Made by a program: the position numbers and the translations under genes. A stretch of 42,870 bases of DNA from NCBI GenBank assembly GCA_020849275.1, contig JADLGO010000003.1, positions 1-42,870 of the forward strand. The letters are read 5' to 3'. Within the stretch, counting starts at the first letter, position 1. Every line of letters starts with the position of its first letter. The notes beneath the pieces were generated by a model. It was not told the origin of the DNA, searched no databases, and was given only the letters and a program-made list of their open reading frames with translations. Positions 1 to 42,870 of the stretch are shown here, piece after piece. Source of the DNA: Chthonomonadales bacterium (GTDB lineage Bacteria > Armatimonadota > Chthonomonadetes > Chthonomonadales > CAJBBX01).

Positions 1-65
1 GCGCCACCCGCTGCCACCCCGCTCCCCACACAGCCAGCGAGCCGGCGGCCTGGCAAGGCCGCCAG

Positions 66-123
66 GTCAGATTCCTATCTGAGGCAACGAAAGAGCCAAA
101 GTCAGGTTTCTAAGTGAGGCAAC
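66..123. repeat. Two imperfect 23-nt direct repeats
   Basis: The blocks at 66-88 and 101-123 share 19 of 23 bases (GTCAG, then TGAGGCAAC at the right end of both) with a 35-nt period. They sit in an AT-richer patch. They could be an operator pair, the end of a longer tandem array that runs off the window, or a remnant of a dispersed repeat. No function can be assigned. Confidence 0.45.
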
Positions 124-361
124 ACGCGCTCTCCCGCGCGGCCACCGCCCTCCGTCTCCGAGGCGGTGCGCGCCTCGGGCTGGCTCGATCGGAGAGTGGA
201 TGACGACGAACACGGCCCGCGCACGCGGCAGCGGCATCGGGCACCGAGCGGCGCGCCAGCCCATCCTCGCCCGGCATCGCGTATGCGGGCGCCGGCGCGG
301 CGGAATCGGGTCCCACCACGAATGCCCTCCGGGTGTCGGGCTTCCCGCGTGCACGTGCCGC

Positions 362-399
362 GGGGGCCGGTCGGGCGACTGTTCGCCCGACCGGCCCCC
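362..399 (-). terminator. Hairpin terminator downstream of the Spy-like gene
   Basis: A perfect 17-bp stem (362-378 with 383-399) closes a CTGT loop. It lies about 30 nt beyond the stop codon of the minus-strand gene ending at 428, the usual place for an intrinsic terminator. There is no T-rich tract on either side, as is common in such GC-rich DNA, so termination is inferred from stem strength and position. Confidence 0.6.
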
Positions 400-427
400 C
401 GCATAGCCTGCGTCCGCCCTGCCACCG

Positions 428-1006
428 CTACTTCAGCGGGCAGTTTGGGTTCGGACCGGTCCCGTTGCGCAGGCCCCATCCGTTGGCACGGCCCCATCCG
501 TTGCGCAGGCCCCATCCGTTGCCACGGCGCATGCCGGGCCCACCCAGCGGACAGTCGGCCTTCGGTCCGGTGCCGTCGCAGATGCCGTAGCCCGCCGGCA
601 CTCCCATCTGCCGCATCAGCGTCGCGTTCCTCGTCGTTACGTCCCGAAGCTGCTCGCGCAGGCCCACGAGCACCCGCTCTCGCTCGGCGATCCGGGCCGC
701 CGGGCCGCTGGTCGCCCTCAGCTTCGCGACCTCCAGGTTGGCGGCGCGGATGTCGGTGTGCAGCGCAGCCACCTGGTCGACGAGCGCCTTCTGCTCCGGC
801 GTGGTCGGCGTCACGCGTGCCCACCATCCGCCGCCGCCCATGCGGACACCCGCGCCAGGGCCGGCTCCCATTCCGCGGCCCATGCCGTAGCCCATGCCAC
901 GGCCCATGCCGTAGCCCATGCCGCGGCCGCGGCCCTGCGCCCCGGCCACCGAGCCGACGGTTAGCGTCAGGCCCAGTGCCAGCGCCACCACGAGTCCTTT
1001 CCTCAT
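428..1006 (-). CDS. Spy/CpxP/ZraP-like periplasmic protein with Gly-Met repeats
   Basis: This is a 192-residue secreted protein. An N-terminal signal peptide (MRKGLVVALALGLTLTVG, cleavage near AGAQ) is followed by a Gly/Met/Arg/Tyr repeat region, then a helical segment at about residues 55-125 (TPEQKALVDQVAALHTDIRA, then a leucine- and arginine-rich helix) of the kind seen in Spy/CpxP/ZraP periplasmic chaperones and metal-resistance proteins. The C-terminus has NGWGLR-type repeats and Cys in CDGTGPKADCPLGG and NPNCPLK. The start at 1006 is chosen because AGGAGG lies 7 nt upstream and the signal peptide begins there; in-frame codons further upstream give Arg-rich sequence. Known relatives bind misfolded periplasmic proteins or metals. 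The Met- and Cys-rich ends suggest metal binding here, which is inference. Confidence 0.65.
   Translation of the reverse strand: MRKGLVVALALGLTLTVGSVAGAQGRGRGMGYGMGRGMGYGMGRGMGAGPGAGVRMGGGGWWARVTPTTPEQKALVDQVAALHTDIRAANLEVAKLRATSGPAARIAERERVLVGLREQLRDVTTRNATLMRQMGVPAGYGICDGTGPKADCPLGGPGMRRGNGWGLRNGWGRANGWGLRNGTGPNPNCPLK
472..525 (-). repeat. Three 18-bp tandem repeats inside the Spy-like gene
   Basis: Units at 472-489, 490-507 and 508-525 differ at only a few positions and encode NGWGLR, NGWGRA and NGWGLR on the minus strand. The period is a multiple of three, so copy-number change would keep the frame. Confidence 0.8.
876..923 (-). repeat. Two 24-bp tandem repeats inside the Spy-like gene
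   Basis: Units at 876-899 and 900-923 are nearly identical and encode two copies of an eight-residue Gly/Met unit (GMGYGMGR) just after the signal peptide. The period is in frame. Confidence 0.75.
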
Positions 1007-1182
1007 CGTCGTCCTCCTGTCGTGTCCTGTCGGGCAACCGCCCGACCCCTCACCCTCAGGACGACGTACGGCGCGTTCGCTTCCACCCTTCGGCCCGCCA
1101 GGTGCGCCAGGGGCGGCCATGCCGTCGTGACATGACCGCCCCTCGCTGACCGCCGCGTGTGGCGCGCGCCGCGCGGCCAGGC

Positions 1183-1824
1183 TCAGGCGGTAGGCTTTCC
1201 CTGCGTGGACTCCTCCGTGGCGGCCTCGGCCTCCTCGGCAAGCTCCGCGGGCGCGGGCTCCATCCTGGCGGGCGGAGTCAGCGACGCGATCACCTCATCC
1301 GGCGAGTCGATCAACTCCACGCCATCGGGCAGGGCGAGGTCGCCGGCCAGGATACTGTCGTTCATGATCCGCAGTCGCGAGGCGTCGGCCTCCAGATGGC
1401 TGGGCAGATCGTTGGGCAGGGCCTCGATGCGGACGCGGTCGCGTTGGGTGAAGAGCACGGCGTCGGTGTCGGTGGCTGGCTCGCCCACAAGGCGGACGGG
1501 CACCTCCACCTGCACCTTCACGTCCATGCGCACGCGCATCATCTCGACGTGCTGCGGGCGATGGCTGACGGCCTCGCGCGCCACGCGTCGGAAGATGACC
1601 GGGATCGTGCCGCCTTCCTCCAGGCGGATGTCCACGACACCGGAGGTGCCGACCGTGCCGTAGAGGCGGGTCAGATCGGCAGTCGGCACGGTGATGTGGA
1701 CGGAGTCGGCGCCGTTCATGTAGATGACGGCGGGCAGCCGGCCCTCCGCGCGCAGGTGTCTGGGCCTGGCGCGGGTCGGATCGCGAGGCGCGGCGGCCAG
1801 GCTGGGTCGTGCGTGAGTTCGCAA
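1183..1824 (-). CDS. rplY: 50S ribosomal protein L25 (Ctc/TL5 type)
   Basis: This 213-residue protein has the L25 signature ARPRHLRAEGRLPAVIYM near the N-terminus, followed by the beta-barrel 5S-rRNA-binding domain to about residue 100, and then the C-terminal TL5/Ctc domain to about residue 185 (FTQRDRVRIEALPNDLPSHL, then a short acidic tail). Its length matches the two-domain form found outside gammaproteobacteria. It binds 5S rRNA in the large ribosomal subunit. The start is a TTG at 1824 with GGAGGG about 7 nt upstream; the only nearby ATG on that strand runs into a stop within two codons. The usual neighbour pth (peptidyl-tRNA hydrolase) is not visible in this window. Confidence 0.85.
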   Translation of the reverse strand: MRTHARPSLAAAPRDPTRARPRHLRAEGRLPAVIYMNGADSVHITVPTADLTRLYGTVGTSGVVDIRLEEGGTIPVIFRRVAREAVSHRPQHVEMMRVRMDVKVQVEVPVRLVGEPATDTDAVLFTQRDRVRIEALPNDLPSHLEADASRLRIMNDSILAGDLALPDGVELIDSPDEVIASLTPPARMEPAPAELAEEAEAATEESTQGKPTA

Positions 1825-1971
1825 GCGGGTTCCCTCCCTCTCCTATTCCATAGGACGGTCGCGGCCGCTCCGGCCGTTCCCTTCCGGGGGCGGACCGGCG
1901 CGACGGCGGTCTTCGCGTTCCAGCCGTGGGCTGTGGGGCGCGTTCGGTCGAATGTACTCCCTCCTCCGATC

Positions 1972-2784
1972 TCACGCGTCCCCGGAGCCATCGATCGGCA
2001 CGGCAATACGCTCCCGGCGCTCGTAGCGCACGAGCTCGGTGTAGCCGGCATCGCGCGCAAGGCGCAGGGCGCGATCGAAATGCCGGACCAGATTGGCGGG
2101 TTTGTGGGCGTCCGCGTTGATGAGTAGCGGGATGCCGCGCCGGCGAGCAGCGCGCAGGATATCGGGCGCGGGGTAGGCCTCGGCGGCGGGCACGCTCCAG
2201 CCGGCCGTGTTGATCTCGATGGCCATGTCCGCCTGGCGCAGCGCGTCGAGGGCGGCGTCGACCTCCGCGGTCAGGTCGACGGTGGGCCGGAAGCCGAACT
2301 TCTTTGGCAGGTCGAGGTGCGCCGCAAAGTCGAAAGCCCGGCTCTCGGCCATCCACTGGACGCGCAGCCAGTAATCGCGCCACGCCGCGTTCACGCCGTC
2401 CTGCGTGAGCGCCTCCCAGTGTCGGCGATGGCCGTCGATCGGGAAGCCATCGAGGTAGTGCACGGAGCCGATCACGTAGTCGAACGGATGCTCGGCCAGG
2501 ATCGCGCCCACGCGCTCCACCGTCTGGGGGAAGTAGTCGGCCTCGACTCCCAGGCGCACGATCGGGGGCTCCGGCCCCGCCGCGTCGCGCACCTCGGCCA
2601 CGTAGGCGCCGAGCTCGTCGAGCGGCATGCTCCATGTGACCGGCGCGCCGTTGGGATGCACGACGAAGTGGTCCGATATGCCCACCTCGTCGAGCCCCTC
2701 GCGTCGCGCCCGCTCCACTTGCTCGGCCACCGAGCAACCGCCGTCGCTCCAGGAGGTATGGTTGTGATAGGACGTGACTCGCAT
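1972..2784 (-). CDS. PHP-domain phosphatase, histidinol-phosphatase (HisJ) type
   Basis: The 270-residue protein is a complete PHP metal-dependent phosphoesterase. Visible metal ligands are YHNH (H7, H9), GISDHF (D38, H39), GVEADYF (E81), GSVHYL (H109), the AAHLDLPKK segment and NADAHKP near the C-terminus. The GSVHYLDGFPID segment and overall length fit the HisJ/HisK class, which hydrolyses L-histidinol phosphate to histidinol in histidine biosynthesis. No other his genes are nearby, so the substrate is inferred from family resemblance only. The gene begins 2 nt after the stop of the upstream M50-like protease, so the two are almost certainly co-transcribed. Confidence 0.82.
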   Translation of the reverse strand: MRVTSYHNHTSWSDGGCSVAEQVERARREGLDEVGISDHFVVHPNGAPVTWSMPLDELGAYVAEVRDAAGPEPPIVRLGVEADYFPQTVERVGAILAEHPFDYVIGSVHYLDGFPIDGHRRHWEALTQDGVNAAWRDYWLRVQWMAESRAFDFAAHLDLPKKFGFRPTVDLTAEVDAALDALRQADMAIEINTAGWSVPAAEAYPAPDILRAARRRGIPLLINADAHKPANLVRHFDRALRLARDAGYTELVRYERRERIAVPIDGSGDA

Positions 2785-2786
2785 CC

Positions 2787-3743
2787 CTACTCCCGTCCCG
2801 CGTGCCTGGCCTTGCTGCGGTTCGGCACGGTGCTCAGGTCCTCGCCCAGTATGGCCTGGAGCCACGTTCGACGAGCACGCGAGGGTCCACCCGGCGCTTG
2901 CGCGGGGCACGCGGCCAGGGCGCGCGCGGCCAGCGTTCGCGAGAGCGCCGCGTCGCCACGGTCGACCGCCCACATGCAGGCAAGCAGGCAGGCCCACTCC
3001 TCGTGCTGTGACCCATCGCGGAGCGCCGTGGCCCGCAGGATCCACTCCGTGCGCCACTCGCGCGGCGGCGCGCCGCGCCGGCTGGCCGCCGCCACGGCCA
3101 GGAGCGCGCAGTGCCGGTCTGCGGCCGGACCCCCCATCAGCAGCGCGCGCAGCGTTCCGCCGTCGGTGTGCGCGCCGGCGGCACGCGAGGGCACCGTCGT
3201 TGCCACGAAGATCGCGAGCGACCCCGCCGCCGCCACGGCCTCGGGGCACCGGCGCCACCAGGCGCCGAAGTCCCGGGCGTCGGATCGATCATACCCCAGT
3301 CGTTGCAGGAGCAGGCAGGCCAGCGCGCTGCATGTCAGGCTGGCGATCGGGCCGGCGGCCACCATGGCCGCCTTTCGCCACCGGAGCGCACGATCGTCGT
3401 CCGGCACACAGCGGGCCAGTCCGCCGGTGAGCGGGACGCCCGCCGCCAGCGACAGGCGCAGCCGGCGGCCGTGGCGCGAGACGCTCAGAGGGCCGACCGC
3501 GCAGCACTCGAACCGGAAGCCGACGAGCAGGCCGCCGATGACGTGGCCGAGCTCGTGGAGGGCGATGCACGCGTAGAGCACAGCGAGGATGGTCGCGGCG
3601 ATCGCGGCCAGTCGGGCAAGGGTAACGGGATCGCCGCCCACGCATGCAGCCAGCGTGGCGAGCGCCAACAGCGAGCCGCGGACGAGCCGGGAACGCAGCG
3701 CGCGGCGGCGCGCGGAGGCCGCCGGCGAGAGGGACGAAGGCAT
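2787..3743 (-). CDS. Membrane metalloprotease of the M50 (site-2 protease-like) type
   Basis: This 318-residue protein has a zinc-protease HELGH motif at residues 63-67 within a hydrophobic segment (about 42-75), preceded by another hydrophobic stretch (about 22-36). More hydrophobic segments follow at about 120-145 and 160-180. The layout resembles M50-type intramembrane or membrane-associated peptidases. The second zinc-ligand motif of classical site-2 proteases (an LDG-type motif) is not obvious, and the last third (about 215-318) is a soluble Arg/Ala-rich region of unknown role. The start at 3743 has GGAG about 7 nt upstream. The stop lies 2 nt before the HisJ-like gene. Substrate unknown. 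Confidence 0.62.
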   Translation of the reverse strand: MPSSLSPAASARRRALRSRLVRGSLLALATLAACVGGDPVTLARLAAIAATILAVLYACIALHELGHVIGGLLVGFRFECCAVGPLSVSRHGRRLRLSLAAGVPLTGGLARCVPDDDRALRWRKAAMVAAGPIASLTCSALACLLLQRLGYDRSDARDFGAWWRRCPEAVAAAGSLAIFVATTVPSRAAGAHTDGGTLRALLMGGPAADRHCALLAVAAASRRGAPPREWRTEWILRATALRDGSQHEEWACLLACMWAVDRGDAALSRTLAARALAACPAQAPGGPSRARRTWLQAILGEDLSTVPNRSKARHAGRE

Positions 3744-3901
3744 GAGCTGCTCCGACAGGGCGCGGAGCCGGAGCTCCGGAGGCCAGGGAGCCGGTCGACA
3801 CGCCCGAGTACGGCCACGGCGCAGCGGACCAAGTGCCTCTCTGCGGTGGGCCCGGAGCCTGTGGGCCGTGGCGGTACGCGGAGTACCGGTCTCGGGGTCC
3901 C

Positions 3902-6283
3902 TCAGCGGCCGGAGACCTTCCAGCGCAGCACGGTGAGAGAGAAGGCCGGGAAGCGGTAGGTGAAGCGAGGCGAGTCGGCGCGGTGGCGCGAGCGCACCGG
4001 CGCGATGCGCCGCGGATCGGCGAACCCGTTGGACGCGTCCGGCTCGCCCGCGCGGCGCGCGTCCGCCAGAGTCCACACCGCGGTATCCTGCGGGGCGCCG
4101 CCCCAGGCGGAGAGGTCCAGCATCCGCTGCTCGTCCTCCCCGCCGTCGTTGACCACAAAGAGGGTCAACGCGCGGCGGTCTCGCGAGAGCGTGGCGCTCA
4201 CGTCGACGCCGGCGGCCACTTGGGTCTCTAGCGCGAGGGGCGTCGTGCCAGCCAGCGTGGCGTAGAGTTGCTGGGCGTAGTAGGTCGGCGTCAGGTAGAG
4301 CCGCCGGTTGTCGGTCTGGATGATGCCCGAGCAGAAGCTGTTGGTCAGGTTAGAGCGGTTTGCGATCTTCACGATGTCGGCGTTTCGGTGCATCAGGTTG
4401 TGGTAGCGCGAACATGCCAGCGCGTTCGCGAGCGTCCAGAGCCTGGCGCGCGCCGGGCCCCAGTCGCCGGCGGTTGTGTTCCACTCGGTGACGGCGATCC
4501 GGATGTCGCGGTCGGGCGCGCACTCGCCGACCATGCGCCGGATCGACTCGACGTTGGCCTCCATTGCGGCCAGGTTGTCGCAGCCGTAGTGGTGGGGACA
4601 GACGTAGCTCAGCAGGTCGCCCGCGCCGCGCAGCAGACCGGGCGTCGGGTTGGCGGAGAGCAACTCGATGCCGGGGTCGACCGCGCGCATCGCGTGGCAG
4701 AACGCTGCGAGGCCGGCGTCGTACTCCGCGCTCTGCACCTCGTTGCCCACCTGCCAGTAGCGCACGCGGTAGGGCTCGGCGCGGCCGTTGGCGGCGCGCT
4801 GGCGGCCCATCGGGGTGTCGGCAGCGCCGTTGAAGTACTCGACCTGCGCGGCGGCCTCCTCTGGGGTGCTGCCAAGGAATCGCACGCAGATCAGCGGCTC
4901 CGCGGAGACCATGCGGCACAGCTGGACGAGTTCCTCCAGGCCGGCGCCCTGCGGTTGGAGGCCGCCCCAGGAGCGAAACGGCCGGCGGCGGTCCGGGTCG
5001 CCGATCGTGGCTCGCCAATCGTAGTCGCCGTAAGCGGGGTAATCCACCACGCTGCCGCCAAAGCGGATGACGCCCGGCTTGAGGGCGCGCAGGGCCTCCA
5101 CCACGTCGCGCCGCCAGCCGCCCGGCGCGTCGAGCGGCATCAGGCTTGCGCTATCAATCCAGAGTGTGCCGGGGCCGCGGAAGCGCACGCTCAGCGTCGC
5201 GTCGTCGTCGGTGCCGTCCGGTTCCAGGCGCGCGGTGAGCTTGCGCCAGGCGTCGGCCGGGCGAAACTGCGCGGAGGCGTAGACGCGGCCGCCGCGGTGC
5301 AGCCGCACGGTGACGGGCTCGCGCAGTCCCTCCGAGCGCAGGAAAAGGCCGAGGCGCAGCGGCTCGCCGCGACGCAGGGCGATGCCGTCTTGCGAGACGC
5401 CGACGGTGCAGGGCGGCCCCCCCGCCACGGCGATGCGCCGCGCGACCCTCCCGCTCACCGGGCACTCGGCGTCGTCGGAATGCGCGGAGCGGTTCACGGC
5501 GCCGGCGGGATACCAGGGCTTCTCGCGGAAGTCGGTCTCCTTGAGGAAGGTGAAGGCATAGGGGGTGAGCCCCTCGAAACTTCCGTCGTGGAGCTTCTCC
5601 GCCCACATCCCCGGCACCAGGTCGCACAGGTACTCGACGAACTGGCCGTACTGCAGCGGGCTGATGGTTGCGCCGCGAATCGCTTCGCGTGTGACGCGCA
5701 GGGGAGCCAGGTTCACGGGCGTTTCCTCGATCGTCATAGCGTCGAACCATGCGGTGCCGGCGCCCAGGCCGTAGCCGGCGAAGAAGACGGCGATGCGCGT
5801 GAGCCCGCCGGGTGGGGCGCGGAACACGAGCGAGACGCGGGTCCAGTCCGTGTCGCCGGTATGGCTCGGGCCGCTGGCGATGACGGAGCGGCCGCCCGGC
5901 ATCTGGATCTGGTAGGTGCCGCAGACGGCGGCGGTGGTGGGAGTGAGGCCGCGCGTGCGGACCCACCCGGTGAAGCGGTACCATCGGCCGGCCTTCAGGA
6001 GGAGCTCCTGCCCGAGGGCGGCGTCGGTAGGCTCACCGGAGGAGATCCGGAGCGAGCGGGCGCCCTCGCGCGGACGCTCGGTATCGGGCGTGACCTCGGG
6101 CCGGGCGCCGTAGACGTGGAGCGTCCAGGGCGCGGGCCCGGCCGGCTCCTCGAAGCCGGGGTTGGCGAGCGCCGGCGTGGGGCCCGGTGTCCCGGCGCGG
6201 GCCGCGGCGACGCACGTGAGCAGCGCGATGAGGGCGGTTGCGCGTGCACCGCGCAGCAGGACGATGGCGGCGGCAGGGGGCAT
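3902..6283 (-). CDS. Secreted alpha-L-arabinofuranosidase, GH51 family, with N-terminal CBM
   Basis: This 793-residue protein has a signal peptide (cleavage near AARA), a carbohydrate-binding beta-sandwich of CBM4/9 type at about residues 30-170 (NPGFEEP start, WYRFTGWVR and DTDWTRVSLVF strands), then a GH51 catalytic barrel and a C-terminal beta domain. GH51 enzymes are retaining and release terminal arabinofuranose from arabinan or arabinoxylan. The acid/base Glu is E515 in WQVGNE and the nucleophile is E600 in VTEWN; SGIIQTDNRRLYLTPTYYA follows as in the family. A second sandwich-like segment is inserted at about 290-390. The start at 6283 follows from the signal peptide. It is divergently transcribed from the nitrilase-like gene across 133 bases that should hold both promoters. 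Confidence 0.88.
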   Translation of the reverse strand: MPPAAAIVLLRGARATALIALLTCVAAARAGTPGPTPALANPGFEEPAGPAPWTLHVYGARPEVTPDTERPREGARSLRISSGEPTDAALGQELLLKAGRWYRFTGWVRTRGLTPTTAAVCGTYQIQMPGGRSVIASGPSHTGDTDWTRVSLVFRAPPGGLTRIAVFFAGYGLGAGTAWFDAMTIEETPVNLAPLRVTREAIRGATISPLQYGQFVEYLCDLVPGMWAEKLHDGSFEGLTPYAFTFLKETDFREKPWYPAGAVNRSAHSDDAECPVSGRVARRIAVAGGPPCTVGVSQDGIALRRGEPLRLGLFLRSEGLREPVTVRLHRGGRVYASAQFRPADAWRKLTARLEPDGTDDDATLSVRFRGPGTLWIDSASLMPLDAPGGWRRDVVEALRALKPGVIRFGGSVVDYPAYGDYDWRATIGDPDRRRPFRSWGGLQPQGAGLEELVQLCRMVSAEPLICVRFLGSTPEEAAAQVEYFNGAADTPMGRQRAANGRAEPYRVRYWQVGNEVQSAEYDAGLAAFCHAMRAVDPGIELLSANPTPGLLRGAGDLLSYVCPHHYGCDNLAAMEANVESIRRMVGECAPDRDIRIAVTEWNTTAGDWGPARARLWTLANALACSRYHNLMHRNADIVKIANRSNLTNSFCSGIIQTDNRRLYLTPTYYAQQLYATLAGTTPLALETQVAAGVDVSATLSRDRRALTLFVVNDGGEDEQRMLDLSAWGGAPQDTAVWTLADARRAGEPDASNGFADPRRIAPVRSRHRADSPRFTYRFPAFSLTVLRWKVSGR

Positions 6284-6416
6284 GGGGTGCTCTCCGTGGG
6301 GCCGGCCAGGGGAGGCGGCCGGCGCGGCCTCAACCGTGTTCGGCCAACGTCGCGCGCACTCCTTCTGGGAGGGGCAGGTCGGTTCGCGCGCGTGGGCCCG
6401 CCGAAGGGGAAACGGG

Positions 6417-7178
6417 ATGCGAGTTGCCGGAGCGCAGATGCCGGTCACGAACTGCGTGGCGGAGAATCGCGACGCCATCCTGCGGGCTGTGGCCTTCGCG
6501 CGCCAGGAGGGCGCCGAGATCCTGCTTACGCCCGAAGGCTCGCTCAGCGGCTACCGGCCCGACTTCGACCGGGACGAGGTGGCGGACGCCCTGGAGGCCG
6601 TTCTCACCGCCGCGCGCGCGGCGCGTCTGGCCCTGGCGCTGGGAACGTGCTTCGCGGAGCCGGCTGACGGCCTCTGCTACAACCAGGTGCGCTTCTACGC
6701 CGCCGACGGCGCATTCCTCGGTTTCCACGGCAAGACGCTGCGGTGCGGCTCGCTGAAGGACCCGCCGCGCGGCGAGATCGAATGGTACGCGCCGGCCCCG
6801 CTGCGCACGTTCGACGTGGCCGGCGTCACCGTGGGGGCGCTCATCTGCAACGACCTGTGGGCCAACCCGGGGTGCACGCCCATGCCGGACCCGCACCTGA
6901 CGCAGCAGCTAGCGCGCGCGGGCGCCCGGGTGGTGTTCCACGCGGTGAATGGCGGCCGCGACGGCGGTCCGCTCTCCGCGGTGGCCTGGCACTATCACGA
7001 GTCGAACCTGCTGTTGCGGGCGCTGGCCGGCGGAATCTGGATCGTGACGGTGGACAACTGCCATCCGGGGCACATCGACTGCTCGGCGCCGTCGGGCGTG
7101 GTATCGCCGGAGGGGCGGTGGGCGCTGCGGTGTCCGGAGCGTGGCGAACGGCTGTTCGCCTGCACGCTGCCGCTCTGA
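6417..7178 (+). CDS. Carbon-nitrogen hydrolase (nitrilase superfamily)
   Basis: The 253-residue protein carries the complete Glu-Lys-Cys triad of the nitrilase superfamily: E40 in LLTPEGSLSG, K106 in FHGKTLR and C144 in ALICNDLW. It probably hydrolyses an amide or carbamoyl substrate in the cytoplasm, since there is no signal peptide. The segment SAVAWHYHESNLLLRALAGG is the family's helical region that packs against the active site. The start at 6417 is preceded by a GGGG-type Shine-Dalgarno and begins directly at the conserved first strand (MRVAGAQMPV). Neighbours do not reveal the substrate. Confidence 0.82.
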   Translation: MRVAGAQMPVTNCVAENRDAILRAVAFARQEGAEILLTPEGSLSGYRPDFDRDEVADALEAVLTAARAARLALALGTCFAEPADGLCYNQVRFYAADGAFLGFHGKTLRCGSLKDPPRGEIEWYAPAPLRTFDVAGVTVGALICNDLWANPGCTPMPDPHLTQQLARAGARVVFHAVNGGRDGGPLSAVAWHYHESNLLLRALAGGIWIVTVDNCHPGHIDCSAPSGVVSPEGRWALRCPERGERLFACTLPL

Positions 7179-7301
7179 GGCGGGCGCCGCCGCCCGCCCC
7201 CAAGAGGAGTGCGCCGCGCCGGGGCCGAAGAAGCCGGTATACTTCCACGTGCCGGCGCTCGCGCCCGGATGGACCGCCCACTTCAGGAGACACACGCCCC
7301 A

Positions 7302-10300
7302 ATGACCACATGGCGCCGCTCGCTCGCGTTCGCTCTCTTCGTGTCGTCGCTTGCTTGCTGCTCCGCGCTCGCCCAGCTCCCACCGCCAAAGCCAGCGCCC
7401 ATTGTGGGCGCCCGCATGCCCGCGCTCAGCCCGGACGGCAAACGGCTCGCATTCGTGTACAAGGGCGATATCTGGGTATCTGACGCGGCCGGCGGGCGAG
7501 CCACCAGCCTCACTCGCAACACGGAGATGGACGCCTATCCGATCTTCTCGCCCGACGGCGACTGGGTGGCCTTCTCCAGCCTGCGCGGCGGCAACTGGGA
7601 CATCTACGTGGTGCCGGCCGGCGGCGGCGAGCCCCAGCGGATCACCTGGCACGCGGGCTCGGACATCACCTACGGCTGGCGGCCGGACGGCAAGGAGCTC
7701 CTGTTCACGACCCGCCGCGACACGGCCGACGCCGAACTGCTGGCGATCGATCTGAAGACGCGGCGCCTGCGCAAGCTCGCCCAGGACTACACCGGCATGG
7801 CGGGCGCCAACTACTCGCCCGACGGGAAGCTCGTGGTCTACGGCCGCAACGACTTCTTCCACTGGACGCGGCCGCGTTACGTGGGCTCGGGCGCCCAGGA
7901 GGTGACCTTGCTCGACGTCGCCACCGGCGCGCGCAAGCAGGTAACGGACAACGAGCGCCAGCACCTGTGGACGCGCTTTCTGCCGGACGGGCGCCGCCTC
8001 ATCACGGTGACGTTCGGCGAGGTCACTCCCTCGGCCCCGAAGCTGGGAGAGACGCCGCGCAAGTGGACCGACTCGCCGGCGCGCACGCCGAACCTGTGGG
8101 AGATGACCCTGGACGGCAAGGCCCGCCAGCTCACCCATTTCACCGGCGGAAGCGTTCGGTTCCCCACGGTGGCCGCGCAGGCCGGCGAGATCGCCTTCGA
8201 GTATGGCTGCGACCTCTGGATGCTGCGCCGCGGCCAGAAGGAGCCGACGAAGGTCGCTCTCTACGCGTCGGAGGACAGCGCGGAGAACCCTGTATCGCAC
8301 GAGGTGCTGACCTCGGGCGTGTCGGAGGCGGAGCCCTCGCCGGACGGCAAACTCTACGCCTTCGGGCTCCGAGGCGACATCTGGACGATCGCCGTAGAGA
8401 AGCCGAAGGGCGTGGAGGGGCGCCCCGCCGAACATGCGCGCCGCCTGACCGACTGGGCCGGCGACGATTCGGACTTCCTGTGGTCGGCCGATGGCAAGAA
8501 GCTCTACTATCGCTCCGATCGGGAGTACGTCACGCGCCTCTTCGAGCTCGACCTGGCGAGCGGCAAGTCGCGATCGCTCTGGACGCGCCCGGAGGACGTC
8601 AATCAACTCTTCCTCTCCCCGGACGGCAAGCGGATCGCCTTCTGGATCGGCGGCGCCGAGGGTGGGCTCTACACAGTGGAGACGGCCACGGGCGCGATCA
8701 AGCGCCTGCTGGTGATGCCCGATCCGGCGCGCGCGCTGCAGTCGGGCGGCGAGGTGTCGTGGTCGCCGGACCTGCAGTGGATCGCCTTCACGGCCACCGA
8801 GGCGCCTGGCCCGGTGAACATCTGGATCGTGCCCTCCGCCGGCGGCGAGCCGGTCAACGTGACGCGCCTCAACGCCTACCATGGGCAGCCACGCTGGACG
8901 CCGGACGGCAAGTACCTGCTGTTTCAGAGCAACCGCGATGGCAACGGGCTCTACACGCTCCCGCTGACCGAGGAGACCGCGCGCGTCACGGACACCGACA
9001 TCAAGTTCGAGAAGCCAAAGGAGGCCGTCAAGGTCGCCATCGACTACAAGGACATCACCCGCCGCATCCGCAAGCTCGCCACGCAGAACCCGGACGGCGA
9101 CCTGACGGTGACGCCGGAGGGCCACATCTACTTCCTCTCTGGCGGCGATGTCTGGAGCCTGACCTACGATGGGAAGGACGCCAAGCGCATCACGTCGGGC
9201 GGGGGCTGCTCGGCGCTGCGCCTGATGAAGGACGGCAAGAAAGCGTTCTTCATGCGCGGCGGCGACCTGTGGTCGATGAAGCTGGAGGGGAGCAACCCTC
9301 AGGAGAAGGTGACCTTCACCGCGGACCTCGACCGCGACATGCGCGAGGTGCGCCGGGCGGCCTTCACGCAGTTCTGGTCGGCTTACAACCGTCGCTTCTA
9401 CGACCCGAACATGCACGGCCGCGACTGGGTGGCGACCCGGAAGCGCTATGAGCCGATGCTGGAGGCCGTGGAGACACGCCAGGAGTTCGCCACGCTGCTG
9501 CAGATGATGGTGGGCGAGCTGGAGAGCTCTCACTCCGAGGTGGGGTCTGCCGGAGGCGGCAACCCGAGCCCGACGACCCCGCACCTGGGCTTCACGTTTG
9601 ACTACGCGTACCAGGGACCCGGCATCAAGGTAGACACGGTGCCGGAGGGTGCGCCCGGCTCGTTCGAGAAGACACGCATCCGGCCCGGCGAGTACGTGCT
9701 GGCCATCGACGGGCAGGACGTGACCAATGACGAGAGCCTCTACAAGCTCATTAACAACCGCCAGGGCCGCGAGTTCTCCTTTCTGGTGAACGGCAAGCCG
9801 ACCAAGGAGGGCGCCCGCACGGTTAAGTACACGAACCTGAGCTCCGGCGAGTGGGGCAATCTGCTCTACCGCAACCGGGTCGAGCGGCTGCGCCAGTACG
9901 CGGAGCAGAAGAGCGGCGGCAAGGTCAGCTACGTGCACATCGCCGGGATGGGCGGCAGCAACCAGACCCAGTTCGAGCGCGAGCTCTACGAGTACTCGAT
10001 CGGCAGGAAGGCGATGATCATCGACGTGCGCTTCAACGGCGGCGGCAACATCTCCGACACGCTGGTCAACTGGCTGGAGCGCAAGCCGCACGGCTTCTAC
10101 CGCCCGCGTGATGGCGACCCCGAGCCGGCGCCCGGCCGCGCCTGGACGCTGCCGATCGTCATTCTGATGAACGAGCACAGCTTCTCCAACGCGGAGATGT
10201 TCCCCTCGGCCATGCGGGCGCGCGGCCTGGCGAAGCTCGTGGGCATGCCGACGCCGGGCTATGTGATCTGGACGTGGGGACTGCCCCTGGTGGACGGCAC

Positions 10301-10460
10301 CAACGGCCGAATGCCCGGCAGTGGCGTCTACCGCCTCGACGGAACGCCGCTGGAGGACATGGGCGAGAAGCCAGACGTGCGGGTGGCACTCTCGCCGGAG
10401 GACTGGCTGGCGGAGCGCGACCCGCAGCTCGACAAGGCGCTCGAGATCCTGATGAAATAG
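7302..10460 (+). CDS. Secreted tricorn-type protease (S41 family)
   Basis: This 1052-residue protein has a Sec signal peptide (MTTWRRSLAFALFVSSLACC, cleavage near ALAQ), then WD40/TolB-like beta-propeller repeats (SPDGKRLAF, SPDGDWVAFSS, SADGKKLYYRSD, TPDGKYLLFQSN) covering about 35-680, a helical region, a PDZ domain (about 770-850) and an S41 peptidase domain. Family catalytic residues are visible: H744 in SSHSEVG and S962 in NEHSFSNAE, close to the H746/S965 numbering of archaeal tricorn. Archaeal tricorn is cytosolic and trims proteasome products; bacterial homologues with signal peptides act outside the cytoplasm. The start at 7302 (ATG) follows AGGAG and begins the signal peptide. It is likely monocistronic. 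Confidence 0.9.
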   Translation: MTTWRRSLAFALFVSSLACCSALAQLPPPKPAPIVGARMPALSPDGKRLAFVYKGDIWVSDAAGGRATSLTRNTEMDAYPIFSPDGDWVAFSSLRGGNWDIYVVPAGGGEPQRITWHAGSDITYGWRPDGKELLFTTRRDTADAELLAIDLKTRRLRKLAQDYTGMAGANYSPDGKLVVYGRNDFFHWTRPRYVGSGAQEVTLLDVATGARKQVTDNERQHLWTRFLPDGRRLITVTFGEVTPSAPKLGETPRKWTDSPARTPNLWEMTLDGKARQLTHFTGGSVRFPTVAAQAGEIAFEYGCDLWMLRRGQKEPTKVALYASEDSAENPVSHEVLTSGVSEAEPSPDGKLYAFGLRGDIWTIAVEKPKGVEGRPAEHARRLTDWAGDDSDFLWSADGKKLYYRSDREYVTRLFELDLASGKSRSLWTRPEDVNQLFLSPDGKRIAFWIGGAEGGLYTVETATGAIKRLLVMPDPARALQSGGEVSWSPDLQWIAFTATEAPGPVNIWIVPSAGGEPVNVTRLNAYHGQPRWTPDGKYLLFQSNRDGNGLYTLPLTEETARVTDTDIKFEKPKEAVKVAIDYKDITRRIRKLATQNPDGDLTVTPEGHIYFLSGGDVWSLTYDGKDAKRITSGGGCSALRLMKDGKKAFFMRGGDLWSMKLEGSNPQEKVTFTADLDRDMREVRRAAFTQFWSAYNRRFYDPNMHGRDWVATRKRYEPMLEAVETRQEFATLLQMMVGELESSHSEVGSAGGGNPSPTTPHLGFTFDYAYQGPGIKVDTVPEGAPGSFEKTRIRPGEYVLAIDGQDVTNDESLYKLINNRQGREFSFLVNGKPTKEGARTVKYTNLSSGEWGNLLYRNRVERLRQYAEQKSGGKVSYVHIAGMGGSNQTQFERELYEYSIGRKAMIIDVRFNGGGNISDTLVNWLERKPHGFYRPRDGDPEPAPGRAWTLPIVILMNEHSFSNAEMFPSAMRARGLAKLVGMPTPGYVIWTWGLPLVDGTNGRMPGSGVYRLDGTPLEDMGEKPDVRVALSPEDWLAERDPQLDKALEILMK

Positions 10461-10560
10461 CGCTCTACCGGTTGGCGCCGTCAGGGCCGCTCGCGTCCCG
10501 GCGGCGCCCTCTCCCATCCGGCCGCTCCGCGCGATCGGGGCGCCGCCCAAGGTGACAGCC

Positions 10561-13542
10561 ATGCGATCCGCCTTCGTCGTCGCCATTGCCGCGGCCGGGC
10601 TCGCCCTCGCGCCCGCGGCCTCCGCCGCCGTGACGGCCGACCAACTCCGATGCGAGTACCGGGTGGATCCGCTCGCGGTGGACACAGCCCGGCCGCGGCT
10701 GAGCTGGATCGTGCGCGGAAGCCCGCGGGAGCGCGGTCTGCGCCAGACGGCCTATCGCATCCTGGTCGCCAGCGACGCGGCGCGGCTGCGACGCGGCGAG
10801 GGCGACCTGTGGGACACTGGCCGCGTGCCGTCGGCGGCCACGGCGCAGATCGCCTACGCCGGCGCGCCCCTGGGCGCCGGGCGGCGCTGCTGGTGGGCCG
10901 TGCGGCTCTGGGACGGCGCTGGCGAGGCGGGGGCGTGGAGCCGGCCGGCGACCTGGTCGGTGGGCCTGTTGGAGCCCTCCGACTGGAAGGCGAAGTGGAT
11001 CCGCTGCGCGGACCCCACGGCGGGCGCCGACGACCCCACCTACCTGCCCTCGCCCTACCTTCGGGCCGAGTTCGGGCTGAAGCGCGGCGTGCGGCGCGCC
11101 ACCCTGTACGCGACGGCGGCCGGCCTCTACGAGATGTGGATCAACGGGCGGCGCGTAGGGAGCGACCTCTTCACGCCAGGCTGGACCGAGTACGCGAAGC
11201 GGCTCTACTACCAGGCGTACGACGTGACCCAACTCTTGCGGCCCGGCGCGGCGAACGCGATGGGCGCCATCCTCGGCGACGGCTGGTACGGCCTGCACCA
11301 CGGAGGGCGAGGGAGGCTGGGGCTCCGGGCGCAGCTGCGCGTGCAGTACAGCGACGGCACGGAGCAGGAGGTGGCGACGGGGCCGGATTGGCGGGCGACG
11401 TGCGCGGGCCCGGTCCGCATGTCGGATATCTACAACGGCGAGAGCTACGACGCGCGGCGAGAGATGCCGGGCTGGAGCGAGCCGGGGTTCGACGCGGGCA
11501 CGTGGCCGCCGGCGGCCGTCGGGCTCTCGGAGGTGACGGTCGGCAGGCGCGACGTCACGGCGATCGTGCGGCAAGCGGTGCGCGATGGGCGGCTGGAGAT
11601 CACGGCGGGCAACGAGCTGTTCGGCGACCCGGCCTACGGCGTGGTGAAGCGGCTGCGCGTGGAGTACCGCGCGGGCGGGCGTCAGCGCGAGCGCACGGCG
11701 GCCGAGGGCGAGCGCGTCACCCTCGAGGGGCGCGGGCTGGAGATCGTGCGGGCGGACTACGGGCCGGACCCCGAGGCGCAGTCGCCCATCGGGGCGGCGC
11801 TGGAGGCCCATCCCGGCTCGCCCGTGCGGCGGACGGGGGAGGTGCGCCCGGTGTGGGTGCGGGAGCCGAAGCCCGGCGTCTACGTCTTCAACCTCGGGCA
11901 GAACCTCTCCGGCTGGGCGCGCCTGCGCGTGCGGGGCGAGGCGGGGCGGCGCGTGACGCTGCGGTTCGCGGAGATGCTGAACCCGGACGGAACGATCTAC
12001 ACGGCGAACCTGCGCCGCGCGCGCTGCACCGATACCTACACCCTGAAGGGCGCAGGCCAGGAGACCTGGGAGCCGCGCTTCACGTCCCACGGCTTCCAGT
12101 ACGTGGAAGTGACGGGCTATCCGGGCAGGCCGCCGGCGAGCGCGATCACGGGCGTGGCGCTCAACTCCGACGCGCCGATGACCAGCGGCTTCGAGTGCTC
12201 GAACCCGCTGCTGAACCAGCTCTACAGTAATATCGTGTGGGGCCAGCGCTCGAACTACCTGGAGGTGCCGACGGACTGCCCGCAGCGCGATGAGCGAATG
12301 GGCTGGAGCGGCGACGCGCAGGCTTTCATCGGCACCGCCGTCTACAACATGGACGTGGCGGCCTTCTTCACGAGCTGGATGAAGACGTTCAGCGACTCGC
12401 AGGACGCGCAGGGCGGCTACCCGAACGTGGCGCCGACGCACGGCGGAGTGTCGCCGGCGTGGGGCGACGCGGGCATCATCTGCCCGTGGACGATCCACCG
12501 CATCTATGGCGACACGCGGATGATCGCCGAACACTTCGACGGGATGGCACGCTGGATCGACTATCTGGAGCGCCGAAGCAGCGGCCTACTGCGCCCGGCG
12601 GAGGGCTTCGGCGACTGGCTGAACGTGGGCGCCGAGATGCCGAAGGACGTGATCGCCACCGCCTACTTCGCGCACAGCGCCGATCTGCTCGCGCAGATGG
12701 CGACTGCCATCGGTCGGCAGGAGGAGGCGCGCAAGTATCGCGACCTGTTCGAGCGGATCCGCGCGGCGTTCGTGGCGGCCTACGTGGGCGAGGATGGGCG
12801 GGTGAAGGGCGACACGCAGACGACCTACCTGATGGCGCTTGGATTCGACCTGCTGCCGCCCGAGCGCACGCCCGCCGCCGGTCGCCGGCTGGTGGAGCTG
12901 ATCGCGGAGCGCGACGGGCACCTCTCCACCGGATTCCTTGGCGTCAACCTGCTGCTGCCGGTGCTCACGGAGATCGGGCGGCCAGACCTGGCCTGGCGGC
13001 TCCTCACCACCGAGAGCTACCCGTCGTGGCTCTACAGCGTGACGCAGGGCGCCACCACGATCTGGGAGCGCTGGGACGGCTGGACGAAGGAGCGGGGCTT
13101 CCAGACGCCTACCATGAACTCGTTCAACCACTACGCCTACGGCTCGTGCGGCGAGTGGATGTTCCGGCGTGCGGCGGGCATCGACACGGACGGGGACGCC
13201 TTCGCGCGCATCCGCGTAGCGCCGATCCCCGGCGGCGGCCTGACGTGGCTACGCGCGCACTACGACTCGCCGCGGGGCCGTATAGCCACGGAGTGGCGGG
13301 TGGCCGGTGGGCGGCTGCGCCTCGCGGTCCGGGTGCCGCCGAACACGACTGCCACGGTGCTCGTGCCGCGGCGCGGCCCCGGGACGGTGACGGAGGGCGG
13401 CCGCCCGGCGCGCGAGGCGCGCGGTGTGCGGCTGGCACGCGAGGAGGAGGGCGTCGAGGTCTACGCGGTGGGTTCCGGCAGCTACGTGTTCGAGTCGCCC
13501 TGGTCGCCGGAGCGTGGCGAGGCGGCCGAGGCGGTGCGATGA
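10561..13542 (+). CDS. Secreted alpha-L-rhamnosidase, GH78
   Basis: This 993-residue protein has a signal peptide (cleavage near ASAA), an N-terminal fibronectin-like domain (about 28-140, PRLSWIVRG), the Bac_rhamnosid_N sandwich (about 150-330, YATAAGLYEMWINGRRVG), a ConA-like sandwich (about 420-540, FNLGQNLSGW) and the (alpha/alpha)6 catalytic barrel. The GH78 signature DCPQRDERMGWSGDAQ starts at residue 572, with the acid in the D577/E578 cluster, and the second catalytic Glu is E836 in TIWERWDGW. GH78 enzymes invert configuration while removing terminal alpha-rhamnose from pectic rhamnogalacturonan, gellan-like polymers or glycosides. ATG at 10561 is preferred over a GTG 9 nt upstream because AAGG lies in front of it. 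Its stop overlaps the start of the next gene (ATGA), so the two are translationally coupled. Confidence 0.93.
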   Translation: MRSAFVVAIAAAGLALAPAASAAVTADQLRCEYRVDPLAVDTARPRLSWIVRGSPRERGLRQTAYRILVASDAARLRRGEGDLWDTGRVPSAATAQIAYAGAPLGAGRRCWWAVRLWDGAGEAGAWSRPATWSVGLLEPSDWKAKWIRCADPTAGADDPTYLPSPYLRAEFGLKRGVRRATLYATAAGLYEMWINGRRVGSDLFTPGWTEYAKRLYYQAYDVTQLLRPGAANAMGAILGDGWYGLHHGGRGRLGLRAQLRVQYSDGTEQEVATGPDWRATCAGPVRMSDIYNGESYDARREMPGWSEPGFDAGTWPPAAVGLSEVTVGRRDVTAIVRQAVRDGRLEITAGNELFGDPAYGVVKRLRVEYRAGGRQRERTAAEGERVTLEGRGLEIVRADYGPDPEAQSPIGAALEAHPGSPVRRTGEVRPVWVREPKPGVYVFNLGQNLSGWARLRVRGEAGRRVTLRFAEMLNPDGTIYTANLRRARCTDTYTLKGAGQETWEPRFTSHGFQYVEVTGYPGRPPASAITGVALNSDAPMTSGFECSNPLLNQLYSNIVWGQRSNYLEVPTDCPQRDERMGWSGDAQAFIGTAVYNMDVAAFFTSWMKTFSDSQDAQGGYPNVAPTHGGVSPAWGDAGIICPWTIHRIYGDTRMIAEHFDGMARWIDYLERRSSGLLRPAEGFGDWLNVGAEMPKDVIATAYFAHSADLLAQMATAIGRQEEARKYRDLFERIRAAFVAAYVGEDGRVKGDTQTTYLMALGFDLLPPERTPAAGRRLVELIAERDGHLSTGFLGVNLLLPVLTEIGRPDLAWRLLTTESYPSWLYSVTQGATTIWERWDGWTKERGFQTPTMNSFNHYAYGSCGEWMFRRAAGIDTDGDAFARIRVAPIPGGGLTWLRAHYDSPRGRIATEWRVAGGRLRLAVRVPPNTTATVLVPRRGPGTVTEGGRPAREARGVRLAREEEGVEVYAVGSGSYVFESPWSPERGEAAEAVR

Positions 13543-15797
13543 GGCCCGCGGCGCTCCTGGCCGCGGCGGTGCTTCTGGCTGCCGCGGCGCGGGCTCCTGG
13601 AGCGCCGGAGCCGCTCGCGGACGCGGGCGCGCCCTTCGGGCGGCTGCCGCTGGTGGACGAGGTGGTGTGCGGGCAGGCGGCGGACTCGGCGCGCTACGCG
13701 GAGGAGCCGGCCGGCGCCGCCGTCGTGCAGACGATCCTCGGTCGCGCGTGCCGCGTGTTGCCATCCGGTCCGGACCGCAAGGGACCGGCCTACTTCGCGT
13801 ACCGCATTGGCCGCGGCAAGGGGCTGCGCTCCGGCGAGGCCTACGTGCTCGCGCTGGACTACCCGGAGGACACGGCTCGCACCTGGCACGTCGTCAACCG
13901 GGGGTGCGAGGCGTTCAGCGGCTTCTACACCGGCGCCGCGGTGGGCGACTCGCTACATGGTTACGTGGGCAGTAACCCGGAGTCGCTGCGGGCGCCGCTG
14001 GCCGGCGGCTACCGCACATGGCGGCAGCTCTTCTTTCTTTTCGACCGGTTCCACGGCGTGAAGCGGGTCCGCGACGAGCCGAAGCGCCCCGACACCCCCG
14101 ACGACGGGTTCGAGGTGGTGGTGATGCGCCCCGATCCCGGCGACGACCCGCGCTCGGCCGGGCCGGCGGTCGCGCGCATCCGACTGTTTCGCGTGCCGGA
14201 CCCGGCGCGCCTGTACATGCGCCCGCCGTTCCCTCCGGACGGCCTGCCGCGCCGCCACGTCTTCGTGCGCGAGGAGATGGCGGACGGCTACGCGGAGGGG
14301 CCGCGCGGCGGCCAACCGGGTCTGGCGGATATGGGTCGGTTCTTCGAGGACAAGGCCCGCCAGATGCGCTTCCTGTGCATCGACACCTTCTGCAAGGATC
14401 TCCTCGAGTTCGGCCACAACCAGGGCTGGGACGCCGGCGATAACGCCTGGTACGTTCCGTCGCACGACTCCGGCCGGTGGGAGCGGATCGTGGAGATCGC
14501 GGCGCGCAACGGGCTCTCCGTGCTGCCCTACTACGAGTACGCGGGGAGCATGGGGCTGAACAAGGTGGCTCCGTGCGTGCCGCTGCATGGTCCGGGCAAG
14601 CTGTACACCGGGATCTCATGGACGGAGCTCTACCACCTGGACGTAACGGATCCGCGGGCGCTGGACGACGCGCGGCGGCTCCTCGAACGCACCATCGTCC
14701 GCTATCGCGAGCGGGCGCGCTTTCTGGGCGCCTGGTTCCGCAATCGCCTGAGTCACGTGCCGGTCACCTTCTCGGACCCTGCGCTGGCGCGCTTCGCTGC
14801 CGAGGCCGGCGGCGGCGCGCCGCCCACGCGCGAGCGCATCGCGGCCGACGCCGCGCTGCTGGAGCGCTACCGCGCGTGGTGGCTGGGGAAGCGCAAGGCG
14901 TTCTTCCTTGCCGTGCGCGATTACCTGCGCGAGCGCGTGGGGCCGCAGTGCGTGCTGCTCTGGACCAACTGGAACAGCGAGGCCGGTCCGCTGCTGCGGC
15001 ACGGCAAGTCGATCGTGACGGACGACCCGGAGGGGTGGAAACCGCTGCTTCCGCAGTGGTGGGAGGCTCCGGACATCCGCGACGTGGCGGCCACCACCGA
15101 CTACTTGAGCGCGCTGACGCGCTGGCCGGACACGTGGGGCGAGTTCGAGGCGCACCACGCGGAGCCCCGCGCGGACGTGGAGAGCTACCGCGACGTGGAT
15201 GGCGTGCTGTTCACCTACCCGTTCCTGCGCGCGTTCACCGTGGCGCGCCCCTCCGACATGGACGCCTTTCGCGGACCGTCCGGCCTGGCGATGGTTCGCA
15301 TGTACCCGCTGAACGAGCATCGGGACGAGAAGCTGCTGGGCGACTTCCTCTCGGACGTGGAGCGCACGGGGCCGCACTGCGTGCTGGCGGAGGCGCGCGC
15401 GGTGGCCAACGGTGACCCGTTCTACCTTGGCTACCTGCCGGGCAACACGCATCTGCGCGGCTTCCCCGAGTATGTGCGGCGCTTTCACGCGGCGTTCCTC
15501 GCGCTGCCGGCGCTGCCGAGCCGCCGCATTATGGGCGCGTGCGCGGACGCGGAGGTGGTGGTTCGCGCGATCGCGACGCCGGGCGGGTCCCACGGCACCT
15601 ATCTCTCCGTCGTGAACACGGGGCTCGCGCCGAAGGCGGCGGCTGAGATCCGCGTGCCGGCACGGGGCCGCGTGGTGGATGCGGCGACAGGCAGGGCCGT
15701 TCCCGCGTCGGCGGCGCCGGGCGGCGGCATGCGCCTGCGGCTTGCGCTGGACGCCTGCGAGCTGCGGGCGCTGCGGGTGCTGCCTTCGGGGGGGTGA
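13539..15797 (+). CDS. Secreted protein of unknown function, possible TIM-barrel glycoside hydrolase
   Basis: I do not recognise the family with certainty. The 752-residue product begins with a signal peptide (LLAAAVLLAAAARA). Residues about 40-230 look like a beta-sandwich (KGPAYFAYRIGRGKGL, RTWHVVNRG). Residues about 250-640 look like a barrel, with strands ending in FLCIDTFCKDLLEF, LSVLPYYEYAG, FLGAWFRN, QCVLLWTNWNSEAG and DGVLFTYPFLR. A short C-terminal sandwich (about 665-752, TYLSVVNTGLAPKAA) resembles the beta domain that closes many glycoside hydrolases. The start ATG overlaps the GH78 stop codon by ATGA, so expression is coupled to the rhamnosidase and a role in the same glycan pathway is likely. 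Candidate acids lie in barrel-strand ends such as D and E of CIDTF and YYEYAG, but none can be assigned as catalytic. Confidence 0.7.
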   Translation: MRPAALLAAAVLLAAAARAPGAPEPLADAGAPFGRLPLVDEVVCGQAADSARYAEEPAGAAVVQTILGRACRVLPSGPDRKGPAYFAYRIGRGKGLRSGEAYVLALDYPEDTARTWHVVNRGCEAFSGFYTGAAVGDSLHGYVGSNPESLRAPLAGGYRTWRQLFFLFDRFHGVKRVRDEPKRPDTPDDGFEVVVMRPDPGDDPRSAGPAVARIRLFRVPDPARLYMRPPFPPDGLPRRHVFVREEMADGYAEGPRGGQPGLADMGRFFEDKARQMRFLCIDTFCKDLLEFGHNQGWDAGDNAWYVPSHDSGRWERIVEIAARNGLSVLPYYEYAGSMGLNKVAPCVPLHGPGKLYTGISWTELYHLDVTDPRALDDARRLLERTIVRYRERARFLGAWFRNRLSHVPVTFSDPALARFAAEAGGGAPPTRERIAADAALLERYRAWWLGKRKAFFLAVRDYLRERVGPQCVLLWTNWNSEAGPLLRHGKSIVTDDPEGWKPLLPQWWEAPDIRDVAATTDYLSALTRWPDTWGEFEAHHAEPRADVESYRDVDGVLFTYPFLRAFTVARPSDMDAFRGPSGLAMVRMYPLNEHRDEKLLGDFLSDVERTGPHCVLAEARAVANGDPFYLGYLPGNTHLRGFPEYVRRFHAAFLALPALPSRRIMGACADAEVVVRAIATPGGSHGTYLSVVNTGLAPKAAAEIRVPARGRVVDAATGRAVPASAAPGGGMRLRLALDACELRALRVLPSGG

Positions 15798-15816
15798 GCG
15801 GGCCGCGACGGGTCGC

Positions 15817-16830
15817 TCAGGCCGCGCGCAGTTGCCGGTCGAGCCAGTTGTAGGCGAGCGCGCGGGTCTCGTCCGGAAAGTCGTGGCCAGCGGCGGGATA
15901 GGCGGCGACCAGGCGCTCCTCGGCGCCAAGCAGCGCGTACACGGACCGCGCCGCCGCGATGCAGTCGCGCACACCGGAGACCTCGAAGTTGTCGTCGTCC
16001 ACGGGCGAGTTGGTGAAGAACGCGCGCGGCGCGAGCGCGGCGATCACCTCCGGGAAGTCGAACGGCATGTGTGCCGGGTCGCGCCCATAGACGTCGGCGA
16101 TGCGGGGCATGTAGCCCCGGTGGCTCCAGCCGGTGAGGTCGCCGCCGAAGTACTTCGGGAACGCGTTGAACCCGCAGCTTGAGACGACGGCGCGCACGCG
16201 CGGGTCGAAGGCGGCGACGAAGATGGAGTTGTGGCCGCCAAGGGAGTGCCCGATCGCGCCGATCCGCTCCGGATCGGCCTCCGGCAGCGACTGGAGCAAG
16301 TCGATCGCGCGGATGTGGTTCCAGACGCCCTTCATCGTGGCGCTGACGTAGCCGAGGGCGTAGGGGTCGCAGGCATAGTCGCCGGAGCCGGGGTAGTCCG
16401 GGGCCAGCGCCACGTAGCCGCGGCGGGCGAGCTGCGGGGCGAAATGGGTGGTTTCGGGGCCCACGAGGCCGGCGGGCTGGTCCTTGCCTCGAGCGCCCGT
16501 CGGGTGCGGGATCAGCATGGCGGGAGCGCCGGCCGTCACGCCGTCGGGCAGGAAGAGGTAGGCGGGCACGCGGTCGCCGGCCTCGGCGGCGAAGGTGATG
16601 CGGCGCCGTCGGAAGCCGGGCAGCCGGGCCTCCTCCAGCGTCTCGACGGCCAGCGGCACGCGGTGCGCGGGGTCGGGCAGCGTGCCCATCACGCGCTGCA
16701 TGCTCGCCAGGATCTGCTCGCGGCGCAGCCGCCACTCCGCGGCGTCGCGGACCGGGCGCTCGCGTCCCCGGTCGTCGCGGTAGACCAGCAGGTCGGCGCG
16801 GTCGGCGTTGATGGGCGTCTCGTCGGGCAT
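15817..16830 (-). CDS. Alpha/beta hydrolase, acetyl-xylan-esterase/dienelactone-hydrolase-like
   Basis: This 337-residue protein has an alpha/beta-hydrolase core: an oxyanion-region strand VPAYLFLPDG (88-97), ALAPDYPGSGDY, the nucleophile elbow GHSLGG with S196, an acid in the PVDDDNF segment (278-280) and H316 in AAGHDFP. The layout matches the acetyl-xylan-esterase/DLH-like group often annotated as DUF-type acetyl esterases in Armatimonadota and Planctomycetota. It has no signal peptide, so it would act on imported oligosaccharides in the cytoplasm. The start at 16830 follows GAGGAG by about 8 nt; the in-frame codons upstream give atypical sequence. Nearby GH51 and GH78 genes make deacetylation of plant-type glycans plausible, but that is inference. 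Confidence 0.75.
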   Translation of the reverse strand: MPDETPINADRADLLVYRDDRGRERPVRDAAEWRLRREQILASMQRVMGTLPDPAHRVPLAVETLEEARLPGFRRRRITFAAEAGDRVPAYLFLPDGVTAGAPAMLIPHPTGARGKDQPAGLVGPETTHFAPQLARRGYVALAPDYPGSGDYACDPYALGYVSATMKGVWNHIRAIDLLQSLPEADPERIGAIGHSLGGHNSIFVAAFDPRVRAVVSSCGFNAFPKYFGGDLTGWSHRGYMPRIADVYGRDPAHMPFDFPEVIAALAPRAFFTNSPVDDDNFEVSGVRDCIAAARSVYALLGAEERLVAAYPAAGHDFPDETRALAYNWLDRQLRAA

Positions 16831-17019
16831 GGGGGCGTTCTCCTCGCGGCGGCCGCTGGCAGGGCACGGTCGCCTCCGTCCGGTCATCGGCCGCATCCCA
16901 TGTTACCTGCTGAAGGAGCACAAGGAGTCGCGGGGTTCGCCGTCATCCATGGCACGTAACTTGCAGAGCGGAACGGTACGGCCGGTGTCCCGGCCGCATC
17001 ACCACTCTGGAGGTCACCA

Positions 17020-17733
17020 ATGCGGTCTCGCGTCTCAAGATGGATGCTGCTGGCGCTGGTCGCCGCCGCGCTCTGGGCGCCGCGCGCCTCGCTCGCCGCC
17101 GGCTATCAATCCTACGTGTCGCTCATCGGCCCCAGCACCTTGATCGACTTCGAGGGGCTCGCCAACGGCACGCTCATCGACACGCAGTACGCGGGAGTCA
17201 CCTTCTCTCAGGAGCTCGGCGGACGCCCGCAGATCGACGTGTTCCCGATGCTCTTTGGGTACGGCACCTCGTCGGGGAGCGGCGCCCTGACCGGCAGCAC
17301 GGAGGGCGGCTATCCGTTCGATACCGTGGCCGGTATAGTGGCGGCGTTCGGTAGCCCGCAGTCGGACGTGGAGGTGTTCTTGAGCGACACATCCCCGCTG
17401 GGCGACTACACGATCTCCGCGCTCGACAGCGGCGGCGGGGTGCTGGAGACGGTAACCGTCCTGGCGGGCGCCCTCCTGCCGCCCGGCTACACGGGCGGAT
17501 TCTTCCCTCCGCCAGGCACCTTCCCGCTGCCCGGCCTCTACGTTGGCTTCAGCCGCCCCGCGGGCGACATCGCCAAGTTGCAGGTGGGCCCCAGTGGTGC
17601 GTCCGCCGATTCGTTCGGCATCGACGATCTGCGCTACGGCGCCGCGGCGGTGGTTCCCGAGCCGGGCTCGCTTGCGCTGCTCGGGGCGGGCCTTCTGGGG
17701 CTGGGTCTCGCGCTCCGACGCCGCCGGGCGTAG
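17020..17733 (+). CDS. PEP-CTERM sorting-domain surface protein
   Basis: This 237-residue protein has a signal peptide (cleavage near SLAA), a beta-sandwich with the IDFEGLANGTLIDTQYAGVTF motif common to PEP-CTERM proteins, and the C-terminal tripartite signal: VPEPGS (212-217), a hydrophobic helix and a final RRRRA. PEP-CTERM proteins are processed by an exosortase and delivered to the surface or an exopolysaccharide matrix; no exosortase is in this window. GGAGGT lies 6 nt before the ATG. The gene is divergent from the esterase and is followed by a strong hairpin. Confidence 0.92.
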   Translation: MRSRVSRWMLLALVAAALWAPRASLAAGYQSYVSLIGPSTLIDFEGLANGTLIDTQYAGVTFSQELGGRPQIDVFPMLFGYGTSSGSGALTGSTEGGYPFDTVAGIVAAFGSPQSDVEVFLSDTSPLGDYTISALDSGGGVLETVTVLAGALLPPGYTGGFFPPPGTFPLPGLYVGFSRPAGDIAKLQVGPSGASADSFGIDDLRYGAAAVVPEPGSLALLGAGLLGLGLALRRRRA

Positions 17734-17785
17734 CGTCTCTCCCGCGCCCGGGGCCGCTCCAAGCGGCGCGTGGGATGCTCTCTGC

Positions 17786-17824
17786 GGCCCCCGGGGCGCG
17801 GCGGTTGGCCGCGTCCCGGGGGCC
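17786..17824 (+). terminator. Hairpin after the PEP-CTERM gene
   Basis: The arms 17786-17801 and 17809-17824 pair over 16 positions with one mismatch around a 7-nt loop. The hairpin lies about 50 nt beyond the stop at 17733 and before the next start at 17895. No T tract follows. It probably ends transcription or attenuates read-through into the PHP gene. Confidence 0.55.
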
Positions 17825-17894
17825 GGCCGTTCGCGCGCGGCGCTCTCGCTGCCCGCCAGCGCGCACGGCTGAAACGCTCGAGGAGAACGGCGAG

Positions 17895-19181
17895 ATGCGC
17901 GATGAGGTCCGCTTCTTCGAGGTGACGCCCCGCGTGGTGCCGGCCGGCCGCGAGTCGGAGATCGTGGTGCGGCCACTCTACGAGCACTGCCGCATCGAGC
18001 CCGGCGAGGCGATGGAGGTGCGGTGCTTTCCCTGCGAGGAGCTCGGTGCGGGCCCCGTTCCGCGCCCCATCGACGCGCGGCTCGAGGAGGGCGCCCTGCG
18101 CGTGCGCGGGGTGTTCGAGGCTGAGCAGGAGCACGTGATCCTGGTGGAGACGGCGCGCGAGGGCCGGCGCGTCGTGGTTGGCGACTTCCGGGTTTACTCG
18201 CTGGAGGCCGACCTCTACGCGCGGCGCCCGTACCGCGGCGATCTGCACATGCACTCGTGCCGCTCCGACGGCCGCGAAGCGCCGGCCTACGTTGCAGCGT
18301 GCTGCCGCCGGATCGGGCTCGACTTCATGGCGCTGACCGACCACCGCCGCTACGAGCCGTCGCTGGAGGCGATGCGCGCATACGAGGGCGTGCCCATCGA
18401 CCTTCGCCTGTACCCGGGCGAGGAGGTGCACCCGCCGGCCAACCCGGTCCACATGGTGAACTTCGGAGGGTCGTTCAGCGTGAACGCGCTGTTCGGCGAT
18501 CAGGAGCGCTATGAGGCAGGAGTGCGCGCGGTGTTGGAGCGCCTCGGAGATCCGCCGCCGGGCGTGGATGCCTACCAGTACGCCTCCTGCGTGTGGTGCT
18601 TCGAGCGGATCCGGGAGGGCGGCGGGCTGGGCATCTTCTGCCATCCTTACTGGTTCACCAACCATCGCTACGAGCCGGCCGGCGCGCTGACGAGCCACCT
18701 GCTGCGCGAGCAGCCCTACGGCGCGCTGGAGGTGATCGGCGGCTACCATCTGTACGAGACCGAGTCCAACGCGCTGCAAGTGGCCCGCTACCACGAGGAG
18801 CGCGCCGCCGGGCGGCGAATCCCCATCGTCGGCGTCAGCGACGCGCATGGGTGCGAGCGCGGCGAGCTGTTCGGCTGGTACTGGACGCTGGTCTTCGCGC
18901 GGCGCTGTGAACTGGCGGATCTCATCGATGCCATCACGGACCTGCATTCCGTGGCCGTCGAGGCGCTGCCCGGCCAGGCCCCGCGGGCGCACGGCCCGTT
19001 CCGCCTGGCCAAGTACGCGCAGTTCCTGCTGCGCGAGGTGCTTCCCCTCCACGACGCGCTCTGCGAGGAGGAGGGCCGGCTGATGCTCGCGCACGTGGCG
19101 GGCGACGGCGGGGCCGCTGAGCGGCTGGCGGCCCTGCGCGGCCAGGCGGCCCGACTGATGGAACGGCTCCTGGCCGGCTGA
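17895..19181 (+). CDS. PHP-domain metal-dependent hydrolase with N-terminal sandwich
   Basis: This 428-residue protein has an N-terminal beta-rich segment (1-112) and a C-terminal PHP domain. Metal-binding motifs are GDLHMHSCRSDG (D116, H118, H120), ALTDH (D149, H150), PGEEVH, GIFCHPYW and GVSDAHG. PHP proteins with this HMHS start are found as stand-alone phosphoesterases or nucleases of unknown substrate and are abundant in Armatimonadota and Planctomycetota. It has no signal peptide. AGGAG lies 9 nt before ATG 17895; an upstream in-frame extension is Arg-rich and unlikely. The gene is convergent with the WbsX-like gene, with only 12 bases between stops. Confidence 0.78.
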   Translation: MRDEVRFFEVTPRVVPAGRESEIVVRPLYEHCRIEPGEAMEVRCFPCEELGAGPVPRPIDARLEEGALRVRGVFEAEQEHVILVETAREGRRVVVGDFRVYSLEADLYARRPYRGDLHMHSCRSDGREAPAYVAACCRRIGLDFMALTDHRRYEPSLEAMRAYEGVPIDLRLYPGEEVHPPANPVHMVNFGGSFSVNALFGDQERYEAGVRAVLERLGDPPPGVDAYQYASCVWCFERIREGGGLGIFCHPYWFTNHRYEPAGALTSHLLREQPYGALEVIGGYHLYETESNALQVARYHEERAAGRRIPIVGVSDAHGCERGELFGWYWTLVFARRCELADLIDAITDLHSVAVEALPGQAPRAHGPFRLAKYAQFLLREVLPLHDALCEEEGRLMLAHVAGDGGAAERLAALRGQAARLMERLLAG

Positions 19182-19193
19182 GGCGGAGTCGCG

Positions 19194-21887
19194 TCACTTC
19201 AGCTCGATGCGCGCGATGTCGATCTCCACGCGGTTACGATTGCACGGGTCGAAGCGCAGGCCGGAGATGATGCCGCGCCAGCGCGGGTTGGCGGAGAGCG
19301 CGACGCGGTAGTCGTGCCACTGGCCGTCGCCGCGCACGCTGAAGCGGACGCTCGCCGCCTCGCTGATCGGGGCGGAGGGCGTCGCCCAGAAGAGCTGCCC
19401 CACATCGGTGAACGCCTCGCCGGAGACAGCGCGAAGCCGCATACGGACGAGCAGCACACGGTGGGCGTCGGCCGGGACCTGCAGTGGCGGGCTCGTCAGC
19501 GCCGGGTCGGCGCTGGTTGTCCGAAGCGTGAGCGCCCCGCCGGCGAGATGCGGGTCGGTGGTCCCCATCATGGCGCCCCAGCCCTGGAGCCCGCGGCCGA
19601 AGGACCAGGCGGCCTGCGTGAGGCTGGCCATCTCCACCTGCGGTGGGGCGATGCCGACGTCGGCGGGCGTCACGTCGTCGTGGTGGGGTGGCGCCGAGGT
19701 GAAGACCTCGCGAATGGCGTCCAGGTAGCCGAAGCCGAACTCCTTCTGCGGCTCGATGTAGGAGCCCTCCCCGAACTCGTTCCACGCCTCGATGAGGGCC
19801 ACGGGCAGCGTCTTGCCCGGGTGCCGCTCGATGAACTCGCGCGCCTGCGCCAGGTGGCGGCGGAAGCTGGCGGGGTTGCGACCGTAGCGCACCAGGGCGG
19901 CCTCGCCGTGCCAGGGCCGGCTGTCCCAGCCGCCGGACACGGGCAGCATCATGGGGAGCGGGCTTGCATCGGCCAGCGCCTGCCACTGACGTCGGTACGC
20001 CTCGGGCAGCGTGTCGAAGGGAGCCCAGCGCGAGTCGCCCGGCACGCCGAGGCCAGGCCAGTTGTAGGCCGTGATGGCGTCGTAGCCTTCGCGCGCGGCG
20101 GCATGCGCCTCCGCCGTGTCGCCGCCCACGCAGGCGATGAGATAGAGGCCGGGCAGGCCCGCCCCACGGCAGGCCTCCTTCATCGCGTCGAACGCGCGAC
20201 GCACCTCGTCGCTGCCCATGTCGGCGCGAAACCTGTGCGGAGTGAAGATGATGACGACCGGCTTGCCATCGATCGTGTAGTAGTTGGAGCGGCGGAAGTA
20301 GTTGTCGAGCCAGTAGCGCGTGGCGGCTTGAAGGTCGTCGTAGGAGGAGGTGTTGGGCGCGTTGTGGTTGGCCCAGAGCAGACAGAACTTCAGCAGGTTC
20401 CCGTAGCGCGAGCGGAACAATCCGTCGTGCAGCGCGTGCTCGAGCGATCGAGCGCCCTGGGACCAGTACCAGTCGTAGGCGAGGAACGTGATGCCGTGCT
20501 CAAGCGCCCACTTCACATGCCAGTCCGCGATGCTCGGTTCGCCCTCGCGGTACCACCCGAGCACGGGCCGCCGCTCCGGGAATCGCATGATCGGGGCCCA
20601 GTTGGCCGCCGTGCGCCATCCCGGGAAGTAGTACACGCCCACATCGACCTTGCCGCCCACCGGTTGGGGCGGCGGCATCGCTCCGCGCGCCGCGACCGCG
20701 ACGCGTGCGGTGACGCGCTCCGCGGCGGCGCTGGAGACGGCGGCGGCGTTCGCGGCGGAGAGGCGCAATCCCAGTCGCACGGCGCCGGGCTTGCCGAACA
20801 CCACGCGCCACTTCCAGACGCCGTCCTGCGCGAAGCGAAGGCCGGCGCCGTCGGCCGGCGGGGCGCTCAGCACGCGCGCGCCGGCGGGCAGTGAGAGCGC
20901 CGCGCGCACGGCCCGCGCCGTCTCGCCGCCGGCGTTGGTGGCGCGAGCGCTCACCGTCACCGGCAGGCCGGCGCGCGGAAGCGCCTCCTCGATGCCGAAC
21001 CAGATCGGCCGGAGCTCCGGCGGGCCGAGCGCCCGCGCCGCCACGCGGATCTCGGCGAGGTCGACCGACTCGCCGGCCCGCTGCCCAGGGCGGATGCCGA
21101 CCGCCACGATCCGGCCCGTCCACCCCGGCGCGCTGAGCATCTCCAGGTTGTAGCGACGCATTGTGCCGTCCGGCACCAGCGTGACGCCGAGCTCGTGCTG
21201 CCCGTAGGACTCGGTCGAGGCGTAGACGAGCGCGATGCGGCGGGCGGTTCGCGTGGCGGCCCGAAGGGAGACGACCGTCTGTTTCGCTGCGTCGGCCGGC
21301 GGCACCGGGAGCAGGGCGAAACCGCCCGGCCGCTCGCACGTCAGGCGCGTGAGGGCGCCGACGCGCCGCACGCGCGCGCCGTTCGGCATCGGCTGGCTCC
21401 CGCGCTCCGCCTCGACGACGCGGAGTGAGGCGAGCGCGAAACGGGCTCCGTCGTAGGGGTCGAAGCGGAGTCGGACGATGCGCCGCTCCTTCTGCCAGAA
21501 CGGCAGGACGCGGTAGGTGTGCCACTGTGCGTCGCCCAGGGCCGAGATGCGGGCGACCTTGTCCTGGGAGAGGCCGCCGTCTGGCCCCTCCGTGGTGCCG
21601 CTCCAGAAGATCTCCACCATTCCGGGCCGGTCGGCCTTCATGCGCACCTCGATCGCCTGCCACGGCGACGCCTCGACGGCGAATGGCCGCGCGTAGTCCA
21701 GGATCGGGTCGCTTCCCTCGCAGCGAAACTGGAGGGCTCCTCCGGTCACGCTGATCTCGCGGATCTCGCCGTTGGGCCGCCAGTCGCGCAGGGCGTCGGG
21801 GCGGTCGAAGCGCCACTCCAGGAGGGTGCGGTCGGCGGAGGCGGGCAGTGCGAGGAAGAGGCAGAGCAGGGCCAGGAGGGCGCGCAT
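19194..21887 (-). CDS. Secreted GH99-like / WbsX-domain protein with flanking sandwich domains
   Basis: This 897-residue protein has a signal peptide (MRALLALLCLFLALPASA). Residues about 20-160 form a carbohydrate-binding-like sandwich, about 160-410 hold further beta-rich segments, and about 415-730 form a WbsX/GH99-like barrel: VGVYYFPGW, PVLGWYREGEPSIADWHVKW, FLAYDWYW, LLWANHN, IDGKPVVIIF and ALIEAWNEFGEGSYIEP near its end. The C-terminus (about 760-897) is a second sandwich that resembles the N-terminal one (GQWHDYRV here, AQWHTYRV there). The domain was first described in O-antigen loci (WbsX) and is related to GH99 endo-mannosidases, so a secreted glycan-active enzyme is likely. The catalytic Glu candidates in WNEFGEG and GWYREGEP are inference. 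Confidence 0.78.
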   Translation of the reverse strand: MRALLALLCLFLALPASADRTLLEWRFDRPDALRDWRPNGEIREISVTGGALQFRCEGSDPILDYARPFAVEASPWQAIEVRMKADRPGMVEIFWSGTTEGPDGGLSQDKVARISALGDAQWHTYRVLPFWQKERRIVRLRFDPYDGARFALASLRVVEAERGSQPMPNGARVRRVGALTRLTCERPGGFALLPVPPADAAKQTVVSLRAATRTARRIALVYASTESYGQHELGVTLVPDGTMRRYNLEMLSAPGWTGRIVAVGIRPGQRAGESVDLAEIRVAARALGPPELRPIWFGIEEALPRAGLPVTVSARATNAGGETARAVRAALSLPAGARVLSAPPADGAGLRFAQDGVWKWRVVFGKPGAVRLGLRLSAANAAAVSSAAAERVTARVAVAARGAMPPPQPVGGKVDVGVYYFPGWRTAANWAPIMRFPERRPVLGWYREGEPSIADWHVKWALEHGITFLAYDWYWSQGARSLEHALHDGLFRSRYGNLLKFCLLWANHNAPNTSSYDDLQAATRYWLDNYFRRSNYYTIDGKPVVIIFTPHRFRADMGSDEVRRAFDAMKEACRGAGLPGLYLIACVGGDTAEAHAAAREGYDAITAYNWPGLGVPGDSRWAPFDTLPEAYRRQWQALADASPLPMMLPVSGGWDSRPWHGEAALVRYGRNPASFRRHLAQAREFIERHPGKTLPVALIEAWNEFGEGSYIEPQKEFGFGYLDAIREVFTSAPPHHDDVTPADVGIAPPQVEMASLTQAAWSFGRGLQGWGAMMGTTDPHLAGGALTLRTTSADPALTSPPLQVPADAHRVLLVRMRLRAVSGEAFTDVGQLFWATPSAPISEAASVRFSVRGDGQWHDYRVALSANPRWRGIISGLRFDPCNRNRVEIDIARIELK

Positions 21888-21996
21888 GGGAGTCGTCCTT
21901 TCGCCGGGAGATGGGGCCGAAGCGGCATGTCGTTGGCTTCGCGGGCGGCGGGCCCGGTTCCTGCCGGAGGAGCGGGCGCGCCGGCGGGCGCGCGGC

Positions 21997-23649
21997 TCAG
22001 GCGCGGGCGGAAGGGGATCGGCCCTGCTGGTGCCGCGCGAGCCCGGCGGCGATGCGCCGCAGGGTCGGCGAGGCGTCCATACGGTCGAGGCGCACGTCCA
22101 GGATGTGCAGCGTGCCTGGCTCGGCCGTGGCGCGGCACATGGCGTCGGCGAACTCCAACTCGGTGCGAACCAGGTGGCCGACGCCGGAGCCGAGCAGGTC
22201 CGGGATGCGCCAGAACTCCCAGGGCAGGATGTTGTTGTAGGGGCCGTCGAGGATGTAGCGCTCCGTGGTGTAGCCGCCATTGTTGAGCACCACGACGATG
22301 GGGTCCAGGCCGAGGCGCGCGGCTGTGGAGATCTCCATTCCGGTCATCTGGAACGCGCCGTCGCCGATCAGGACGATGGGCCGCCTGCCGGGCTCGGCGC
22401 AGGCGGCCCCGATGGCGGCGGGCATGCCGAATCCCAGCGAGGCGTAGTAGGCCGGGGAGAGGAATCCGGCGCTCCCGTGCACGCGAACGTTGGCCGCGCC
22501 GAACATGGCGTCGCCGGTGTCGGCGATGAGGATGACGCCCGGCAGCACGAACGCCTCCAGCATCTCGCAGAGGCGCGCGATGGTGATGGGCTCGGCCCCG
22601 CGGGGCGCCGTGTCGACCGGCGGGCGCAGGGGCACCGGCATCTGGCGAGCCGGTCCCAGGTCGGCGGCGCACAGGCCGCGGAGGAAGTCCTCGAAGAGCA
22701 CCTCCTCGTAGACATGGTGGCCGACAGCGATGCGCCCGCTGACGGCCTGCACGCACCGGGCGCGCTCGAGCCTGGCCGTGTAGAGGCCCAGGTTAATATC
22801 GGTCATCATCACGCCGAGAAGCACGATGCAGTCGCTCCCCTCGACGTAGGCGCGTACCTCGTCACGGCCGACACGGCCCTGATAGACTCCCAGGAACAGC
22901 GGGTCGTCCTCTGAGACCGTGGACTTGCCCAGGATGGTGGTGGCGACGGGGATGCCGGTGGCGCGCGCGAGCGCGACGATTCCGTCCTGCATTCCGAACC
23001 GGTGGACCTCCTCGCCGGCCACGATGACCGGCTGCCGGGCCTCGCGGATGCGCGTGGCCGACTCGGCGAGCGCGATCTCGAGCGTCTCGGGGTCGCTGGC
23101 GGGCGGCACGACGGCGCGGGCGTGGGCGCGGCCTGCCTTCACCTCGACCATGTCGCGCGGCAACTCCAGGTAGACGGGCCGCTTCTGGCGGGCGAGCTCG
23201 GCCAGGACGCGGTCGACCTCGTCGAGCGCGGTGTCCGGGTTGTCGAGCACGGCGGAGGCGCAGGTGAGCTCGCGGAACACGTGGTGCTGGGTCTCGAAGT
23301 CGCGGACCGTGTGATGGATCAGCCGGCGGTGGCCGCGCTCTCCGACGCCGGGGGCGCCGCTAATGACCACGACCGGTGAGCGCTCGGCGTAGGCTTCGGC
23401 GACGGGATTGGCGATCTTCAGACCGCCCACTCCGTAGGTGACGCAGACGGCCCCGGCGCCGCGGAGCCGGGCGTAGGCGTCCGCGGCGAAACCGGCGCCC
23501 TGCTCGTCGCAGGTGGTCACGAGGGTGAGGGGACCTCGGGCGAGGTTGTGCATGAAGCGCAGCACGAAGTCGCCGGGGACGCCGAACACGTGCCCGATCC
23601 CCAACCGCTCCAACTGCGCCACCAGATAGCGGCCGATGGTGGCCGGCAT
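21997..23649 (-). CDS. Thiamine-diphosphate-dependent 2-oxoacid decarboxylase
   Basis: This 550-residue protein has the three-domain layout of the pyruvate/indolepyruvate decarboxylase family: the pyrimidine-binding domain with GVPGDFVLRFM and cofactor-activating E49 in CDEQGAGFAADAYARL, a central domain (about 195-340), and the diphosphate-binding domain with GDGAFQMTGMEIS through VVVLNNGGYTTER (from about residue 425). The paired His in LIHHTVRD (about 112-113) matches the active-site HH of 2-oxoacid decarboxylases. It converts a 2-oxoacid such as pyruvate, phenylpyruvate or indolepyruvate to an aldehyde and CO2; the substrate cannot be read from the sequence. AGGAGGAGG precedes the ATG. 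It lies 12 nt downstream of the unknown secreted protein gene on the same strand. Confidence 0.88.
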   Translation of the reverse strand: MPATIGRYLVAQLERLGIGHVFGVPGDFVLRFMHNLARGPLTLVTTCDEQGAGFAADAYARLRGAGAVCVTYGVGGLKIANPVAEAYAERSPVVVISGAPGVGERGHRRLIHHTVRDFETQHHVFRELTCASAVLDNPDTALDEVDRVLAELARQKRPVYLELPRDMVEVKAGRAHARAVVPPASDPETLEIALAESATRIREARQPVIVAGEEVHRFGMQDGIVALARATGIPVATTILGKSTVSEDDPLFLGVYQGRVGRDEVRAYVEGSDCIVLLGVMMTDINLGLYTARLERARCVQAVSGRIAVGHHVYEEVLFEDFLRGLCAADLGPARQMPVPLRPPVDTAPRGAEPITIARLCEMLEAFVLPGVILIADTGDAMFGAANVRVHGSAGFLSPAYYASLGFGMPAAIGAACAEPGRRPIVLIGDGAFQMTGMEISTAARLGLDPIVVVLNNGGYTTERYILDGPYNNILPWEFWRIPDLLGSGVGHLVRTELEFADAMCRATAEPGTLHILDVRLDRMDASPTLRRIAAGLARHQQGRSPSARA

Positions 23650-23661
23650 CGTGGCCTCCTC

Positions 23662-24834
23662 CTATCCGGCGAGGGGCGGCTCCGTGGGCGCGGGCGGGGC
23701 CGGCGCGCGGAGTCGCTCGATGACGGTCTTCGTCACGCCCGTCATCGTCGTCGGGTCGTCTTCGGGCTCAAGCGTCTCGGGGTATCGGTACCAGGACTGC
23801 ACGATGTAGCGGTCGGCGCGGCCGCCCGCGCGTCGGTAGGCGTACAGGTAGTCCAGCGTGCCGCGCGCGAACGCCTGGTCGGAGGCCCCACCACCGCCCT
23901 GCGAGTTCACGATCAGGTTGAACCGCAGACCGCGGCCGCGCACGTAGCGCTCCAGATCGAGCAGGCGGCGCATCCAGTCGATGCGGTCGAGCGGCACGGG
24001 CTTCGTTGGCTTGGCCTCGCCGGGGAGCTGCATCCAGCCCTTGTGCGGCTGCAAGCCGGCCGCGTGCTCGTAGGGGTCGTCGGCGGTCACTCCAGCGATC
24101 GGGATGCCGGCCGCTCGCGTTCCGTCGATGATGCGGCGGAGCACATCGAAGTAGTCGCCGTAGAACATGCCGCCCCAGTAAGAAGGCTCGCCGCGCCAGC
24201 CCCAGTTGGGGAAGTTGGTGAGCGCGAGGAACCGCACCCGTGGGAACTCGCGGCGCATCGCGCGCATATAGGCCACGAGCTCCCGAACGCAGTCGTCCAC
24301 CGAGGCGAGGCCCTTGATGTCGCCGCGCGTGACGTCGGAGCCCGGCCAGAGCATGCGTCGGATCGGGCCGTCCAGGTTCAGGTAGTCGGGCGCGGCGCCT
24401 GCCCGCGCCAGATTGCGGAGCTTGCCAATCTCGATGGCCGCGGTTCTCTCGCCGACGCCCGGAGCCATGTCCTCGCGAACGGTGTCGGTGATCCCCTTCG
24501 GGCTGGGCGCCGAGAAGTCCGTGGTCGCGCTGCTCCAGTCGAAGTACCCGCATTCCACGGCGATGCGGACGCCGTTCTCCCGGCAGATGGCGACCAGGCG
24601 CTTCATGTCGCCGGCCGGCATGAGGAAGGCGACCACGTTGATGGGGAACTCCAGGGCCCCGAGGTTGCGCTTAACGAAGTCCCAGCGCGCGCCGGGCCGC
24701 GCAAGCGGCTCCATGCGCACGTGGTTCATCCACACCTCGGGGGCGGGGCGCGGGCCGACTTGCGCGGCGGCGGGCAGGGCTAGAACGAGGGCGAGAGCGC
24801 AGAGCGCTCCCACCGCGGCGGTATGCTGCGGCAT
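23662..24834 (-). CDS. Secreted protein of unknown function, barrel-like
   Basis: The family is not recognised. The 390-residue product has a signal peptide (ALCALALVLALPAAA) and alternating strand/helix pattern typical of a TIM barrel: NVVAFLMPAGDM, IAVECGYFDW, YLNLDGPIRRML, VRFLALTNFPNWGW, IAGVTADDPYEH, LRFNLIVNSQGG and YIVQSWYRYPE. Acidic residues at strand ends (E in VECGYFDW, D in NLDGP, DD in TADDPY) could form a polar active site, so a glycan-active or related hydrolase is plausible but unproven. GGAGG lies 9 nt upstream of ATG 24834. It is the first gene of a two-gene unit with the decarboxylase. Confidence 0.7.
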   Translation of the reverse strand: MPQHTAAVGALCALALVLALPAAAQVGPRPAPEVWMNHVRMEPLARPGARWDFVKRNLGALEFPINVVAFLMPAGDMKRLVAICRENGVRIAVECGYFDWSSATTDFSAPSPKGITDTVREDMAPGVGERTAAIEIGKLRNLARAGAAPDYLNLDGPIRRMLWPGSDVTRGDIKGLASVDDCVRELVAYMRAMRREFPRVRFLALTNFPNWGWRGEPSYWGGMFYGDYFDVLRRIIDGTRAAGIPIAGVTADDPYEHAAGLQPHKGWMQLPGEAKPTKPVPLDRIDWMRRLLDLERYVRGRGLRFNLIVNSQGGGGASDQAFARGTLDYLYAYRRAGGRADRYIVQSWYRYPETLEPEDDPTTMTGVTKTVIERLRAPAPPAPTEPPLAG

Positions 24835-25511
24835 CGTGCCGGCCTCCGGTGAGAGTGAGGGGCCGCGCAGCTCGATCCGGCGCGGCCCTGCACGGTTCCG
24901 GTTGGCGTGGCCGGGTTCCTGCCTGGCCGGTGTTTCCGCCCCTACCGCGCCGGCGGAGTGGAGCGGCACGCCGTCGCCGTCAGCCAGTCCACCCGCCAGC
25001 CCGGCGCATGCGCCGTCCGCCGCAGCGGCAGCCACCAGCCGCCGGCCAGACGGCGCGCCCCCGCCTACGCGGCGTGCTCGGGCGTGATGTGGCCGTGGGA
25101 CCGGGTGACGCGCGCGACCTGGCTGGCCGGGCCTCGGAAGCGACGGCGCGGCCAGGGGTCCGCGCGACCGATGGGGCGATACTCCGGGCGCGGGTGGCCG
25201 CCGCGCCGCTGGACGGAAGGAGGCTGAGCGCCAGAAGGGAGGAGGAGGATCGCCTGGCGCGAGGGCGAGCCAGCCGGCATGGCCGGCACGTCCCGGATGA
25301 ACGGGTCGTTGCGCCCTGGACGCGCTCGAAGCCCGCCTGGGCGGCTGCCTCATGGCCGGCGCGTCACGGATGAACGCGTCGTTGCGCCTCTCCTGGGGAG
25401 CCGGCCGCGAGAGCGGGGGCAAGGCGGCCTCTGCCCGCAGTGTACGGCAGGTTCGGCCGGGCGTCAAGGAGGCGGACAGGGTCACGCCGGGGGCAGCCAC
25501 GAGGGCCGCCC
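24835..25511. other. 677-base intergenic region with repeats
   Basis: No credible gene is visible. The region separates two minus-strand genes and must hold the promoter of the secreted-protein gene at 24834. It contains a pair of 37-nt direct repeats (25279-25388) and a hairpin-forming sequence next to the downstream gene's stop (25491-25518). Open frames here are Arg/Pro/Ala-rich and lack any recognisable motif. Confidence 0.6.
25279..25388. repeat. Pair of 37-nt direct repeats
   Basis: The blocks 25279-25315 and 25352-25388 match at 34 of 37 positions, with a 73-nt period. Both contain CGGATGAACG and GTCGTTGCGCC. The sequence between them is not repeated. The spacing and conservation suggest a dispersed genomic repeat that has been duplicated, or a paired protein-binding site. 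Confidence 0.7.
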
Positions 25512-25518
25512 CTACGGG
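25491..25518. repeat. Short interspersed hairpin repeat (GGGCAGCC type)
   Basis: GGGCAGCC, ACGA loop, GGGCCGCCC, then CTACGGG forms a short hairpin with one mismatch. Similar GGGC(A/G)RCCACGAGGGYCGCCCCTACG sequences occur as dispersed repeats in many GC-rich environmental bacteria, from general knowledge of such genomes. It overlaps the last codons of the gene ending at 25512, so it may also act as a terminator for that gene. Confidence 0.5.
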
Positions 25519-26189
25519 CCGGGGAGAAGATCGGCGAAGACGAAGCCGTCCCGCTCGACCACCTCGCCGGGCACGACGGCGATGGGGCCAGCGAACATCG
25601 GGCCGTCCCACACGAAGGTGTGGAACTCGCCCTGCTCGGCGCAGGGGTCGACATCCGGCGGGAGGTCGCCGAGGAAGGCGGCGTCGTAGGCGCGGCCGAC
25701 GAAGGCGGGGTCGAGGCGGCGCGGATCAACGCAGGTGACGTGGGCACGTAGGCCGCCGGCCACCATGTCGCGGGAGAGCTGGCGGGTGGGCAGGCCCCAG
25801 AGCGGGAAGAGTGGCTCGATGCCGGTTGGGGCCATGCGCTCCTCGCGGTAGCGGCGCACGTCCTCGAGGAAGAGGTCGCCGAAGGCGACGTGCGTGACGC
25901 GCAGGCGCTCGCGGGCCTCCGCGAGGGCGGCGCGCATGGCCTCCTCGTACTGCTCGTTGGAGCAGGGCCACGGCAGGGGAACTGCCAGAAGCGGCAGGCC
26001 GGTGGCGTCGGCCTGCGCCTGGACCAGGGCGCGGCGCACCGCGTGCATGGCGACGCGATCGAACGCCTCGTTGAACGTGGTGAGCAGGCCCACGACCGCG
26101 CCCGGCCCGGAGTCGCGCAGCCGGTACAGCGCCCATGCCGAGTCCTTGCCGCTGCTCCACGAGAGCAGGATTCGCCGCTCCCCTTCCAC
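25512..26189 (-). CDS. Dph6-like ATP pyrophosphatase (diphthine-ammonia ligase family)
   Basis: This 225-residue protein has the PP-loop ATP-binding motif SWSSGKDS (10-17) and the family's downstream motifs FNEAFDRVAMHAVRRALVQ, VAFGDLFLEDVRRYREE and FPLWGLPT. In eukaryotes Dph6 amidates diphthine on elongation factor 2; bacteria lack diphthamide, so the bacterial enzyme probably adenylates and amidates another carboxylate. The GTG at 26189 is chosen because AGGAGG lies 6 nt upstream and the PP-loop starts ten residues later. The C-terminus (EFHTFVWDGPMF) is also conserved in the family. Confidence 0.82.
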   Translation of the reverse strand: MEGERRILLSWSSGKDSAWALYRLRDSGPGAVVGLLTTFNEAFDRVAMHAVRRALVQAQADATGLPLLAVPLPWPCSNEQYEEAMRAALAEARERLRVTHVAFGDLFLEDVRRYREERMAPTGIEPLFPLWGLPTRQLSRDMVAGGLRAHVTCVDPRRLDPAFVGRAYDAAFLGDLPPDVDPCAEQGEFHTFVWDGPMFAGPIAVVPGEVVERDGFVFADLLPGP

Positions 26190-26283
26190 GCTCTCCTCCT
26201 CGGGGCGGCCGGTTGCCGCCCCCGCTAACAGGACGCCCCGTGCCGAGCGCGGCCGATCCGCGCCTTCGGTGAGCCTGGCGGGC

Positions 26284-26958
26284 TCATGGCGATCGCGAGG
26301 CGCGCGCGTGCAGCCAGGCTCCCAGGCCGTGCAGAAGCGCCCGCCGCCGGGGCTCGCCGATGTGCACCTTTCGGCGGTCGACCAGGCGACGCCAGATCGC
26401 CTCGCCCTCCTCGGGGTCGACCTCAAGGCCCAGATCGCGGAAGGCGCAGTGCACGCGGTCGAAGTGCTCCAGGAAGTGCGGGAAGAGCAGGAAGCGGAAG
26501 GGCACCTCCAGCTCCAGCATGGCCTCGACGCAGTCGGCCATGTCACGGCGGACGGTGTCCGGGCCGTCATGGTGGTGGCGCATCATGAGCATGCCAGGGA
26601 CGCGCCGCCGCGAGCGCAGGCAGAGTTCCGGGGTGCGATAGGTGTAGAGCACCGCAAGGTCCGGGTGCACGGCGTGCCAGGCGCGAAGCACGCCCGGATG
26701 GAAGGAGAAGCGCGGGTCTTTGAGCACCGCGCGGCGCACGGCGGCGATGCGCTCGCGAAACTCGTCGATGGGCGGCGGCTCCCCGGGGCTTGCTCGTAGA
26801 GCGGCCAGGAGCGCGTCGTTGATGCGCACGACGCGCTCGTCCTCCATCCCGGCATCGATCGGATCGCACCACGTTCCGCCCGGGTCGTAGCCCGACTGCT
26901 GACAGAAGCGGGCAAGGACGCTCGTGCCACTGCGTCCCGGACCGGTGATGATCAGCAC
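26284..26958 (-). CDS. Sulfotransferase-like P-loop protein
   Basis: This 224-residue protein opens with LIITGPGRSGTSVLARF, the 5'-phosphosulfate-binding P-loop of PAPS-dependent sulfotransferases. The 3'-phosphate-binding counterpart is probably VLYTYRTPELCLRSRRR (about 103-119), since sulfotransferases carry an R...S in this place. It could transfer sulfate to a carbohydrate or small molecule. The start is a GTG at 26958 with GGGGGAG 6 nt upstream. It lies 94 bases upstream of the Dph6-like gene on the same strand. Confidence 0.7.
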   Translation of the reverse strand: MLIITGPGRSGTSVLARFCQQSGYDPGGTWCDPIDAGMEDERVVRINDALLAALRASPGEPPPIDEFRERIAAVRRAVLKDPRFSFHPGVLRAWHAVHPDLAVLYTYRTPELCLRSRRRVPGMLMMRHHHDGPDTVRRDMADCVEAMLELEVPFRFLLFPHFLEHFDRVHCAFRDLGLEVDPEEGEAIWRRLVDRRKVHIGEPRRRALLHGLGAWLHARASRSP

Positions 26959-27049
26959 AGCGCTCCCCCTTTCCGCGGCGCGCGCGGCGGCACCCCCACT
27001 ATGTTGACCCTGTCAGGGGAGCGGTGGCAACGCCTGGATGGGAGGGTTC

Positions 27050-28204
27050 GTGCGGCGGGGTTTGGGCGAGCGGAGCCGTCCGGAGGATTCGGGCCGAGCG
27101 CGCGGGAATGGGTGGCACACAAGTCTCGCGCGCCGTGCGTGGAGGTGTGCCCTGGATCGCTCCTACTATCTTGACCTGGCGGCGTCCGGCCTTCGGATGC
27201 CCATCGGGACCGACCTGGTGCTGCGGGAGAGCCCGGCTGCCGAGGAGGTCGTGCTCGACGGCGACCGACTGGGCCGCACGGTGGAGGCCGCTGCGCGCCG
27301 ATTCGGGACGCCGATCGCGCTGCCCCTGATGGATCTGTCGATCGAGAAGGCCGTGCTGCTGCACGCGCTGGACGTGGCGGACCACCCCACCTACCACTTC
27401 TCGAAGCCCCCCTCCGCGGAGATCGTGGGGAGCATCCGCCGGCGGCTGGAGGAGCCCGCGACGCCCCGGCTACGGGCGAGCGTCGACGCGGTGGGCTACA
27501 TCGCGGAGCACACCGATCTGGTGCCGTGCGCAATGGCGATCGGGCCGTTCTCGCTGATGACGAAGCTGCTGGCCGACCCGATCACGCCGGTCTACCTGGC
27601 GGGCACGGGGGTGACGGCGGAGGAGGACGCCGACGTTCGCGCGGTCGAGGCCGCGTTGGAATTGGCGGACGAGGTGATCCTGCACTCCCTCTCGGCGCAG
27701 ATCCGGGCCGGCGCTCGGCTGGCGGTGATCGCCGAGCCGGCTGCCAACATGGTCTACTTCTCGCCGAGGCAGCTCGAGAAGGGGTCGGACATCTTCGAGC
27801 GCTACGCGATGCGCCACAACCGGCGCATCAAGGAGATGCTGGATCGGGCGGGCGTGGACCTGTTCTTCCACTGCTGCGGCGAGTTGACCGACGAGATGGT
27901 GCGGCAGTTCGGGGGCCTGGACCCGGTGGTACTGAGCCTGGGAGGCTCGCGCAACCTGTGGGAGGACGCGGCGCTGGTGCCGGACGACGTGGTGCTCTAC
28001 GGCAACCTGCCGTCGAAGCGCTTCTACTCGGACGACCTGACGGCGGAGGCGGTGGGGGCCATGGCCCGCGACATGCTGAGGCGGATGGGCGCGACCGGGC
28101 ATCCCTACATCCTGGGCACGGAGTGCGACGTGCTGAGCGTTCCGGGCCGGGCGGCGACGATCGCCAGCAAGGTGCGCGCATTCATGGAAGCGCCCCGGGG
28201 CTGA
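27050..28204 (+). CDS. Uroporphyrinogen-decarboxylase-family protein (methyltransferase-like)
   Basis: The protein belongs to the URO-D/MtaA-CmuA superfamily: ASGLRMPIGTDLVL near the N-terminus, CAMAIGPFSLMTKLLADP, NMVYFSPRQLEKGS, LFFHCCGEL and GTECDVLSVPG at the C-terminus. The His/Cys set (HCC and a late Cys) matches the zinc site of corrinoid-dependent methyltransferase members, so methyl transfer is likelier than haem synthesis. The start is uncertain. GTG 27050 has GGAGG only 4 nt upstream, ATG 27038 has no clear site, and CTG 27152 has GGAGG 6 nt upstream exactly where family conservation begins; the roughly 34 residues before it are Arg-rich and unlike the family. From CTG the protein would be 350 residues. 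Confidence 0.78.
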   Translation: MRRGLGERSRPEDSGRARGNGWHTSLARRAWRCALDRSYYLDLAASGLRMPIGTDLVLRESPAAEEVVLDGDRLGRTVEAAARRFGTPIALPLMDLSIEKAVLLHALDVADHPTYHFSKPPSAEIVGSIRRRLEEPATPRLRASVDAVGYIAEHTDLVPCAMAIGPFSLMTKLLADPITPVYLAGTGVTAEEDADVRAVEAALELADEVILHSLSAQIRAGARLAVIAEPAANMVYFSPRQLEKGSDIFERYAMRHNRRIKEMLDRAGVDLFFHCCGELTDEMVRQFGGLDPVVLSLGGSRNLWEDAALVPDDVVLYGNLPSKRFYSDDLTAEAVGAMARDMLRRMGATGHPYILGTECDVLSVPGRAATIASKVRAFMEAPRG

Positions 28205-28227
28205 CGGGCGCGTGGCCGCCGCGGGTT

Positions 28228-28253
28228 CGAGGTCGCCCCCGGGGGCGGCCTCG
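28228..28253. terminator. Hairpin between convergent genes
   Basis: The arms 28228-28240 and 28241-28253 are complementary apart from one mismatch and lie in the 56-base gap between the stops of the URO-D gene (+) and the histidine kinase (-). A shared bidirectional terminator is likely from its position, although there is no T tract. Confidence 0.5.
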
Positions 28254-28260
28254 CGGCGCG

Positions 28261-29847
28261 TCAGGCCGGAGGGGCCGCGTCTTCTCCGTCGCCCTCGCTG
28301 ACGGGGAAGGAGACGACGACGCGGGCGCCGCCCTCGGGGCGGTTCTCGACGGCGAACGAGCCGCCCAGGTCCCAACTGCTGAGGCTATCGATCAACTCGA
28401 AGCCCGTGGAGCCGCGCCTTCGCGGGTCAAACTCGGGCGGAAAGCCAGGACCGGAGTCGGTGACCTCCAGGCGGGCGGCGGGGCCGCAGACGGTTAGCGA
28501 GAGAGCGATCTGGCCGCGGCCGTGCTTGGCGGCGTTGGAGAGGAGCTCGTTGACGAGCACGGCGAGCGCCGTGGCCTGGCGGACCGGCAGGCGCAGGTCG
28601 TCGACGTGGAAGCGCACGTCGGCGTCGCCGACGATGCCCTGCAGGAGCGGGCGGAGCTTGTCGATGGCCTCGCGGGCGTGCAGCACCTCGACGCCCTTTC
28701 GCTCCCTGGACTGGTGGGTGAGGATGTCGTGGATGGCGGCGAGCGAGCGGATGTGGTGACCGATGCGGCGCAACTCGTCCATCCGAACCATCTCGGCGCC
28801 AGAGAGCACATGCAGGTCCAGGAGGGCGGCGATCACCTGAAGGTTGTTCTTGACGCGGTGGTGCGTCTCGTACATGGTGCGGCGCAGGCGCTCGTTGAGG
28901 GCCTCGATGTGCTCCTTGTTGCGGAGCAGGGCTACCTCGGCGCGCTTGTAGGCGGTGATGTCGGCCAGGGTAACGACGCATCCGAGCACGCCCTCCTCCT
29001 GGCTGCGGAGTGGTCCAGCGGTGATCAGGACGTCGACGGTGCGGCCATCCCGTCGAACGAAGCGGCCCTCGACGCCGGTGAGCGTCTCGCCGCGCAGGGC
29101 GGCGGCCACGACGACCGGGCCGGGGGCCTCGGCGCCGGGCTCCTCGTTCTCGCGGACGGCGCGCGTGAGGACGAGGGGAAAGGCGTCGGCGAGCGGCTGG
29201 AAGAGGGGGTTGTGGCCGCAGAGGCGCGTGGCCGCGGCGCTCGCGCGCACGATGCGCCCCCCGGCGTCGCAGACCACGATCGCCTCGGCGGCGTTCTCGA
29301 GGATGGAGCGAGCGAGTCGCTCCTGCGCCAGGATCTCCTCGCCGCGCTTCTGCTGGGTGAGGTCGGTGACGACCAGGCAAGCCTGCTCACCGCCGGACCC
29401 GTCCAGCGGGCTGATGGCGATGTAGACGGGCACGAGCGTGCCGTCGAGCGCGCGCAGGCGCATCTCGGCCTCGGCGGGGGCCAGGCATCCCTCCTCGAGC
29501 ACCGACTGGAAGAGGTCGGCGGCGGTGGAAGGGACGTAGGGCCGGATGGAGGAGGCGAGGAGGCGCTCGTGGGGAGCGCGCAGGGTCTCCGCGAGTCGGC
29601 GGTTCGCGTAGAGGATCAGGCCCTCGGCGGAGATGGTGGCCGCGCCCTGCTGCATCTGCTCGATGAGGGCGCGGTAGGGCTGCTCGGCGCCGTGGAGCGC
29701 GTGGGCGCGCTCGCCGAGGGGGCGGAAGGACATAGCGTCGCGGGCGCCCTCGCGAATGGCGTCGAGGATGGCCTCCGTCTCCGCCAGGCGGCGGCGGAGG
29801 TCGGCCATGTCGGTGGCGGGGTGATCGCCGGTCTGCGGTTCGCTCAT
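28261..29847 (-). CDS. PAS-domain sensor histidine kinase (HisKA_2 type)
   Basis: This 528-residue protein has a short N-terminal helical segment, PAS domains at about 55-175 and 180-315 (ending in VVTDLTQQKR and VTLADITAYKRAE), an H-box of the HisKA_2 class (THHRVKNNLQVIAALL, phospho-acceptor H330) and a HATPase_c domain with N-box LVNELLSNAAKHG and G1 box DSGPGFP. There is no transmembrane segment, so it senses a cytoplasmic signal. Kinases of this class act in light, stress or general-stress phosphorelays. No response regulator is adjacent. The start at 29847 is taken from the conserved beginning MSEPQTGD; in-frame upstream sequence is atypical. Confidence 0.87.
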   Translation of the reverse strand: MSEPQTGDHPATDMADLRRRLAETEAILDAIREGARDAMSFRPLGERAHALHGAEQPYRALIEQMQQGAATISAEGLILYANRRLAETLRAPHERLLASSIRPYVPSTAADLFQSVLEEGCLAPAEAEMRLRALDGTLVPVYIAISPLDGSGGEQACLVVTDLTQQKRGEEILAQERLARSILENAAEAIVVCDAGGRIVRASAAATRLCGHNPLFQPLADAFPLVLTRAVRENEEPGAEAPGPVVVAAALRGETLTGVEGRFVRRDGRTVDVLITAGPLRSQEEGVLGCVVTLADITAYKRAEVALLRNKEHIEALNERLRRTMYETHHRVKNNLQVIAALLDLHVLSGAEMVRMDELRRIGHHIRSLAAIHDILTHQSRERKGVEVLHAREAIDKLRPLLQGIVGDADVRFHVDDLRLPVRQATALAVLVNELLSNAAKHGRGQIALSLTVCGPAARLEVTDSGPGFPPEFDPRRRGSTGFELIDSLSSWDLGGSFAVENRPEGGARVVVSFPVSEGDGEDAAPPA

Positions 29848-30432
29848 CAAGGAGCTCCCGTTCGCCGCGCGTTGGCCGCGTGGCAGGCATCGGGGTCGGA
29901 TGCCGGGGCAGGTCATGGCACGTTCGACGGCTCGCGGCGCTCGTTTGTGCGCCCGGGCGCTGCCTGTTGCGCCGATCGGGCTCGGGGCGCTGCCAACGAC
30001 GCGCTGGTCCAGACGATGGCCGATGGCGTGCCCGACGGCGCCGGGCTCCCGGGCGGTGCCGTATCGGGTCATTCTACCCCGCGTGGCCCCGCGAGGCTCG
30101 ATCTACCCGGAACAGACCTAGCGACCGTGCGAGGCGCGCGCGCGTTACCAACCCTATCAGCCTGGCTGCGACAAGTCAAGGCCGACGAGCGTCCGCTACC
30201 GGTTCGACGAGGCGTCGATGGGCTTGCCGGAGGGCGGCGAGGCGATGCGGCCGCGGCGCTCTGGAGGGCCGCCCTCGCGCTATGGTACGAAGTAAAGTAC
30301 GATGTTCTGAAGGGATGCTCCTCCCGCCGGACGCCATTCGTATGGGCTCCTGGTGGGTGATGGGCGCAAGGAGGACACGATCCGGCGCGCGCCGTATAGG
30401 GGAGCGGCTACCCGGCCGCTCGAGGAGCCTCC
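29848..30432. other. 585-base divergent intergenic region
   Basis: This gap separates the histidine kinase (-) from ParA (+). I see no gene, tRNA or attachment core. Near its right end is an AT-richer patch with a 6-nt direct repeat GTACGA at 30285-30290 and 30297-30302, about 130 bases before ParA, which could be part of a promoter or operator. Confidence 0.55.
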
Positions 30433-31218
30433 ATGATCACCGTGTCCGTCGTCAACCAGAAGGGCGGGGTCGCGAAAACGACCACGTGCGCCAACCTGGG
30501 CGCCTGCCTGGCCGCCCGCGGCTATCGGGTGCTGCTCGTGGACCTGGACCCGCAGGCCAACCTGACCCTGGGGATGGGAGCGGGCACCGCGGATCTGCCG
30601 CACGGTCTGCCCGACGTGCTGCTGGATTGGGAGAGTTGCCCTCTGTCGCCCGTGCTGCGGCGCGTGGGCGAGACGACGCTCTACGTGGCTCCGGGCGGCA
30701 TGGAGCTGGCGCGCGCGGAGGCGATGCTGCTGCCGCTGGGCGGATCGGCCTATCGGTTGCGCCACGCTCTGGAAGACCTGGCCGCCGTGCGCCCCTTCGA
30801 CTGGGTGCTGATCGACTGTCCCCCCTCGCTCGGACGGCTGACGCAGAACGCCATCGTGGCCAGCACGCACCTGCTGATCCCGACCGAGCCCAAGTTCTAC
30901 GCCTTTCAGGGGATGGACACGCTCAACCGCATGATCGTCGACCTGACGAAAGATCTGCGCTTCGGCGTGGAGTTGCTCGGGGTGCTGCTGACGATGTACG
31001 AGAAGGGCACGCGGCTGCACCGTGGCATCGCCGAGGAGATCCGCACTCGCTTCGGCCGCCGCGTCTTCGACACCGTGATCTACCGGACGGTGCGGCTGTC
31101 GGAGGCGGAGGTGGAGGGCAAGCCGATCATCGCCTTCGACCGTCGCTCGCGGGGTGCGCAGAACTACGAGGCGCTGACGGACGAGGTGATCGCGAGGGTG
31201 GGGCAGCCAGCAAAATAG
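30433..31218 (+). CDS. parA: ParA/Soj-type ATPase (solitary)
   Basis: This 261-residue protein is a ParA-family ATPase: deviant Walker A NQKGGVAKTTTCANLGACLA (lysines at 10 and 15), the DLDPQANLTLGMG motif (38 onward), Walker B-type WVLIDCPPSLG (about 120-130) and the C-terminal GVLLTMYEKGT region. These ATPases move DNA or large protein assemblies along the nucleoid, normally with a ParB partner bound to a centromere site. No ParB gene is adjacent. It has no N-terminal HTH domain, so it is of the chromosomal/Soj or orphan type rather than the P1 plasmid type. GAGGAG precedes the ATG. The DUF3467 gene and then viral packaging genes follow. Confidence 0.9.
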   Translation: MITVSVVNQKGGVAKTTTCANLGACLAARGYRVLLVDLDPQANLTLGMGAGTADLPHGLPDVLLDWESCPLSPVLRRVGETTLYVAPGGMELARAEAMLLPLGGSAYRLRHALEDLAAVRPFDWVLIDCPPSLGRLTQNAIVASTHLLIPTEPKFYAFQGMDTLNRMIVDLTKDLRFGVELLGVLLTMYEKGTRLHRGIAEEIRTRFGRRVFDTVIYRTVRLSEAEVEGKPIIAFDRRSRGAQNYEALTDEVIARVGQPAK

Positions 31219-31243
31219 TCGACATCCTTCTACATCTGCTCTA

Positions 31244-31272
31244 GTGAACCATGCGTCCCGGCGCTCTATAGT
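31244..31272 (+). promoter_or_regulatory. Possible sigma70-type promoter before the DUF3467 gene
   Basis: TATAGT at 31267-31272 matches five of six -10 consensus bases. GTGAAC at 31244-31249, with 17 nt between, is a weak -35. It lies in the 110-base gap after ParA and would start transcription about 50 bases before the GTG at 31329. Prediction from sequence only. Confidence 0.35.
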
Positions 31273-31328
31273 CGAGGGCTCCGGCCGGGCGGCTGGGCTG
31301 CCAGGCGCCAGTTCGGGGAGGTCGAGCC

Positions 31329-31610
31329 GTGGAACTCGAGGAGATGGTGCGCATTCCGGAGTACTACACGGACTCCGTGAACTTCATGACGAACCTGTAC
31401 GGCTTCACGCTGGATTTCGCGGTGATGGACGCTCAGGAGCAGCCGCCGCGCTCGCAGGTGCGCGTTCGCATGAGCCCACAGCACGCCAAGATCATGAGCC
31501 TGCTGCTGCGCAAGAACGTGCAGGAGTACGAGCGGCGCATCGGCACGATCATCCTGCCCGAGCAGCTCTACCGTGATCTGGGGATCACGGACGACATGGC
31601 CGACGAGTAG
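31329..31610 (+). CDS. DUF3467-family small protein
   Basis: This 93-residue protein matches the DUF3467 pattern: YTDSVNFMTNLYGFTLDF near the N-terminus, then a MSPQHAKIMSLLLRKNVQEYE helix and the ending typical of the family. Members are about 90 residues, widespread in bacteria and of unknown function. The GTG at 31329 has GGGGAGG about 7 nt upstream. It sits between ParA and the small terminase and is followed by a strong hairpin, so it may be transcribed separately from the packaging genes. Confidence 0.82.
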   Translation: MELEEMVRIPEYYTDSVNFMTNLYGFTLDFAVMDAQEQPPRSQVRVRMSPQHAKIMSLLLRKNVQEYERRIGTIILPEQLYRDLGITDDMADE

Positions 31611-31639
31611 CGTCCGGGCGCCGCGCGCGGGACGTTGGC

Positions 31640-31673
31640 GGGGGGCCGCCTTCCTCGTGGAAGGCGGCCCCCC
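31640..31673 (+). terminator. Perfect 15-bp hairpin after the DUF3467 gene
   Basis: The arms 31640-31654 and 31659-31673 are perfectly complementary around a TCGT loop. The hairpin lies 29 bases after the DUF3467 stop and 38 bases before the small-terminase start. No T tract follows (GCTTGCGTGT). It is likely to terminate or attenuate transcription between the ParA/DUF3467 unit and the capsid cassette. Confidence 0.6.
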
Positions 31674-31710
31674 GCTTGCGTGTGGAGCCGGGCGACGGAG
31701 GTGGGCGGGC

Positions 31711-32136
31711 ATGGGCACCGACTGGGAGCCGCGCCTGCTGGAGGCGCTGCGGCGCACGGGCAGCGTGCGGCTGGCGGCACGGGAGGCGGGCGTGGCGCCG
31801 GAGGCGGTGACGCGGCGCGAGCGGCGGCGGCCGGCATTCGGGCGCGCGGTTGCCGAGGCGATCGCCGAGGCGGTGGACGCGCTGGAGGCCGAGGCGCGGC
31901 GCCGCGCCGTGGAGGGCGTCGCCCGCCCGGTCTACTACGCGGGACAGGAGTGCGGGGAGGTGCGCCACTACAGCGACGCGCTGCTGCTGGCGCTGCTGCG
32001 GGCGGGCCGACCGGAGCGCTTCGGGCGGCCAGCGATCGGCGGGCCGGCGCAGGAGCGCGGGCTGCTTGCGGCGATGCCGACGCTGAGGGTGCGCCCGGTG
32101 GAGGCGGGCGAGGAGCAAGATGCCGACGGCGGGTAG
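31711..32136 (+). CDS. Phage small terminase-like HTH protein
   Basis: This 141-residue protein has a helix-turn-helix at about residues 5-35 (LLEALRRTGSVRLAAREAGV then AVTRRERRRPAFG), followed by long charged helices, the layout of TerS proteins that recognise viral DNA and recruit the large subunit. Its location immediately before the large terminase, with a 17-nt overlap, supports this. GGAGGTG lies 8 nt upstream of the ATG. Sequence conservation in TerS is low, so the call rests on the HTH and the gene order. Confidence 0.72.
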   Translation: MGTDWEPRLLEALRRTGSVRLAAREAGVAPEAVTRRERRRPAFGRAVAEAIAEAVDALEAEARRRAVEGVARPVYYAGQECGEVRHYSDALLLALLRAGRPERFGRPAIGGPAQERGLLAAMPTLRVRPVEAGEEQDADGG

Positions 32137-33430
32137 GCTCTGGTCGCGCGGGGCCGAGGGCGTGGAGGTCCGCTTCCACTCGGGCCAGCGACGGGCGTGG
32201 GAGAGCCGGAAGCGCTTCGTGTTCGTGGTGGCGGGGACCCAGTCCGGGAAGACTTCGTGGGGGCCGTGGTGGCTGTGGCGCGAGATCTACGGCCTGCCCG
32301 GCCACCCGGGGCGCGGGCCGGGCGACTACCTGGCCGTGACGGCGACCTACGACCTGTTCAAGCTCAAGATGCTCCCGGCGCTGCGCGAGTGCTTCGAGGA
32401 GGCGATGGGATCCGGGCGGTGGCGCGCGACCGAGCGCGCGATCGAGTTGGCGGACCCGGCGACGCGGGAGTTGCGCGGCGAGCGCGGGCGCGCGCCCTGG
32501 GGCCGCATCCTGCTGCGGTCGGCGGCGGCCGGCGCCGGGTTGGAGAGCGCGACGGCGCGGGCGGCATGGCTGGACGAGTGCGGCCAGGACGGCTTTCGGC
32601 TGGAGACCTGGGAGGCGGTGCTGCGCCGGCTCTCGCTGGCGCAGGGGCGGGCGCTGGGCACCACCACGCCCTACAACATGGGCTGGCTGAAGACGGAGGT
32701 GTTCGAGCGATGGCGCGCCGGCGATCCCCGGTTCGACGTGATCCGGTTCCACTCCACCGAGAACCCGGCGTTCCCGCGCGCGGAGTATGAGCGGGCGCGC
32801 GAGACGATGCCGGCCTGGCGCTTCCGCATGTTCTACCAGGGCGAGCTTGCCCGGCCGGAGGGGCTCGTGTACGACTGCTTCGACGAGGCGGCGCAGTCCG
32901 CGCCGGAGCGGCGGCCGCCGCCCGAGTGGCCCCGTTGGGTGGGGGTTGACTTTGGGGCGGTGAACACGGCCCTGGTCTGGGTGGCGGAGGATCTGGCCTG
33001 CGGGCGGTGCGAGGTCTACCGCGAGTCGCTGGAGGGCGGGCTGAGCACTCCAGAGCACGCCCGACGTGCGCTGGCGGAGGCTGCCGGGGTGAACGTGGCG
33101 GCCTTCGTGGGGGGAGCGCCGGGCGAGGAGCAGCAGCGGATGGACTGGGCGCGGGCGGGCGTACCGGTGCGGCGCCCGCCTGTGCGCGACGTGGAGGCCG
33201 GCATCGATCGGGTTACGGAGCTCCTGCGGACCCGGCGGCTGTTCGTGCAGCGCTCGTGCCGCGGGCTGCTGGAGGAGATGGGCTCCTACCGGCGGCGCCT
33301 GGATGCGGCGGGGCATCCGACGGACGACATCGAGGAGAGGGCGCGTTTCCACCGGCTGGACGCCCTGCGCTACGCCGTGTGCGGGATGCTCGGCGGGCGC
33401 GTGACGATGACGGAGGGATGGTTGCGATGA
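32120..33430 (+). CDS. Phage terminase large subunit
   Basis: This 436-residue protein is a DNA-packaging motor. The ATPase domain has Walker A AGTQSGKT (38-45), Walker B AAWLDECG (148-155) and the coupling motif GTTTP (180-184). The nuclease domain (RNase H fold) starts with VGVDFGAVN, where D277 is a metal ligand, and its other acidic residues lie around D402-D403 and D414 (TDDIEERARFHRLDALRYA). All expected catalytic residues are present, so packaging could be functional. It starts inside the small-terminase gene with GAGGAG a few bases upstream, and its stop overlaps the portal start (ATGA). Confidence 0.93.
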   Translation: MPTAGRLWSRGAEGVEVRFHSGQRRAWESRKRFVFVVAGTQSGKTSWGPWWLWREIYGLPGHPGRGPGDYLAVTATYDLFKLKMLPALRECFEEAMGSGRWRATERAIELADPATRELRGERGRAPWGRILLRSAAAGAGLESATARAAWLDECGQDGFRLETWEAVLRRLSLAQGRALGTTTPYNMGWLKTEVFERWRAGDPRFDVIRFHSTENPAFPRAEYERARETMPAWRFRMFYQGELARPEGLVYDCFDEAAQSAPERRPPPEWPRWVGVDFGAVNTALVWVAEDLACGRCEVYRESLEGGLSTPEHARRALAEAAGVNVAAFVGGAPGEEQQRMDWARAGVPVRRPPVRDVEAGIDRVTELLRTRRLFVQRSCRGLLEEMGSYRRRLDAAGHPTDDIEERARFHRLDALRYAVCGMLGGRVTMTEGWLR

Positions 33431-34725
33431 CGAGCGTTGCGGACCTGACCGCGCGCGAGGCGGCGCTTGGGGAGATGCGGCGGCTGGAGCGCATGCGCGC
33501 CGCCTGGCAGGCCTACTACGGCGACTCGCCGGCTCCGCTGCCGGTGCGGCCGGGCGCGCCGGACGACAACGTGCGGCTGAACTTCGCGCGCCTGATCGTG
33601 GATAAGGGTGTCTCGTTCCTCTTCGGGCGGGGCGTGGGCTTCGAGCTTGATGGCGAGGCCCGGCGCAGCGCCGCGGAGGCCTGGCTCGACCGGGTGTGGC
33701 AGGCGAACCGCAAGGACACGCTCCTGCACCGCGTCGCCGTGAACGGCGGGGTGTGCGGCCACGCCTGGGTGCGGGTCCGGGCAGGCGCGGCGCCGGGCGA
33801 GCCGCCGCGCCTGCTGGCAGTCGACCCGCAGACGGTGAGCGTGCGGTGCGCTCCGGACGACTGGGAGACTCCGGTGGAGTACCGCATCGAGTGGCACGGG
33901 GTAGACCCGCGCGACGGCGGCGCGGTGGCGTTTCGGCAGGCGATCGCGCGGGCGGAGGGGCGTGGTTGGAGCGTGGTGGACCAGGTGAGCGAGGGCGACC
34001 GGCGCGAGTGGCGCACGACGCGCGCGGAGCGGTGGCCGCACGACTGGCCGCCGCTGGTGGGCTGTCAGAACCTGCCCGCGCCCAACGAGCTCTGGGGCAT
34101 GGGCGACCTGGAGGGCGACCTGCTGGAGGTGCTGGCCGCGCTGAGCCAGGCGGTGAGCAACGTCAATCGAATCCTGCGGCTGCACGCGCACCCGAGGATA
34201 TGGACCGCCGGGTTTACTCCGGGGCCCGATTTCCGCACGGCGCCCGACGCTGTGACCCACATGCCGGCCGGGGCCACGATGCAGAGCCTGGAGATGCGCA
34301 CCGACCTGTCCTCCTCGCTGGCATTCATCGCGTCGCTGCAGGAGGCCTGGCACGAGCTCGCTCGGGTGCCGGCCGTGGCCACCGGCCGGCTGGCCGACAT
34401 CGGGCGGCTCTCCGGGGTCGCGCTGCAGATCCTCTACCAGCCCTTGCTGGAGAAGACGGAGACGAAGCGGATGCTCTACGGCGACCTGCTCGCGGAGCTG
34501 AACCGACGGCTTCTGGAGATGGGCGGATTCGGCGGCGACCGGCGCACGGCGCTGCGCTGGCCGGACATGGTGCCGGCCGACCCGCGGGCGGAGGCGGAGG
34601 CAGCGCTGCGGCACCGGGAGCTCGGGGTGAGCGAGGCGACCCTGATGGAGCGGTTGGGGTTCGACCCCGGCCTGGAGGCGAGCAAGCGCGCCGGGACGGC
34701 GCCCGAGGGCGCGGGGAGGCGGTGA
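33427..34725 (+). CDS. Phage portal protein, SPP1 gp6-like
   Basis: This 432-residue protein has the order of features of SPP1-type portals: an N-terminal helix (LGEMRRLERMRAAWQAYYG), NFARLIVDKGVSFLFG, a wing region (YRIEWHG), the NELWGMGDLEGDLLEVLAALSQAVSNVNR helix region, and RLSGVALQILYQPLLEKTETK, the conserved stem/crown motif. The dodecameric portal is the DNA entry pore of the capsid. The ATG at 33427 overlaps the terminase stop; GGAGG lies 10 nt upstream. An ATG at 33418 is possible but sits directly on that Shine-Dalgarno. The stop overlaps the next start by one base. Confidence 0.9.
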   Translation: MTSVADLTAREAALGEMRRLERMRAAWQAYYGDSPAPLPVRPGAPDDNVRLNFARLIVDKGVSFLFGRGVGFELDGEARRSAAEAWLDRVWQANRKDTLLHRVAVNGGVCGHAWVRVRAGAAPGEPPRLLAVDPQTVSVRCAPDDWETPVEYRIEWHGVDPRDGGAVAFRQAIARAEGRGWSVVDQVSEGDRREWRTTRAERWPHDWPPLVGCQNLPAPNELWGMGDLEGDLLEVLAALSQAVSNVNRILRLHAHPRIWTAGFTPGPDFRTAPDAVTHMPAGATMQSLEMRTDLSSSLAFIASLQEAWHELARVPAVATGRLADIGRLSGVALQILYQPLLEKTETKRMLYGDLLAELNRRLLEMGGFGGDRRTALRWPDMVPADPRAEAEAALRHRELGVSEATLMERLGFDPGLEASKRAGTAPEGAGRR

Positions 34726-34943
34726 TGGCGGGCGGAGACGGCTGGGATGAGTACCAGCGGATGCTGCTGGGCCGAGTGGACGAGTTGACGGCGGCAGTAC
34801 ACGACCTGCAGCGGCGCCAGGGTGAGCTGGCGGTGGCGCTCGGGCAGCTCCAGGTGAAGGCGGGCGCATGGGGCGCGGCGGCGGCGCTGCTGGCCTTCCT
34901 GTTGACCCTGGCGCCGATGCTGTTGGAGCGGGCGACGCGCTAG
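34725..34943 (+). CDS. Small coiled-coil membrane protein, XhlA-like
   Basis: This 72-residue protein has an N-terminal amphipathic coiled coil (about 12-44, RVDELTAAVHDLQRRQGELA) and one C-terminal transmembrane helix (about 47-67). That layout matches phage XhlA-like membrane proteins, which in other phages work with holin and endolysin; no endolysin is present here. It could instead anchor the particle or DNA machinery to the membrane. The ATG overlaps the portal stop by one base and GGGAGG lies 5 nt upstream, so translation is coupled. The call is by architecture only. Confidence 0.6.
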   Translation: MAGGDGWDEYQRMLLGRVDELTAAVHDLQRRQGELAVALGQLQVKAGAWGAAAALLAFLLTLAPMLLERATR

Positions 34944-35010
34944 TGACGGCGGAGCGGGCGGCCATCGGGGTCGCTGCGGCAGGGCGACTCGGGACGCGCG
35001 GGAGGCGGCG

Positions 35011-36849
35011 ATGGGCGATATGGCAAGCTGTGAGCTGGCGGTGGCCGGCTACGGGTACGGGACCAACGGCGGCTCCTGGGTAGGCGGCACGGCGGTGACC
35101 GGGCAGTTCATCGTGGACGTGAACAACCCGATCGCGCTGCCAGTTGAGCTGCCGGACGAGGAGCGGCAGCCGGCGGCGCTCTGGCAGTACGTGAACGGCG
35201 GCGTGGCCGGGCTGCTCGTGCGGGTGATGGTGCTGCGGCCCAACGACCCGCAGGCGCCGTCGTCGTTCACGCTCTGTGGGCACAGCGACCCGTTCGACAA
35301 CCCACCGATGCGAACCGTGGTGGACCTTCGTGGTCGGTGGCACTGGATGGCAGGCGAGACGCAGTTGACGAACGGCGACCTGCTGGGCCTGCATCTGGCG
35401 TACCCGACGCCGCGGGACCTGAAGGTGGCGGGGGCGGGGCAGGCCGGTGGGGCCCGCCTGCTGTCCGCGGAGTGGTCGACGGGGCCGCTCTCGGGCATGT
35501 CCACGTTCGGCTACGACCCGCTGCTTGCGTTGTTCGTGGACACGACGCGCAAGCGCTTCGAGATCGCGGCGGCGCCCGGCGCGACGGCGCGGCTGCCCTA
35601 CTTCCGGTCGGTCCCCTACTTCGTCGTGCTGGACGAAGTGCGCCAGTCGGACGGGGGGAGCCTGACGTTCACGTTCCAGGGAGTCCGGAGCACGGACACT
35701 CCGGCCGGCACGAAGGCCGACGTGGTGACGGCGCAGACGCTGGTGCTGGACCACGGCGCGATCGACCAGGTGACCTATGGCGGGGTGAGCGTTGCCCTGT
35801 CCGCGGGGGAGGCGGGCGGCGTCTTCACCTTCCTCGTCGGGCTGGACCCGACGGCGAAGGCGGCGGACCTCTACTACGCGGATCTCACGCGCGGTCAGGC
35901 GGGCGGCTCATCGGCGGCGGACGTGGCGCTGACTTGCCACGCGGTTCGCGCCGGCGGCGTACGCGGCGCGCGCCACCCCTCGGACGGCGGCGGGAACGGC
36001 GACGACCTCCGGTGGAGCCGACTCGCCATCGCCTCGAGCGGCGGCGCGCCCTCCATCGGGCGGGTGATGGTGGCGCGGCGGCCATGGGTGGGGGGCGTCT
36101 CGAGCTGGTCGGCACGCTACGAGGGGCACATGCGCCGGGCACACGTGGCGGAGGCGCTGCACGACGCGGCGGCGGGCCACTTCGCCTGCCCGCCGTGCGT
36201 GGTGTCGGTGGGCATTCCCGGCGGGCGGCTCGCGCTGGACACGAGCACCGTGACCGGCTTCCAGCGGCGCTTCGGGGCGGCGGACGGGTCGACGCCCGGC
36301 CTGCACGACCTGTGCGAGCTGCGCGGGGCAGTGGTGTTCGTGGAGGCCGGCGGGGCGGTGAACGACCTGGTGAGCGCGGCAAGCGCGGAGGGCAACCGCC
36401 CGGGGCCCGGGTTCCGGCAGACGCTTCGCGACTGCCTGGCCGCGGTCACGCTGATCGTGCGGCTGGCGATGGCCAACGGCAACGAGGTGGTGATCGCGGA
36501 CGCGCCGCCGATCACTCTGGAAGTGGGTGGCGAGGAGTGCGGCTACTGGTACCTCTCGGAGGCGCGGCGGCGCTACAACGCGGCGCTGCATGCGCTGTGC
36601 GCGGCGACCGGCGCGGTGTTCGTGTCGACGGAGGCGGCGGTGCGCGACGCGACGCCGGTGCTGTCGCACCCGGCTGCGGGGAGCCCCCGGACACTGGAGG
36701 ATCGGCTGCGGCCCGACCTTCGCCAGGACGCCGCGCACCTTGCCGCCGCGGGCGACGCGGAGGTGGCGCTCCGCATGGCGCGGGCCTACGAGGGCGCGGG
36801 CGCGGCGCCGGAGTCGCCGGGGCGGGGACGGATGTCGATCGGGCTGTGA
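35011..36849 (+). CDS. Fibre/spike-like virion protein with C-terminal SGNH-like domain
   Basis: The 612-residue protein is predicted to be beta-rich in its first 330 residues (structural or receptor-binding) and has an SGNH-hydrolase-like C-terminus at about 380-600. Block III is visible as GGAVNDL (GxND, about 447) and block V as DAAHLAAAGD (DxxH, about 573); VGIPGGRL may be block II. The block I GDS nucleophile is not obvious. SGNH esterases on phage fibres remove acetyl groups from surface polysaccharide. The next gene resembles the head-spike base of gene transfer agents, so this is a candidate head-spike fibre. GGGAGG lies 5 nt before ATG 35011. The middle part has no recognised domain. 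Confidence 0.65.
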   Translation: MGDMASCELAVAGYGYGTNGGSWVGGTAVTGQFIVDVNNPIALPVELPDEERQPAALWQYVNGGVAGLLVRVMVLRPNDPQAPSSFTLCGHSDPFDNPPMRTVVDLRGRWHWMAGETQLTNGDLLGLHLAYPTPRDLKVAGAGQAGGARLLSAEWSTGPLSGMSTFGYDPLLALFVDTTRKRFEIAAAPGATARLPYFRSVPYFVVLDEVRQSDGGSLTFTFQGVRSTDTPAGTKADVVTAQTLVLDHGAIDQVTYGGVSVALSAGEAGGVFTFLVGLDPTAKAADLYYADLTRGQAGGSSAADVALTCHAVRAGGVRGARHPSDGGGNGDDLRWSRLAIASSGGAPSIGRVMVARRPWVGGVSSWSARYEGHMRRAHVAEALHDAAAGHFACPPCVVSVGIPGGRLALDTSTVTGFQRRFGAADGSTPGLHDLCELRGAVVFVEAGGAVNDLVSAASAEGNRPGPGFRQTLRDCLAAVTLIVRLAMANGNEVVIADAPPITLEVGGEECGYWYLSEARRRYNAALHALCAATGAVFVSTEAAVRDATPVLSHPAAGSPRTLEDRLRPDLRQDAAHLAAAGDAEVALRMARAYEGAGAAPESPGRGRMSIGL

Positions 36850-36873
36850 GGCGGCTGGAGAGGAGGAGGGCCG

Positions 36874-37128
36874 ATGGGCTACGGGGGGCCGCAGGAGGAC
36901 ATGGGGCGCCCGGCGGCGCGCGCCGCGCCGGTCTCACCGGCGGACGAGGACATGGCGGAGTGGGCGCTGGCGCTCTACGTGGGCCTGGGCGGCGACGTGC
37001 GCCTGACGACGTGGCGTGGCGACACGGCCACCTTTAGCAACGTGCCGAGCGGCTCGGTGCTGCCAGTGCGGGCGCGGCGCGTGTGGTCGACGGGAACGAC
37101 GGCCGGCGAGATCGTGGCGCTGGGCTGA
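36874..37128 (+). CDS. Head-spike base protein, Rcc01079 (GTA) family-like
   Basis: This 84-residue protein has the complete core of the small spike-base family named after Rhodobacter capsulatus GTA protein Rcc01079: ALYVGLGGDVRLTTWRGDT (33-51), FSNVPSGSVLPVRARRVW (54-71) and STGTTAGEIVAL (72-83). In the R. capsulatus GTA, this protein plugs into the capsid vertices and carries the head-spike fibre that binds recipient capsule. The N-terminal 30 residues are Gly/Pro/Ala-rich and unlike the core. GAGGAGG lies 6 nt before the ATG. The gene sits between the fibre-like gene and the scaffold. Family call from recalled motif similarity, not from a search. Confidence 0.72.
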   Translation: MGYGGPQEDMGRPAARAAPVSPADEDMAEWALALYVGLGGDVRLTTWRGDTATFSNVPSGSVLPVRARRVWSTGTTAGEIVALG

Positions 37129-37153
37129 GGTGGTCGGCGCGAGGAGAGAGCGG

Positions 37154-37561
37154 ATGGATCCGGAGGAGAGGCCGCCCGCGGAGGGCGGCGGCAAGGCGCC
37201 GCGGCCGGAGGGAGAGGCATGGCGCCTGGAGCGCGAGGAGCTGCTGACGCGGCTGGAGGTGGAGCGGCACGCGCGGCGGCTCGGGCTGGTGGACGAGGAG
37301 GCGGCCTGGCGCCTGCTGGATGCGGCCGCGGTGGAGCGCGACGCCGCGGGGCGCCCGACGAACGTGGAGGCGCTGCTGCGCGAGATGGCGCGGGCGCGGC
37401 CGTGGCTGGCTGCGGCGGAGCCGCCTGGAGGGGGCGTGTCGGCGGCGAACCCGGCGGGTGGGCGCGGGGTGCGGCTGAGCCGGGACGAGATCCGGCGCAT
37501 GACGCCGGAGCAGATCAACGCCAACTGGGCGGCCGTGCAGGCCGCGCTGCAGTCCGAGTAG
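37154..37561 (+). CDS. Phage capsid scaffold-like protein
   Basis: This 135-residue acidic/helical protein precedes the major capsid gene, as scaffolds do. It has a charged helix (WRLEREELLTRLEVERHARR, 23-42), a segment VDEEAAWRLLDAA followed by AAGRPTNVEALLREM (65-79) that resembles the D-x-x-G-x-P-T-N motif seen in many siphophage scaffolds, a Gly/Pro linker, and a C-terminal helix-turn-helix (LSRDEIRRMTPEQINANWAA, 108-127) that would contact the shell. No protease domain is fused and none is encoded nearby, so assembly may be protease-free. GAGGAGA is about 9 nt upstream. Confidence 0.75.
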   Translation: MDPEERPPAEGGGKAPRPEGEAWRLEREELLTRLEVERHARRLGLVDEEAAWRLLDAAAVERDAAGRPTNVEALLREMARARPWLAAAEPPGGGVSAANPAGGRGVRLSRDEIRRMTPEQINANWAAVQAALQSE

Positions 37562-37581
37562 ACGGGCCGCACGGCGAGGGG

Positions 37582-37613
37582 CGACGGGGCGGCCGGGCGC
37601 GGCCGCCCCGTCG
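37582..37613 (+). terminator. Perfect 13-bp hairpin between scaffold and major capsid genes
   Basis: The arms 37582-37594 and 37601-37613 pair perfectly around a 6-nt loop. No T tract follows. It lies inside the capsid operon, in the 92-base gap before the major capsid gene, where it could attenuate upstream transcripts or stabilise a processed 3' end and so adjust the amount of scaffold relative to capsid protein. Confidence 0.5.
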
Positions 37614-37653
37614 GCGCAATCGGGGCCCGCGCGGACGGGAGGATGAGGGGGCA

Positions 37654-38511
37654 ATGGGTCTGGAGAGCTTCATACCGGAGGTGTGGTCGGCGCGTCTGCT
37701 GGCCAACCTGCATAAGGCGCAGGTGTACGGCCAGCCCGCGGTGACGAGCATGGACTACGACGGCGACATCCGCGAGTTCGGAGACACGGTGCGCATCAAC
37801 GCGATCGGCCCGGTGAGCGTGTCGGACTACACGCGCAACACCGACATCGACGCGCCGGAGACACTCGATGACTCGCAAACGGTGCTGGCCATCGACCAGG
37901 CGAAGTACTTCAACTTCCAGATCGACGACGCGGACCGGGCGCAGCAGCGGCCCAGGGTGATGGACGCGGCGATGGCCGAGGCGGCTTACGCCGTGTCGGA
38001 CGCGGCGGACCAGCACATCGCCGCGCTCTACAGCGCGATCGACGCGGGCAGCTTCGTGGGAAGCGACGCCAGCCCCAAGACGGGCTACGACGCCTCCGAC
38101 GTGTACGAGCTGCTGGTCGACTTGAAAGTGATCCTCGATGAGCGCAACGTGCCGACGGAGGGGCGCTTCTGCGTGATCCCGCCCTTCCTGCACGGCTACC
38201 TGCTGAAGGACGATCGGTTCGTGCGGGCGGGCACGGCGGCCACCGACCGCACTCTGCGCAACGGCGAGGTGGGCCAGGCGGCTGGCTTCCGAATGCTCAT
38301 GAGCAACAACGTGCCCTACGCGGCCGGCCCGGCCAGGTTCAAGGTGATCGCGGGCCACCCGATGGGATGGACATACGCCAGCCAGATCCGCAAAGTGGAG
38401 GCCTACCGGCCGGAGCGACGGTTCGCCGACGCAGTGAAGGGTATCCACCTGTATGGGGCGAAGGTGGTGCGCCCGACGGCGCTGGCCTGCCTGGTGATCA
38501 ACGCGACGTGA
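37654..38511 (+). CDS. Major capsid protein (HK97-fold type)
   Basis: This 285-residue protein resembles coat proteins that use a separate scaffold: an N-terminal arm (ESFIPEVWSARLLANLHKAQ), the conserved DGDIREFGDTVRINAIGPVSV strand segment, DIDAPETLDDSQTVLAIDQAKYFNFQIDDADRAQ (long loop, 59-92), a spine helix region (DAAMAEAAYAVSDAADQHIAALY), RFCVIPPFLHGYLLKDDRF and a C-terminal GFRMLMSNNVPY-type strand. Length and layout match HK97-fold coats without a cleaved delta domain. It would assemble around the portal and scaffold. The ATG at 37654 follows a GAGGGGGG stretch. Confidence 0.88.
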   Translation: MGLESFIPEVWSARLLANLHKAQVYGQPAVTSMDYDGDIREFGDTVRINAIGPVSVSDYTRNTDIDAPETLDDSQTVLAIDQAKYFNFQIDDADRAQQRPRVMDAAMAEAAYAVSDAADQHIAALYSAIDAGSFVGSDASPKTGYDASDVYELLVDLKVILDERNVPTEGRFCVIPPFLHGYLLKDDRFVRAGTAATDRTLRNGEVGQAAGFRMLMSNNVPYAAGPARFKVIAGHPMGWTYASQIRKVEAYRPERRFADAVKGIHLYGAKVVRPTALACLVINAT

Positions 38512-38516
38512 CGCGG

Positions 38517-38555
38517 CTCGCGACCCCGACCGCGTGGCGCGGTCGGGGTCGCGAG
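38517..38555 (+). terminator. Perfect 18-bp hairpin after the major capsid gene
   Basis: The arms 38517-38534 and 38538-38555 pair perfectly around a 3-nt loop, starting 5 bases after the capsid stop. This is the most stable hairpin in the cassette. There is no T tract after it, and the next gene's Shine-Dalgarno starts about 5 bases later. It may reduce read-through into the connector genes or protect the 3' end of capsid mRNA. Confidence 0.65.
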
Positions 38556-38572
38556 CGGGGAAGGAGGCCGGT

Positions 38573-39100
38573 ATGGCGCGCAGCGGGATGGCCGCGCTGA
38601 TCGCGCGGCTGCGGGGACTGGTGGGCGACCCGGCGGGCTCCGGCGCCGCGTGGACCGACGACGAGCTGGAGCAGGCGCTGGACGCGCGGCGGCGGGAGGC
38701 GCGCTATCTGGAGTTGGAGCCCATGCCGGAGCGCGCGGCTGGCGGCGCAGTGACCTACCGGCTCTACCGGGCGCCCTGCGGCGATTGGGAGGCGGACGAG
38801 GAGCTGGTGGGCGCGCGCTACGAGCCGCTGACGCCGGCAGAGAGCGACCCCCTGGCCGGGCGCTGGGCGATGGCGCAGGAGGTGCGGCCGCCGGTCCGCC
38901 TCTCCGGCAAGACCTACGACCTGTGCGGGTCGGCGGCCGACGTGCTGGAGGCGTGGGCCGCTCGCGTCAAGCTGGAGTTCGACTTCGCGGCGGGCGACCT
39001 GCGGTTCGAGCCCTCGCGGAAGGCGGCGGCGCTGCTGGAATTGGCCGCCCGCCTGCGCGGGCGGCAGCGCAGCGTGACCGCCGAGTTGCGGCGAGAGTGA
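38573..39100 (+). CDS. Phage head-tail connector (adaptor) protein
   Basis: This 175-residue protein is mostly helical with a central sheet segment (VTYRLYRAPCGDWEADEELVG). The C-terminal stretch DLCGSAADVLEAWAARVKLEFDFAAGD matches the form of siphophage head-tail adaptor proteins located after the capsid gene. Such proteins ring the portal on the outside of a filled capsid and close it or allow tail binding. AAGGAGG lies 6 nt upstream of ATG 38573. An in-frame GTG-like upstream start would run into the hairpin. Confidence 0.72.
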   Translation: MARSGMAALIARLRGLVGDPAGSGAAWTDDELEQALDARRREARYLELEPMPERAAGGAVTYRLYRAPCGDWEADEELVGARYEPLTPAESDPLAGRWAMAQEVRPPVRLSGKTYDLCGSAADVLEAWAARVKLEFDFAAGDLRFEPSRKAAALLELAARLRGRQRSVTAELRRE

Positions 39101-39113
39101 GGGGAGCGGCAGG

Positions 39114-39452
39114 ATGCTGAGCAGTGAGGACCTGGCCCGGATGCGGGCGATCATCGCGCGGGTGCTGCCGGAGGAGGCGGCGATCCTGCGGTACGACCCG
39201 CTGGCGCACCAGTGGGCCGCAGTGGCGACGCGGCCGTGCCGCGTCATCCCGAAGCGCTCCGTGACGCGCAACGCCAACGGCATGCTGGAGGGCGTGACGC
39301 TGTGGCACGTGATGCTGCCGCACGACACCGATGCGCGCGCGGGAGACCGGCTCCAGACGCCCGCGGGCACCTTCGGAGTGACCGGCACGGACGCCGGCCG
39401 GACCGACGCGCTGTCGCTGGTGGCGCAGTGCTCGCCGGTGGATCCCGCGTAG
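39114..39452 (+). CDS. Phage head-closure/stopper-like protein
   Basis: This 112-residue beta-rich protein follows the adaptor gene, as stoppers do in SPP1- and HK97-like phages. It has a short N-terminal helix (LSSEDLARMRAIIARVLPEE), then strands typical of the barrel (QWAAVATRPCRVIP, LEGVTLWHVMLPHDTD, RLQTPAGTFGVTGTD). Stoppers close the portal channel after packaging and form the tail docking surface. It is the last viral gene: the next reading frame is the ferritin-like gene. Call based on order and fold pattern. Confidence 0.6.
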   Translation: MLSSEDLARMRAIIARVLPEEAAILRYDPLAHQWAAVATRPCRVIPKRSVTRNANGMLEGVTLWHVMLPHDTDARAGDRLQTPAGTFGVTGTDAGRTDALSLVAQCSPVDPA

Positions 39453-39478
39453 GGCGCCGACCGACCCGGGCCGGCGCC
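39453..39478 (+). terminator. Weak hairpin at the end of the viral cassette
   Basis: GGCGCCG (39453-39459) can pair with CGGCGCC (39472-39478) across a 12-nt loop, directly after the stop codon of the last connector gene. The stem is short and there is no T tract, so it is only a possible terminator. Confidence 0.3.
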
Positions 39479-39593
39479 GAGGGCGGGAACCCGAGGGGCC
39501 GCGCGGTCATATTGTATGCAGGAGGCCGGCCCGCGCGAGCTCATCGGGCGCCCGACGGCCGCCGACCGTGCAGGGTGAAAAGGAGCAGACCCC

Positions 39594-40016
39594 ATGGGCA
39601 ACCACGCGCTCATCGCCGCGATGAACGAGCAGCTTTCCGCCGAATACCAGGCGATCATCCAGTACATCCAGTACTCGGCCATCGTCTCTGGGCCGCAGAG
39701 GCCGCAACTCGCGGCCTTCTTCCGCGGGGAGATCCCGGACGAGCAGAAGCACGCGCAGTACCTGGCGGACAAGGTATCGGTACTGGGCGCGACGCCGACG
39801 ACTACGGCCAAGCCGGTGCTGGTCGGCTCATCGCCGCGCGAGCTGCTGGAAAACGTGCTGGAGGGGGAGAAGCACGCCATCGCCGCCTACACGAAGCTGA
39901 TCGATCTGGCGGACGAGGCCGGGGAGGTGGGCATCCGCATCCGGATGGAGGATTTCGTTCAGGACGAGAACACGCACCGTGACGAGACCCTGAAGATCCT
40001 GGAGGGGCCCTGGTAG
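39594..40016 (+). CDS. Ferritin-like diiron protein (bacterioferritin/DPS-like)
   Basis: This 140-residue four-helix-bundle protein has two ferroxidase half-sites: E17, E50 and H53 (EQKH) in helices 1-2, and E92, E125 and H128 (ExxH in DENTH) in helices 3-4. That is the pattern of bacterioferritin-type diiron sites. It probably oxidises Fe(II) and protects against oxidative damage, or stores iron if it forms a shell. It is shorter than classical bacterioferritin (about 158 residues), and no clear haem-ligand Met is seen. AAGGAG lies 8 nt before the ATG. It follows the viral cassette by 141 bases and is probably independently transcribed. Confidence 0.82.
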   Translation: MGNHALIAAMNEQLSAEYQAIIQYIQYSAIVSGPQRPQLAAFFRGEIPDEQKHAQYLADKVSVLGATPTTTAKPVLVGSSPRELLENVLEGEKHAIAAYTKLIDLADEAGEVGIRIRMEDFVQDENTHRDETLKILEGPW

Positions 40017-40038
40017 GCCGCGCGCGGCGCCGGACGCC

Positions 40039-40078
40039 CGGCACGGCCCTCCCGCCGCCGGGCGGGAGGGCCGTGCCG
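40039..40078. terminator. 18-bp hairpin between convergent genes
   Basis: The arms 40039-40056 and 40061-40078 are perfectly complementary around a 4-nt loop, in the 75-base gap between the ferritin-like (+) and Gfo/Idh (-) stops. Position and strength indicate a shared bidirectional terminator. Confidence 0.7.
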
Positions 40079-40091
40079 CGCCGGGCGGCGG

Positions 40092-41231
40092 TCAGGCGTG
40101 CTGGGGGTCGGTGACGCGCTGCTCGCGGACGGAGGACTTGGCCCGCGAGGACTGCTGGAGCTCGGCGAGGAGGCGATCGTAGGCGGCGCGGTTTACGGGT
40201 AGCGAAACGGGCTGGCCGGAGTGGCTGGAGAGAATAAGCGAGTTGATCAGCTCGACGGCCCAGATGCCCTCCTCACCGGGCGCGATGAGCGGCTCGCCGT
40301 CCGTGATGGCGCGGCAGAAGTTGCGGGTGATGTCGGAGTGGTGCCCGCCGCCGGCGCTCACCTCGACGGGGACCTCCGCGGCCTCCGGGATGCTCCACAT
40401 CTCCCCTGCGGCGCGGCTGTGCTCGGAGATGGACGTCTTGATCTCCCACACACTCAGCCGATTTCCATGGACCACGAGCTTGCCCTTGTCGCCGCAGATC
40501 TCTAGCTGCTCGTGGCCGGGCACCTCGGTGGTGCTGGCGTAGAGATAGCCGTGCGCCCCGCTGGCATAGTCGAGCGTGGCGAAGGCCTCGTCCTCGACCT
40601 CGATGTCGTGCAGGCGCGTACGAGTGCGCCCGGTGAGGCTGGTGGGCAGTCCGCCGAGCCAGGCGAAGAGGTCGAGGAAGTGCGGCGCCTGGTTGATGAG
40701 CACGCCGCCGCCCTCGCCGGACCAGGTGGCGCGCCACCCTCCGGAGTCGTAGTAGGCCTGCGAGCGGTACCAGCCCATCACGAGCGAGGTGCGGTAGATG
40801 TCGCCGAGGCGGCCCTCCTGGACGACGCGGTGGGCCGCCTGCCACTGTCCCATCGAGCGAAGCTGGTACATGACGCCGAAGACGCAGCCCGACTCGCGCG
40901 CGGCGCGGATCATTTCGTCGGCCGCGGCGACGGTGACGGCGATGGGCTTCTCGGAAAGGACGTGGATCCCTCGTCGGAAGGCCTCGACCGCGATCGGCGG
41001 GTGGAAGTAGTGGGGCGTGGCGACGATTACGGCGTCGACGAGGCCGCTGTCGAGCAGTTGCTCGGCCCGTTCGAAGCCGGGCACGCCGAAGTCCTCGGCC
41101 TTCTGCCGGGCGACCTCGGGGACGATGTCGCAGACGGCGGTGAGGGTGGTCTCTTCCATCTTCGCGCAGTTGCGGCAGTGGCCCGAGCCCATGCCGCCCG
41201 TCCCGATCACGCCGATGCGCACTTTGCTCAT
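40092..41231 (-). CDS. Gfo/Idh/MocA-family NAD(P)-dependent oxidoreductase
   Basis: This 379-residue protein has the Rossmann NAD(P) motif GVIGTGGMGSGH (7-18) and the family's EKP motif (94-96 in HVLSEKPIAVT), followed by the mixed alpha/beta substrate domain with EGGGVLINQAPHFLDLFAWLGG, whose H-x-x-D matches the catalytic pair of the family. These enzymes oxidise sugars, inositols or related polyols. It is monocistronic in this window. The start at 41231 follows AGGAA by about 9 nt. The C-terminus ends in a charged tail (SSRAKSSVREQRV) not typical of the family. Substrate unknown. Confidence 0.87.
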   Translation of the reverse strand: MSKVRIGVIGTGGMGSGHCRNCAKMEETTLTAVCDIVPEVARQKAEDFGVPGFERAEQLLDSGLVDAVIVATPHYFHPPIAVEAFRRGIHVLSEKPIAVTVAAADEMIRAARESGCVFGVMYQLRSMGQWQAAHRVVQEGRLGDIYRTSLVMGWYRSQAYYDSGGWRATWSGEGGGVLINQAPHFLDLFAWLGGLPTSLTGRTRTRLHDIEVEDEAFATLDYASGAHGYLYASTTEVPGHEQLEICGDKGKLVVHGNRLSVWEIKTSISEHSRAAGEMWSIPEAAEVPVEVSAGGGHHSDITRNFCRAITDGEPLIAPGEEGIWAVELINSLILSSHSGQPVSLPVNRAAYDRLLAELQQSSRAKSSVREQRVTDPQHA

Positions 41232-41364
41232 GGTTGCGTTCCTGCCATCGTGGGTTGGTTCCGGCGCGGCGTCCGGCGCGCGGGCGTCGTCCCGGCGGCT
41301 GTCGGAAGCTACCGTTATGCGGAGCGCGGCGTGAGTCCTGCCTCAATACCGACAGCGGCGCGGG

Positions 41365-42339
41365 TCACTTGCCAGGCATCGCGGCGCCGAGCACGGGGGC
41401 TGCCCCGGGGATGATTCCCACCACGTCCCCGATCCCGATCTTCTTGATGGCGCCAGTGATGGCGGACATCACCCTCCTGGGGGGCAGCAACCGGCCCAGG
41501 TTCCAGCCGGCGGAGCGCCTGGGCACGACGATCACGTCGCCCGGCGCCAACTCCACATCGTTGGCGCTGCCCTTGCTCACCTTGTTGAAGTCGTACTTGA
41601 TCTCGGTGGCGGCGGCCGGGTCGGTTAGCAAGCCGCGGTGGATGATGATCCGGCCGGCGTCCGCGCGCTTGCTCAGCCCGCCGATGCGCTTGATGGCCTC
41701 GCCGACCGTGATCTTCTCGTACGCATAGAGACCCGGATCCGCCACCTCGCCGTCGAAGCGGATGCGGCCCGGGTCGGCGGGCGGCTTCGGGGCCTCGGCC
41801 GGCTTCTTCGGCTCCGGTGTGGGTGCCGGCGGGTCCTGGTCCGCTGCCGGTGTGGTCTTCACGGCCGCTGGCGGCTCCTCGGCGGGCGTGGGCGCTGCGG
41901 GGGCCGGCGCGGGCGGCTGGGGCCTTGGCATCACCATGAGCACGTCGCCGGGCATCAGGCGCGCGTTCTGGATCGGGTCGTTCGCCAGGGCGCGGCTTCC
42001 GTCGATGACGGCCAGGGCCGGGGCGCCCGCGCGCCGGAGCGTCACATGCTCGGCGTCGGCCTCCTCCCGGAAGCCGCCGGCCGCTTCGATGGCCTGCTTC
42101 ACGGTCATGCCGGCATCGAAGGGAAGGATCCCCGGACGAGCAAAGGCTCCCATGGCCGCGACGGTGGGGGCGGGGGCCTTCGCGGCGGGCCTGGTGGGAA
42201 CGCTCCGGGGCTTCGCCGTGCTCTGTGCCGCCGGGCGCGGCTTCACCTTGCGGGCCTTCGTGTGGCCAGAGGCCCCGGCGGTTCCAGTGCCCATCAGCAG
42301 GCTGATGGCGCAGATCGCGATCTGGACTCGGGTGTTCAT
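41365..42339 (-). CDS. Periplasmic protein with two SLBB domains
   Basis: This 324-residue protein has a signal peptide (cleavage near AGAS), a basic Ala/Pro-rich segment, a first SLBB domain (about 66-138, FDAGMTVKQAIEAAGGFREE and LMPGDVLMV), a Pro/Ala-rich linker (139-190), a second SLBB domain (about 193-273, GEVADPGLYAYEKITVGEAI and LAPGDVIVV) and a tail with a possible amphipathic helix. SLBB domains bind polysaccharide in export proteins of the Wza type, but the export lipoprotein domain is missing. The start at 42339 (MNTRVQ) is preferred over an upstream GTG because GAGAGG precedes it and the signal peptide begins there. Confidence 0.8.
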   Translation of the reverse strand: MNTRVQIAICAISLLMGTGTAGASGHTKARKVKPRPAAQSTAKPRSVPTRPAAKAPAPTVAAMGAFARPGILPFDAGMTVKQAIEAAGGFREEADAEHVTLRRAGAPALAVIDGSRALANDPIQNARLMPGDVLMVMPRPQPPAPAPAAPTPAEEPPAAVKTTPAADQDPPAPTPEPKKPAEAPKPPADPGRIRFDGEVADPGLYAYEKITVGEAIKRIGGLSKRADAGRIIIHRGLLTDPAAATEIKYDFNKVSKGSANDVELAPGDVIVVPRRSAGWNLGRLLPPRRVMSAITGAIKKIGIGDVVGIIPGAAPVLGAAMPGK

Positions 42340-42437
42340 CGGTCCTCTCCCCGTGCGGTGCATGTGCGAGCCGGTGGTTCTGTCGCCATTGTAGGACAGG
42401 GGCGAGGATCGGAGCCGTGCCGCGGCTCACATTGATG

Positions 42438-42453
42438 TATGATGTTGATCACA
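42438..42453. promoter_or_regulatory. CRP/FNR-like palindrome
   Basis: TATGA-TGTTGA-TCACA matches nine of the ten conserved positions of the CRP consensus TGTGA-N6-TCACA. It sits in an AT-rich island (TTGATGTATGATGTTGATC) in otherwise GC-rich DNA, about 80 bases upstream of the adenylate cyclase ATG and about 100 bases upstream of the divergent SLBB gene. A promoter (TTGATG with TTCATA 17 nt later, 42432-42460) overlaps it on the plus strand. Confidence 0.5.
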
Positions 42454-42533
42454 CTTCATAACTGTCCTCTCCAGGAGGCGGGGCGTGACGCGGCGAAACT
42501 GCCGTCACCACCGCGATTGGCGAGGTCTGGCCG

Positions 42534-42870
42534 ATGCCGAGACTGCCCGAGGGCGTGCTCACGTTCCTCTTCACGGACATCGAGGGCTCCACGCGCCTGT
42601 GGGAGCTCTACCCCGAGGCGATGCGTCGTGCGCACGCGCGCCATCAGGCGATCGTGACGCACGCCGTCGAGACGCGCGGCGGCTCCATCGTGCGGGCTCG
42701 TGGGGAGGGCGACAGCACCTTCTGCGTCTTTCGGGACCCCGCGGCGGCGGTGCGGGCGGCCTGCGCCATGCAGCGCGACCTGCACCGGGAGCGGTGGCCA
42801 GAGGGGGCCGCGATCCGGGTGCGCGCGGCCCTGCACCAGGGCGAGGCGCATCTTTCGTTCGGCGACTACA
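42534..42870 (+). CDS. Class III adenylate/guanylate cyclase, 5' part (runs off the window)
   Basis: The open frame from ATG 42534 continues to the window end; the visible 112 residues begin with LTFLFTDIEGSTRLWE, the first metal-binding Asp motif of class III cyclases, and contain GEGDSTFCVF, where the second metal Asp sits (second catalytic loop), then a helix and VRAALHQGEA. This N-terminal cyclase domain is usually followed by an AAA/NB-ARC-like ATPase and TPR repeats in proteins of 900-1,200 residues, but that part is outside the window. It converts ATP (or GTP) to the cyclic nucleotide. An AGG-type site (GAGGTC) lies about 10 nt upstream. The nearby CRP-like site could bind its product's receptor. 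Confidence 0.85.
   Translation, partial: MPRLPEGVLTFLFTDIEGSTRLWELYPEAMRRAHARHQAIVTHAVETRGGSIVRARGEGDSTFCVFRDPAAAVRAACAMQRDLHRERWPEGAAIRVRAALHQGEAHLSFGDY

Follow-up and report, generated by a model that had tools for sequence, protein, structure and literature searches.

Why would a bacterium keep the genes for a phage head but none for a tail? This question is raised by ten intact, co-directional frames at positions 31711-39452 (+ strand) of the window, the whole stretch of 42,870 nucleotides analysed here. We propose that the cassette is a long-tailed phage which a bacterial family has probably reduced to a domesticated head, forming sealed, DNA-filled, tailless capsids put to a GTA-like use. 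A literature search found no description of such a locus in the papers searched.

Gene content and flanks of the cassette

The frames come from ORF calls with starts refined with homologues. Their uninterrupted order and the direct return to chromosomal genes had been described in an earlier note, and both descriptions hold: chromosomal genes restart 142 bp past the cassette end (39452). The tight coupling of starts that the note also reported is found for the TerL and portal genes, which share an ATGA overlap, but gaps of 67 bp 5' of the SGNH gene and of 92 and 61 bp flanking the capsid gene break the pattern. Strong hairpins lie within the latter two gaps.

All features named here are on the + strand. 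The cassette begins with the terminase small subunit TerS (31711..32136; phrog_4044, 1.7e-32) and the large subunit TerL (32120..33430), which was identified by profile (phrog_2, 3.2e-25), motif alignment and tree. The alignment confirms the ATPase and nuclease motifs ascribed earlier to the terminase, with GTQSGKTS as Walker A, WLDE as Walker B, and the nuclease motifs GVDFG, GGAPxE and FHRLDA, all common to a tailed prophage. By the tree, the window's TerL is a viral-type protein gained independently of the TerL of its relatives. The portal (33427..34725) is of the SPP1 gp6 type (PF05133, SPP1_portal, 7.7e-20). Inspection of the next frame (34725..34943) indicated a small membrane protein with an N-terminal coiled-coil-like part and a C-terminal hydrophobic segment; no homologue was found among 17,206 ORFs. 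The frame called a fibre in the earlier note (35011..36849) is intact, but its product is a 612-aa SGNH/GDSL protein, with the hydrolase domain in its C-terminal part (PF13472, 8.5e-7), and is a probable head fibre or decoration. A fibre-like protein of 84 aa follows (36874..37128; phrog_12296, tail fibre, 6.7e-17), and then the scaffold (37154..37561; phrog_206, 0.0067) and the HK97-type major capsid protein (37654..38511; phrog_267, 6e-71; Phage_capsid_4, 3.5e-13).

The last two proteins are assigned through profiles and predicted folds. The predicted adaptor (38573..39100; model pLDDT 89.5), with a role like that of SPP1 gp15, has the phiCD508 portal adaptor 9gb5_I as its best structural match (Z 10.7, rmsd 4.4, 88 aligned) and likewise as its top profile match (E 0.14). 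The stopper, a head-closure protein of the SPP1 gp16 family by its model (39114..39452; pLDDT 91.3), shows a profile match to SPP1 gp16 (E 0.003) and a structural match to 7z4w (Z 9.6). Its top Foldseek matches are phage neck and stopper chains, among them the lambda neck, SPP1 gp16, XkdH and the GTA virion. The gene set is complete for building, filling and plugging a head: terminase, portal, scaffold, capsid, adaptor and stopper.

The flanks are chromosomal, with URO-D, a histidine kinase, ParA and a 93-aa DUF3467 protein (31329..31610; PF11950, 8e-11) upstream, and ferritin, GFO/IDH and SLBB downstream. Between the DUF3467 gene and the cassette stands a strong GC hairpin (31638..31675; dG -43.3 kcal/mol, z -7.2), 35 nt 5' of the first cassette gene. 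A scan for sigma-70 consensus promoters over 31100-40200 gave no match and is uninformative given the GC content. No tRNA was found in a search of the window. Neither Pfam nor PHROG matched a lysis gene in the cassettes, in which small membrane protein genes do exist.

Inheritance and selection at a DUF3467-linked site

The same cassette, here type A, was found in six other genomes of the family belonging to three further genera (G004, G006, G007, G009, G010 and G011), and on L354, a metagenomic contig in a viral collection; most genomes compared are drafts, and searches were run family by family. In all seven the head module lies directly 3' of DUF3467, and DUF3467 precedes the head module in every type A carrier seen as well as in type B carriers (described below) of families f1 and f2. 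An equivalent hairpin stands 5' of the first cassette gene in nine other genomes. Where contigs continue (G004, G006, G007 and G011), the module terminates at the stopper and the chromosomal neighbours differ. A contig mis-join at 39.45 kb is therefore unlikely, because these four cassettes end after the same gene. A recent prophage deletion is ruled out as well, since the architecture recurs in all six relatives and on L354. No searched family member has tail genes at the site, where tail and integrase genes in relatives would, by the earlier note, have marked a fresh deletion; the closest tailed relative with an integrase is the G017 prophage, at a different site in a different family of the same order. 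A portal scan of viral_contigs gave no match.

The seven chromosomal capsid proteins form a single clade (SH-aLRT 89), and TerL branches in the same order as the capsid in those five relatives whose own TerL is unbroken. In G009 and G011 TerL lies away from the cassette, and in G006 the lineage's TerL is split into two pieces, through either decay or an assembly error. The scaffold is 52-59% identical across the six relatives, and the 84-aa fibre-like protein is kept in the cassettes of G004, G007, G010 and L354 (55-59% identity in relatives). Inheritance of the cassette at one DUF3467-linked site in four genera thus looks vertical.

Within genus g7, dN/dS is 0.08-0.23 for portal, scaffold, capsid, adaptor and stopper (NG86; dS 0.11-0.35). 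Pairs with the window genome gave omega 0.22-0.63 at dS of about 0.6-1.3, which is near saturation (NG86). Judged by these ratios, the cassette genes are under purifying selection where this is testable, in g7. The cassette could instead be a defective prophage that is slowly decaying and of which the head operon is the last part still intact. Tail, integrase, replication and lysis genes are indeed missing from the locus in the window and in the six relatives, so that the locus does not qualify as an intact prophage, and the G006 TerL is broken. However, the cassette limits are equal and the structural genes intact across four genera whose capsids are about 60% identical, dN/dS is well under 1 in the testable genus, and a second, unrelated module, type B, has been pared to the same parts. 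Decay is already strongly disfavoured, and we regard it as most improbable. The earlier reading of a retained locus is borne out by the conserved order, the shared limit and dN/dS; the unbroken frames on which it leaned are intact in the window and insufficient on their own.

A satellite of the cf-PICI type would make its own heads and borrow tails from a helper phage. The gene logic is alike, as reported for cf-PICIs (PMC10803314): they carry their own head and packaging genes and no tail genes, as does the cassette, and a tailed sibling prophage exists in the same order. Yet cf-PICIs are mobile, helper-dependent islands with an adjoining integrase, AlpA-type regulator and primase, whereas integrase, AlpA and primase are absent from the eight typed flankers here (URO-D, histidine kinase, ParA, DUF3467, ferritin, GFO/IDH, SLBB and cyclase). 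Four genera share a single fixed site and the trees are congruent, which is not a mobile pattern, and the carriers have no conserved helper. The satellite option of the earlier note is left unsupported because of these flankers and the vertical-looking inheritance, and it is very unlikely.

The tail search and known particles

Tail absence rests on a limited set of searches, with four HMMs for tail proteins and a tube profile built from sibling phages. In the family's genomes the tube profile and PF11367 found no match and PF10145 nothing above cut-off; the tube profile does match the tailed G017 prophage and G019. TMP_3 passed its cut-off within the family only in two unrelated elements, a small integrase-bearing element of G009 and a contractile prophage of G010, and was rejected as the cassette's tail, other carriers having neither. 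Sheath matches occur only in G000, G007 and G010, with none in G004, G006, G009 or G011. The G000 sheath gene (C44) was rejected as a tail for the heads, its neighbours being eCIS-like (LysM, gpV-like and baseplate-like proteins). By the HMMs used, the carrier genomes show no conserved tail, whether judged by tube, tape measure or completion protein. Together with the shared order and limit, this agrees with the earlier proposal of a DNA-packaging, tailless system.

The known GTA particles are portrayed as capsids that hold DNA and bear a tail (PMC11841831). The viriforms RcGTA and CcGTA are likewise host-kept, vertically inherited caudoviricete descendants with TerL, portal, capsid, adaptor and stopper; GTA genes are partly dispersed, as here, and the cassette's stopper fold matches a GTA virion chain (6tba). 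GTAs descend from tailed dsDNA phages, and homology of TerL, portal, capsid, adaptor and stopper indicates the same for the cassette. They are inherited vertically under purifying selection, as apparently is the cassette, judged by its fixed site, the capsid clade, the matching TerL branching and the g7 dN/dS values. However, a GTA cluster encodes head and tail, while the cassette stops at the stopper. GTAs are tailed, whereas the cassette has no tail genes at its locus and no conserved ones were found in the genome; their head genes are unrelated to the cassette's and come from another phylum. GTAs also load host DNA for the most part, in place of their own genes, and are released by host lysis genes. 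In the best reading, the cassette would be GTA-like in packaging and differ from GTAs by its lack of a tail.

An ordinary GTA could still be at hand if the cassette were only its head locus and the tail lay at another locus, too divergent to recognise. GTAs often have their genes at several places in the genome (PMC11841831), TerL itself has been relocated in G009 and G011, and the stopper, a docking protein for long tails, is retained. Since the stopper also docks tails, its retention would equally be expected if the particle's tail were borrowed or had gone unrecognised. Against this, searches of the carriers with the tube profile, two tape-measure families and a tail-completion family revealed no conserved locus for a tail, although the tube profile detects the tailed prophage, and the scattered sheath genes include an eCIS-like copy. 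We consider such a remote tail unlikely.

The reduced head has close tailed counterparts. SPP1 forms tailless DNA-filled capsids sealed by gp6-gp15-gp16 (PMC9701221), and it has the portal family, adaptor and stopper in common with the cassette; SPP1 then joins a tail, whereas the cassette ends with the stopper. Aeribacillus phage AP45 (Kamchatkavirus; capsid 57.7% identical) and the IMG/VR relatives L237, L285, L316 and L335 have the same head gene order, but beyond the stopper they carry genes for tail completion, the tail tube and the tape measure within a few kb. Encapsulins are also host-kept HK97-fold shells, and a ferritin-like gene stands 3' of the cassette in the window. However, encapsulins are shells without portal or terminase and with linked cargo, and the cassette has portal, terminase, scaffold, adaptor and stopper. 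An encapsulin with ferritin cargo is ruled out, as ferritin does not adjoin the cassette in relatives.

A second head module and a possible function

Type B is a second tailless head module, unrelated to type A, found 3' of DUF3467 in other genera. It spans three families (capsid 71-75% identical), and its capsid has almost no viral relatives. Adaptor and stopper were not established as homologous between the types (hhalign 37% and 3%), and the window's small membrane protein showed no match to the type B coiled-coil membrane protein, so this candidate pairing was dropped. The idea that TerL was kept through a swap of modules was also dropped, because the viral relatives of TerL are nearer for type A (48-61%) than for type B (about 36%). 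A protein of about 70 aa occurs in cassettes of both types and in 0 of 123 viral loci, and an SGNH protein is also found 3' of the type B locus in G012. Tentatively, these loci might represent a new class of host-owned particle, with head-only, sealed, tailless DNA capsids across a bacterial order, a head module exchanged at least once (A/B), and DUF3467, the hairpin and the ~70-aa protein persisting as host-side parts for control and delivery.

In the proposed pathway, scaffold and capsid would assemble upon the portal, and the terminase would pump host DNA into the head. Adaptor and stopper would then close the channel to yield DNA-filled tailless capsids, as SPP1 makes without tails, which the SGNH and fibre-like proteins may decorate. 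Control is probably exerted at the hairpin that separates DUF3467 from the first cassette gene, through anti-termination or read-through. Domestication by the host is very likely from gene content and conservation, and sealed DNA-filled capsids are the probable product; gene transfer as their purpose is plausible, at somewhat less than even chances. The most likely use would be a host-kept, GTA-like DNA carrier with tail-independent delivery, for example by a particle that opens near a recipient importing free DNA.

A domesticated capsid might also serve a role other than transfer, such as interference with related infecting phages, or DNA storage or export. Delivery to another cell lacks an explanation without a tail, and surplus head and packaging proteins could poison the assembly of related tailed phages in the order. 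However, a full packaging and sealing set exceeds the needs of interference, and the type B capsid is nearly without viral relatives and therefore has no matching target phage. Such a role seems improbable to us.

The tail is thought to be the route by which packaged GTA DNA reaches a recipient. Our preferred reading of a domesticated head has several consequences. Viral collections list such loci as 'viruses' (L354), which calls for caution, and DUF3467 directly 5' of a portal gene is a concrete marker for finding these systems in an under-studied phylum. The two modules suggest that phage-derived machinery can be replaced while the genomic slot stays. The conserved head-only locus points to a domesticated DNA-carrying particle that would differ from the known tailed ones, and its selection would mean either that a capsid filled with DNA has its use even when tailless, or that delivery follows a route not noticed so far.

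Gene content and surroundings of the head cassette

As the earlier note had described, ten co-directional frames, all intact, occupy positions 31711-39452 of the window, which is the whole of contig G000:C3 (42,870 bases). The draft genome it belongs to spans 4.8 Mb over 73 contigs. Pfam and PHROGs assigned TerS, TerL, an SPP1-type portal, an SGNH/GDSL protein, a fibre-like protein, a scaffold and an HK97-type capsid protein, and HMMs gave the last two genes no assignment (best E 0.09). The last gene has a profile match to SPP1 gp16 (E 0.003), and the top Foldseek matches of its AlphaFold model (pLDDT 91.3) are neck/stopper chains of many phages, including lambda, SPP1 gp16, PBSX XkdH and a GTA virion. 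The penultimate gene matches portal adaptors, with the phiCD508 adaptor at Z 10.7 for the model (pLDDT 89.5) and as the best profile match (E 0.14). With adaptor and stopper identified, the cassette runs from terminase to stopper, the predicted full set of parts for a closed DNA-filled head with nothing past the stopper.

Upstream lie URO-D, histidine kinase, ParA and DUF3467 genes, and downstream ferritin-like, GFO/IDH and SLBB genes. No integrase was found among the typed flanking genes, no tRNA in the window, and no lysis gene was recognised for the cassette. The ParA-type gene (30433-31218) stands ahead of DUF3467 without an adjacent parB; in the related genomes G004, G007 and G010 a parA-parB pair adjoins DUF3467 in divergent orientation. 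Two strong hairpins bracket the capsid gene, at 37580-37615 (16-bp stem, one mismatch) and 38516-38556 (18-bp perfect stem), and are possibly mRNA stabilisers or processing sites.

Conservation, selection and terminase history

DUF3467 is conserved across the window family. Directly behind it, six genomes from three other genera (G004, G006, G007, G009, G010, G011) carry the portal-fibre-scaffold-capsid-adaptor-stopper module, type A, with proteins 39-63% identical to those of the window. The contigs of G009 and G010 end at the module's end, so its 3' limit is visible only in the other four, and in 4/4 the module stops after the stopper, followed by differing chromosomal genes; the comparison of gene order and boundaries proposed earlier thus upheld the picture. 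The related genomes are mostly draft assemblies; one relative of the same order is assembled as a single 3.4 Mb contig. The prepilin of one relative bears a ILAAILFPVFAQAR motif of Armatimonadota type, which points to that phylum for the host. In the capsid tree all seven chromosomal proteins group as a single clade (SH-aLRT 89). The IMG/VR contig L354 (IMGVR_UViG_3300045117_000484) holds an eighth type A copy. It is catalogued as a virus, yet what it carries is a chromosomal cassette together with a DUF3467 gene, the latter 90% identical to that of G004.

Where testable, the module is under purifying selection. By NG86, dN/dS was testable in genus g7, at dS 0.11-0.35, and was 0.08-0.17 for the capsid gene, the measurement that had been suggested, 0.10-0.17 for portal, 0.18-0.21 for scaffold, 0.14-0.21 for adaptor and 0.13-0.23 for stopper. 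Pairs including the window genome gave 0.22-0.63, indicative only as dS is near saturation.

In G004, G010 and L354 the relatives' own TerL sits between capsid and adaptor, whereas G009 and G011 have it at a locus apart. Yet among the five genomes whose copy is intact, the TerL tree branches in the same order as the capsid tree. As the window genome lacks this lineage TerL and carries a viral-type TerL grouping next to locus L228 (support 99), we conclude that its terminase was replaced. In G006 the lineage TerL is split by a stop/frameshift (L160:5182-6705, G006:C73); it is intact in G009 and G011. In G011, G014 and G030 stand-alone TerL genes (L158:4309-5763, L162:13011-14537 and L161:5647-7275) are surrounded by unrelated chromosomal genes.

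A second head module and the upstream hairpin

An unrelated module, type B, occurs in four other genera of the window family as well as in a single genus of a second family and two genera of a third. It comprises a phrog_113 portal, a maturation protease, a phrog_1005 capsid and connector-like proteins, without a tail. Its capsid is 71-75% identical across the three families, and it has hardly any viral relatives (one 3.3 kb contig, 60%). In families f1 and f2 type B likewise lies behind DUF3467, and in the carriers G002, G003 and G005 a TerL stands in front of DUF3467; the TerL proteins of types A and B are not close to each other. The two capsid types were not seen together at chromosomal cassette loci, and both are found only in G017, where the type A copy is a tailed prophage. 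Both cassette types share a protein of ~70 aa that occurs in 0/123 viral loci. The two modules may have been recruited independently beside DUF3467; we infer instead that the head module was replaced within the same slot.

In two families the type B cassettes contain a gene for a DinB-type DNA polymerase (L116:11197-12480, L115:11530-12750, L198:7747-8967, L199:3396-4655), and three of them also enclose an NAD-epimerase gene in the opposite orientation.

In ten genomes, covering both types, a strong hairpin (dG -17 to -43, z -3.6 to -7.2) precedes the first cassette gene by about 20-80 nt. In G005 it remains beside the portal gene with DUF3467 about 0.5 kb off, and in G006 it is the sole hairpin of its class in 20 kb around the cassette. 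Controlled read-through of a terminator has been shown in the Caulobacter GTA (PMC11150451), and the hairpin here may reasonably be read in the same way; more simply, it may just terminate DUF3467.

Absence of a recognised tail and placement of the system

Tailed relatives with the same head order, namely Aeribacillus phage AP45, L237, L285, L316, L335 and the integrase-bearing prophage of G017, run at once into tail completion, tail tube and tape measure genes. A tail-tube profile built from eight proteins of such phages matched 0/12 family genomes; its matches were the G017 prophage and a single locus in G019. Tail completion PF11367 gave no match, tape measure PF10145 nothing above cut-off in the family, and TMP_3 only two elements above its cut-off there, both unrelated. 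The search for tails elsewhere, HMM-based and on draft genomes, thus found no conserved tail in the family genomes by the tube, completion and tape-measure models. Sheath matches occur only in G000, G007 and G010. The G000 match lies in a separate locus (L216/L217, about 33-55 kb of G000:C44), which, with genes for tail sheath, LysM, gpV-like and baseplate-like proteins, resembles an extracellular contractile injection system. A small element in G009:C39 (L351) pairs an integrase-like gene with a single tape-measure-like protein, beyond which no further tail genes were recognisable.

The gene logic of the cassette resembles both GTAs and cf-PICIs; however, it has no recognised counterpart of the tail that descriptions of GTAs include (PMC11841831), and no mobility genes of the cf-PICI kind were found with it. 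Because of these two differences, we file it, on gene content, as GTA-like rather than as a GTA. The earlier note had offered a tailless or GTA-like particle or a tail-borrowing satellite; the former agrees with our results, and the latter loses ground, as the typed flanking genes include no integrase. The literature searched on Armatimonadota GTAs, DUF3467, tailless GTAs and Armatimonadetes prophages, in which few subscription papers were covered, contained no description of such a system.

In SPP1, gp15 and gp16 bind the portal once packaging is done and gp16 locks the DNA inside; the structure showing this came from DNA-filled capsids lacking tails (PMC9701221). Counterparts of the portal, gp15 and gp16 are encoded in the cassette. 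By this likeness, its proteins would assemble a head, into which DNA would be packaged and which would then be sealed.

Follow-up and report, generated by a model that had tools for sequence, protein, structure and literature searches.

Gene content of the head cassette

The stretch of DNA analyzed here (hereafter, the window) comprises 42,870 nucleotides from a Chthonomonadales bacterium (genome G000). On its forward strand, it carries a cassette of head and packaging genes in the order DUF3467, small terminase subunit (TerS), large terminase subunit (TerL), portal, 73-aa protein, 612-aa protein, spike base, scaffold, capsid, probable adaptor, and stopper, with the following features:

31329–31610, + strand: DUF3467 gene, 93 aa, a single-copy chromosomal marker (PF11950, E = 8e-11)
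31711–32136, + strand: TerS (phrog_4044, E = 2.1e-32; start chosen by codon model)
32120–33430, + strand: TerL (phrog_2, E = 3.2e-25)
33427–34725, + strand: portal protein, SPP1 gp6-like (PF05133, E = 7.6e-20; phrog_64/104)
34722–34943, + strand: 73-aa protein with a C-terminal hydrophobic stretch, holin-accessory-like by appearance only (sequence inspection)
35011–36849, + strand: 612-aa orphan protein with a C-terminal degenerate GDSL/SGNH-like domain (PF13472 over residues 400–581, below cut-off; motif scan)
36874–37128, + strand: head-spike base protein of the Rcc01079 family, 84 aa (NF048002, E = 3.7e-25; PDB 6tb9, E = 6.5e-7; profile, E = 6.3e-17)
37154–37561, + strand: head scaffolding protein (phrog_206, E = 0.007, a weak match)
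37654–38511, + strand: major capsid protein, HK97-fold, phrog_267 (E = 1.5e-70; PF25209; profile against PDB 8e16, E = 6.5e-48)
38573–39100, + strand: probable head-tail adaptor, 175 aa (assigned from its place between the capsid and stopper genes)
39114–39452, + strand: stopper/head-closure protein, 112 aa, the last cassette gene (AlphaFold2 model, neck-protein matches)

Overlaps and short gaps between these genes suggest that the cassette is a single operon. An earlier note on this DNA had placed the spike base inside the capsid operon, and it was indeed found within the run of terminase, portal, scaffold, and capsid genes. The nearest TerL found to that of the window belongs to a tailed prophage (G017, E = 4e-156). 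The scaffold gene, directly before the capsid gene, is conserved in relatives (E-values down to 1e-32). For the 73-aa protein, no family match above cut-off was obtained in Pfam, PHROGs, or NCBIfam, and no lysis genes were recognized.

The 175-aa protein is a probable head-tail adaptor by position only; its gene is also present in two tailed prophages (G017 and G193), and its profile gave no significant match to the PDB, only a weak hint. The 112-aa protein was modeled with AlphaFold2 from ten homologues (mean pLDDT 88.7), and the model resembles stopper/neck proteins from the phages SPP1 and lambda and from RcGTA (Z 8.9–10.4 in VIA-align 2; best Foldseek E-value about 1e-3). Its predicted fold is that of a stopper. 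A profile search of this protein against the PDB returned spurious Kelch/DARPin rows without matched stretches, which were discarded, and its identity was settled by structure.

Spike base protein

The 84-aa ORF starts with the ATG at 36874, preceded upstream by the stretch GGAGGAGG, and was chosen as coding by the in-frame codon model. The earlier note had reported an 84-aa protein with a set of core strings here; both are present and the ORF coordinates were exact. Its assignment to the Rcc01079 family also holds. In the profile search, NCBIfam NF048002 (‘spike base protein, RCAP_Rcc01079 family’) aligned to residues 8–83 with 88.0 bits (E = 3.7e-25), above the curated cut-off of 28 bits that defines membership. 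Using phmmer against the PDB, the protein matched 6tb9_E3 (‘Head spike base Rcc01079’, E = 6.5e-7) and 8cjz_h (‘Spike Base Protein’, E = 2.4e-4), and a profile of 11 homologues matched 6tb9 with E = 6.3e-17. By these matches, the protein is a bona fide spike base of the Rcc01079 family, with a resemblance far beyond chance. It also matches phrog_12296 (E = 6.7e-17), which PHROGs labels ‘tail fiber protein’, and automatic annotation would therefore hide the spike base.

Ordinary tailed phages of Flavobacterium, Edwardsiella, and Verrucomicrobia encode homologues of the base, as do GTA-like clusters of the alphaproteobacterial type that continue into tail genes. The presence of a base is therefore no proof of a GTA or of a tailless particle, and the ‘GTA-type’ label that had been attached to it was too narrow. 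On this distribution, a spike base is best taken to mean head decoration, not a GTA and not taillessness. In RcGTA, the base forms a pentamer with its N-termini bound to the capsid vertices (PMC7296036). The base is not conserved across all cassettes (it is missing beside the capsid in genus g7), and taken alone, the protein is an ordinary additional member of its family. In two genomes of another family, f14 (G154, locus L164; G155, locus L163, positions 9548–10925), host genes surround a small group made up of a spike base, a 112-aa protein, and a ConA-like fibre with the anchor, with no other phage genes near.

The 612-aa neighbor and the fibre of the base

Directly upstream, a 612-aa ORF (ATG start, chosen as coding by the same in-frame model) ends 24 bases before the base ORF. 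Its product had been described as fibre-like; however, the protein had no match in PHROGs or the PDB and no relative among 50,697 phage records or in IMG/VR. The sole signal was a GDSL-like domain (PF13472) over residues 400–581, with 30.1 bits (E = 8.5e-7) against a cut-off of 32.9. A motif scan found DxxH at residue 573 and no recognizable GDS nucleophile, which makes it doubtful that this SGNH-like domain is an active esterase. The N-terminal part is predicted to be mostly beta. An AlphaFold2 model built without an alignment was poor (mean pLDDT 36.9) and was therefore not used for a fold search.

In RcGTA, residues 2–10 of the fibre (IALGLGLGL) bind the base pentamer and are the sole part of the fibre resolved at high resolution (PMC7296036). 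We surveyed 25 loci (the window and 24 others) in which a spike base is followed by a gene on the same strand. A strict Ile/Leu-Gly motif was present within the first 22 residues of the downstream gene in 11 of the 25 loci, compared to 13 of 823 other genes (Fisher p = 2e-12; graded anchor score, p = 7e-9), although these p-values overstate independence because many of the loci are related to one another. In relatives, an Ile/Leu-Gly anchor usually opens the protein encoded immediately after the base. This provides a simple rule for the likely fibre of any Rcc01079-type base, namely a directly downstream gene with such an N-terminal anchor. Within the same family as the window’s genome, ConA-like proteins that adjoin a base scored 7, 7, and 4 for the anchor, those of G007 and G010 carry Ile/Leu-Gly anchors, and the two scored ConA-like proteins of genus g7 reached 3 each.

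In the window, the gene downstream of the base is the scaffold, which is without the anchor motif. The 612-aa protein scored 4 of 7 at its N-terminus and 5 at its C-terminus, both within background (17% of other genes scored at least 5 at the N-terminus), and the IALGLGLGL-like N-terminal anchor of Rcc01080-type fibres was not found in it. We put the chance that it is the fibre of this base slightly below even, with attachment via a non-canonical N-terminus (residues 9–17, LAVAGYGYG) or via the C-terminus (ending in RMSIGL); this reading bears on the pair alone and does not conflict with the explanation favored below. The two genes adjoin, 24 bases apart, and in alphaproteobacterial clusters (e.g., L033) SGNH-like fibres with an N-terminal anchor-like motif come after the base, whereas the 612-aa gene lies upstream, its anchor scores are at background, and it has no homologues. 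SGNH-like domains suit surface glycans. The 612-aa protein is a candidate receptor-binding protein with a putative attachment to the base, and we infer that the fibre in this genome is either this SGNH-like protein, attached unusually, or a protein encoded elsewhere. Of the base and fibre pair claimed by the earlier note, the base is confirmed and the pair is unproven, which is the weakest part of the finding.

Conservation, host locus, and inheritance

The cassette (portal, scaffold, phrog_267 capsid, adaptor-like protein, and stopper) is present in six more genomes of the same family (G004, G006, G007, G009, G010, and G011), with the DUF3467 gene beside it in all seven carriers. Across families f1 and f2, DUF3467 adjoins a packaging cassette in all 11 genomes that have it; in G002, G003, G005, and the f2 genome G012, it adjoins or lies close to a packaging cassette of another kind (that of G002 has portal phrog_113 and capsid phrog_1005), in which no tail genes were recognized where the contig was long enough. 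Elsewhere in the phylum, DUF3467 occurs without an adjoining cassette, and the idea that it is a phage gene was dropped on account of these other families. We read the DUF3467 gene as a host locus where head cassettes are probably kept or exchanged. This second cassette type, which lies next to the DUF3467 gene in G005, G002, and G012 (L128–L131), encloses a DNA polymerase IV (DinB)-like gene between portal and protease in G002 and G005.

In the capsid tree, the seven carriers fall into a single clade (UFboot 96, SH-aLRT 94) in which each genus stays together. Co-diversification of the cassette with its host is likely. Within genera, dN/dS values of the cassette genes range from 0.08–0.39 (dS up to 1.2), and the comparison of G007 and G010 gave about 0.15–0.19 at dS 0.85–1.2, showing that the cassette genes are under purifying selection. 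In G009 and G011, TerL is encoded on a contig separate from the cassette, and in G006 its reading frame is interrupted by one stop; the TerL of the window belongs to another lineage. Criteria for viriform GTAs include an endogenized genome, vertical inheritance, a particle too small for its own genome, and DNA delivery (PMC9662315). A genome endogenized, often over several loci, is what we found here, with the cassette among host genes in seven genomes and TerL elsewhere in G009 and G011.

A decaying prophage remnant, in which the spike base would be a functionless leftover, is very unlikely in our judgment. Tail, replication, and lysis genes are missing and the G006 TerL frame is interrupted, as expected of a remnant, but the head genes are intact in all seven carriers, the dN/dS values are low both within genera and between G007 and G010 at dS near 1, and random loss would not end at the same gene boundary in several genera.

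Capsid-forming phage satellites (cf-PICIs) encode a head as far as the connector and lack tail genes, a design that the gene content of the cassette matches. A satellite of this kind, with its own head and with tails taken from helper phages, is nonetheless highly improbable. On inspection of the called genes, no integrase, primase, or satellite regulator was recognized beside the cassette in the seven genomes, no direct repeats of 18 or more bases were found flanking the cassette, and the same flanking host gene together with single-clade capsids argue for vertical inheritance.

G006 contains a second, different head cassette (L014, G006:C178:32000–51999, positions 1944–12786) with an HK97-type capsid, a portal with a PBECR1 nuclease-like domain, and a protease, as well as its own spike base, an anchored ConA-like protein, and a stopper, followed by non-cassette genes.

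Search for tail genes

Host genes follow the stopper after position 39452 of the window, and no tail genes were found downstream of the stopper there or in five of the six related cassettes, the sixth (G007) being ended by its contig. The cassette is thus not a complete tailed prophage, in which tail genes would come after the stopper. G017 and G193, both tailed, have the cognate TerL, portal, capsid, adaptor, and stopper genes and, after them, a gp10-like gene and tail genes; the truncation point, where the tail would begin, is therefore visible. Profiles of the tape measure (PF10145), tail completion (PF11367), and HK97-gp10 (PF04883) families gave no match above cut-off in any carrier genome, including that of the window, with one PF10145 match below cut-off in G007. 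The same three profiles matched the tailed relatives, but PF10145 missed the tape measure of G193, and since tail families are diverse, the silence of PF10145 is weak evidence alone.

A second, unlinked locus might supply the GTA-like particle with a tail or short tail, which is possible, if on balance somewhat unlikely; RcGTA is likewise spread over several loci, and FpGTA has a second operon. The particle would then be spiked and not tailless. The stopper has been kept under selection although the known partner of a stopper is a tail terminator, TerL, too, lies apart from the cassette in G009 and G011 (on separate contigs), and FpGTA I, a similar head operon, has an operon II about 125 kb away (PMC12946183). 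However, three tail families are without a match above cut-off in any carrier, and an eCIS, the sole tail-like locus seen, is not co-distributed with the cassette.

The eCIS-like locus of the window’s own genome (L226–L227, G000:C44:22000–61999) encodes sheath, tube, LysM, spike, gp25-like, and large baseplate proteins (named by inspection). The contractile tube gene (PF06841) is present in G000, G007, and G010 (two copies each in the latter two) and was not found in G004, G006, G009, and G011. This tube was rejected as the missing tail, being part of the eCIS-like locus in G000 and not found in four carriers.

The earlier note had suggested that recognition built into the head would fit a tailless particle. 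The gene content fits such a particle, with no tail genes after the stopper, whereas the base does not prove it and a second-locus tail is the competing possibility. Going by the genes present, a tailless particle is the simplest interpretation.

Comparison with known systems

The closest known counterpart of the base is the head spike of RcGTA (Rcc01079/Rcc01080, Rhodobacter capsulatus), whose base is also 84 aa, belongs to the same family, and shares a conserved G-x-L-P-V-R...TGTTA segment. The systems differ in other respects: RcGTA has a full tail and a different capsid family, whereas the window has a head-only cassette with a phrog_267 capsid. The RcGTA fibre begins with IALGLGLGL, whereas the 612-aa protein precedes the base and is without that start. 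The base of the window lies between portal and capsid, unlike in RcGTA, where the spike genes are presumably apart from the capsid genes, judging from locus numbers.

Alphaproteobacterial-type GTA-like clusters (L026–L037, from IMG/VR) have the base within the head operon, as in the window, and in some cases an SGNH-like fibre. In these clusters, however, the base directly follows an HK97-type capsid, the anchored fibre directly follows the base, and the long clusters run into tail genes. The siphovirus-like prophages G017 and G193, from the same phylum, have phrog_267-type heads with the same gene order as the window from TerL to stopper, but gp10-like, tail-completion, and further tail genes follow, and no spike base was found in them.

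The nearest precedent is the FpGTA of gut Faecalibacterium (Nat Commun 2026), which has a 10.5-kb head operon and whose 40-nm particles, without identifiable tails, contain about 9 kb of DNA (PMC12946183). A second operon about 125 kb away encodes baseplate, fibre, and lysis genes; FpGTA is described as podovirus-like, and its authors take the particle as short-tailed (PMC12946183). FpGTA I is, like the cassette of the window, a small operon with TerS, TerL, portal, scaffold, and capsid genes, conserved in the host genus.

Gut Clostridia encode relatives of the window’s capsid in comparably short operons that have host genes on either side. Five such loci (L067, L097, L100, L109, and L113) have the order TerS, TerL, 560-aa protein, portal, scaffold, capsid, and 130-aa protein, resembling FpGTA I, and no spike base was found in the Clostridia loci examined. 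In a Chloroflexi genome (AS06; L055, positions 8132–12203), a scaffold-capsid pair of the same family is followed by a sigma-factor-like gene in place of tail genes.

A probable domesticated head cassette with proposed vertex spikes

We consider it probable that the window contains a host-domesticated, vertically inherited head-and-packaging cassette that derives from a tailed phage, was truncated where the tail begins, and is GTA-like with vertex spikes. Expression of the operon would lead to procapsids built on the scaffold, which the terminase would fill with DNA through the portal and which adaptor and stopper would close. Base pentamers would sit on the capsid vertices, as in RcGTA, and may hold a glycan- or surface-binding protein, so that recognition would reside on the head. 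Particles of a GTA-like kind, filled with host DNA, would result. The sequences show head genes that are intact and selected; from there, assembly, host-DNA packaging, spike attachment, and delivery are steps that we infer. The stricter form, a domesticated and truly tailless GTA with stopper-closed, DNA-filled capsids, recognition by vertex spikes only, and DNA release via portal and stopper or uptake of the whole particle, seems unlikely.

Well-studied GTAs are tailed. Beyond the known GTA lineages, the gene arrangements here point to a head-only cassette that is conserved and probably bears recognition on the head; this setting is stronger than the spike-base finding itself. A limited literature search, which does not prove that none exists, returned no paper on tailless GTAs or on Armatimonadota GTAs. 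If it holds the RcGTA receptor-binding device inside its capsid operon, a head-only cassette conserved in a different phylum would uncouple both packaging of DNA and cell recognition from the tail, and whether gene transfer needs a tail would become testable.

Directly after the cassette of the window (39594–40016) lies a ferritin-like/Dps-like gene, whose product matches, below cut-off (E = 0.0016), the encapsulin ferritin-like cargo family NF058679.
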